A stretch of DNA of 64,000 nt, from NCBI GenBank assembly GCA_020152595.1, contig JAIGNY010002845.1, forward strand, positions 631,001-695,000, written 5' to 3'. The DNA comes from Chiridota heheva. Taxonomy: Eukaryota; Echinodermata; Holothuroidea; Apodida; Chiridotidae. Numbering within the stretch: position 1 is the first letter of the stretch; every line of letters starts with the position of its first letter. Position numbers and translations under genes: made by a program. The notes beneath the pieces were generated by a model that was not told the DNA's origin, ran no database searches, and saw only the letters and a list, made by a program, of their open reading frames with translations. Shown one piece after another: positions 1 to 64,000 of the stretch.

Positions 1-200
1 ATAGCAAGTGGTGAGCAAGACGTGAAAGCATAAAGATTATTTCTAGCCAGTGAATTGAAACAAAGAACCCAATTGTAGATGCTGCGGAAGTGTATTCTGC
101 ATTGTATACAAGAACTGCGAACATCAAACAACATTCTTTGTGAATGCATAGAACCAGAATAGAACTCACTGATAGAACTGACGGACTGGGCAGGAAGTGG

Positions 201-640
201 ATTAAAGTTTAATGTGAAGTATAATTGTGGACACTACCTGGAGTTAAATTGTATTTGCTGCTTTTGTGCCGAAACACTTAGTTATGAAACCCAAATCATA
301 TCATTGTAAAATGCCAATGGAATTGAAAGAAAGCAAGAAGAAAAGAATGTATTTACAATTGAGGCTTTATTCTGTCCTCAGGCCCGTAACCAGGAATTTG
401 AAAGGGGTTTTCGTTTTTCGTATAAAACTTACGGGCAACAAATCTTGAAAATCCGGGTGCTCATTATTTTTTTAGATTTCAAAAGGGCACTTTCTGAACA
501 AAAAGGGGTTCAGGAATTCAAAATGGGTTCGTTTTTTGTGAAAGAGGGAAAACAAATTTGAAATTCCCGGTGCTTATTATATTTTTATATTTCAAAAGAG
601 CACTTTCTTAACAAAAGGGGGTTCGTTCGCTCGGACGACC
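201..640. repeat. Duplicated repeat unit, copy 1
   Basis: Bases 201-378 recur as direct copies at about 1066-1180 and 2460-2632, recognisable by the shared string TGTGGACACTA and by a following TATCATTG(T/G)AAAATG block. Bases 391-500 and 511-620 are two tandem copies of a ~120-bp unit (AGGAATTTGAAAGGGG to CAAAAGGGCACTTTCT), which also returns at 2680-2850. The segment therefore looks like an old duplication on both sides of the TA array. No coding sequence is recognised in it. Confidence 0.7.
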
Positions 641-699
641 GCCCCCCCCCCTTCTCCCCTCCCCTTCTTCTCACCTCCTCCGGATACGGGCCTGCTTTT

Positions 700-815
700 T
701 AATAGATTGATTGGTCGAAACGCAATTGCACAATGTGCACTTACATTGATAGGCCAATCAGTATCGTTTGGGAATAAAATGTACGCCGCCACATTTTAAT
801 CACAATAGATGGCCT
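700..815 (-). repeat. Interspersed repeat R1, terminal fragment
   Basis: This is the end of a family seen in longer form at 4555-5255 and 9737-10890. The shared block includes CAATGTGCACTTACAT, a GGCCAATCA segment and a CGCCACATTTTAATCAC end followed by GGCCTTTTA. Only the terminal ~115 bp are present here. No open frame is shared between the copies. Confidence 0.7.
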
Positions 816-1248
816 TTTATTAAGATTATATTTAAAGTCCTAATTACAAAATATGTTGGGCACTACCATTATGGAAAAAGGTGAAAAATGTGTGTTTTTG
901 GGGTCCGGTTGTTTGAATTGTGATGTAATACGACGAATACCAAACTTCTGGATTGACGTATACTTGAATGCGCCAAAACAATAATATTAATTATATTCCT
1001 TTTGATTGCGTCGCTCTTATAAAACTTGAGGACTGTGAAGCAAGTCAATTTAATCTGAACTAATGTGGACACTATCTGGAGTTAAACTGTATTCGCATCT
1101 CGAGTTCCGAAACCAAAACCGTATCATTGGAAAATGGCAATGGGCTTGAAAGAAATGTATTTGCCGTCTTTATTTGAGTCTTTTTTGGACCTTGCTATTA
1201 GGGCGTCTTTATTTTAAAGTCTACGGCCACGTTTAGCCCTTTTGAACT

Positions 1249-1978
<730 letters not shown>

Positions 1979-2009
1979 GACCCGACCTGCCTATTTATTA
2001 GGTCGGGTC
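1979..2009. repeat. Hairpin at the edge of the TA array
   Basis: A perfect 10-bp inverted repeat, GACCCGACCT and AGGTCGGGTC, separated by 11 bases, begins five bases after the TA array. It is GC-rich against a very AT-rich background. No function can be assigned. Confidence 0.75.
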
Positions 2010-2459
2010 TGGCTTTTTGAAACTATAAAGAGCACAGCTAATAACAGCAGCAAGATCAATATTTTCTCTTCTCGTATGTATAGACCTTGTCTCAAATCTG
2101 GACCGACAATTTTTGGAAAACAAAATAAAATAATGTCACATGGCCAACATTCAACGTGTCTATAATGGGCCAATCGTATTATGGACACGTGAATCTCGGC
2201 CATGTGGCTTTTTTTAAATTAGTTTTCCGGAAATTGCCGATTCAGATATGAAAAAGTGTATACTGATTAGGCGTTCGTTACGATTTCGTAATATACAAGA
2301 ATCATAAATGAATGACAAGGGCTTGGGTTGACTCTTAAAGAGGGAGGCTCGCCTCAAAAATAATACAGCCAGAAAAGACCTTATTTTGGATAACGTCACT
2401 ATAACTTCGTTGATCAGGTTATCGATCCCTGTCTGCCTGTGCGTTTGTTCATATAAATA

Positions 2460-2850
2460 GATTAAAGTTTAACGTGAAGTATAATTGTGGACACTATCTG
2501 GGGTTAACTTGTATTTGGTTGTTTTTGTAGTTATGAAACCTAAATCGTATCATTGTAAAATGGCAATGAAATTGGAGAAAGAAAAAACAAACAAACAAGT
2601 GTATTTGCAATTGCGCCTTTATTCTGTTTTATAACAAGGAAGTTCAACAACTTATTTGCTTATGGGGCCCGAACTAGCCAATAAGTTGAAGGGGGGTTTT
2701 CGTTTTCGTATGAAAGGGAAACAAATCTTGGAATTCCGCGGGTGCTTATTATATTGTTACATTTCTAAAAGGCACTTTCTAAACATAAGGGTTTTCAGGA
2801 ATTTGAAAGGGGGTTTCGTTTTCGTATAAAATTTTAAAAGGGTATATTGA
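2460..2850. repeat. Duplicated repeat unit, copy 2
   Basis: Direct repeat of the 201-640 unit, including the TGTGGACACTATCTGG block and the later GAATTTGAAAGGGGGTTTCG tandem portion. The copies differ by scattered substitutions and small indels, so the duplication is not recent. Confidence 0.65.
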
Positions 2851-4554
2851 AATTTGGGATGTTTATTGTATTTTCTGTTGTGGCCCCATAGACGCGACAG
2901 GACTAGTATTGCTGAGTACATGCTCAAAAACCGCCATCTTTTAATTAATAATTATATTTAACATTTAATCTAATGAAGAGAATATGGACTTAAGATTAAG
3001 TGTTATTAGTGTTATTTTTAGAAGGATGTATTTTAACAGTTACAACGCTACAATCAATTATAGCAATGCTAATTAAAAAAACTATGGCGTTGTTTTTATC
3101 CGCAAAAATCATGTAAATTGGCAACGTTGAGGAATGCAGACGAAAACTTTCGGTGCCAATCCAATATTTTAATAGTCAGGTCTAAAACGTGATATAATAG
3201 GATAGTATTATTTATAGACATTTTAATTGTTTTAGAAACATAATAGAAAATATTTATCACACCAAAATATTTTTTGAAGAGTCACAAAGAAATAGTGAAG
3301 GAGAATAATATTATTTGAAATTTGAAATGAACAAGGCTAATCTCAGCGGATTTAGTGAGATAAACACCTCACTCAGTAGACCCTTTTGATTGGGGAGGGG
3401 AGGTGGAGGGGGTAAATTACAATTTTATCGGCGAAACACTTCAACGATACCGACACAAATATATTCCACATCCAGCGCCCTCATAAAGTCAAAAAAGTTG
3501 AAAAGCTTAAAAAAAAAAAGTTCATCGGTCCAAAACCGCAGAACGAGTACCATAATATTTATTTTTTCAATCTGTTTGGTAAAATTTTCATCGTCTTTGT
3601 TGGCAGTTTTACGTACGCGGGGCTTGATTTACCGACAGATCTTTAATTTTACCGACATCTTTACCGAAAGTTGGGGTGTAACCGGCCACTCCCCCTCCCC
3701 CACCGGTATTTACGCCCCTGAATACTTGTAGTATTTATGTAGCAACCATACAGTGGCTACAGCGTATATACTACCAGACTTCGGTCAGAATGATGACTAC
3801 ACCGCCTGATGCGGTTCTGAAATTTCAAGAGCTAAGCTGTTAGCAAATTGTTAGCGTGGGTACGCCACTCTCTATCAGCTCACCATCACGTACACACGGT
3901 AATCTTGAAAAATGCCAAATTCGACGTGGGTACAATTTATTTCAGGAGAACCAGGTCACAGATCGTCTTTATCTAATGTATCTATTCTATTGTATTAGAA
4001 ATAATTTAAAACCTTCATCACTCTGTTCTCTTTATTTCTATCCACATATACAAAAAAAAATAAGTGCCCCGAAAGCCCTTTTTAACTTAAGGGTGTTCTT
4101 GTATATTTTTAACGATTTTACTTCCTCCTGATTCGTACTTTAAAAAAAAAAAAAAAGATCACGCAGCATCAAATTTCACATTTTTCAAAATATATCAAAT
4201 CATTAGTTTGATTTATAAACGTGTAATTATTCTAAACTTTTCAAGCTATGAGTAAGAAGATGGCGGATTTCCCGCACGTACTCAGCAATACTATTCAGAG
4301 GGCCACGACAGAAAACCGAAAAATGCCATTACTGGTGTCTACTTATGGAAGTGACGTGACATCATCTCGAGATGCTTTCATAGATCTACATTTTCTCAGT
4401 CTCCATGTGGTTAATTGCAACTTTTATTTTACCATTCTGATAACATATGCCAAAGGGTAAAAGTCACAAATAATCGGAATAAAACACAATTTTAAACAGT
4501 TTTGGGGAGCTGGTGGCTTTGATATTACCTTAGTATTTCTACGATAATCCGTTA
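2851..4554. other. No gene recognised
   Basis: AT-rich sequence with short homopurine and homopyrimidine runs. Open frames at 3390-3731, 3856-4131 and 4248-4460 have low-complexity or unremarkable translations with no recognisable domain. Nothing else can be supported. Confidence 0.6.
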
Positions 4555-5255
4555 AACAGTCAATGGATTAGTGCAGGGGTCAAGCAAGTCCATTTTATGG
4601 CGAAGAAAGCATTCAAAATATATATATTCCGTTAAGGATATATTTAAATTTGAAGCTTTTGTAAACTACTTGTGACAGCATACTTCAGCTTCTTCAAAGT
4701 CTTTATGTATTCTATCATATTTTGTCCTGCGATTTTGTTGCTTAAAAAGTCATTGGGTATGTCACGAAAGTACTAAAATATAATCTTGTATGGGTAATTA
4801 TAATTTACCACCTTAAGAAAATTTGAGGAAAAATAATTCGAATAGTAAAAAAAGGTTAAATAAATTTTCTTTAAAATACATTAAGAATTGCTAAGAATGT
4901 GAGATAAAGACACCAACCTTCCATAGTAGACTTACTACACCAGTCATTTCTAAATAGATAAGACAAAGCTTTAAACTTGAATATCTCCTCAACGGAATAA
5001 GATATTGAATTAGTTTCTTCACCATTTTCTTTCTCTTAATGTCCTCTTTCATATAGGATAAAGATACTTGCCCACCCAAATAATCCTTTAAAGGCCAATT
5101 ATCGTCTCTAACGCGGAGGTAAATCAATTTCAATTCGTGTGTTTTGATTGGTCGACATACAATGGCGCAATGTGCACTTACATCGATAGGCCAATCAGAA
5201 TCGCTTTGAAGTAAAATATAAGCCGCCACATTTTAATCACGATAAATGGCCTTTA
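4555..5255 (-). repeat. Interspersed repeat R1, longest uninterrupted copy
   Basis: Read on the minus strand, this ~700-bp unit begins with GGCCATTTATCGTGATTAAA and a GTGGCGGC block, passes through AAGTCTACTATGGAAGGTTGGTG, and ends near GACTTGCTTGACCCCTGC. Matching segments occur at 700-815, 9737-10890, 22085-22560 and, in part, 26040-26220. No open reading frame is conserved, so it is probably a non-autonomous element of unknown class. Confidence 0.7.
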
Positions 5256-8200
5256 AGACTTTATAACTAGAATTCAAAATAATTCGGACGCCTTTTTGGT
5301 CCTCTACTACCTATCAAGTATGATAAACATGCGTACATGAAACTTTTAGGCCCATATTTGAAATCACTCAACAAGCACATGCACAACTTAATGTGGTGTA
5401 TCATTCATAATGTAATGTATCAAATTGAAGGCACACCAACACTAAATTCCACTAATCTGCTTACAATACCAATAACAGTGGACAACACTACATATATCAC
5501 TGCATACCCATGCACCAAATTTAAGGGTCTTCAAATGGAGGCACAGTGTCTTTATACAAATGTGAATCCAGTGGCGGAGTGTGATACACACCAGTCAGCC
5601 AGTGGTAAAAAAGATCAAAATGGTGCAAGAAACCATAGAAAAGCGAAAGACATTCCTTATTGCCGTCTTCTTCAGCCCTCTGAAGGCCCATATATAGCTT
5701 GCCGTTAGGAAGAGGTAGGTGCAGTGGCGGCGGAAGATGTTTGAATCTGGAATCTGAGAGGTACTTTTTAACTGTCGTATTTTCAAAGCATCTAGCACAG
5801 CAGTATAGCTTTATAAGGTCAACCCCTCCCTCTCTCCACATTCCCGAAATTTTTAAAACTTTATTTACTCCAAAAATTACCAGTAAATTATTGTTTGGTC
5901 CAAAATTCGGGAAATAAGCACAAATTTATTCCAAAATTGAAAGAGAAAACAAAATTGGAAAATTGATAGATCATAAGTCTTGAAATCGGAAGAATTTAGA
6001 CTTATAGATCCTGATGAGCCAATTGTATTGGTCATGATTTGGAATATATTTAATGTTTAAAATAACGTGTACACTAAGCAAATAAAGGGTCATTAAATTA
6101 TTATTCAGGAAGGCATCATTTTTTTGCTGAGAGTAAATGTAACTCGGTATTTCAGTCAGTCAGTAGGTATGTGGCCCAAATTCACACCCTGTGTTCAGCG
6201 TGTCAGTGGCAGAACCCAAATTAAACAATGAATTGGTTAAAGGCGCCCATGAGTGAAATTTGTGGTAATTTGCTTGATGTTTGTGTTACGTTCTTCAATC
6301 TGTCAATAAAAAGATTGATTATAATAAGCGGGCTTAAATATATTTTGATATTTAAAACAACACTTCTTTTATGTAATATCTGTAAAGGGGCACCTTTTCA
6401 TCTTTACAAAGAGTATGTGGGAGAGTTAGTTTATGTCACGACAATAACCCGGGTTCAAATAGTAAGTTTTGTTCTGCATGGCCCATTTCAAAGATACACT
6501 ACGTATGAAATTTGGGGTGGCTCGCACACTCTACGAAGGCCCTATATTATAGAGTTTTTACAAATTATAAGATGGGAAACGACGGTACTCTATATAGGCA
6601 GATTTAAACCCAGAAAAAATTGTGTGTCAGCCATTTAATATCAAAATGTGGTGTCATAAAAACATTATTATAACATTTTTCATGTAATATTATGCAAAAA
6701 AAAGTGCTTTTTATATCATTTTTATGTTTTTGTTTTTTTAAGACACCACAAATGATGTTATAAAAACACTTTCATTAATTTGACTAGAAATGTTTTCATG
6801 ATATTTTTAAACATCATTGTGTTTACTGGGAAAGCCTTTTTAGTATGACCAACTTTGTCTTTAGGGAAAATTTAGAATAGTGTATGCGCGCGAAGCACGT
6901 GAAATTGAACAATTTAAGTCTTTTTGGGGCAATATTTGTGTTACTTTCTATAATGAAAGATCAGATAATTAATATATAGTCTTTGAAGAAAAAGTTTTTC
7001 AATGTTTAAAAGGGTTCCTTCTCTTAAAAGGGCACTTTGCCCCTAAAAAAGGGCACTTTTCCTCTGTGAAAACGGTCCCTCAAACCTTCAAGAAAAGTGG
7101 GGGAACGTGCCCCTGTGCCCGCCGGCTCCGCCACCTATGGGTAGGTGACATTCAGTGCCACGCAAAACAAACCTTCACAGCAGTGAAGGAATAAGCGTTC
7201 ATGGGCCTTAGGCTGGGTCTTGTAAATATACTATACACATTTTCTTGAAGTGACTTCTTATGACTTTTACTAAAAACCCTGATCTCATGACCTGATGACC
7301 CTATAAAATTCACTTACTGTTTTTGCATGTTTTGAATCATGGTCTACCATTACAATTTTAAATTTTGTTTCTCTCGTGATTATCTTTACTTGTTTTTTTT
7401 TAAAGATGATTTTTACAGCATGCATTTGACATGCTTAACATTTTTAATTAAATTACTCTGAGAAATGTTGTCCGCATAAACGGGAAACACATTTACATGT
7501 CGTATATTCATAATGACTGCTTTTCATGCAAGCTGATTTTTCTCAGTTATAGATACTGTTATACTTGAAACTTGTTTCTATGTTATGATGTAAGCACGCA
7601 AGCGAAACGTGTGATGATTCGAAAGTATTATTAAGATATCTTTAGTTTTACATCATCACTTCATTAAACTCATTATGTCTATATAAGAAACAAGCTTAAT
7701 GGAATTACTATTGCCCGGTAACGTAGCGAAATTTTGTGCAGGCTTGTCTAGATTTACCATTTTTAGTTTGCACTAGTCAGCAGGGCCTTTCTTCCGGGGG
7801 GGGGAGGGAGAGGGGAACATGTGCCTGCCTCACTTTTCAGTATAATTGAAAATTCAGGACATCAGAGACCTTTACATGCAGTGGCCTCCGAGGCGACGTC
7901 GGGATTCCTAATACTTTTTATTTTTATTTTTAGAAACAACCCCTCCCTCCTGACACATCTCTATACTGTCTGGCTACGCCACTGCTTGCAGAGCCAACAC
8001 TCAAGAAGATTACACTTTCGATGAGGTCACGTATGCCATGACATGCATAAGGAAAAATCAAGAATTTAGGAGGCTAAATTAAAAAGAACTGACACCTTTT
8101 ATTAAAAATGGTCCATTAATTATTTATTTTAAAACATGGCTTTTGAGTACCACAGTCTGATAGTCGTCACCATATGTCTACAGCCAGGGCATAAACCTTC
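5256..8200. other. No gene recognised; weak hairpin element at 6640-6755
   Basis: Long non-coding stretch. Frames at 5337-5708 and 6228-6638 (123 and 136 residues) match no family I recognise. Around 6640-6755 an imperfect inverted repeat (AATGTGGTGTCATAAAAAC and the complement of TTAAGACACCACAAAT) could be a tiny MITE. C-rich and G-rich runs lie near 7795 and 8235. Confidence 0.5.
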
Positions 8201-8440
8201 AAGCTAAAATACACTTGAAGGATCCTTCCTTTCCTTTGATTGATCCCCCCCCCTCCCTCCTCATACAAGGAGCACTTTTCTCTTTTCCCCTTGCGATGAA
8301 GGGTGGCGGAGATCTTCATCGTTGCACCGTACACGTGATGGAGGCGTATTTGGTAATCACCATCCCTTCCTTAATATCGAAATGGATATCGAAATGGTTC
8401 ACTTTTTGTATTACACTTTTTTGTTCTTTTTCGTGCTTAG

Positions 8441-9170
8441 GTGTTCGTGTTCCCTTTGGAGTCTCGCCGCCATCAGCCTGAATCGATTCGTATTTATCTG
8501 TCATCGTGACGTCTACGACAAAATGTACAACAAATACACCATACCTGTGATGATACCATTCATATGGTTGACCTGTTTCATATGCTGCTCTCCAAATCTA
8601 TATAGCAACTGGGGATCCCACACATACGACTCACAATTTCTGCTGTGTACTTATGACTACTGGGGGGACTATTCGTACACCATTTTCCTTTGTGCGGCAG
8701 GGATCGTCACACCCCTGCTAATTCTGACTGTTTGCTACACAAAAATCGTCATCTACGCGCATGAAGGCGGAAAGAGACTCAAGAATACGACCAAGAAGGA
8801 CAACCAGAAAGTGTACGCGCGCCTGAAGGAACACGATAAGAAATTGCTGTATGCTGTATTCCTTATCGTGGTAGTATTTTTAGTGATGTGGGCACCGTAT
8901 ATCAGCATCCTATTGGTCGACATCCACGGGAATTGGCCCCCTGTGCTGCATGTCACTGGAATCATTATGATCCACGTGCATACTTGCGCAAACAGTTTGC
9001 TGTACGCCGCTACCAATCCGCAGTTTCGTCACAGTTGCAAGGTCCTTTTTGAGATCCTCTGTTGTCAACCGTCTAGTGCCATAAAGGCAGCTAGTACGGA
9101 CAATACTAAGCGCACCGGAGCATCTTCTGAAGGTACCCTAATGAATAGTCAAGTAAAAGACCAAATATAA
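8441..9170 (+). CDS. Class A (rhodopsin-like) GPCR, 3' terminal exon
   Basis: The exon encodes about 242 residues of a seven-transmembrane receptor, from the end of TM3 to the C-terminus. A pyrimidine tract ending TTCGTGCTTAG gives a phase-2 acceptor at 8440/8441. TM3 ends in ISLNRF, so Asn-Arg-Phe replaces the Asp-Arg-Tyr motif. TM4 (IPVMIPFIWLTCFICC) follows, then an ECL2 cysteine (LLCTYDYW), TM5 (GIVTPLLILTVCY), a basic loop 3, TM6 with MWAPY, TM7 with NSLLYAATN (NSxxY in place of NPxxY), helix 8, a Cys-Cys pair and a short Ser/Thr tail. The NRF/NRY form with the following ICH resembles melatonin-receptor-like and moody-like receptors; the ligand is unknown. Exons for TM1-TM3 were not found upstream. 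The in-frame extension to 8322 is probably intron. Confidence 0.88.
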
Positions 9171-9736
9171 CGTGAACAATATCAATCGGGCCAAAATTCC
9201 CCGGGAGTATGGGAGTTAAATAAAAGTACACAGTTTTTGAAAAGATTTAGACTTTATAAAGTTCACTTTGCTTTGACGTGTGTGTTGTTGATTATTTGAA
9301 GAAACTGGGGTTGCTAGGAAAGGAATAAACGTTTGATGTAAATATTTAATTTGTTGGAAATGCAAGTGAGCTTGAATACCGTCTGAATGAGCGTCGATGT
9401 AGTTGCTCAACATATATTTTGGGGGTAGGTATAAACCTGTTTCATTGATGGAGAGTTACATTGAGCTGTTGACTATAGGCTGGGTTGTTAGGAAAATAAT
9501 ACATGTCCATGGTTCTGCTGATGCATCTATTTGCCTACTACGGCCGGGTCCAACATTTTCAAGGGGGTAGAGACTGTTTTGACCCAATTTATTTTGTGCA
9601 AATTTTTGACGGATTTACATAGATTGTGGTACACGCAAAATTGGTGGAAAACTACCTGCCCAGTACAGTATTGGTTGTGAGAAATCTATCTTGTTTTCTA
9701 TAGCCCCTTAAAAAGGACCGGTCGTGGCCGTCGACT
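9171..9736. other. GPCR 3' flank, no gene recognised
   Basis: Sequence after the GPCR stop. It would hold the 3' untranslated region, but I do not see a decisive polyadenylation signal; AATAAAAG at about 9218 is a candidate. No other coding sequence is visible. Confidence 0.5.
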
Positions 9737-10890
9737 TCAGATGCCATATAGGTCAGTGGTCAAGCATGTCCATCGTATATGAAAGAGGACTTCACAAGAA
9801 ACAAAATGGTGAAGAAAGCCTCGGTCAAACATCTTATACCGTTAGAGAGATAAATGACTGGTGTAGTACAGTAAGTCTACTATGAAAAGTTGGTGTCTTC
9901 ACCCGCACAATCTTAACATTTGTTAATGTATTTTGAAGAAAACATATTTATTTTTTACTATTCAAATTGCTTTTCCTCGAGCTTTCTTTAAATGTATATT
10001 ATAAATATACCCTTCCTAGATTCAGTTTTTCTACTTTTCTTTTAAATATTCCATCGGTCCGGAAGCATGCCTATTAATAGGAACATTTATAACACACGAG
10101 AATATTGATGTCATGCAGCCATATTGTTCAGATGTTGCGATAAAATGTCATAGTTTCTAATCAATGTACTTGAAATATCAAAAATGATTGTTTTAGAAAA
10201 TATTTGATTTTCAAGATGGCCGTTTCGCGCCTAAAAGCCTAGTACTATTGTCAATTTTTTCTAATATTTCGAAAACGGCGTGTTGAACACATCAATTCGG
10301 AGTTGAAAAGTTGTAGCCATGATAGTAATGAAAGTATTCATGAGTTTTAGGATTCCTCTAACATAGACATTTTTCCCCAGACAAATTTCAAATTTTTAAG
10401 ATGTAACATTGCGTAAGGCTTTAACGTTAGGATAGCAAAGGATCATGGAAAATATCACAAAATGGTGGCTTCCATGTAGAAAAATGTTTCCATTCTTAGG
10501 AACATTTATGTTCCCATTAATAGGCTGACATTTATCTGGACTGCCCATGGTTTGTAAGCCACAAAATCAAAGATTTGTGTATGTACTGTATACTAAAGCT
10601 GTGATGAAAGAGAAGACGGCTCAAAAGTTTCAATTCACTACATTTTGATCCTAAAATCCAGTCACTTGAAATAATGAACTGATTTCTCCTTTAATTAATG
10701 TTTCTTATGAAACTTTTTGTTATTTCTATTCTGGTTAAATTAAAGGCCACATATTGTGATTGAAATGTGGCGGCGTACAATTTATTCCAAAGCTATAGTG
10801 ATTGGCCAATCAATGTAAGTGCACACTGCACCATTGTGTTTCGACCAATCAAAACATTGGATTTGAATTTGATTTACCTAGTATGTTAGA
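9737..10890 (+). repeat. Interspersed repeat R1, interrupted by a MITE
   Basis: A copy of the family at 4555-5255 in the opposite orientation. Shared blocks are AGTAAGTCTACTATGAAAAG, CCTTCCTAGATTCAGTTTT, CCATGGTTTGTAAGCCAC and the terminal GTGGCGGCGTACA near 10770. It is split by the element at 10055-10543. The paralogous copy at 22085-22330 reads straight through this site and so represents the empty target. Confidence 0.75.
10055..10543 (-). mobile_element. MITE family M1, copy A
   Basis: A 489-bp non-coding element with terminal inverted repeats of about 30-36 bp, related to CAGTCCGGAAGCATGCCTAT followed by TAATAGGAACATTTAT. The flanks TCCAT and CCCAT look like a 5-bp target-site duplication. 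The related repeat at 22,250-22,285 preserves the empty site (ATCCCATGGTTTTTAAGCC). Two more copies are at 23448-24441 and 27328-27820 in the other orientation. A 5-bp duplication with CAGTCCGG ends does not let me name a DNA-transposon superfamily. Confidence 0.85.
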
Positions 10891-13480
10891 GATGACAACT
10901 GCATGGCCTTTAAATTCAAATTCATTCTTGCTTATTTATTCATCAGTATTATGTGCTTGATATTACATATACTTTTTATATGTGCTTTATATTAAGAATT
11001 AATTTCTCTCGTTCATGAAATGTAAACCATTGAGGAAGATTCTTGTTATACACACTTGAATTCCCAATGATTTTGCCTGTACTAAAAACTTACAATCTTT
11101 TCCAACATTAAAAAAAATTAAATGTGTGTTGTTTTTTGAAATTATTTTTAAACTAAAATTGTTCATCAATTACAAAGCTTTAAGTGCGAATGATCATTCA
11201 AAAAACGTTCTGCCCACAATGTACTAATCTTTTATATGTCCATGAATGAAAAGTGGTGAAGACAGAAAGAAAAATATGGAATCAAAATAAAAGTTTAGCA
11301 AAGAATATAAGTAACAGGTATTGTAAGGATCATGGCTAAATTCAAATGTTCTTTAAGCATACGATAATGCATGCAGTCATAAATCAGTCTAAAGACTGTT
11401 CTGGAAGTAACACATTTCTGTATATATTTATGATTTACAATCAAGTATAACCAGAAACAATTATATTATTGGAATATTTCTGCTTGACTTAAGTTTTCAA
11501 AATCCTCTATAAACTAATTACTTTTATTTTTACCAATAGCGATATTCCTATTGTTTGTATCATTTTGTCAAAGGAAAATAAAAAATGATTTGATTGCCTT
11601 AAAGGAGGCTTAACCTGATGTCAATCTGTACTTGTGTGAAAAGGAAGTTAGAAAGTAACTGGTCGGTAAAAATTGCATCTAAAAAGCTTTTTTAAAAATA
11701 ATCAACATTCAATGTTAAACAAGGAGGGACGATGTTTTGTTTTGATTTTTTTTTAAGTCCTTGATGATGTCACTACTCGGACATAATGTCTGACATAATC
11801 CTTATTTCATATCTAAGAAATAAAAAAAAAAACTCTGACCAAGTTTTATACCTACCAAAGCAGTCTTAACACAAATTTTGCAATTATTAAAAACTTAATG
11901 CTACTACTATCGGAGCTGCCATTTTGATTTTAGAATATGGAATGCTTTGTATTTCTTTATAATCTTCCTCAAAATTTCTAGGTTATGATAAAAACAAATT
12001 CTTCTAATGTTAGGGTCAAGGAAAGTTTTTTGTATACATGAAATTAACAAAACATTATGTTAAAACTTTGTGTCACATCATTTTATAATAAAAACTGTAA
12101 TCACATTTATAAAGAAAAACATTAAATTCCTTATGTCCCTATTGGGTAAATTATGTCATCATGCACAATATTTCAATACAGAATTGAACAAAAGGGCAGC
12201 CTCCATGTGCCAATTTCAAACATGAATAACTTGAGATGAAAATAATATTTTGACTTGCTGATTTTGGTAGGTAGTTTATATTGTATTCCTCTATCATATA
12301 AAATAGTGATTGTACTTTATGTCCCCTTTAAAGGAGACATGAAGTCTGATACAATCATTACTGCTGAATCATTAAGTCTGATACTGCTGGGCTGATGACA
12401 TCACAATCTGCATGTTTTGAAATCAAAATGGCAGCTCCCATAGTACTATTTAGTAGTATAATTAAAGTGTTAGATTGCTTAAGGGGGGTATGAAAATTTG
12501 TCATTACATTTGTTATTTTGATTATGTTAGACTGTATGTATCATTTTAGTAGATCTCTCTGAGATCTAGTGTATTATTTTGTGGTAATACAATATCATTA
12601 TTCTTTGTCATACTGAGTTATTAATAAAATTACTAATTTGCATAAGATTGTTCAGTAAAATTATTCAGTTAGTAATTATTTAAGTCATTAATAATAACTA
12701 CATTAGATTTACTAATGCAAATAGGTATTGAGGTGATGTCGTCAGTAACTTGAATGGGGTGACAAAATTAGTTAAATTGATGTCTTTATGCTCAATGGAA
12801 CAGGAAAAACATTTTAGATGTAGTTTTAGCTGGTTGGTTTCTTATCAACATGTGCTGAGTCTTCTTGAGGCCATCTCAGGAGCAATGAACATTGAAAATA
12901 CCAGGGAGCTGTCCTAAAATGGCAGCTCACTGATTTAACAACACAACTCATTTTTATCAGAGTACTATATACTTAAAATATAATTCCATGCTTAAAAAGC
13001 GACCAATAGCTAAGAGCCAGTTTTTTAAAGAATTTATGAAGGAACATGATGAAGTTCATTATTTAACTGTAAATGTGACATTGCGATTTATTTTAGAAGG
13101 AAAGTGTCACAGATTTTACTTTCAAAGATTGTATATTCTTTTATATTGTATTATTCAGGTTGAAAGTGAAATTGGAGGTGAAGCAATAGTCTTTTTTTTT
13201 TCATTTATGTGATAAAATACTCATTGACAATTTTGTTTTATAAATGGTAATGCAAAAAGGAGACTAATTTAAAAGCTAAAAACAGTCATACCATCTCATG
13301 TCATTTTTATGTTATACTTGCAAGCTAGGAAGGAGGATGTACATGAACGTTAAGAGCTTTGTAAAAATTGTTTATTACAATCTAATAGTAGTGTAATTTT
13401 TCTGATGGTTATAATGGGCTTTTGCAGTTATTGCACACAAGTCAAATTATGTGTAAAAACCAATTCTTGTGGTAATACAA
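10891..13480. other. No gene recognised
   Basis: About 2.6 kb of AT-rich non-coding sequence. Short phrases such as GATGACATCACAATCTGCAT recall other repeats in the window, but boundaries cannot be set. The frame at 12988-13212 has no recognisable domain. Confidence 0.6.
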
Positions 13481-13520
13481 GACATTTTTTGTACACGCGC
13501 TTGGGAAATAGATCGAGTCA

Positions 13521-13990
13521 AAATGAGCACCCACAACGGCAATAATATCGCCGCGTGGTAGAGTAAGGGTTAAGCACAGGCTGATTGGTTATTGGAGGGT
13601 CCTCTGTCTTCCGAGCAGCATAATCGGCTTGTTCCATTTCAGTGATCTGGCGGGCCGCCCACCAGGATTATGCTGCATGTATTTTTGAGTCAAGATCGGG
13701 CACCCAAAATGGCGATAATATCGCCGCATGGTAGAGTAAGTGTTAAGCACAGGCTGATTGATTATTGGAGGGTACTCTGTCTTCTGAGCAGCAGAGTTGG
13801 GCTCATTCCGCCCCAGCGACACAGTGGGCCACCTACCGGGACCATGCTGCATATGTTTTTGAGTTGGCACACTTGTCTCGGGTTGATTAACCCTTACTCT
13901 ACCAGCATTTTTTTGAAAATACACTGGGGAGGCGGGGTCAATGATGGGGCACCTAAAACGGCGATAATATTGCAGCGTGGTAGAGTAATG
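13521..13990. repeat. ~178-bp tandem repeat, about 2.5 copies
   Basis: The block GCACCCACAACGGCAATAAT with ATCGCCGCGTGGTAGAGTAA starts at about 13521. It returns at about 13698 and, after a gap, at 13945. The intervening GTTAAGCACAGGCTGATTG and ATTATTGGAGGGT segments repeat as well. GC content is higher than in the flanks. The frames on both strands here follow the repeat and are not genes. Confidence 0.8.
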
Positions 13991-14116
13991 GTCAAGTAAA
14001 AGGTTTTATAGCAAATCAGGACTTGCAGGTTTCTTCGAACATTCGTATGCATGAATATAACATGTCACTGGTGGAAAGATAGACCTGCACAAACGGGCCA
14101 GCATTAAGCAGCGTTT

Positions 14117-14200
14117 GGGGAAATTTGTTTTACCTCTTGGGTAAACATTTGTTTTACCTCTTGGGTGAAAGTTTGTTTTACCTCTGGGGTAAAAATTAGA
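14117..14200. repeat. ~29-bp tandem repeat, three copies
   Basis: Three diverged copies of TTTGTTTTACCTCTTGGGTA separated by a few bases. No associated gene. Confidence 0.8.
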
Positions 14201-15490
14201 GAGGATAACATTGGTACATTTGGGTGATTTTCAGGCTTGGGGACAAATTTGGTATTGTGCAAGTCTGGTAAAAGACAGCGAGCCTGGCGTACAGTGGGAT
14301 GGCCCCCGATAATTTGTCAAAGGTGAAGAATATCCTTGCGCCCCCATCATCCCCTCCCCAAAAAGCCAGACTTTCTCATTCCTCGGTTGATTGACCAGAC
14401 TTTTCATCAAAAAAATTCGTCTTTATTTCCCCACCAAAGCAAATTGTCCTCAAGATCGCAATAAAAGAATAAAACAGAAATCATAAAAAACATCTCATTC
14501 TTGAATATCTATGTGCTTTTACAACATTCATACATAAAAATAGGGCGCCCCCGACACCGGTTTCATATCGTGAGGAAGGGGGAACAGATGTAATTTTGTT
14601 GTTGAATAATTAACACAAATAAGGCCTATTTGAAAACCATTGCTTTGGAAATTATTGGGGGACCATGCCCCCCACCCCCTTTCCCCCTTCCTTCCTTTCC
14701 CGGTGTCGGGGACCCTGAATACGGTTTACTTTTTAGTGGAGTAACACAAATGAATCCAAAGCTCAATACAATTGAATGATTTCTTGGTAAGTGCCTGTTA
14801 ATTGTCAAAATGTATCATTTAATACTGCACTTACCAACAAATTTGTCATACTACGGGTATGTGTTTCGGTTGGTGGGCTACACACCTGTACCACTTTTAG
14901 TATGAAGTGTACCCCCCCCTCCCTCTCATATTTTCCCCTCCCCGGGCTGTTAGACCTGAAGTCTTCAGACCCTCATTCATGAAAGATGATGGCTTTAATT
15001 TACTTTCAAAGTAATAATTTTGAAATAGGTTTCTACCTCTTTCCCTTTGCTCCCATCTCAAACCTGTGGCGGGTGCCCTGTCGATTGTAAAAATGTTTTT
15101 TCTAAACAACTTTACAAATGGGAAAAGAAAAAAAACCTGCATCTCAATGGGGTTTTTAATTTCTTTTTTTCCTTAACACACTTGTAATTTGCCCACCCAA
15201 AGACTTATCAGTGTCAATGCATTCCGAGTAGTCGAGTACCAGCTTTTTGCAGTCCACACAATTGAGGCCAACTCGGAGGCATAGGAAGCGGGCAGGGCAG
15301 AGAGCAGGGTGTTCTCGAGAGGACTTTACTTTTCCGGTATACATGCTTTCTTCCCGGCAAGGCTAAGGGTAACACTGGGAAGCTAAGATTGAATTATTAT
15401 TTCTTTAATGATAAATTAAAAGAAATTTATTCAGCGGTGAATTTCAGACGGCTACACTAGATTTCACAATGAGCAGAAACGCTTGGGGGA
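14201..15490. other. No gene recognised; C-rich runs
   Basis: Several C-rich or G-rich runs (near 14660-14700, 14910-14945) and small open frames without any recognisable motif. Nothing more can be supported. Confidence 0.55.
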
Positions 15491-15499
15491 AACGTAAGT

Positions 15500-17208
15500 T
15501 ACAAAATCTGATACTAAAAGCAAAATCTATTAAGTGCATTCTCGACCCACTACCCACTTGATTGTTAAAGGAGACTATCAATATTTTTCTTTCAACTCTT
15601 ACTAAACTGGTTAATTTTTCTTTGCAACAAGAGAAATTTCCTAAGCAAAGGAAATAAGCCGTAGTAAAGCCATTACTAAAAAAACAAGGGCTTGATGTAA
15701 GATATGCTAATTATCGGCCAGTAAGCAATCTTAGTTTCTTGTCTAAAATGTTGAGCGTGCTGTTGTTGAACAAATGAATAGGCATAGTCAGCAGCATGAT
15801 TTATTACCTTCCTGTCAATCAGGGTTTCGCTTATTCCATAGCACAGAAACTGCTTGAGCTCAAATTCAATCAGACATACTGCTGCAACTAGACAAGCAAA
15901 AATGTGTCATTCTAGTACTCCTTGACTTAAGTGCGGCATTCGACACAATTGATCATGGTGTGCTTCTCAAAACCTTAAGTAAGCGTTTTGGCATTGATGG
16001 AGCCATCTTAGATTGGTTTTGAATCCTATTTAGTTCAAAGGAAACAAAAAATCCTTATCAGCAATGCTGAATCAAGGGCATTTGATGTAAAATTTGGTGT
16101 GCCTCAGGGCTCTCTTTAAGGACCCTTTCTTATTCACATGGTATGCATCTTCTCTTTTTGATGCTTTGATAGCCTTTACTTCCAATATTCATGGTTATGC
16201 TGATGACCACAGCTTATACATGTCGTTCAATGCTAATGATCCATCAAATGTGATCTCAGTCATAGCTGAAATTGAAGCTTGTTTGAAAATTGTGAAAGAT
16301 TGGATGATTTACAACAAACTCAAAATGAACGATTTAAAAAGTAAAGTCATTATTTTTGGATCCAATTACCAACTAACTAAATCAAATATTGGGAGTATTG
16401 CTATTGGTAACGAGAGTGTGAAGTTATCTTCCACTGTCAACAATCTGGGCGCTTGGTTATATCAAGGTATGACAATGGCTGACCATGTCGATCACAAATG
16501 CAAAACTGCATTTTACCATTTATTCAACATCAGAAAGTGCATGAAGTTTCTGGACAGAAGCTCTGCAATATCACTTGTTAATGTACTTGTACATAGCTGC
16601 ATAGATTATTGCAATGTCCTCGCAGGGGTGGCAGGTGTTACAATGAAAAAGTTGCAGCGTGTTCAGAATTATGCTGCAAGGCTCGTCACAAGATGTAACC
16701 GTTTCACTCCATCACTTTATCTACTGAAAAATCTTCAATAGCTACCTGTCTCATATAGAATTAAATTTAAGATTGTAATCCTCATTTTCAAATCCTTTCA
16801 TAACATGGCCCCGTTATATCTGACAGAAATGTATCTTTATAAACAAACCAGTTACCGCCTTTGCTCTCAAAACCACCTCATCCTATATGTTCCAAAAAGT
16901 AAACTTACATATGGCGATCGCTCTCTGCAAATATTTGGCCCATAACTTTGGAATGACTTACCTCTTTCAATCAAATCTGCTCAACCCCTTAAACAATTCC
17001 ACACCTTGCTTAAGACTCACTTATTTAATTGTGCTTTCAAGTCCTCTTCATAATTTTCTTGTTTTTTGTTTTCTTTATATTTCATGCTTATCTTATTTAC
17101 TTATTTGTAATTTTTTCTTTATATGCATATTTTGTAAGGCGCGTTAGATTAAGTTATTTAGATAATGCGCCATGTAAGTGTAATAAACTTAAAACTTAAA
17201 CTTAAACC
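15500..17208 (+). mobile_element. CR1/L2-like non-LTR retrotransposon, 5'-truncated and decayed
   Basis: Translations in shifting frames follow the reverse transcriptase of CR1/L2/Jockey-type LINEs. In order: VKPLLKKQGLD with NYRPVSNLSFLSKM (about 15,670-15,750), an AFDTIDH-like stretch near 15,940, FGVPQGSL near 16,100, then a longer open frame (16094-16741) with the catalytic YADD at about 16,196 and the connection and thumb region. Beyond it come PVSYRIKFKI and a C-terminal FHTLLKTHLFNCAF segment. Several stops and frameshifts lie in the 5' half, and no endonuclease domain is present. The end at 17181-17208 is a short AACTTAA-type tandem tail typical of this group. The copy is dead. Confidence 0.88.
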
Positions 17209-17709
17209 TACGCATACAATTTTCCCGCTTGGAACCGGAAAATGGTGACCCTTCCTAAATACATGCCTTATACTTTTTATCCGATAAAAGCTTTGACATG
17301 CCTTGGTAAAAAATATTTTTGAGTTCACACTATTTGTGGGCTTAGTTCACCATGCAGACTGATTTCAGTACGGCTTTTATTGTTGTAGCTAGGTCTGCCA
17401 CAATTTTACCGGCCAAATATGCAATAAAAATCGTCCAAATCGGACTAAAACGGCCAAATTAGTTTCCAATGAACTGAATCATTAAAAGAGGAATACTACA
17501 CAATGTAACACAAGATAAAGATACGTTTTTGTTTTCGTTTCTTCACACAAAAGATTTCACAAGGTCAAATTTTTACAGAAAATTTTACAAGCCAAACATG
17601 TTGCCATATTTGGCCGGTAAGCGGCCAAACTGGCAACCCTGGTTGTAACCTGGTTGTAACAAAAAAAGTTTGATTTTAACATACAAATTATGTGATCAAA
17701 ATGTTTGAA
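17209..17709. other. No gene recognised; 3' flank of the Rab gene
   Basis: Non-coding sequence between the LINE tail and the stop codon of the minus-strand Rab gene. It should contain the Rab 3' untranslated region. No decisive signal was identified. Confidence 0.5.
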
Positions 17710-25550
<7,841 letters not shown>

Positions 25551-27327
25551 GCAAAGGGACAGGCTCACATAATATTGAGGTGCAACCAGTTGTTGACAGG
25601 GAACCTTGGTCCTTCTTTACCGTGGGTGTTAACCCAGGAGCTTATATGTATATATATATATATGTGTATATACCCTTCTTGAGCAATCGTTGAAGAAGTC
25701 GTCTCAAAAATTACGATGTTATTCTGCCATCGCTGCGAATACTGTAAGGCTGTATGAAAAAATGGTAGAAGAAATAAGCGTATGAGACAGCAGGGGTGGG
25801 GAGGGGGTGACCTAAGGTTAAGTCATTTCCCCTTCTCGATGCCGAGAAAATTTGATGGATAAATGATTTGAGGCCAACAAGGCAATATAAAAGGCCCGCA
25901 CATCGAGAAAAACATTTTACAAAACTAGCATTTATATTTTCTGGTGATTGCTTGCTTATATGGCGGCTAAGAAGGTCGGACATTTGTGATCGCCTTCCTC
26001 CTGTCCAGCATGAAGTACTTGAGGCTGTTCATTTGAAGAATTAGTTCAGTGGTCAATGAAGTTAGTCTTATATAAAAAAGGATTTTAAACGAAACCATGT
26101 GTCGAAGAAACTACTTCAATATCTAGATATTCAAGTTTAAATCTCTGTCTGTATGTATAAATGACTGGAGTAGTAAGTCTACTATCTGACTATGTAAGTT
26201 TGGTGTTCTTATCAAGCTATGCCACCAATATCAGAGAGGCATTAAAAGATTAAAGATGGCATGACACTGTGTCAGGAGAGAATATATGTAACTGCCTCCA
26301 AAGTTTGTATGTGGCAACCAAACAAAGTATCTATAAAGAAATATATCGGTCTGGCTCTATAGAGATTAGAGGGCACACTACAATCCCGACAAAATGAATG
26401 AAAAATAAAAAACTGTGTATATTCAAATACGCTATAATTGGGTACTTTTATGTATTACGTCATCGCATAAGCCTACACATTTGACTAGTCCATGCACACT
26501 AAACGTATGGGGTTCAAAATTTCACGGTATATCTTGAAATTTTGGAGACGGATAGTAAATAGATATTCAAAACTTTTAGCCGCTGTTTGAAATTTATCGT
26601 CACGTTTTGGAGAAAATTAATAGAATAGATTTAGGAGGGAAAAGAAGGGGGGGGGGGAGTCGGGTGTAGGGGGAAGCAGGGGGGGGGGGGAGGAACGTGC
26701 CTCGCCACCTTTTCGAAAATAACAAAAGCGCCCCTTTGAAAAATGAAAAGTGCCCCTCAGTTACTGGCCCAATAGGAGGATATCGGCGACTTTTGTAAGT
26801 CCCATTTACGGTAGGAATGTGCCCCAATTAGGAAAGTTCCCCTGCTTAACATTGAAGTGCCCCTTTTTCTTTACTTTTGTTGTTTTGGGTTCGCTTATTC
26901 TATCTATCTACAGACTGGGATAGGGGCATCTGACTTGAAAAGTGCTCCCTTCACATATTTCGAAAGCTTCCTACACCCCTGGAATATTCCCATGGTATTT
27001 CATATTATTATATTTGGTAAAGAACGAACGAAACAAGAAACAGATTGGTGAAAAAACTAAGTTAATATCTTATTCTTACAAGTCGTTATTAAATTTTAAA
27101 GATTTTTTGGTCTGCGTAAAAGAGATTGTTGTGTGAGTCAAAGTCATCATTATGATGTCACCACAACCAGACAACACTTCCTGTACTATTCTTTATGTAT
27201 TTCTTTGAAAATTTATTTCGTATATTTTAAATGATTGGGAAAATCTTTTTCTTTAAAAATGATTAAGAATAAGTGTAAAGATTAAGATTTATAACAATGT
27301 TTTGCAATCTATCATCGTAACTTATAT
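25551..27327. other. 5' flank of the Rab gene; no other gene recognised
   Basis: This should hold the Rab promoter and 5' untranslated region, but no TATA box or other decisive signal was identified. A fragment of repeat R1 lies at about 26040-26220 (AGTAAGTCTACTATCTGAC). A run of G lies at 26645-26695. The small open frames lack domains. Confidence 0.55.
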
Positions 27328-27820
27328 CAGTCCAGTAGCATGCCTATTAATGAGAACATAAATGTTTATAAACATGGTAACATTTTGCTATATGGAAACC
27401 GCCATTTTGTGATATTTCCCATAATCTTTTGCTATCCTAACGTTAAAGCCCTATGGAATGTTACCGTGACCTTTTTTCTAATTTGAAATACCTTTGGAAA
27501 AAATATCTTTGCTAGGGAAAACTTAAAACTCATGGAAATGCATTCATTACTGTCATAGATGAAACTTTCCACTCCCGTTTGATATGTTAACCACGCCGTT
27601 TTTGAAATAGTAGAAATAATATACAATAGAGCTGGAATTTCAGGTGGGAAACGGCCATTTTGAAAATTCAAATATATGTCAAAACAATACTTTTTGATAT
27701 TTCAAGTATATGAATTAGAAACTATGACATTCTATCGCAACATCTGAACACTATGGCTGCATGACTTTAATATTCTCATGTGTTATAAATGTTCCTATTA
27801 ATGGGCATGCTTCCGGACTG
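27328..27820 (+). mobile_element. MITE family M1, copy C, complete
   Basis: A 493-bp uninterrupted copy from CAGTCCAGTAGCATGCC to GGGCATGCTTCCGGACTG, with TATAT directly on each side as a 5-bp target-site duplication. The ends are inverted repeats of about 35 bp. It is non-coding. This is the best copy for defining the family. Confidence 0.9.
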
Positions 27821-28100
27821 TATATTGAAATTATGAAAAATTGGCGATTAATTTTTAAAAAAATATTTAAAGATAAGTACAGGTAACTTGCTGTGATAGC
27901 ATCATTTATATGACTTAGACTCGGACAAGAAAATTGTTTAAAATTCAATAACTTCTTTTAGGAATGAGATATCAACATGTTTTTATCAATCTGTTTCTTA
28001 AATTTTCTCCATCATGATATGTATTGAAATTATCCAATTATAAGAAATATATCCTACATAATAAATACGAAAGCGGGCTTATGTTTGCGTCTTTATTCGT

Positions 28101-29477
28101 TGATAGCAAAATGCCGAACTGAATTTTACACGAGGTAAAAACCACAAAGTAGTTTCTAAGTAAAAGTAATGCCTTAGGAATCAATCAAATAATCGCCATA
28201 AGCCTAGCGGCTCGTTGACGCGCTCCTCAGAGTCATTGAATAGGATGTGTCTGGCTGAAGTTGAAGTAGAATTCGGGACCACCTTGCAGTAGCCAGATCA
28301 GATGCAGACAATCCACTCCAAGTTTTCAGGCCATCCATCCACCTGTCACGAGGGCGCCCAGCATATCTTCTGGCACCAGAGGGAATGCCTGAAATCATGG
28401 GGGCAAGGCCTTTACGAACACAATGCCCATGCCACTTAGCTTCTTGCTCCAGGATTATGTCAGATGAAAACACCCATCTATCTCCAATCAGATGTTGTAG
28501 GTGGTCATTGGAAATTTTGTCAGACCATGTTAGTCCAAGCAGGCGCCGCCAGATAGTTCTTCCAAATGCATCAAGAGCTGCCAGGTCATTTTTCTTCATT
28601 GTCAAGCTTGATGCACCATATGTAAGTCTGGCCATGACAAGGGACTTAATGAGAAGCATCTTCACCTCTGAGTCAATGTGAGTGGATTTTATGTAACTAC
28701 ACTGGTTAATGCTTTGCTTTGCCATTGCAATGCGGCTTCGTATCTCCACAGAATCATCAGTGTTGTAGGACAGGACTGAGCCAAGGTAGCGGAATGAAGT
28801 GGCACGTTTGATAGCAGTACCATTGTATGAAATTGAGAGGTTATTCAGTGTGGGCTGTATTACCATGTACTCAGTTTTATCAGGGTGTACTTGGAGACCA
28901 TTTTGCAAAGCAATGACACCAAGCGACTGTAACTGGATTTCTGCAACATTAGCACTTAGTGCCAGGAGTGCAATATTATCTGCATATCGTAGTTCATTGG
29001 TAGTGAAGCCTTTAACATCTGGAGGTACAAGATGTTCAGTTGCCTGAGTCCATTCACGCATCATCGCCTCTGTGTAAAGTTTGTAAATAGTTGGCGAGAG
29101 AGGACATCCTTGCCGCACTCCAACTGGTGTCTTGAATGCTTGAACATTGGTGTACTTAAACCTTTCCGTGTCAGGGTGCCCTTAGCTTTGGAGTAAAGGT
29201 TAGCGATAAGGCGAAGCACATCAGCAGGGGCATTGAGGTCTTGGAGTACGTCCAACATCTTTGTGTGGATGACACTGTCAAATGCTTTTTTAAATAAAAA
29301 AATGTGACGTGGAGGGGCTTCTTCACTGCGATATGAGCTTGAACCATAAGTTTAAAGCGAAATATGGCATCAGTTGTAGATCTGCCAGGAATGAAACCGC
29401 ATTGGTTGAGGCTGACTTTAACGTTCAAAGATAAAACATAGGTTAATAATAGAATTGAATAACGGTCGTTTCTATCA
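28101..29477 (-). repeat. 3' LTR of the Gypsy element, split by a LINE
   Basis: The LTR is present as 28101-28181 and 29423-29477, aligning without gaps to 34650-34730 and 34731-34785. The 1.24-kb LINE at 28182-29422 lies between the two parts. On the minus strand a purine tract, AGGGAGGAGGAGAGTG, lies just before the LTR, as expected for the polypurine tract priming site. Confidence 0.85.
28182..29422 (-). mobile_element. RTE-like LINE fragment inserted in the 3' LTR
   Basis: The minus strand encodes the C-terminal half of a non-LTR reverse transcriptase. An upstream CGFIPGRSTTDAI segment and a split FDSVIH-like stretch are followed by a 304-residue open frame (29118-28204) with MRQGCPLSPTIYKLYTEAM, LRYADNIALLA (Asn replacing the second catalytic Asp) and KTEYMVIQ, then a long connection domain ending in GRPRDRWMDGLKTW. 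The N-terminal part has at least two frameshifts. The 3' end is short and finishes GATTATTTGATTG, like RTE-type tails. The copy is 5'-truncated, and no clear target-site duplication was found. Confidence 0.85.
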
Positions 29478-29546
29478 ATATAGCACTCTCCTCCTCCCTT
29501 AATTTGAAAATATTTTGAGAATGCAATTAAGCATTTGAAATATGCA

Positions 29547-30010
29547 TTAATTGACATTATAAATACATGGTGTACGAATTTCGTTACCTGTAACTAACAT
29601 TTCCGGAATACCGTATTGCGAAAATGATTTGCGCAATTTAGGAATTGTTGCAAAAGATGTTGAAGTGGTCATTTTGTGCACTTCAATCCATTTTGAGTGA
29701 GCATCAATTAACACAAGAAACATATGTCCCATGAATGGTCCTGCATAGTCTACATGCACTCGTGCCCAAGGCTTTTCCGGCCACTCTCATGGATGTAATG
29801 GCGCTTGCGGTGGCATTGACCTGGTACTTTGACAAATTTGACATTGTTTTATGCTTTCTTCAATTGCCGAATCTAGTTTTGGCTACCATACAATTTTTCT
29901 AGCTAAACTTTTTATTCTAGCTATGCCTGGATGACTCTCATGTAATTCATCCCAAAAAATATTTCTGCCTTTTTCTGGCATGATTACTCCTCTATGTCCT
30001 CACAACAGAT
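29547..30010 (-). pseudogene. Gypsy integrase, truncated
   Basis: Integrates retrotransposon cDNA in intact elements. Reading the minus strand: a zinc-binding HHCC region (HESHPGIARIKS ... CQICQS), in-frame stops near 29,890 and 29,790, then HVDYAGPFMGHMFLVLIDAH with the first catalytic Asp, and a FATIPKLRKSFSQYGIPEML stretch followed by VTGN where the second catalytic Asp is expected, here Gly. The sequence stops soon after, close to the polypurine tract, so the third catalytic residue and C-terminal domain are gone. Confidence 0.85.
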
Positions 30011-30199
30011 AACCATCTTCTATTAAAATCTCACTTTTTTCTTTGGAAATACGGACTAAACTCTGAGTCCAATTGATTTGGCCATCCTTGTTGGACAAAT
30101 TTGACAATTTTTGACAATAATGGATCCTTTCCGGTCCAATTTTAAATTTGATCTGTTGTAATTGGTCCATTATCATTAGTTTCAAGCAATGTTATCGTG

Positions 30200-31288
30200 T
30201 CCATTGGAACAGATGTGTTATCGGGTACCTCTGGTAAAAGTAACCTACCTTCTGAGAACATCTGCATTTAGATGTGCTGAAGTTGGTTTAAACCTCAAGG
30301 TCTACTATACAATGCAAACGTTATGCCCGCCTTTGAATGCGTGATGACGCCTGTGGCGGCACAGCTTTTTGCTCATTGAATGAGCAGTAGTTTGTTATCA
30401 GTAACCAATGCAAAACGTCTGCCATAAATATACGAATAGAATCTTTTTACTCCAAAATACAAACTAGCCCCTCTTTTACAATTTGAATATCATTTAGTTC
30501 TGCTTTTGAGAGTGTGCGTGAAACAAAACCAATTGATTTTTCGGTACCATCTGGCATGCGATGTGCCAAAGCAGCGCCAATACCGTATTAGGATGCGTCA
30601 CACGACAACACTAATTCTAATTTGGAATCAAAGCGAGCTAAGATTCTTTTTGATATAAGCAATTTCTTTGATTCTTTAAAAGTTCTTTGTTCATTTTGTG
30701 ACCAATTGAATAGTAATCTTTTTCTGAGTGACTTGTACAAGGGAGTCAACGTTTGGTCATGTTTGGCAGGAATAATAAACCTAAATATGACTTTAGCTCA
30801 GTAACATTTTTTTGGTTCTGGATCTTCATTCACAGCCTTGATTTTGTCCCTTGTAGGATGCAAACCATTAGCATCAATTTTGTGACCTAAATATATGACT
30901 GATGGTGCCATAAATATACATTTCTATTTCTTCAGGCGTAAGCCTGCTGATTCTAGTTGACTTAATACCAAGTTCAGAGTGTCAAATGTTCTTTTCCTGA
31001 TAAGCCTGTGATCATTACATCATCAAGATATACGGCTACGTGCGGTATACCCTGTAGATATTTTCCATGATTCGCTGAAAAATCCCTGGTGTCAATAAAA
31101 CTCCAAAGGGTAGTCTGGTGTATCTGTACAATACATTATGAGTGTTTATCACGACATAGTCCTTAGAATCATCATCTAGAAGCACTTGTTGAATTTCGGA
31201 CCTCCTGCTAAATTTGCGAAAATATTCTCTACTTTTAATATGGCGTATTTGTTCACTTTAACAGCTTTATTAACTGTCATTTTATCAC
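30200..31288 (-). pseudogene. Gypsy reverse transcriptase (second part) and RNase H
   Basis: Directly after the nested LINE the minus strand resumes with VNKAVKVNKYAILKVENIF, LLDDDSKDYVVINTH, YRYTRLPFGV and, after a frameshift, VAVYLDDVMITG, which contains the catalytic YLDD. RNase H-like sequence follows towards 30,300. Frameshifts and stops are frequent. It continues the fragment ending at 33,421. Confidence 0.85.
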
Positions 31289-33420
31289 CTCACATAGTCT
31301 CTTCAGGCCTCCTGGTTCATAAGGCTGCAGTGCACTCTCTCCACTGGGCACTGTTGTTTGCAACTTGCCTGGCTTCTGTCCACGAGCTCCATCTCATCAC
31401 TTTCCTCTCCTTCTCGACTGTCCTTCTCTTGGTTGTTCTAGGACGACCAACTTTCCTTCTCCACTGTGGTTTAACGTCATAGCTGTCACACAGTAATAGT
31501 TCCCATGCGCATTACAGGACCAATCCACCTCCACCTTCTTCATTTTACTTCAGTGCTGATTTTGTCATGTTTAGTGATTCTCAGTATTTCATCGTTAGAC
31601 ACTACATATGGCCATCTAATCTTCAAAATTCCCATGTAGCATTTGGACATAAACGTATCCAGATTTTAATTATCTGCTACATTAACTCTCCATATCTCGC
31701 AACCATATAAAAGTACAGACTGAACAAGAGAGCTAAACAGTCGTATTTTTGTACATATTGAGAATGTGTTTGAGTTTCATATCTTATTTAACTTTATAAA
31801 TGCTACTCTTGCTTTAGAGATTCTGTTTTGAAAATCTTCCTCTCCACCACTTTGTAAGCTAACTGTTGCACCAATGTTTCTGAACTTGTTTACTTCATTT
31901 AGTTGTTGGTTATCAATATAAACTTTGTTTGCACATTTGCTGTTAACTTTCATTAGCTCTGTCTTATCCGTATTAATTTTAGCCCAGTTTGAGCAGGTTA
32001 CTGATTGAGCCTGGTCACTTTGGTTTGCATGTGTTGATATGTAGATGAAAGTAGAGCGATATCATCAGCAAAATCTTAGTCCTCAAGGGTTGATATGAAC
32101 TTCCATCTGATTCCATTCCTGTGATCATTAGTCGTTTTCCTCATCACCCAGTCTACCACCATCAGAAAAAAAACACCTTGACATTACATCACCTTGCTTT
32201 ACACCACGTTTAACTTTAAACCATTCAGATTCCACAACACCATCTATAAATTTACTGTCTTCATATAACGCTTTAATTATTCATATTATATTTTGTGGAA
32301 TACCATAGGCTGCCATTATTTTCCAGAGGCTTTCTCTGTGCACTAAATCAAACGTCTTCTTGAAGTCAACAAAGGCGATATATATGGTTGACTGCTATTC
32401 AACCACCTGTTCTAGAATGTTGCGCAGGATGAAAATTTGCTCTGTGGTACTCCTTTCTATTCTAAATCCAGCTTGTTCATCTCTCATCTTACTGTCAACA
32501 CCGTTTCTAATTTTGTTGATAGAAAGTCTTTCAAATACTTTGCTTAGTATGGATGTTAAGTTTATTCCGCGACAGTTATCGCATACAGTAGTATTGCCTT
32601 TCTTAGGTATTTTTGTTATCAGTCCTTGCTTCCATGATTTTGGTATAACTTCCTTATCCCATACAATTTTGAACAGCTCTTCACGCCTTAATACTAATAT
32701 GCATATATCAGCTTTTAACAACTCGGAAATTATATTATCCTTGCCTGCAGCTTTGTTATTCTTTAGCTTCATCAATGCCTCTTTTATTTCACTTCTTGTA
32801 ATATAACTGGTACTGATTTCGTCTATTACAGGGTCACATGTTATGTTAGAAACTGGAAAAACGGGATCTGGTCTATTCAGTATCTCCTCGAAGTGCTCTT
32901 TCCACCCCTCTATTTGTTTTTCTTCATCCGTTAATAGATTCCCATCCTTGTCTCTTATAGCACTCCCAACCTGGGTCCTTTTATTGCAAATTGTTTTGGT
33001 TATCTTGTAAAGCTCTCTCATTCTGCCATTACTAGCTGCTTCTTCTGCAGATGTAGCAAGGTCGTAAACCACTTTCTTTTATCTCTCCTTAAGCTTTTTT
33101 TCACATCTTCGTCTTTTTCAGCATACTTAGCTCTCATAATATCTTTAATTCTAATTGACTTGGCATTCACAATCTTAACCTTCAGCTGTTTTCTCTCCCC
33201 AACACATTTCCAAATTTCTCTGCTGATTCAAAGCTTTCGGCCCTTCTTCTTGTACCTAAGGGCCTTTTTAGCAGCTCCGTTGTATACCTTTTCAAATGTC
33301 TGCCACTTACTCTTACAAATGTTATCAGGTACTTTAGTCTCACCACAACAGTCTTGTAAAACTTCATATATATTTCGTAGCTCAACCGAAAACTCTTCTC
33401 TGATTGCTTAATTCTGATTG
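31289..33420 (-). mobile_element. RTE-type or related LINE nested in the Gypsy reverse transcriptase
   Basis: A 2.13-kb insertion flanked by CTGTCATTTTATCAC (31274-31288) and CTGTCAGTTTATAATCAC (33421-33438), a diverged target-site duplication. The minus strand encodes a non-LTR reverse transcriptase. A 225-residue frame (33072-32395) holds IKEALMKLKNNKAAGKDNII, CDNCRGINLTSILSKVFER and DEQAGFR. Degraded frames then carry KQGDVMS and DFADDIALLSS (about 32,060), and a C-terminus with GRPRTTKRRT and WTEARQVANNSAQWRE. The endonuclease domain is missing (5' truncation). The clade is uncertain. Confidence 0.88.
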
Positions 33421-33600
33421 CTGTCAGTTTATAATCACCACAATTTTTCACTGATTTGTCTGCTTTTAGTATCGGCGCAGCCCATTGCGAGTATTGTACT
33501 GAATCAATAATTCCTTCTTTTTCTAATCGCTGCAGCTCTTTCTCGACTTTTTCTCTCGTTGCATAGGGTACAGTTCTTGTTTTACAGTACGTAGGTGGTA
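33421..33600 (-). pseudogene. Gypsy reverse transcriptase, N-terminal part
   Basis: The minus strand reads RTVPYATREKVEKELQRLEK, then EGIIDSVQYSQWAAPIL and KNCGDYKLT, the conserved start of a Gypsy reverse transcriptase. It ends exactly where the nested LINE begins and is continued at 31,288. Confidence 0.88.
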
Positions 33601-33817
33601 CTTTTCATGGACACGAATGCTCGCCTTTGACCTATTAAATGTGGAAAACTTAAGGGCGTTGAAGAGTTTCCTTGAGAGATAACCCCTCACCTATTTTGTT
33701 TACACTCGCGAACAGGTTATCCTAGTTTAACTTCAACTGTCGCAGCCTATCTCGACCAACTAGAGAAGTGCCTTTACCACTAATGACGTAACGTGGTAAA
33801 CTCATTAGCTGTTTCTG

Positions 33818-34003
33818 TTAGAATACCGTTACAATCATCATTCCTTTTACGTTCAGAGGTTCTCCTAAATATGTTCGTAGGTTGACGTTTGTGTGATTCA
33901 ATTTGTGCTGCGAAAACTTATTTTTGTAAGTTTCTTCAGAAATAAGGCTTAGCGATGCTCCTGTGCCAATCTCAAAGCTTAATTTTTGATCATTGATGTC
34001 CAC
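33818..34003 (-). pseudogene. Gypsy aspartic protease fragment
   Basis: The minus strand gives FEIGTGASLSLISEETYKNK followed by LRTYLGEPLNVKG, matching the retropepsin-like protease of Gypsy elements that matures Gag-Pol. The active-site triad is GTG instead of DTG, so the catalytic aspartate is lost. The frame ends before the second hydrophobic loop. Confidence 0.8.
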
Positions 34004-34086
34004 AAAAACTTTTAAAAGATTTTTCGCTTCGCGATTTCACTACTGTGTGTGGAGAATAAAGATGACGTGTTTTCTTTGTCATCACT

Positions 34087-34366
34087 ATCTACCTACTGTG
34101 GTGTAGCGGTTATCATACCTGTCTACAGACCACGAGGCCCCGGGTTCAATCCTGGGGTGGGTAGACACGCCAGTGCACCACAACTGGTTATCAAAGGCCG
34201 TGGACATTGACTTGGTTGTCGATGTTATGTCTGTCCGTACGTCGTACCTGTGTTCTCGTCCGGGTCGTATTAAGCGTTTCGTGATAGCATTTGTACTATT
34301 ATAACCGAATACGCAGGCGACGACCACGTCATTGTAATTATGTGTTCAACTCTCTCTCTCTCTCTC
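34087..34366 (+). mobile_element. tRNA-derived SINE inserted between gag and protease
   Basis: A 280-bp insert flanked by an exact 11-bp duplication, TTGTCATCACT (34076-34086 and 34367-34377). The head is tRNA-like, with GTGTAGCGGTTATCA (A box) near 34101 and GGGTTCAATCC (B box) near 34142, the internal promoter of RNA polymerase III. The body follows, and the tail is a (TC)n run at 34350-34366. It differs from the SINE at 23469-23705. Confidence 0.9.
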
Positions 34367-34549
34367 TTGTCATCACTTTCTCTCTCTCTCTGCTCTTTGT
34401 TCGCTCATGTGCCTGACCGCACTTCTATGACTTTGGGACTTTGGAATGCTCGCTCCATTTTCACTTGATGCGGTCTTAGTCGCACAGGCTTTAGCGATCG
34501 ATATGCCCTACTTTGCTGCTTAATTACACTTTTGCCCCATCAAAATAGC

Positions 34550-34625
34550 AGTCATTTGCGTTATGACTGTCTTTTCCACACCTATAGCATGGGGTTTTTC
34601 GTTTGTGATTATTTTTCCTAAGTTT
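34550..34625 (-). pseudogene. Gypsy gag zinc knuckle remnant
   Basis: The minus strand reads KTPCYRCGKDSHNANDCYF. Its spacing C-x2-C-x4-H-x4-C is the CCHC knuckle of Gag nucleocapsid, which binds the element RNA. A degraded second knuckle may follow (KVGHIDR). It lies about 30 bases inside the 5' LTR, so the rest of gag and the primer-binding site region are deleted. Confidence 0.8.
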
Positions 34626-34649
34626 GTGTACAGTGGCACTTTCGTCCTC

Positions 34650-34785
34650 TCATAGCAAAATGCCGAAGTGAATTTTACACGAGGTAAAAACCACAAAGTG
34701 GTATCTAAGTAAAAATAATGTTTTAGGAATGTTTATAGATGAAACATAGGTTGATAATAGAATTGAATAACAGTCGTTTCTATCA
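34650..34785 (-). repeat. 5' LTR of the Gypsy element
   Basis: A 136-bp direct repeat of the split copy at 28101-28181 plus 29423-29477. It ends in CTATCA, and its other end is TCATAG (TGATAG in the partner), so the LTRs have the expected TG...CA ends inside a 6-bp inverted repeat. The shared core includes AATTTTACACGAGGTAAAAA and AATTGAATAACAGTCGTTTC. 136 bp is short for an LTR. Confidence 0.85.
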
Positions 34786-37700
34786 ATTTATTACACATTA
34801 GATGCTGTAAAAATGAAATTCCATGGGAATATTCTTTTAAGTTTAACCTTCTGTAGTTTATGTTTACTTCCACGTTTATATGCCTATATTTGATCAATTG
34901 AATTAACTTTTTAAATCAAAATTTGGACTTTTGCAGACTTTAGAATAAGATCGTACTTACCTTTATGCTTGCCGGAAATATATCAGTCCTACTTATCCTG
35001 TCGTGTTGTTAACATTATTTCGCGGAAAGGACGAAAAGAAAACAATCGATAGCAAATATCACAGACTCAAAACATAAAAACGATCGGTCTTGGTTTAAAA
35101 TTTCGTGCATGTCATTGCTTTCGAGTGCTACAATAATATAACAATCTCGACACAGACAAACATATGACCCCGTTACACTTCGTTTAGAAAACTGAATAAA
35201 ACAGTAGACAAAGCTGTTAAGAAGCAAATAAATTCTGATTGTTTTGTCAGGATAACAATCAATATCTTTACTCATAAACCATAACTAACCTGCGCCATTC
35301 TATTGCACAACATAAACATATAGTGTTTTTTAAATATATGAAGGGCGTAAGGGAGGGGTGGTAAGAGGGGGTGGGGGTGGTAAGAGGGGGGTGGGAGGTT
35401 TCATGAGAATAGTAAAGTGTATTGTCTGCCAGTGGTGGGGGGAGGTCCCATGAGAATAGTAAAGTGTATTGTCTGCCAATGATTGTTTTAATCATTAATC
35501 ATGCAGACATGACTTGTTCAGAGATTAAGGACCTTGGCCGATGAGAAGTGTTGACTTGGTCTTCCTTTTTGTTATGATCTCAAGTGCAAACAATGGGACC
35601 TCTGGCCACTTGGGACCCGATCACCAGAGTACGCTGGTATACGTGAGAGTCTTGGTCATTTGGGTCTAGGGCCGTAGCTAGACCATTTGTGTGCGCCCCT
35701 CCCTGCTAGCTACGGCCCTGCATGATTGGGTCCCAAAGAGCACCGAAATGTATATTAAATTAATATTTTTAGCCTCGGATCTTAAATGATCAATGCTTAG
35801 AGGTATAGCCAACCGGCTGATTTGTGCTGGTTTAACATAAAAAAAAATGCAGAATTTTGCACACTAAAAATATACTAGTGGGGATATTTTGCTCGTTGGC
35901 GGATTTATTATAACCAGGGCTTATGTTAAGAATACTACATGCATCAATGATAAATAATATTTGTATCGATGACCAACCACTTATTCTTGAGGACCCAAGT
36001 AATCGCGTCACCCCAAATTGTCATTGCAATAGATCAAATAAACGTCATATGCATGCAATGTGGATAAAGCGGGGGAGGGGGGGGGGGGAGTAGGGGGAAA
36101 GGGGGTTGCACCGGTTTATTCTTTTATATGCCACAAACTTGGACAGAGACGTGGTGAAGATATCACTTGTGGGAGGGTTGTTATTGCTGCCGTTTTCTTC
36201 GCTTTTCTTTGCATTTCCTTTTGTTTGTTACTTTTTCTTGTTGAACAATGTTGGTGAAACAAACATGTACTAGTTTTACAAGTTTTCTATTGAGGTATTC
36301 TACATGACGTCACACGTGCTTTCACCACGCTGTTTTGAAATGTCGTAGGCCTACCATTTTTCGCGAATTTCTGTTGGTTCCTTTTATTATGTTTATCATG
36401 TATATTGAAAAACTATTCTTGTCTTCTTTACAATGAGTCAAGTTATTAAACTTTTTCTAAACTCAGATTGTGTCTCATTTGCATTGGCGTAGCCAGAGGA
36501 GGGCAGGGCCTATTTATTCAATCCCACACATAACGAGATCCATTACCCCTTAACTTCACTATGCCTGCATGGTAGTGTTACTACAGTTGTTGACAAATTT
36601 CAATAAGCAATTCAGCATATAAAACCCAAGAGCTCTTACAAACTCTCTATATAATGCGCACCTTCAGAAGGTGCCACGCCTATCACAAAGACAGTTATAC
36701 CCCCTCCTCCTCCCTCTCCAAAAAATGTGCCTTGATTCCCTTCATGTCACATAACTTTCTGGAACTTCGCCCCATGAATACACACCACGCAAGTTGGCTT
36801 CAATTTTAACGCATTTCATAACCCTAAAATGCGTAATTGTTTTAGGCTTTCAGGGGATTTTCCCCCTGGACCCCACAAGCGTCCCTTAGACAGCCCCTGG
36901 ACCCCACGCCCTGGGGATTTGTGCGCCTTGCGACGACATATTTTCGATTACTCAACATAAAAAACACTTCGCTACACCAGTGATCATTTGTGTGTGATGA
37001 AATAAAAATATGTTTTCCCTGTTAGTTTAATCATGAAATTGTATTCTTTTCCTTTTATTTTGCGTGTTAATTTGCCACGATTTGTCCTCCATAACAAAAC
37101 AGTGACGTCATCGTGCATGGAATACTTCTACAAACCAATCTACATTTCTTGGTCAGTACTGTTGATTGCGAGAAATCTGTGATGTTATCAATAACACATG
37201 AAGGGCCCTTTGTTCGGTCTAGCGGATGTGTGATCGATGGCATCGGAGATTTATCGCGATCAATAGGAAAACCGGAAGTGATGTTACAAACATGACGGCG
37301 TTTACTTCTGAATATATTTATGGGACGATACCTTTCCTTTAACGTTTGTCCGGGACAATTACGATACTTTTAGCAGTCAAGTCCTTTAGAATAATGTAAA
37401 TGCTACAACTGTATTTATCATATTTTATACAAAATTTGTATGTAGGCAGTTGGAGAGGGGTATTGACAAGTCCATTCAGATTTTATCTTATTACAATACA
37501 GCCTATTGTACGAGAAAGATACGAAAACTAAGCATACGTCAATTCGTGTAGTAACCTCTAGCGGAATATTTTTGAATAATTTGCACATTTTTCGCATATT
37601 ATTTATCTATTTTTTAATATTTTGCTAATGAATTTAGTTTGCATATTTTATGTTTCATGACCAGTGAAGCGAGGGATCTTCTCCTATGGAGCCTAGCACT

Positions 37701-40284
37701 AAGTGCCCCAATGGATGCCATTTCAAGTAAAGTGTGGCATATAGTTATTACTATAGTGTGTTTATCATTTAAAAATGATTTGTTTATTAAATCAAAATGT
37801 TAACAGTGTGGTTTACTTCTGTGATAAAGTGGAATTATGTCCCTTTAAGATTTTGTGCTTGCCATAGACACAGTGGTGCTATTTGATTTCCTGTTTTGTA
37901 AGCCCCGTCCATGCCTAATTAATTATGTATGCTACATTGCTGGCCATTGTTTCAGGTTGAAGATTTTTTTACTATTCTTCATGAGAATTAAGTACTTTGG
38001 TTTAATCTGGTTGTTTTAAAAGAATATTTATTCTTCAAGGCTCTCATTTTGTTCACAGAGTAGTTTATTATCTCTGATATTATATATATACATATATTTT
38101 TTTTTTTTTTTTTTTTTGGGGGTAATTATAAGGCTTTGTATCCCTGATTAATGATATCTAACTGCGATTGGTATTCATACACCCGGTGACAAGGCACCTA
38201 GCGTGGTTAGTGTTTTTCTCCAATGTCGATGATCTTTGCACTCTTTTGGTCATTGAACTTGATTGTTAGAGCACGCAGTGATTTCAAAGTTAAAATTACC
38301 TTAAGAAGAGGAGGCTTTATTCGTTTATTATTGTGATTTCTGTTAGCTGGTGAGTCAAATATTGTTTAACAATCATGTCACTAATGTAAATGCTATATAT
38401 TCTGTAATCGATAGTACTTAAATTGACTTGGTAATAAATTATATACCAGTTGCACGAATGTTTAACGATCTTGACTTTGTCTGATAATTCTGCCAATTTT
38501 GGACTTTGTTAGCTTAGAGATGATTATCGATGTTAATCACATTCTTTGTGTAATATCTAGTTACAATTGTGAAATGCTTACTGTTGATGTATTAATAATT
38601 TGGAAGTATAATTTACGTAAGAAGTGCATGTATTTGCATAGTGATATTAATATCAAGCATGACAAGGTAGCTTTGATCAGCTGTGACCCTGCTGAAGAAT
38701 TTTTGTTTAATTAGGGGGTACTTTCATTTTAGTAAAGGGTAAAGGTTCATTCATTCTGAATGCATTGTTTACTTTGTTAGTTTCTAACGTTAGAGGTTTT
38801 GGATTTGTTAGGAATCTGAGCTCGGTATATTGTTATGTATATTTTTCTCTTGGTATTTTGATGAATATGGAGAAGCGTTTACTGAATGTTTTCCATATCA
38901 GATATTGATTATCTGATCTATACAATTTTGGGCAATAAATCATTTCGTAGTGATGATTATGATTACTGTGTTTTGGGGACCTTATCACAACATTGCTCAT
39001 TTTCTGGAGTTGTGTTCAGTAATTAATGATTTTGATAATTAGAAGTATACTTTGTACTCCAAGTCAAGAATATATTTTAAGGAGTCAAGTGAGCACATTT
39101 TTAGATGTTGTTTGTATTCATTTTTTAGGAAGTGTTCAGAGGGTAATCCACCTGTCCATCGCGGGGTATGACATTCTTTCTTCTGGATTGTTGGACGGTA
39201 AGTGAAGGATGTAAACCAGATGGGGAATTAATTATATATGTAACACAAGAAATATTTAAAGATATATTGTCATATATTTAAAAACATAAAAATAATACAT
39301 GAACAATTGTTTGGAAGAAACAGACGTGACACACCACGATATTGCATCAGCAATTTCGAAAGGTCATTGAATAATGCAAACCGCATCATAGCAAAGGACA
39401 GTATACAATGTATTTTGCCAAATATTTTATATATGCATTGGTAGTTTTTTGGCATATAAGAGATTTTTCTTTTGGTACTTAAAACAGAGCAGTGTAAATA
39501 AGCATATAAACCATCAATGAGTTCATCAATGTTTTAGAGATTTACCAAAGACACACAGACGAGGGGAACTCCAGGACTTCCAAGTTTGAAAAAGAGTAGA
39601 ACGCATGGCACCATCTTTGGTGCCAATTTTCCACTGATGCCAGGTCGCCCTTACAACATTGTTTCCTGTAACTTTAGCAACCAAACAAAAATTCCAACAT
39701 AGGCTACTCATCATGTTTTTTAGTTGGTTCACAATATTAGGGAAATGAAATTTTAATTATTAAAGAGTAATACAGTGCATCAAAGGTAAACCCTAAATAT
39801 AGTGTGTATTAATAATATTACTACCATGAAAATTCATCAAAATAAATATTGGGTCGTTGTTGATCCTAAAAAAGTGAACTTATATAGATGAAGTAGACAA
39901 CAGCAGGAGGCAAATCATTAATTGAAATTTTACTTCATGGATAGCTAGGGATATTTATGCATGTAATTAATCAAATTATAATTTGTATTGTTTATGTCCA
40001 AATAAATATTATCATAGTTATAGAGAGACATTTGATAGTATTTTGAAGCTAAAATAATGTAGGTAACCACGTAAGTACAATTGCATAATTTTGAAAAGTT
40101 GTATTGGTACTATTTCATCACAAACTTAAATGAAAGTTCAACTATGCATGTGTTGAGAGTTTCCGAATGATCTTGCTTTAAACTTGTAACCAACACAAAA
40201 TTTAAACCTTTTCTGGCAATGTGGCTCATTTGTAATTTTTTTAAGTCAGCATTTTTCAATTTTTGTTGTTGTTGCTGGGAACAG
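34786..40284. other. Large gene-poor stretch
   Basis: No coding sequence is recognised in 5.5 kb. Small features: a direct repeat of CATGAGAATAGTAAAGTGTA (35402 and about 35450, 48 bp apart); a perfect 14-bp inverted repeat AGGGCCGTAGCTAG / CTAGCTACGGCCCT at 35668-35719; a G run at 36070-36105; a T run at 38098-38118. Upstream exons of the gene starting at 40285 may lie here but were not identified. Confidence 0.6.
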
Positions 40285-40544
40285 GAACATATAAGATGCG
40301 AACCTATCTGACAGGTTTGCTGTTCCACGGGGGCAAGTTCACAGCCACACTGGATGTTGGAGAATATTCAAGCGACTCTAACAAAACTATTGCAGTTTTG
40401 TTAAAAGCTTTGGAGATAGAAGTCTCGCAAAAACCATTACCACCCAACCTTCTACTCCAAATGGATAATTGCTGGAAGGAAAGCAAGAATCAATATGTGT
40501 TTGCTTTCCTGAGCTACTTAGTGAAGATGGATATCTTTCAAGAG
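40285..40544 (+). CDS. DUF7869-like gene, exon with MDNCWKE
   Basis: The acceptor is TTGCTGGGAACAG and the donor GAG|GTAAGC (phase 0). It encodes YKMRTYLTGLLFHGG, YSSDSNKTIAVLLKALEIEV and LLLQMDNCWKESKNQYVFAF. The DNC followed by E/K and N residues is the most conserved block of the family. The open frame itself is intact. Confidence 0.8.
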
Positions 40545-42101
40545 GTAAGCTCTATGCAAATATGACAATGATTATTATTGTCAGTTTCATTAAGAAAAAG
40601 ATTTTGTATAATATATGACACTTTAAGGGCTCATGTAATTTTATTTATTATTTTGATCAAATTTGGACATAGTACTACTGTTACTCAACAATGGACCAAA
40701 AATTATGTTATTACCTCCGCCAACTGAGTTGTGGAGAGGTTATGTTTTCTCCTCCATTTGTTTATTTCTTTGTTTCTGACGGCTGGATTTGGATCAAACT
40801 TGGTGTATGGTTTTGAAAGAAGTGAATAAAATTGAGGATATATTGGAGCAGGGGAAGGGTGCAAATGGAGGATGGGATCTTTAGGGTAAAGTCTGTCAAG
40901 ACAATTCAAACTCTTCAATAGAATGTGGGGAACAATTAATTTATACCATGAAAAGAAATCCAACAATTAATTTTCTGGACTCAAAATATCAAGCGGTCTT
41001 CGGAATCAAAGAAAATAAAACGTTTGGTTTTTGCCATGAATGGAAAATGATGGAATGTGAATCTTGAATGAATAGTAGAGCTATGAACGTTTAGGACATT
41101 TAGTTAGGGTGTACACGCCAAAAAAAGCGAGCGTGTATCGTTTAGCACCGTAAATTTCGGAAATACACCAAAATTGCACCAAATTTGCGATGCGAAGTAA
41201 ACAAAAAATCGCGCAACCAGTATGGCAAAAGTATTGACTCCAATGGCCGAATAGACGCTCGAATTTTGCTTTTCAAATCGTAAAAAGTTTACTTCTACAG
41301 TATAAATCATCATTTTTATGGAAAATATTAATAGAAATTCAGTTTAAAAAAACAGATAACTTCCTTTCATTGTCATTTAAACTGAACATTTCAAAACCAC
41401 GCCACCACCCTAAAAGTTCTAAGAATCAGTCCACTCGAAAAAATGGCCATCTTTGCGAAGCACCTAAAATTTCAGTTGTCAAAACCTTTTTATGTTTGTT
41501 CCACTTTTTGAGGGACCCTTTATTTACACATTTTCCACTTGTTGTACTCCGCTAAGTATAATTTACTTAAATAGATAACATTAATAAATCTTTCTATTTT
41601 GCTGAAATCTTAATTGTTGGCTTTGATACTACAGCACAGGAACGAGTAGTGATATTGTCGTGAGCATCCAAATCTAACACTGCTCAAAAGCTGCCGCTAT
41701 CACCTTCAACATCTAGCAGAATTCCCACTAAATCATGCATGTATCTTTTTTCCTCAAACAAAGGCCCTCCTACTAGCTCAAAACTGCACACATATGTGTG
41801 CTCTCTAGCCATTGTACCATTTATCTTACAGTTTTGACTTAAAATTAGTTCTCACTGACATGCACAAACTAAAATGGGAAACCCTTATACATCCTGATTC
41901 TCAAAACTATTCTATCCATTTTGTAGCAAAAGTATTATCTTTTTCTGTATTCCTATTCATATGGGAATCGCAGGCAAAAACAAGATCTCACCCTGCCGCA
42001 AACCTCTCTGTATTCTCCCGACTTCCATTCTCAAGCCCTATGCTGCATGAAATGCCTTTTAACACTGAACATACATTCTAAATAAATTTTGTTTACAACA
42101 G

Positions 42102-42320
42102 ATTACTGCGTCCTTCCCCATGGTTGGCCATACTCATGAGGATATAGACCACCGCTTCAGCAAATTCTCCCAGCAGTTGGTCAGTGAGGCTGCAGCAACC
42201 ATCCCAGAGTTGTTAGAGGTTTTGGAGAACTGAATTACTCCACAGCCTGATAATCCGCCTGAAGGAGTGCTGGGACGTTTCCATGTGGTTAAAACTAGTT
42301 ATTACACCAATGCATAACCA
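42102..42320 (+). pseudogene. DUF7869-like gene, exon with VGHTHEDID
   Basis: The acceptor TTTGTTTACAACAG leads in phase 0 into ITASFPMVGHTHEDIDHRFS and QQLVSEAAATIPELLEVLEN, followed by a TGA at 42231-42233. In-frame sequence after the stop (PPEGVLGRFHVVKTSYYT) still looks like the same protein. The downstream donor was not located. Confidence 0.75.
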
Positions 42321-43337
42321 CTCTAAAGCTAATTAGTACAGGTTAGTTTCATATTTTTTATAACAAAACTCGATTTTTACACATGATGCTGGCATCAATG
42401 TCTGGTTAAAGTTTTTGGAAGAGTTTCCTTGTTTGCTGTTGGTGAAAATTTTTGGAGGAGTTTGTTATAGTAAAGACATTCCAGACATAAATAATACCAA
42501 TTGAAATATTTGTCTTGACATATAAAATCTCAGAAAACATTACTCACCTCCAAGCCAAAAGAATTTGAAATTAAGTGTATAATGTATAAAAAGAAATGTA
42601 AACAAGGTTTTTAGATGAGTTTCTTTGTTATGATGAATAGCAATTGAATTATTGAATACAGCATGAGACTTCAATAGAAGTTCAAATTAAGTGTCTTGGG
42701 ATACAATAAGTGGAATGTTGCGTAGAAGATGACAGGATGATAAGTAGCTGTACCGTAGTGTGGGATGGCATTTGTGACAGAAATTAGGATGGCATATAGG
42801 ACAGGTTGGAAGGTGCTTTATAATTAGTGAGTAAATTTGTATCATTGACAGTTTATAGTTGGACATACATTAAGCAATATTGTTACGCTTAGATTTGCTT
42901 AAATGTTGTTTTATGCACTTGTCAGTTTTATGACTCACCCTACTACACCTGGCAATGTCAGTCAAAGGTGAGTCATTGACATATGAAATAGTGACTCTCA
43001 TGTGCATCACACCACAAGGTTTGCAGGGGTCGCTTGGAAAGGGTAAGGGCTGTATTATATAATTGAAATAATAGACAATTTTTTCCACTTTAAAGACTGG
43101 TTAACGATGACTAGATGGTAGTTTGGTAGGTAAATTGCATCATGCCACAAGGATGTTTGGTAATATTTTCACCTTCGATTAACAAGCCAGGGCCTCCCCT
43201 GTCTTTGTAGTTCAATGGATACGACTAAAAGAGGTGTGTTCAGTTATAGCAAGTGCTAGTTGTAAAATTTGTTATAATCAAGCAAAGCAAAAATCTATTT
43301 TTCCTTCTTTTTTTTGTAACTTGTGAAATATATTTGA
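42321..43337. other. Intronic sequence, no feature recognised
   Basis: AT-rich sequence between two exons of the DUF7869-like gene. No repeat or exon could be delimited. Confidence 0.55.
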
Positions 43338-43945
43338 TAAGCAGCTGCAAGAGCAAATCGGATGCTTGGTTTAAATAGAAGATTTTTTTTCTTTTTTGCT
43401 AGAGAGGTTGTTCTTAATTTGTATAAGCACTTAGTCAGGCCTCACCTTAAGTATGCTATTCAGGCTTAGAGTCCCTTTTATGAGAAAGATAAGGTCATTT
43501 TGGAGCAGGTCCAGTGAAGAGCCACTAGAATTATTCCTGATATTCCTAAAGTAAGGAAGCTCTCTTTTGAATCTAGGTTACGAATTCTTAGTTTGACCAC
43601 GCTTGAGTTGAGAAGAGTACGTGGCGATATGATTTAGGTTTTTGAATTCCAATCTGATAGACAGTGATAGTGATGCTTTCACTTGCATGTTTCAGCTAAT
43701 CCTCATTTTGGCGGATAGATATTCAGCAATTTAGCTTTTCGAAAAAAGTGGTTAATAAGTGGATTGGTTTGCCTGAGTAAGTGGTTAGCTCCAATTCTGT
43801 TCACAATTTCAAAGTCAACAGTGATAAGTTCTTTATTAAATCTGGGCGTCTTTGATTTTTGTGAGGTGGTGGTGGTGCTTTTTGGCTTTTTATGGGGTGA
43901 TTAGGCTTCTCAGCCCATCATCTTGTTATGTTATGTTATATGCAA
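43338..43945 (+). mobile_element. CR1-like LINE, 3' fragment
   Basis: Degenerate translation matches the C-terminus of a CR1-type reverse transcriptase ORF: AAARANRMLGLNRRF, LYKHLVRPHLKYAIQA, LEQVQ followed by a stop and RATRIIPDI, RLRILSLTTLELRRVRGDMI and a VVSSNSVHNFKV region. The stretch ends with a TGTTATGTTATGTTAT tail at about 43,925-43,945. It lies in an intron of the DUF7869-like gene in the same orientation. It is 5'-truncated and has several stops. Confidence 0.85.
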
Positions 43946-43992
43946 ATGTGCCAGAAATGAAACATAATTAGTAATCAAATGTCACCAATTAC

Positions 43993-44215
43993 AGATTAAT
44001 GTTGAGGCAGAGTGTTTATTTGTAAATATAATGCATGGGAAAAGGACTTTGGCCCTAGGAAAATGAACCGACTTCATAATCTTCAGCAAGTGTAAAGTCC
44101 TTTGAATCATGAATTAAATATGCATATAAACACAATGCCAAAATACTAATCTTTGGTATAACATTTGTGGGTTAGATTGTTTAAAATGAATAAAAAAAAA
44201 GAATGAAAAAGGAAA
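43993..44215. repeat. Interspersed repeat R2, copy 2
   Basis: Diverged copy of 19566-19750 in the same orientation, sharing AGATTAATGTTGAGGCAGAG, AAAGTCCTTTGAATCATGAA and TTAGATTGTTTAAAATG. It sits just upstream of the 44257 exon. Confidence 0.75.
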
Positions 44216-44256
44216 ATCAAGATAACAAATTTGGATAATTCATTTCTACATTTCAG

Positions 44257-44665
44257 GTTCATAAATGAAAATGGCCATATACACATGTTATATAAATTGT
44301 GGTCAGTAGATGAACATTGGCTGCCTGCAGCTGGCTCACCACCAATCAGGATTTTTGAGAAAGCTCCCAATGGTCAAGACCTCGTACCCGAAAAGGTGCC
44401 AGTAAAGGTTGTGCCACATCTGGATCCGGGTCACCTGAAATTTCTGGATGAGAGTGTGAAGAAGTCCAAGGATTGTTGTTCTTATGAAGTGATGGAGTGG
44501 TGGGAGCAGTTCATTACAACCCCTTTTGATATCAGTGAAGCTGCATAGCCACTTAATACTTCACGGACCTATAAGGAACTTCCCCCTGAGGTACCTTACC
44601 CTCAAAATGGAAATGTTCTTCAAACAGTGCAGCAATTGATGGAGAAAGAGAGGAGCTGTGCCGAG
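44257..44665 (+). pseudogene. DUF7869-like gene, C-terminal-region exon
   Basis: The acceptor CTACATTTCAG precedes FINENGHIHMLYKLWSVDEH and LDESVKKSKDCCSYEVMEWW. A TAG interrupts at 44546-44548. The frame then resumes with PLNTSRTYKELPPEVPYPQN and ends at a GAG|GTAAGT donor in phase 0. Confidence 0.7.
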
Positions 44666-45397
44666 GTAAGTCTATTTAATAGAGACGAGGTTTTAATTCC
44701 TTCTGCAGATAGTGGCAGTTTGTTAAATTCACAGTTTCCCATTTTCTCTTCATTAGCTAAAAATTATGTAAACTTTGTTGCTGAAATAAAAGTAAAGCAA
44801 CAAATTACAAAATATAACATTAAAAAAATATATACCTTTTGCATCTCATGTCCAAGCTTGGGGTAAAATATCAAAAAGCAGGGCAGAAATGTATAAAAAA
44901 AGTGTATTTGTATATGCTGAGAATCATGACTTCCTTATTTCTTGAAGCCCATTTGTCCAATATATAAAATGGAATGCTGGCACCTATTCACTATACAGGC
45001 CTCTAAAGTTGCATAATTTGATATACAAAGAAGGCATACATTGTGTTTTGAATAATATTGCCTTAAATTAAATAATCATAGCAACTTTAGTATAACAACT
45101 TAGTACAAGATCTTCAAAAAGCTGTTAAATGGGAAAATTATGAACCGATTTTGATCAAATCTGGTGCTTTCTTTGTTTTATTGGATTTTAATTTAGTTTA
45201 TCTACAATTCAATACACCTCTAACATCATATCAAAAATGACTGAAAGTAGCAAAAAATTATAATTAAACTTGGTTGCATATTGACCAATGACCATTCTAC
45301 AGTTTTTCGATTTTTTAGATTTCAATATGCAATTTATATTTATGTATTACTACAGTTTCTTCACCATTCGTCTGTCAGTCCAACCATTTTATTGTTC

Positions 45398-45567
45398 ACC
45401 CGACCATATGCAATGTCAGTTTTACCACAAGCATTGTCCGTCACACCATATGCATGGTCTGTCACACCACATGCATGGTCTGTCACACCACATGCATGGT
45501 CTGTCACACCACATGCATGGTCTGTCACACCACATGCATGGTCTGTCACACCACATGCATTGTTTGG
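45398..45567. repeat. 21-bp tandem repeat, about 8 copies
   Basis: Units of CATGGTCTGTCACACCACATG. The five central copies are nearly identical and the outer ones are diverged. Because 21 is a multiple of three and the unit lacks stops, several frames stay open (a repeating HHMHGLS on plus, CGVTDHA on minus). It lies in the last intron of the DUF7869-like gene, so the open frames are probably accidental. Confidence 0.9.
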
Positions 45568-46027
45568 GAACAAATACTCCTGTCCTTGTAAGGAATTCCA
45601 ACTATTTGTGTGTAGTGATTGCATGGAAATTGAGGGGAGATTTGCTTCCTAAGAACTTACAAATAATGCATGAATTTCTTACATGAATGGCAATAAAATA
45701 TTATTTTATATTTAGAGCTGACACCGCAAAAAAAGTGTAAATTAGTGTAGCAATATAAACACATTCACAAATTAATCTGCAATGAATCATAATTCTGAAT
45801 TGAAAGATAAATTATCCCATGTGTGGTTTATGAAGGGAAATATTTTAAATTAAGGGTTATGTTTGTTAATCATTAATTATCTGGAACTAATGAGGAGGGA
45901 AATTGAGGTAATGAAGTGAGTGAAGATTGAATTGAAGGTTGGAATGATGAGTTCTTTAAGAGTACATTTGGTAGATGACTTGATGGCAAAATGTGGGTAA
46001 GGGTGGGTCCAGTCAGACAGTGAATCC

Positions 46028-46235
46028 TCATTCTAAGTTCTTCATTATTGAACTCTGAAGTTTTGAATTCTTTTCCTGTGCAAATATAACCTTCACCCCT
46101 TCTTTGTTTAGTACTTGAGTCAGTTTCTCACCCTTACCATTTAGGAAAGGGGCCACTCTGCCATTTTCCACAACATAAAGTTCAATTTTAGCGCTAGAGG
46201 CATTATACACTTCCACTGCTCTCCCAAGAATATTT
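46028..46235 (-). repeat. 208-bp inverted repeat, left arm
   Basis: The reverse complement of this arm matches 46815-47022 at all but two of 208 positions by eye. The arms are 579 bp apart. The arm carries a 68-codon open frame ending MKNLE and a stop, identical in both arms apart from about one residue. The spacer holds degenerate ATGGCATGTGGGA-like words. Confidence 0.93.
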
Positions 46236-46742
46236 ACAGAGGGATGGTCTGTGAATGGAGGATGATTGGAGCATGGTATGCGAATGGAGGATGGCAATTG
46301 AAGTGGGATGGTTGGCAAATGGGAAATGATAGGTGAATGTGGTATGTTAGGCTGATGGCATGTGGGACAGGGTATCATGGCTTGTAGGACAGGTCGGCAT
46401 TACATATGGGACATGGCGAAACGGTGGGATGATATTGGAACAGCAGTGACATGTTTGGTACAGTAGGTTGGCATAGCACGTAAGACATTGTGGCATAGTA
46501 CGCAAGATTGCATGTGGTAGGATGTCATGTGGATTCAGATGTGATGGCATGTGGGGTTGGATTTAATGGTACATATTATACATTTTGAGCAAATAAATGA
46601 AGGAATAAGGCAAAGTTAGCCAGCGAGAACTATAGGTTTAACTTTTTTGATTAATTTCACATTGAGTAATTATGTTTATGATATTTGATTAATTTTGAAC
46701 AAACTTGTTTTGATTTGTACAAATATACACTGGAACCCTCAG

Positions 46743-46847
46743 GAAGAAGAAGCAAGCAAAAGCCAATGGAAACTCACTACTTGGTACAAAGGGAAAGATG
46801 TACTTATGTACAAAAAATATTCTTGGGAGAGCAGTGGAAGTGTATAA
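46743..46847 (+). CDS. DUF7869-like gene, candidate last exon
   Basis: A phase-0 acceptor (GGAACCCTCAG) opens a frame reading EEEASKSQWKLTTWYKGKDV and LMYKKYSWESSGSV, ending in TAA. Phase and spacing fit exon 44257-44665. The overlapping frame 46798-47022 lies in the 208-bp inverted repeat and is an alternative reading. Confidence 0.55.
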   Translation, partial: EEEASKSQWKLTTWYKGKDVLMYKKYSWESSGSV

Positions 46848-47022
46848 TGCCTCTAGCGCTAAAATTGAACTTTATGTTGTGGAAAATGGCAGAGTGGCCC
46901 CTTTCCTAAATGGTAAGGGTGAGAAACTGACTCAAGTACTAAACAAAGAAGGGGTGAAGGTCATATTTGCACAGGAAAAGAATTCAAAACTTCCGAGTTC
47001 AATAATGAAGAACTTAGAATGA
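46815..47022 (+). repeat. 208-bp inverted repeat, right arm
   Basis: Partner of 46028-46235. It begins AAATATTCTTGGGAGAGCAG and ends at the TGA of an open frame. Its start overlaps the candidate last exon of the DUF7869-like gene (46743-46847), so the left arm looks like an inverted copy of this gene end. Confidence 0.93.
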
Positions 47023-47394
47023 TAGTAGAACCTTAGTTTTAGTGGTGGACATGTGATAGAGGGAAAAGACAAGCATAACTGAAAAAATGTGTTGATATTT
47101 TGTTCAAATATGGAGATTCTTTTAAATGATTACGGTAAAAGCCTGAAAAGAGTGACAAAACAGCTAAATGTTTTTTAGTTAAAACTCATATTTCAAGAGT
47201 TAGACTATATGATTAATTATTACAAGATTTCTTCAATCTCAAAATCTCATTTTATAAACTGCTTGGAACTTTCTAAATATCCAATGGTTATCTTTCTAAA
47301 GATAAAATTGAATACCCTTTTTCAGAGTCTCACATTTAAAGATAAATAGGTTTTATTTGGGATCTTCTGTGAAGGATTGAATCTTGGTAGAGTT

Positions 47395-50265
47395 TTTTCC
47401 ACGGCGCAAATTGACGCCTTCCAGAGTTCAAAACTTGCGTAGCGCAATTTACGCTCTTTCAGAGTGTAACATTTTATAGTACATAATAGAGGAAGATAGA
47501 TTAACTTCTGTTTGGAAACTTTTGTGAAGGATTTAATCTTGATGCTTTCTGGGGGTGCAAATTTATACTCTTTCAGAGTTTAACATTTACATGGCGTAAA
47601 TTTACGTTGTTTCCAGCTTTTAAAATCTTAATATTTGTATTTTATCATATGATTTATTATTTTACTTATAGTTTTATTTGGAAACTTATGAAAGATTGAA
47701 TCCTGGTACTATTTATAGCTTAGATTTTTGCTCTTTTAGAGTAATATTTACATGGCGCAAATTTACATTTTTTTAGTCTAACATCTACATGTATATAAAG
47801 ATAGAATAAGTTTTATTTGGGATCTTCTGTGAAGGATTGAATCTTGGTACTTGAAATGGCGTAAATTTGCGCTCTTTTAAGGTAATATGTACATGGTACG
47901 CTTTTCATAGAGCAAGATAGATTAGGCTCTATTTGGAAACTTTTGTGAAGGATTGAATCTCGGTTCTTTGAATGGCGTAAATTTACGCTCTTTTACAATA
48001 ATGGGTACATGGCGAAAATGTACGCTCTTTCAGATTAATATGTACATGGCGCAAATTTACGCTCTTTCAGTCTTACATTTACATGTATGTATACAGATAG
48101 AATCAGTTTTATGTTAAATCTTCTGGATTTGGAACATTCTGAGAAGGATTGAATCTTAATGCTTTCTAGGGGCGCAAATTTATAATTTTTCACAGTTTAA
48201 TATTTACATAGCGTAAATTTACGCTCTTTCCTGCTTTCAAAATCTTAATATTTTTTTTTTACATAGAGCAAGAAAGATAAAGTTCTATTTGGAAACTTGT
48301 GAAATATCGAATCCTGCTACTTTCTATGGCGTAAAATTAGGCTCTTTCAGAGTAATATTTACATGGCGCAAATTTACGCTTTTTCAGAGTCTAACATTTA
48401 CATGTATATAAAGATAAAATGAGTTTTACTTGGAATCTTCTGTGAAGGATTGAATCTTGGTACAGTTTTTTCCAGGGCGCAAATTTACGCCGTCCAGAGT
48501 TCAAAACTTACATGGTGCAAATTTACGCTTTTTCAGAGTGTAACATTTATAGTACATAGTAGAGAAAGATAGATTAAGCTCTGTTTGGAAACGTTTGTGA
48601 AGGATTGAATCTTGGTACTTGGAATGGCGTAAATTTGCGCTCTTTTAGGGTAATATGTACATGGCGCAAATTTACGCTTTTTCAGAGTGTATCATTTATA
48701 GTACATAGTAGAGAAAGATAGATTAAGCTCTGTTTGGAAACGTTTGTGAAGGATTGAATCTTGGTACTTGGAATGGCGTAAATTTGCGCTCTTTTAGGGT
48801 AATATGCACATGGTACGCTTTTTATAGAGCAAAATAGATTAGGCTCTATTGAAAACTTTTGTAAAGGATTGAATCTCAGTTCTTTGTATGGCGTAAATTT
48901 ACGCTCTTTTACAATAATAGGTACATGGCGAAAATTTACGCTCTTTCAGATTAATATGTACATGGCGCAAATTTACGCTCTTTCAGTCTTACATTTACAT
49001 GTATGTATACAGATAGAATCAGTTTTATGTGAAATCTTCTGGATTTGAAACATTCTGAGAAGGACTGAATTTCAATGCTTTTTAGGGGCGCAAATTTATG
49101 CTTTTTTACACTTTAATATTTACATGGCGTAAATTTACGCTCTTTCCTGCTTTTAGAATCTTAATATTTTTTTATCATAGAGCAAGAAAGATGAAGTTCT
49201 ATTTGGAAATTTGTGAAATATCGAATCCTGCTACTTTCTATGGCGTAAATTTAGGCTCTTTCAGAGTAATATTTACATGGCGCAAATTTACGCTTTTTCA
49301 GAGTCTAACATTTACATGTATATAAAGGTAGAATAAGTTTTATTTGGAATCTTCTGTGAAGGATTGAATCTTGGTACAGTTTTTTCCAGGGCGCAAATTT
49401 ACGCCGTCCAGAGTTCAAAACTTACATGGCGCAAATGTACGCTTTTTCAGAGTGTAACATTTATAGTACATAGTAGAGAAAGATAGATTAAGCTCTGTTT
49501 GGAAACTTTTGTGAAGGATTGAATGTTGGTACTTGGAATGGCGTAAATTTGCGCTCTTTTAGGGTATATGTAAATGGCGCAAATTTACGCTTTTTCAGAG
49601 TCTAACATTTAAAGATAGAATAGGTTTTATTTGGGATTGAATCTTGGTACAGGTCATTCCAGGGCGCAAATTTACGCTCTTCCAGAGTTAAATACTTGCG
49701 CAAATTTACGCTTTTTCGCAGTGCAATATTAATGGTTAATATGTCATAAAAGAAGATAGATTAAGCTCTATTTGGAAACTTGTGAATGATTGAATCTTGG
49801 TACTTTCTATGGCGTAAATTTACGCTTTTTTAGAGTGCAACATTTATAGTACAATATATCATAGAACAAGATAGAATAAGTTCGATTCTATTGCATTGCC
49901 CTGGTTCGATTAGAAACTTATGTGAAAGATTGAATCTTGGTAAGTCCTACAGCTGAATTTAAAGCTCTTTCAGAGTTTAATATTTATAAGGCGTAAATTT
50001 ACGCTGTTTCCAATTTTCAGATTCTTCATATTTTTATCATAGAGGAAGATATATCAAGTTTTATTGAAGCTTTTGTGAAGGCTTAAATCTTGGTACTTTC
50101 TATGGCGTTAATTTACGCTCTTTTCAGAGTAATATTTACATGGCGCAAATTTACGCTTTTTCAGTCTAAAATTTACATGTGTTTAAAGATAGAATAATTT
50201 TTATTTGGGCCGTCTGTGAAGGATTGAATCTTGTTGTTTTTTCCGTAAATTTATGCTTTTGTAAA
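47395..50265. repeat. Array of ~35 palindromic GCGYAAATTTACGC motifs, higher-order repeat
   Basis: About 35 copies of a 14-mer related to GCGTAAATTTACGC, a perfect palindrome, or to GCGCAAATTTACGC. They are spaced roughly 35-120 bases apart over 2.9 kb. Most are preceded by ATG and followed by TCTTTCAGAGT or TTTTTCAGAGT. Between them recur TGTGAAGGATTGAATCTTGG, ACATTTACATGTATATAAAG and GATAGATTAAGCTCTGTTTG. A block of about 916 bp is repeated (48071 matches 48987; 47956 matches about 48871), and a 146-bp block near 48541 is duplicated again. No open frame of note exists. It ends about 0.9 kb from the Polinton remnant. Confidence 0.93.
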
Positions 50266-50399
50266 TAATTTTATTCAAGGTGTCTTATTCATTTAACATG
50301 AAATGCTGTATTCAGAAGGAGTGAATAATAAGTTGAAAGAAAGTAAAGCAGTTGCGCTTATTCTGTCTTTATCATTGTCATGTGTAATGAAAAAATCCT

Positions 50400-50645
50400 T
50401 TGTTTTAAATCCACAAGAAAAATGATAGTGTCATTTTGAAAGGAACTGTCCATTTACCTTTCAAAACTGATAAGAAGCAATTCATTGAATAATGAGCATA
50501 CCCCAGGATGCAGCGGATAATATGTAAACTTTTCAAATTCACAAAAAAGATGATGTCATTTTTAAAGAACCAGTCCCTTTACCTTTCAAAGAAAATCTTG
50601 GAATAATGAGAAGCATTCCCCAAGATACAGTAGATCGTATGCAAA
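50400..50645 (+). repeat. ~130-bp tandem duplication with coding-like conservation
   Basis: Bases ~50400-50526 and ~50534-50643 are diverged direct copies. In one frame the first reads DSVILKGTVHLPFK and the second DDVIFKEPVPLPFKENLGIM followed by RSIPQDTVDRMQKV. The first copy then runs into stops. The similarity at protein level hints at an exon duplicated in tandem, but no family is recognised. Confidence 0.5.
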
Positions 50646-51166
50646 AAGTAGGACTTTTTTTTTCATTTTTGTGGAATTTTGACACTCGGAGAAAGGGCCA
50701 AGTTCTAAGCCACCCCGTTACCTATTTTTTGTGCTGCAGGTATCACATCACTTATTTTCATACTGCAGGTATTAAAATCATAAACTGTCATACTGCAGTT
50801 ACCAAAAAAATATCTCATACTGTAGACCAAATTTGGGCGGCACATACCTACCACTTTAGTATTGAAGTTCCCTCCTCCCACCTCCCCTCCACACCCCGGG
50901 CTGTTTACCAAGAACAAAAGCGGTGCATATGTATTTTAACCTTTTCGTTATTACTCTTAGACATTTAGAGAAAGTGCGGGGAGAAAATGCCATTTCATTC
51001 AAAGCCCGTTTAACTTCCTTTGTAGTGTGATTCCCAGTTCATCGATATATAAAATCTACACTACAACTGGCTATCAGTTTACGACTTGAAAGAATGACAT
51101 GGTTCGGGTAAAATGAAAAAAAAAAAGGCTTACGCAAACGTGATATTTTACAATTACTTTACATAA
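50646..51166. other. Left flank of the Polinton, no feature recognised
   Basis: Between the tandem duplication and the end of the polymerase gene. I found no inverted copy of the repeats at 63.3-63.95 kb, so the left terminal inverted repeat of the Polinton seems to be missing. Confidence 0.5.
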
Positions 51167-54100
51167 TTATAAATACGGAAGGTAATAATAATTATTAGCT
51201 CTTAGCGCATCGACCTTAAATAAACAAACTGTTTTCGCGTTCGTTATATAAAAATTCTTGACTTTTAAAGAGGGAAACATTTTGTAGGCGTAGTTCTTTG
51301 GACCTCCCGATACGAATTCGGTGATGTAACTCCCGACACCGTAAGCTTTCTCGAGCTCATCAGTCATGTTGCCCAGAAAGTTTCCGACGGGTGGTTGCCA
51401 ATCTCCGGGTCGATGGACGTGGACGATGGAATCGGTGTCAAAGTAAACCACGCGTTCCCCTAGTTTTTCCAGATAGCTGTAAAGTTTGAGGCGGGCGTGG
51501 GCCGTGGTATAAGCTGCATTGAATATGTTGGTGTTAGGTGACACTTCAATATACTCATCGGTGTCGACCCACTGGATTCTGGCGGTAAAGTTATCGTTAA
51601 ACTGCACATATTTCACTTCTTTGGATTTGTTCATCAGCAATTTGTTAAACTTTTCCAGGGTGTTGACAAACTCTGTCTTGGTGAGTGTGTTGCGTTGACC
51701 AAACTTTCACCAGAAGGACTTCAACATCAGTTTAGCCAAGGCACGCTATCCCTTGTTTTTTTCGATGTTTTGTGGGTCGAGATGGATACTTTCGCGAGAT
51801 TCGAAATCGTTGATGTACTGGCGACGTTGCTCTTCGGTGTCGCATCCTGGAGGCCATCCACTCGCTTCTTGTTTTAGTTTCAGGAACGTATTGATATAAG
51901 CCGTGAAGAAACCTGCTGCTCCGGTTGAGGGATCGTAACGTACCGTTTGGTTAAAATACCACACTTCTTCAAAATGTATAACGCGATACTCCATCTCTAC
52001 AGCTTTCTGCAACTCACAGCTCACCCAAGTTCCACGGAGAGCGCGTTGATCTTCGTGGTGTTTGCATGGCCCTTTGGCTAGTGTTTCTGCGCAGGTGGCT
52101 CATAGTGGGAACAAGAGTTTTCCTTGACATCGGTACGGGAGCACGGGGTGGTACAGACCACGAGGAGGTAGGACGGTGCATTTGATCAGTCCTCCATAGT
52201 CACTCACATTGGTCGTGTTTGGGGTCTTGATTATATTGGGATGGCAAATAGGATACTTGCAGTATTTTTTGACCCACGGGTAGAGTGAGCAGACATCGAT
52301 GTATTTGATTTTATTATCGTCTGCAGCCACATGGTGCAGTTTAATGGCATTGGTGCGTCCTCTGAAGAAAGCGTCCTTTGGTTGCAGAGGTGATGTTAGT
52401 TTCAGGTTATCGATGAAGTTTTTCATCAACGGATTCCTCGCCAGTTTATCTCGGAACTGGCATTCCCAAATCTCCACTAATTGCCAGCCCTGACGACGAC
52501 CTTCATTAATCGACCACTCTCGTCGTCGGTTGAGCCTAATGAGAGCATCCTCGACGATTGTTTCGATACTTGGCAGTTTCTGATCTTTTCTTGGGTAGCA
52601 GGTTTGACAACCATGCCACAAACAACCGTAGAACTCGAAGGCGGTCTTTGACGCTTCATCCGAGCCGTCAACTTTGTAAGACCCTATGTGTTTTTCTCCT
52701 CCTCCTCCACGAGACCGAGCATGCTGGATGCGTCGACCGTCTCCGTGCTCCAACCATTTCAACCATTAGGAGCTTTGACGGACTGGGTGTCATTATTGTA
52801 ACCACGATGAGGAACCAGAGCGATCGTATTAGGACGTAGGAATTTTCGTCGAAACATCCGCATACAGGCCATAGAGATAATGATGCATTTTTCGAAAAAT
52901 TCTCTCCTGTGGTCTCCAAAAACTCTGTTTTGAATCGCAAACATCCTCGACAAAGCAGTTCTACGTCGCTGCAGCAGTACTCGTACATTTCTCGAGCCAT
53001 GTCAAAAATCTTGGCCTTCTGTTTTTCATATTAGACGAGAAAATCTTTGCATTGAGCAGGTTTCATGTGATCGGGATTAAAGGTATCAACTGCAGGCCAT
53101 GGACCGACGTAATTTTTCATTAGCTCTGGTGTTAAAAAAGGACGGAAAATATCCCTTTTTAATCTCTGTCAATCCGAAGGTCTTGGGAAAGGATGAGAGC
53201 GGAGCCGGAATGAAGTTGCACGAGTCAACGATCCTCAAGGTTCATCACGACATTGGGACACATTCCGATGTTGTTTATGTGGGCGAAAATGAAATGGCCA
53301 TCGTATCCTTTCATGTTAGGTGCAATAGCCGTGGCTCCTTTGTTCTCTGGAGAAAGTAACCAAGGACAATAGTCTTTTTCAGTATTTCTTCCTGAAAAGA
53401 GGTGTTCTCGCGCCATGCATGTAACTACCGTCGTTGAGGTTATCTTCTTAAATGCATTCGAAATCGAAGAAAATGTATTTCATCGGAAGGGTCTCTTCTT
53501 CCCACTGTACCTCGTTTTCCAGACCGAGAATAAGTAAAGCCTCTTCGTCATCAATTTCAACGTATCCTCCTGCTTCTTCTCTATTCTCAATCACTTGCAT
53601 ATAGCAAAGATGGTCGTTTGGTTGGTAACTTTGGCAGTTTCGACAGTAACGGTGACCACGTTTGTGTTGATCCGTAACAGTGGTACCACAAGTAGGGCAA
53701 CGACGGATGCGTTGACAGATCGTACGTGGTGTTGTTTTGGTTTTAGGTTTGATGGTGACATTGCTCTTTTTCGGGATCTTCTTGTGATTAGCAAAACATG
53801 TCGGACAGTTGAACGATTGGTCGCAATCTTTACAATGTATCCATTCAATCAATTGGCATTCTTCCTTCCCTGCATTGAAACAGCACTAGCAGATGTTACG
53901 GCAACGGTGGTGGTCGAAATCTTTGTATCCTTTGAGGTAGCGATCGCAAAAGTTGGCCACATCGAATTAACCCGGTATTAAAGTAAGAATGTCAAAATGA
54001 GCATCGTGGTAGAGTAGATAAACTTGTTTCTCACGAGGTGGCCCTCGGAACACAAACAAGTCGTGGGGATTCGTCGTAAGGACGTTCACTTGGTAGTCAG

Positions 54101-55231
54101 GCAACACGGCTTGGAATTGGTTGACTTCGTCTAACCCACAAGGTCCAAGCGCCACGCCAGTTTGTGCGTGTAACTCTCTGGCGAGTCTCGTTTGCTTACA
54201 TTTACCATAACGAGTGTTCTCCCAGTTAACAGTACAATCTGTCTCTTTATTGATGCCAACTTTGGCGGTCACGAGGGCTCGGGCTAAACAGAGGTGGTCG
54301 TTTTTCGTAATGCGGATGATGGATCGTTTTCTTTGAGTCCATTCTTTTATGTTACTGCGTCCACTTCTCCGAGGCATTTTGATGTGGAGGACTCGGATTT
54401 CAACATTGCCGTCGAGTACGAAAGCGGTCTTGGATTGTAGTACTTGGGCGATCGCAGATAGGATACGTTGAACACTTACTTGATCTCTCCGCATGAGTTG
54501 AATCCATATCGGGTTGTCTAACGCCGGTGCGGGAATTTCAAACCCACACGATCGTGTGCTGCAAAGCCTTGGACCAGTCGTTCGATAAAACTTTCGAAAA
54601 TGGCGTGTAAGGCAATGACGACGTCTCCCTCTCTATTGACTAGTTGGGCAATTCTCTCCCAGTCAAAACGAATCACATGTTCGTTGGCTTCAGAATGGTA
54701 CCTTTAAATCTGACGTCTTCGAGCTTCGGCAATGTGATAGCAGCTCTCAGCAGTGACTTCCTTGTCCCCCACTTCGTTACCTTCTACGTCCATACTCTGC
54801 AACTTGTCCTGTCCTTCTCGGACCCCCTCACGATCTTCAACGTTGCCACCCATTCCTGCTTGCTCTCCGACATTGTACTGTTGTACCAAGTGGTCGACGA
54901 ATTGGTCGGGTTCCTGAGGCAATTGAACCCCACTTCGAGCCACCATGTCGCTCAGTCCGTCGGTGTTTGGTTGATATTCTTGCGAATCGACGTCCCATTC
55001 TTCCATGTCCATTTGCTCTTCGTAGTTTGGTTCATCGATATTCCACCTCTTTGTATCCATTTGCACCTCATAATTGGGCGACGCCAAAAACAAATCATTG
55101 TCCTCAGGATCAGGCTCATAGTCCACCACCCCTGCTGTTCTCCTAAACGACGATTGGTCTCTGTCCTTATAGTGAGTCATGGTAATCAAAACACGCAGTA
55201 TGCACACAATACACCACAGTAAGTATAACAC
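51167..55231 (-). pseudogene. Protein-primed DNA polymerase B of the Polinton, disrupted
   Basis: Replicates the element from a protein primer in intact copies. On the minus strand: an acidic N-terminal region (55231-54704); a conserved N-terminal domain (54494-53967); cysteine-rich zinc ribbons and the exonuclease motif with FFDFEC (53852-53448); a second exonuclease motif with MKGYDGHF (about 53,300); a third with YCCSDVELL (about 52,970); EFYGCLWHGC; polymerase motif A with DVCSLYPW (about 52,295); motif B region; and motif C with YFDTDSI (about 51,480). From 52762 to 51167 the frame is constant but holds stops at 52100-52102, 51746-51748 and 51707-51709, the last inside motif B. Further frameshifts lie near 54,680, 54,530, 53,430, 52,900 and 52,755, with other in-frame stops at 53967 and about 53,880. 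The extreme C-terminus appears to be lost. Confidence 0.92.
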
Positions 55232-57523
55232 GAAATGTCAACACATTATATTTCAATAATACGTCGTAGTTGTTAGCGTAGCTGACGAACGCTATGAATG
55301 ATAAAACAAAATCTTCACCCCGCTTTTAAATGTTCAGTCTTGAATGACATTCAATACTATTGCCATATATGGTCATCACACCACTATTAAGTGACCAATC
55401 AGATGGATTGAAAATGATGTTACGTATGTTCTGGACCAATACCATTATTTAATATTCGTCTTTCATGTCTGATCCCATGGTAACAGACATCAAGGACATT
55501 TAAACAAAGGATCTATATTGATCCAATGAATACACATGAATTATGAATCATTTTTTTTTCTCATACTATTGATATCGATTTGCCATGCAAACATCTTCAC
55601 TGATACCCCATTGTTATATCATCACATTTTGACCATCCTATCATTAAACACGCATTGTGTACAGAAATGATGTATCGATCGGTTCTCTTTGTCAAACACA
55701 AGGACATTTAAACAAAGGATCTATAGTAAATCCAATAAACACACATGGATTATGAATTTTTTTCTTCTTATACTGTTAATATCGATTTGCCACGCAAACA
55801 CATCTTCACAGATAAACAAAGGATCTATATTGATCCAATAAACACACATGGATTATGTATGTTTTTTTTCTCATACTATTAATATCGATTTGCCACGCAA
55901 ATATCTTCACAGATAATTTTTCTCCATTATTATCTTTGACCACTCTTATTAAACACGCATTATGTACAGAAATGATGTATCGATTGGCTCTACTAACCCC
56001 CACTATTAAACATCATATAATCAAGGCTATAACACAAACAATACGTATGATGTGCATTACATGGATCGACTGTATATTCTACATTGAACAAGGCCCGTGA
56101 CGATAACTCAGTCAAATTGCGCTCGGTTTCTTCGAAAGTTAGTTCATGTCCTCAAATGACCCCAGAAGCAGCACCGATTAACGGCAGTTGGAACATTCTA
56201 AGCATTTAAATAAACTCGTGCGGAAACTCGATAGGTGGACCTATTGATTTACCCGGAAGACTGTTATGTATTCTCGACACTTGTCATGTTTGAGACCAAC
56301 GTTTTGAAAATAGGTAAGATTTAAGCGGGGATATTTTTTTAAACGGTGTAATATGAGCAGACATTTTATTAAACGTGAACGATTTAAGAACGAAATTTTA
56401 TTTTCAATTCCCATTGACTTTGCACAGGGAGCAAAATTTAAACGACAATATTTTTTAAACGGTGTAATGTAAACAGATATTTTTTTCTGACGCTCCTCAT
56501 TTGAGAAACAATTTTTTTTTATGAAACTCATCATTTGAGAAACAATTTTTATGAAACACTGTCATTTAAGGCTGTTTTCTATTTTAGCGGGACAAAGTGA
56601 GTTTTACTGGGGAATAACGTAAAATATGATAGCTATCTAACTTCAAATTGTTTGAGCGCTATGATTACACCATACGTAAGTACTCAATGTATGTAAACAA
56701 CCAATACTCCAGTCAGCTCTATCGATCGACATTCAGATAACAAAGGGCGTAGTACTTTTGCCCACTGGAAAGATACCATGCGTAGATCTCACTTTTGAAA
56801 TGTAATTTTAAAGGGAAAAGAGCAGGGAGAGGATGTATCTATTTCTAAATAAGAAAAGGGGTGGGGTGTGATTTTATTTCTTAGGGGAAAATGGCAGGGA
56901 GGATGCATGTATTTCTAAACGAGAAAAGAGGTGGGGTATGAATTCATTTCTAAGGAGAAAAGGGCACGGAGGATGCATGTTTTTCTAAACGAGAAAGAGT
57001 GTGGGGAGGGGGTTGGGGGTTGGAGGGTAAAGGGTATCGTTTAAAAATGGAATAAGCGGGGAAATACTTTAAAAAAAAGGAGGTAAACAAGATACAAGAC
57101 ACACGTTGACACATCAAACCTGCCTTTTTTCCAATTTATTGATATAGCATTTTCGTCAGAAAATAAGTTGCAGGGAAAGGACGTCCGCATAATAGCACTG
57201 TACAGGACATAATACGCCAGAAAATAACACGCAAGTTATATGGCGCTAAAAAACATCACTAATCAAACAATGAATATTCAAAATGAAATTTTAAAAGTAA
57301 CAAATGTGCAAACAAAATTAACATCAGCAGTTTGCGGGATCCGGTTTACCCTTATTTAACACTTATAAGTTTGCGATACAGCGCCCTCTTTTTTCGACGA
57401 TTCACTACTTTAGTTGGAGTTTGTCGTTACGACGAGGAGACGGGGTTACCCGTTCCGACTCCAGTCACTTCGGATGCTTATCGTCTTTAAAAAGTAATCT
57501 GTAGTAGTTTATTGGCGTTTAAT
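55232..57523. other. Non-coding spacer of the Polinton with tandem repeats
   Basis: No gene is recognised between polymerase and protease. A repeat of AAACAAAGGATCTATATTGA with an ATATCGATTTGCCACGCAAA segment occurs at about 55499, 55707 and 55806; two copies continue into a matching AACACGCATT(A/G)TGTACAGAA block, giving a ~208-bp unit. Bases 56330-56480 hold two copies of a TTTTTTAAACGGTGTAAT word. Bases 56810-57000 hold three ~68-bp copies of a GAGGATGCATGTATTTCTAA unit. Confidence 0.75.
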
Positions 57524-57991
57524 TTATAGTCTTTTGTAATGACGTCGTATTAATGTACGCACGTCCTCGTCGTTACGTTCCACATCCTCTCCAAACCGTG
57601 CCGTGATGATATCCATGGGTTGTCTTTGCGCTCGGTGTATCAAATAGTAAATGCAGCAGTGGCCACACACGTCTAATCCCGGGCTCTGAAGCGGCTTGCG
57701 ATTCTAAATTACCGGTTTCCTCTTTAGATAATTTCGTATAGCAGGAACATTAGGCAATTCACCATAAGGATCGAAAAACTCCCAGGGTCCTCGTTCGGGA
57801 ATGTAAGTGGCAATCCAATGCCGGCCCGGTTTCCAGCTCGGATCCGTGTTGATTACCAATGCGGTCGGGCGATGAAAAAGCTCGTGTAATTGATCGGCCG
57901 CGTGAACGCCACTGTACACGTCGCACGTTAACCAGCGTGTGAATGCATCGGAATTCAAGAGATGTATAAGGTCAGACGTTTTCATGACCAA
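57524..57991 (-). pseudogene. Adenain-like cysteine protease of the Polinton, with a premature stop
   Basis: Ulp1/adenovirus-type protease that matures capsid proteins in related viruses. The minus-strand frame from 57991 contains PGRHWIATYI with the catalytic His and WEFFDPYG with the acidic residue of the triad. A TAG at 57704-57706 interrupts. The same frame then continues for 59 codons with a Gln in a PLQSPG context and CGHCC, where the oxyanion Gln and nucleophilic Cys are expected, to a TAA at 57524. So one in-frame stop separates the two halves of the active site. The start overlaps the capsid gene end by about ten bases. Confidence 0.9.
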
Positions 57992-59316
57992 TTGGTAAAG
58001 TCATAGAGAATGTTACGGTTTTTATCGATTTCGACGATGTTGTCAAATTCAACGTAGATGAAGAGGTTCGTGGTAGTCGGTAGTACGGTTCCAAACTTTA
58101 GATCTAGACGTAAGTTGCCTCTTTTTTTGACTGAATAATGCTGTCCATGAGATCCATCAGGTATCAGAGCGAACGCAAACATTGTGTAACCGTCGAGAAA
58201 GTCAGACGGCGTAATATCCATACCCCCATCGCTATACAAACGACCTGTGGCCGAAAACAACTGAAGGTAACTGCGTAGGGTCTGGTGTGAGCCAAAGTTG
58301 GGGGTGAGCGGTGTGGCAGAATACTGTTTCTCGTCGACATGTAAGGTCAAGTAGTTCAGGTTAAATCCTTGGAAACGAAATCGGTTTTTGGTGTAATCGC
58401 CGTTGAATGCAGACGTGTCCACCAGACAGAGCACTACCCGTTTAGGTAGTTCACCCAAAACACTTCGTCCCGTTGCAAATTCTGGGTGCCCATCGGGATG
58501 GCGATATTGCGGAGGACGGTGCGTCGAATATTGTACTCGGCTGGTTCTTGGTTGAGCATAGCGATGTTGTTTAACACGTGGGTGTTGCTACACGTCATCT
58601 TTCGCATGTACAGGATGGCGTCCAAAATTTGTACTCGAAAATTGGCATTTTCAGCTCCTGATATCAAGCAAAATGGGTCTTTGGTGCGATGTAATTTCAG
58701 TCGTACTTCCGCCGGATAAGAACACGTTGCTCTGTGCAAAGATGTCAGCATGAGTCGGGCCTTTCATTTCGAAGACTTTGCTTCCTTTGGTATTAATGAA
58801 ACGATGTTTCAAGCCTGTATTAGGAATGACTTCAGCCGTCAAGTTGTAAAAATCCATGTGACCGGCGGTTTCCTTAAAATACATTTGCGATTGGAGGTAG
58901 GTGTCTTTGGCCTCTTTGTCATAGTTGAGCAGCGTTTCAATCATCGCTCTGTACGGATACGTGGGTGTGGAGTCACTGATGAGTTTGCCGTTGAGAGACA
59001 CGTCCACTTGAGAAAACATCGAATGCAACAATTGCTTAACGGGGGCCACTTTTTCGTCGTTGACGGTCGCGTCGCAGTTTGTCCCATCTGCGTTCGTAAT
59101 CTTGAATTTGAGATACACTTGGTTGTTGTAGATGTCAATGTACTTGGTTCCGGTTCCGGGAATGACGAATTCGATAGGTCCTGTGACGTTCAAACCTCCA
59201 AACGGACGGTATTCGACGTACTCGCTGTCTTCGATAACCATCTGCGTTGGCGGCACGGTAAACAATTCCATTTCGGATTTGGAGCACGGTAAAGAGTGAG
59301 CGTAAACGAGAGCCAT
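57982..59316 (-). pseudogene. Major capsid protein (double jelly-roll) of the Polinton, two frameshifts
   Basis: Forms the hexons of the predicted virion. The likely start is the Met at 59316 (MALVYAHSLPCSKSEMELF), with an in-frame Met at 59343 as the alternative. The N-terminal part (to ~58,700) includes EYVEYRPFGGLNVTGPIEF and YIDIYNNQVYLKFKI, typical of the family. The frame changes near 58,700, continues with VRLKLHRTKDPFCLIS and ends near 58,434. A third frame (58458-57982) carries LPKRVVLCLVDTSAFNGDYT and LTLHVDEKQYSATPL. Total coding length is about 444 codons, close to the usual 450-550. Residue conservation in all three frames shows recent loss of the frame. Confidence 0.92.
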
Positions 59317-59372
59317 GTTGACGGTTCCGTAGACAAATGACAAATGTGTATTGACCCAAAGTGTTTTTCTTC

Positions 59373-59792
59373 TTATTTCTGGGGTTGGACGTAAAACGAC
59401 GGTCGTTGACGTAAATACTGTTTCAAACGAGCATCAGTAAAGGGATTCTTCGGCTTTGTTATCTTGGCTGTTCGCTGACGAAGTGGCTTCCTTGCACCAG
59501 TACCAAGCTGTTGCAATCGCGCTTTAGCGCGACCCATGGCTTTGCGTGTCAAACGTCGTCCAGCCGCTTTCGCTCGACGGGTTTCAGCTAGTTTCACGCT
59601 TTGTCCGGCCAACACGTCTTCCAGAATTCCTGCATCAGTGGTCAACCCTTCTTTACCGACTTCTTTTGCCAAGCTTGCAGCACCCCGTTTCACAAACGGT
59701 AATGCTGCCCTAAATAGTCCCAAAAGCATTCCTCCGAGACCGTAGCCTTGTTGATTTCCAGGTCCTGCAAGCACGGGTAAAGGTCCTGCCAT
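59373..59792 (-). CDS. pX-like basic virion core protein of the Polinton, intact
   Basis: A complete 139-codon frame between the capsid and penton-like genes. The N-terminal quarter is glycine-rich and hydrophobic (GYGLGGMLLGLFRAALPFVK, about residues 16-35). The rest is strongly basic, with many Arg and Lys (RRAKAAGRRLTRKAMGRAK; RKPLRQRTAKITKPK). The layout resembles adenovirus core protein pX and the pX-like proteins described in adintoviruses and Polintons, thought to bind packaged DNA or membranes. Assignment rests on composition, order and the short hydrophobic motif. Confidence 0.75.
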   Translation of the reverse strand: MAGPLPVLAGPGNQQGYGLGGMLLGLFRAALPFVKRGAASLAKEVGKEGLTTDAGILEDVLAGQSVKLAETRRAKAAGRRLTRKAMGRAKARLQQLGTGARKPLRQRTAKITKPKNPFTDARLKQYLRQRPSFYVQPQK

Positions 59793-59846
59793 GATATTAT
59801 CTAATGTGTAAATGAGAATTGATGCGCAGTCTACACAATTATATAG

Positions 59847-60574
59847 CTAGAGCCACGCAGAACGTCGTTGACGAAAATGTAGCGTGACGATGGTACGTCT
59901 TGACGTAAACGGAATTTGTTGTCCTGTTCCATCGCGGAGGGCTATCTCGATTGTGTCGATGGGGTTCCTATTGATGGGGTAGTAGGCGACGAGTGGAGGT
60001 ACAACGTCCACGGGCGAGCCAAAATCTGGCAGAATTGTGACGCTGAAACTCTTCAACAACGATACTTCGTAATCTCCCACCGGATGGGATGTGATGATGT
60101 CTGTGTACAAAAATTGTGCTTCAGCCATGGATAGCGTCCGTATTCCCATTTGATTGTCAGCACATGTGGATCCAAAACACCGGGTGTTTGCTCTTCACAA
60201 TTAGGACAGGCGCGTAGTTTCAGTTGACCATTGTCATTGACACCGTCGAAACGCAATATGTCTTTTCGATTTAAAGTTGTTGGTAGATATCGTCGGTCAA
60301 AGATTGCCTGTTCATTGAAAAACGACTTTAACGGATGTAATTTCACAGGATTCCAGTTTGAGTACGTCGCTAATTCCTCAAAGTAAAACTTGCTGGTTTC
60401 GTTGTAGATTTGGAACCACGAGTACGGGTACGTGGACTCGACAAGTCCGACTTCCCATTCGCCGTCCAAATGCAAAGGTCTCGGGAGCTTGTTCTTGTAC
60501 TCTTTGACCGTGTTGTCAGGAAACACGTCCATGGACCCGTTGCTGGGTAGCGTTATGTAAAACGATTTGGCCAT
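59847..60574 (-). pseudogene. Penton-like minor capsid protein of the Polinton, one frameshift
   Basis: The likely start is the Met at 60574 (MAKSFYITLPSNGSMDVFPD); an in-frame Met at 60613 gives 13 extra residues. PLHLDGEWEVGLVESTYPYS follows, the conserved opening of the protein usually assigned as Polinton penton or minor capsid. The frame shifts at about 60,090-60,140. The C-terminal part then reads DYEVSLLKSF, YYPINRNPIDTIEIALRDGT and IVTLHFRQRR, the conserved ending. Full length would be about 240 codons. It may instead be another minor capsid component; the family is clear, the structural role inferred. Confidence 0.85.
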
Positions 60575-60616
60575 GACGATGACGTTTACGTTAATGAAGG
60601 TTTTGACTGTCACACA

Positions 60617-61018
60617 TTAGAATTTACCCACGTCATCGACCCAACTCTTAAATTTGCTGGGACAACCGTACCATTTGACCAAATACACGATGCACGTCAA
60701 AAGCCATTTCGCTCCTTTGTTATATCGAGAATAAGCACTAGGATTGACGAGATCGGCTTGCCATTGCTCGTTGATGCCGTTCACGATAACGCGATTTCTG
60801 GGGTACCTGCGTCGTGAGGGTTTATGCAACGTGTATGTATCTTGGTTCTCAAGCCACGATCGAGCCGAGGTCTTCGTCAGACTCGAGAACTGTTTCTTGA
60901 CCACTGCGTGTAGCTTGTCGACTCCGGCGAAACCAGCGGAATGTGATGGATCGTAGTAGATGTCTCGAAGGATTTTTTCCACTTTCTCTTTTTCCGTCGC
61001 AGATATTTTCGTCGTCAT
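60617..61018 (-). pseudogene. Polinton integrase with a large internal deletion
   Basis: A single 133-codon frame joins two ends of a retroviral-type integrase. Residues ~1-108 carry the N-terminal region (FAGVDKLHAVVKKQF ... WLENQDTYTLHK) and the start of the catalytic core, QWQADLVNPSAYSRYNKGAK, with the first catalytic Asp. Right after WLLTCI the sequence continues YLVKWYGCPSKFKSWVDDVG, which is the C-terminal chromodomain-like region. The second and third catalytic acidic residues and most of the core (roughly 150-200 residues) are missing. The junction keeps the frame, so it could be translated, but it cannot be a catalytic integrase. Confidence 0.9.
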
Positions 61019-61370
61019 GATGAATCACACGTCCTCTACAACAAGCGCTGATGTATGTCATGTTTTGTAGAAAATTGCTCAAAGTCGCTAAATAAGCTGA
61101 TATGTTTGCCATGACGGCTATTTTATTACTAAATAGGAAGGATGGGAGTGATTGAATTCATCAGCTCTTAGGGTACTGTAACCACCGGTCCTTTTGTTTA
61201 TAAGGGTCTCTGCGTCGAGTATGTGTCATGAAAGATGTGCGTGGTTCCAACGTTTGGTCGTCGTCGTCTTCCCGGGACCCCTTGCGCATTGCCACGGGAA
61301 GGATGTCTTCACCTTCTACTGGGTGGCCATCGTCAAATTTTTCTGTACGTTGAAAACGTTGAAGTCGATC

Positions 61371-61817
61371 CTACACGTCACGATTGCCGATTAACTCTTG
61401 AGGAACATTTATGCGCGACAAGCCTTCCACAAATGCGTTGCGTCCTTGCGGGGTGAATGATTTTCGGGAACGGATTGCGTCGTTGATCAGATCCACAACG
61501 TGCGTTCCAGGCACGACTTGTCCGTCGACCATCAGTTCGCCTTTAAGACTCCATGTTATCTTGCGTAGCAACGTCTTGGTCAACTGTTCTACTTTTGCTC
61601 GTAACGCTTTGGGTACGCTGGTAATGACGTTTTCGATGAATTGCCTCTCGGGTATTGGCGGTTGTGTCGGTGGCGGTGGTGGTGTCGGCGGGCCCAGCGT
61701 TTTTCGTCGGTATGTTGTGTACAGAACCAAAGCATCTTCGTACAACTTGACTTTTTCCTCGTCGGTAATATCACGTCGTTCAAGAATCTCTCGCATTTTG
61801 TCATTTAAAACCATCAC
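61371..61817 (-). CDS. Conserved Polinton protein of unknown function
   Basis: An intact 148-codon frame. An N-terminal helical segment (MREILERRDITDEEKVKLYE) is followed by a proline-rich linker (GPPTPPPPPTQPP) and a C-terminal domain reading ITWSLKGELMVDGQVVPGTH, VVDLINDAIRSRKSFTPQGR and LSRINVPQELIGN. The last domain is one I recall in Polinton-encoded proteins across animals; no function is known to me. It lies upstream of the integrase remnant and is one of the few genes without a break. Confidence 0.75.
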   Translation of the reverse strand: MMVLNDKMREILERRDITDEEKVKLYEDALVLYTTYRRKTLGPPTPPPPPTQPPIPERQFIENVITSVPKALRAKVEQLTKTLLRKITWSLKGELMVDGQVVPGTHVVDLINDAIRSRKSFTPQGRNAFVEGLSRINVPQELIGNRDV

Positions 61818-61896
61818 CTTGGTCTTTTCCAGCGTTTCAAACAGCTGCGTTTGGCGCGTTAACGCATCTGGTTGACAACCTTTATCTTCTTCACGA

Positions 61897-62127
61897 TTAC
61901 AACAGGAGAGGGATCACGGCAGGCAACAAACTCGGAAGCTGCTTCAGTACCGTGGCGACGGTGTTTTGAAAAAATTTCCCTGCACCACCTTGACGTAACA
62001 CATGTCGTTTGTACTTTTGCGGGATGTTTGGGTAGGCTAACACCTGTAACTTGCGTCGATGTCTTGCAATGGCTTTCTTCTCCGACGGGCTCAATTCACC
62101 TTGCCTTCTAATACGTTTAGGGCACAC
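61897..62127 (-). CDS. Small basic Polinton protein
   Basis: A 76-codon frame: a basic N-terminus (SPSEKKAIARHRRKLQVLA) then KRHVLRQGGAGKFFQNTVAT and a hydrophobic C-terminus (LPSLLPAVIPLLL). Short proteins with a K/R-rich start, an RQGG-like turn and a hydrophobic end occur next to the 148-codon gene type in other Polintons. It is possibly structural or membrane-associated; function unknown. Confidence 0.6.
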   Translation of the reverse strand: MCPKRIRRQGELSPSEKKAIARHRRKLQVLAYPNIPQKYKRHVLRQGGAGKFFQNTVATVLKQLPSLLPAVIPLLL

Positions 62128-62548
62128 TCACATAAGCAGTGTAATAAATGTGTATTTGCGTTGTTCAAAACGTGAAGACGTTGTCTTGATGTACCTTTAG
62201 CGAACGCTTTGAGATAGGGTTCTTGACTCCTCCACTTCTCCATGATAAATGACATTACCCCACTTTGGTAAACGTATTTTATAAGTGTATTTTACACATC
62301 CATGCATGTAATATTGGGTGAAACGCCCAAAAAGAGAGGACGAGCCACTTTAATACTTCATTGAATTTTTTCATGATAGAAACCTTATAAGCAACAAATT
62401 AATTATATGTACAGTGAGATAGACACTACAATTCAAACAATTATCTAGAAGTCAAAGTTACAAGCCAAACATTGTTCATTTTTTATCGACACTTTGCGGG
62501 ACCACGTCATAGCGTCAAATAAACCCGTTAGACGATACTGTTGTCCAT
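62128..62548. other. Spacer between ATPase and the small Polinton genes
   Basis: AT-rich, no recognised gene. It may contain the promoter of the downstream minus-strand genes, but no clear element was seen. Confidence 0.5.
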
Positions 62549-63197
62549 TTACTTATCTTTTATATACACGTAGCGTCGGTCGAACAGACCGGTCTGCAGA
62601 CGATATCGATCGGGCGTCGTAGGGGTAAAATATCGATGAACAGGTAACCATGCGGCTCTCGTGTGGCGTCGGTGTAGGCGTCGCGGACGTAACGCACCCG
62701 TCCAGGAAACATTTGACGAGCCAAATGATCGATTCAAGAAGCATCGCGCGGATTTTTGAAGTAGACGAGATAGTGGGTGTTGAGACTGAGGGTACGTCCG
62801 CCTTGAAAAACAAATTATGTACAAGAAGCAACACGTATATGTTTCGGTGATGACTGCCTTTGGTAAACAGTGTCGTTACAATGGGATATAGTTCACTCAT
62901 GAGATCGTCAATGACAATGATATTATTACGTTCCGGATCCAAACGTTTCAGATCGTCTTCGGTGTGTAGGCCTTCAATAAACTCCACGTGAGGTAAAACT
63001 TGCTTCAGCGCTTTATAGTCGGGTTGGTTTTCGGCATAGAACCAATAGATGCGTTCAGGTGGTGGGTCGATGAATTATGTACGACGTTCCAACAATGTTC
63101 TAACCCAACGGGTCTTTCCACATCCCGTTAGACCTGCGATGATACAGGTAAATTGGTGTTTCAACGTCCCGTCTAACGAGTTGTTATGCGACGTCAT
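62549..63197 (-). pseudogene. FtsK/HerA-type packaging ATPase of the Polinton, disrupted
   Basis: Would pump DNA into the capsid. The minus-strand frame starts at the Met at 63197 and reaches Walker A (IIAGLTGCGKTRWV) near residue 30. It is interrupted by a TAA about ten codons later and continues with PPPERIYWFYAENQPDYKAL. Walker B is NIIVIDDLMSEL, followed by FTKGSHHRNIYVLLLVHNLF, the conserved region after it. Near 62,700-62,640 the frame shifts; the C-terminal TPDRYRLQTGLFDRRYVYI lies in another frame ending at 62549. The length, about 215 codons, is near normal. Confidence 0.9.
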
Positions 63198-63321
63198 CGT
63201 AAAGGATCCTTATCATGTAGGACATGTCTTCATATATTGAGAGAGACCTACAAAAAGAAATTGTATAATTTCACGTTTGAGGTACTTTACAATCACCTGA
63301 CACACCCAGTCAGGAAAAGCT

Positions 63322-63530
63322 ATACACCTCTTTAAAAGGACTTTATAGAACAATCGAGACTATATTGTGATGGCAATCCGGTGACCTGGAAAATCTCAGG
63401 GCCACTATACAAGTAGTGACGAATTAGAAGCCAGCATTGCAAATTAGCTATACACCTCGTTAAAAGGACTCTGCGGAACAATCGAGACTATCTTGTGACG
63501 GCAATCCGATGACCCAGAGGGAAAAGCTCA
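63322..63530. repeat. ~130-bp direct repeat near the Polinton end
   Basis: GCTATACACCTC(T/G)TTAAAAGGACT and ACAATCGAGACTAT(A/C)TTGTGA(T/C)GGCAATCC occur at 63322-63400 and again at 63449-63515. Each copy is followed by a GACC-rich stretch and a GGCC(A/G)CTATACA word that starts the next array. Confidence 0.85.
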
Positions 63531-63929
63531 GGGGCCGCTATACAGGTGGTAACCAATCCGAAGCTCCGTCGTCGTGACTATCTTGTGACGCCATCCGATA
63601 ACCCAGAGAGAAAAAAAAGCCCAGGGGCCGCTATACAGGCCCGGACCAATCCGATGACCAAGAGGGAAAAGCTCAGGGGCCGCTATACAGGCCCGGACCA
63701 ATCCAATGACCAAGAGGGAAAAGCTCAGGGGTCGCTATACAGGCCCGACCAGTCCGACACCCAGAGGGAAAAGCTCAGGGGCCGCTATACAGGCCCGGAC
63801 CAATCCGATGACCAAGAGGGAAAATCTCAGGGGCCACTATACAGGCCCGGATCTCAGGGGTCACTATGTAGGCACGGATTTCAGGGGTCACTATACAGAC
63901 CCGGATCTCAGAGGTCACTATACAGGCCC
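63500..63929. repeat. Tandem array of a ~52-bp unit at the Polinton end
   Basis: Five to six copies built from GGGGCCGCTATACAGGCCCG, GACCAATCCGATGACC and AAGAGGGAAAAGCTCA, with later shorter ~29-bp units (CCCGGATCTCAGGGGTCACT). Subterminal tandem repeats are common in Polinton terminal inverted repeats. The frames running through the array are repeat artefacts. Confidence 0.9.
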
Positions 63930-63952
63930 GTCTGGGCCTGTATAGTGACCTC
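63911..63952. repeat. Perfect hairpin: 19-bp arms, 4-base loop
   Basis: GAGGTCACTATACAGGCCC, loop GTCT, then GGGCCTGTATAGTGACCTC, a perfect palindrome that closes the tandem array. The left arm is the last repeat unit; the right arm is its exact inverse. It may mark the element end, a fold-back junction, or an assembly inversion. Confidence 0.95.
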
Positions 63953-64000
63953 TTACTACCAACGATTCTACCGGGACTCACACTCACGACTGTTGATAAC
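63953..64000. other. Window edge
   Basis: The last 48 bases show no repeat of the array and may be host flank or element interior. Confidence 0.3.

Follow-up and report, generated by a model that had tools for sequence, protein, structure and literature searches.

An array of near-palindromic 14-mers in Chiridota heheva forms the right subterminal part of a dispersed, TA-bordered DNA transposon family

Transposons with repeated sites in their ends

Galileo, a Foldback-like element of the P superfamily in Drosophila, has long repetitive terminal inverted repeats in which several sites for its transposase (THAP) lie in tandem repeats. The published passage on these sites proposes that they give specificity and offset length, and for Galileo-G it describes a first site ~70 bp from the tip, with two others in four repeats (PMC3688188). 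Tetris of Drosophila virilis is described as having terminal inverted repeats with internal tandem repeats of ~220 bp, which expand into satellite-like arrays (PMC4079207). Concerning the CACTA elements, the subterminal repeats of En/Spm are reported to be bound by TNPA (PMC2613891), while the soybean element Tgmt*, according to its description, measures 20.5 kb and has a large spliced gene and asymmetric subterminal repeats (PMC8978399). Additionally, piggyBac is described as having identical palindromes of 19 bp in its ends, to which two C-terminal domains bind (PMC11707139).

The window analyzed here is a stretch of 64,000 nucleotides of C. heheva DNA. At 47404..50256 (+ strand) it contains an array of 33 sites of GCGYAAATTTACGC / GCGTAAATTTRCGC with at most two mismatches, which constitutes the right subterminal part of a dispersed, TA-bordered family of DNA transposons. 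The family resembles Galileo, as presented in the passage mentioned above, in having several sites within repetitive terminal inverted repeats, but it differs in having tens of near-palindromic sites that start more than 300 bp from the tips, a TA border and DUF7869, with no THAP match in the frames scanned. It also differs from Tetris, which is non-autonomous and for which the published passage names no short palindrome, in that both ends share the 14-mer while having different spacers. Membership of the CACTA group, as described in the sources above, was rejected, since the tips here read ACGGGG (ACGGGGTGG) and not CACTA and are bordered by TA and not by a 3-bp target duplication. The elements piggyBac and piggyBat have few sites near their tips and a TTAA target, and membership of piggyBac was likewise rejected, as the borders here are mostly TA in varied sequence (e.g., ACATA/ACGG, CGT/TATATG) and not TTAA. 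With tips and borders unlike those of CACTA and piggyBac, and with no Galileo-type transposase in the part scanned, the family may work like these systems but is not classed with them. In size it falls in the class of the giant eukaryotic transposons described in PMC6431247.

The array unit, the ends and the whole copies

A preliminary description of this DNA had counted about 35 self-complementary motifs. The array is real, but perfectly self-complementary sites are a minority of its 33: exact copies in the window amount to 6 of GCGTAAATTTACGC (the perfect palindrome), 11 of GCGCAAATTTACGC, 4 of GCGTAAATTTGCGC and none of GCGCAAATTTGCGC. Counted over both strands, the motif gives 65 matches in the window, whereas 100 shuffles that preserve dinucleotides gave 1.00 on average (sd 1.36) and never more than 5. 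The ~916-bp higher-order repeat proposed in the same description was borne out, with three copies on the + strand at 47553..48476, 48470..49390 and 49384..50244; with the second copy as the query, the first matches at 87% and the third at 74%. Recurrent spacings of the 14-mer, in the genome stretches with arrays, are 32, 39, 47, 103-108 and 138 bp. The CpG ratio is 1.06 in the array, 0.42 in the array minus its cores (masked bases being kept in the length; ~0.35 without them) and 0.82 in the window, and 60 of the 78 CpGs of the array fall in cores. Elsewhere the window holds a (TA)n microsatellite at 1251-1974 (362 units, 99% matches) and an ORF of a rhodopsin-family receptor.

The genome (1.1 Gb, 3744 contigs) was searched with the 14-mer and with the array unit, as the preliminary description had proposed, and the array proved not to be a lone satellite. 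The exact 14-mer occurs 653 times in forward and 663 times in reverse orientation, while the reversed-sequence control gave 1 and 2. The 921-bp array unit has at least 192 matches (best 40 of 81 candidates), on at least 35 contigs among the matches listed; these genome counts are lower bounds because the best candidates alone were scored. Among the 27 stretches (26 contigs) first examined, 25 have 6-41 sites, and C189 and C735 have one each. Five exact spellings of the 14-mer had no match in a literature text search, a 22-bp pattern had none in viral contigs, a distant-match search of the array against phage records found nothing, and Rfam at gathering thresholds gave no match in the whole window.

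On the + strand, the element interior adjoining the array (46241..47390; 91% to C3513, L013) is followed by the array itself, by a right subterminal stretch at 50257..50599 and by the right terminal inverted repeat at 50600..50718, whose tip, ...GGCCACCCCGT, ends at 50718; the TA directly outside it (50719..50720) is the presumed target dinucleotide. Among the matches listed, the flanks of the array are common to different loci, and at the right ends the homology ends at this one tip amid different surroundings. The subterminal stretch was matched beside 16 of the 24 right-array stretches, the window's own included, and the terminal repeat was found in 12 of the 24, at 307-580 bp beyond the last core. 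Measured from the right tips, the arrays begin ~310-580 bp inward. Four of the 12 stretches lacking the terminal repeat (C21, C182, C3649, and C3433) have at most 203 readable bases past the array. Eight of the 24 have no subterminal match, four of them with more than 600 readable bases; among the 12 that lack the terminal repeat, C401, C466, C3181 at 204154, and C3243 have a longer readable flank with no correctly placed subterminal match. By eye, TA adjoins 11 of 14 intact right tips, and the right tip of C1039 has TT outside. Among the matches listed, neither the window nor the preceding 6 kb contains the left end of this copy. Outside the window's tip the sequence is a short tandem repeat with the CTGCAGGTAT motif, 50720-51263 being repeated at 85% ~53 kb upstream (C2750:627075-627630; L044 2076-2631), and the window's transposon seems to have inserted into this tandem repeat. 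Further to the right of 50718, and outside the element, lies a block of ORFs (51167-61913 on the - strand, and 63482-63930) which we take to recall Polinton/Maverick genes; two of its ORFs gave weak unrelated or chromo matches in Pfam, and tandem repeats lie beyond it.

The terminal inverted repeats of the family are ~120 bp long (ACGGGGTGGCC...) and usually TA-bordered, and a left tip (L055) is alike to the window's right tip over ~120 bp. In C466, C3382 and C3232 a second type of array, with units of ~117 bp, is established beside the terminal repeat; this left array has the same 14-mer with mostly different spacers and is inverted relative to the right array. A left-end query of 401 bases was matched over at least 330 bases on at least 27 contigs, its own included (best 40 of 91 candidates). 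Ten further left ends were fetched and the 14-mer was present in all of them, in 7-34 copies in nine and as a single site in one, while the reversed motif, used as the control, was in none; the count of 23 sites for C1947 takes in right-type spacings, a right-type array being already known in the same stretch. Where the tip is intact, the first 14-mer lies ~335-360 bp from it. By eye, TA adjoins eight of the ten left tips, and the left and right units appear distantly related, each having, upstream of its core, a block that resembles GGATT..ATCTT..GTAC. Runs of (TA)n surround two of the ten left ends. The left ends of C3232 and C466 (L045 2055-2131, L042) show the left array, then a relic terminal repeat and then a right-type array, truncated and inverted, with the same junction in both. 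A 2-kb stretch of C3232 (401659-403630) could be taken for a small nested element, but this junction with the relic terminal repeat is common to the two contigs, and the stretch may therefore belong to the left end of the large element. Insertion of one element into another's array may have been the origin of the large copies.

Whole copies range widely in size. The one in C3382 spans 3.1 kb and consists of left repeat, left array, right array and right repeat, with TA on both sides and 35 sites. Those in C3232 (27.4 kb between tips) and C1860 (30.2 kb) are collinear, with BLAST pieces mostly of 82-95% identity, and have different flanks; in C1860, 701 bp of the left end contain 12 sites, and the part of the right array that was read contains 13. 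Left-type and right-type tips in matching orientation are also present in C1039 (31.7 kb) and C3123 (36.5 kb). TA is found at both tips in three of the four pairs read (C3382, C3232, and C1860), the tips of C3123 having AA and TA. C2179 and C3399 each contain two inverted right-type arrays with their tips, revealing that foldback forms occur. As in a DNA transposon, inverted repeats stand at both tips and copies lie at different sites with TA on both sides; long inverted repeats with internal tandem units, as in Foldback-like elements, were found in C2179, C3399 and C3382. Apart from these features, the window has at 34090-34361 a tRNA-Cys prediction and, after it, a sequence that recurs at 92-98% in C3382, C3232 and C1860, the two together being perhaps a tRNA-derived SINE.

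The gene beside the array and DUF7869

A spliced-looking gene appears to run up to the array on the + strand. Its last exon-like frame (46714..47022), which ends in a stop, recurs beside arrays in C3513, C3181, C2179, C3393, C3232 and C466, with stops inside the copies of C3181, C2179 and C3232. Five comparisons with the window gave dN/dS values of 0.29 (C3513), 0.37 (C3181), 0.27 (C2179), 0.48 (C3393) and 0.31 (C3232); these are values without a significance test, and the pieces compared can overlap (109 codons for a 102-codon exon in two cases). Upstream lie an exon-like frame with an acceptor-like border (44207..44548), of which 44240-44376 is common to C3232, and a 54-bp common block (42956..43009; 94% to C3232, 93% to C1860). 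Both parts of a DUF7869 match (PF25273) are located upstream of the last exon on the same strand, with splice-like borders by eye. The first (40287..40550), the genome's best DUF7869 match, is open and is then followed by a donor-like GTAAGC, and the second (42072..42251) has one TGA within the match. The gene region also contains a 21-bp minisatellite (45424-45560; 6.5 copies, 95% matches) and a 208-bp inverted repeat, 99% alike, between 46028-46235 and 46815-47022, which takes in part of the last exon and is a recent local inversion-duplication.

The DUF7869 exons would be part of such a gene in the window alone. The genome has 15 DUF7869 matches on 10 contigs, with none on C3232 and none on C1860, and around the DUF7869 gene of C1494 no palindrome was present in the 14.5 kb read, a stretch that ends at the contig start. 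Since DUF7869 stands with an array in the window only, that it is the transposase is something we infer. The Pfam scan covered the three + frames of window 40001-47400 and the three - frames of L071; these frames gave no THAP or P-type match and no tnp2/TNP1-type match, and those of L071 gave no Pfam match at all. Protein searches found no homologues of the last exon or of the DUF7869 exon, and a full-text literature search found no paper on DUF7869, a domain of unknown function. Two intronless DUF7869 relatives, L074 (C298) and L075 (C3350), have the motifs D-x-C-x-x-Q/E-N and GH[ST]xxxxD in common with the window exons. Modelling of the C298 relative with AlphaFold yielded too weak a structure (pLDDT 41.0, pTM 0.32), and although its predicted order of strands and helices may recall RNase H, we give this no weight at such a pLDDT; a search of PDB sequences with the same relative gave no match.

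Constraint on the 14-mer and its possible role

The core had been described as better kept than the spacers, which holds in the older comparisons but not in the young pair, and one spacer block is kept equally well. With gapped columns left out, higher-order copies 1 and 2 differ at 12 of 154 or 16 of 168 core positions and at 88 of 752 or 84 of 738 spacer positions (p 0.20 and 0.59), whereas in copies 1 and 3 and copies 2 and 3 the changed fraction is 0.09-0.18 in cores and 0.24-0.29 in spacers (p 3e-5 to 0.009). Between loci, where controls were chosen by the same rule as the core and the 7069 alignments are non-independent, the core difference is 0.131 and the control median 0.1745. Only four of 72 control rows (three distinct 14-mers) are lower than the core, and these three form one block, ATTGAATCTTGGTAC(WGTACTT), ending ~6-14 bp upstream of it. 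By divergence band, the core against the median of 42 controls gives 0.145 and 0.206, 0.133 and 0.171, 0.110 and 0.145, and, in the youngest band, where it is merely slightly under that median, 0.093 and 0.097. With a 91-bp spacer as the anchor, and up to 5 or 6 mismatches allowed, the core was recovered upstream at 120 of 160 positions and downstream at 125 of 135, the other 40 and 10 having 7 or more mismatches. When 647 sites of the two end types are pooled, a set chosen by the core itself, the core carries 1.61 bits of information per base and its two 60-base flanks carry 0.25 and 0.24. These comparisons support a constraint on the core, possibly as part of a composite site with ATTGAATCTTGGTAC, as does the presence of the same 14-mer in both ends of one transposon family.

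We consider it probable (about 0.7) that a protein encoded by the element binds the repeated 14-mer, in the manner of Galileo and CACTA. The preliminary description had suggested, as separate possibilities, an array that binds protein and a satellite spread by a mobile element, and the two would merge in this reading. The protein could be the transposase, for which the DUF7869-carrying gene of the window is the candidate, or a partner protein, and the near symmetry of the site suggests that this protein may bind as a dimer. With many sites in each end, the protein would reach a higher local concentration, and tips up to 30 kb apart might be joined more easily. The units would multiply by unequal exchange, leading to the ~916-bp higher-order repeat, and the spacers would drift while the 14-mer site and one spacer block are kept.

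The best of the rival explanations is a passive minisatellite within the transposon, which expanded by unequal exchange within the long inverted repeats and serves no function; the core would then look kept owing to its use in picking the sites and to a common ancestry of left and right units. Repeats of terminal inverted repeats can indeed expand into satellites, as described for Tetris (PMC4079207), and the distant resemblance of left and right units by eye, the spacer block that equals the core in conservation and the lack of a significant core advantage in the young copies of the window are all in line with it. We nevertheless hold it unlikely, since the core is found in every spacer type seen and at both ends, lies under the control median in all four divergence bands, even if slightly in the youngest, and is CpG-rich amid CpG-poor spacers.

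The 14-mer, near-palindromic and AT-centred with CpGs at its two edges, has a form that is usual for a dimeric factor. It could be a site for a host transcription or chromatin factor, carried by the transposon and acting on expression or on the persistence of the element. This is improbable, however, given that the motif is almost absent outside arrays (one of eight contigs, the single site of C189, among the first 100 matches listed) and that the array of the window is located 3' of the gene and not upstream.

Less probable still, to the point of being hardly credible, is that the unit acts as a splice acceptor or exon-like signal. Right-end cores are often followed by TCTTTC or TTTTTC and then CAG, and the preliminary description had likened every unit to a strong 3' splice site; in left-end units the core is the same but no pyrimidine-CAG comes after it, the commonest six bases 3' of the core being CAGAGA, TGAAGG and CAAAGA. 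The TCTTTCAG-like sequence noted after the core is likewise true of the right end but not general, as left-end cores differ there. Finally, an ordinary host satellite (e.g., centromeric), unrelated to transposition, has almost no chance of being correct, although the preliminary description had named an ordinary satellite without core constraint as one outcome that would do away with any special role: the array is tandem, AT-rich and present at many loci, yet it is a structured part of a transposon with common tips, terminal repeats and end-specific arrays.

Returning to the 14-mer as a binding site of the element's own protein, we put forward, tentatively and with more doubt than confidence, that the family represents an undescribed group of giant transposons (27-36 kb) which combine a DUF7869 transposase with tens of 14-mers per end as a docking platform. 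Such a multi-site platform would let tips 30 kb apart find each other. If this is true, the family would offer a natural series for relating the number of sites per end to element length and spread, because it has copies of 3 to ~30 kb and arrays of 1 to 41 sites. It would also tie DUF7869 to a mobile element in a directly testable way, and an unexplained minisatellite would become a recognizable transposon end.
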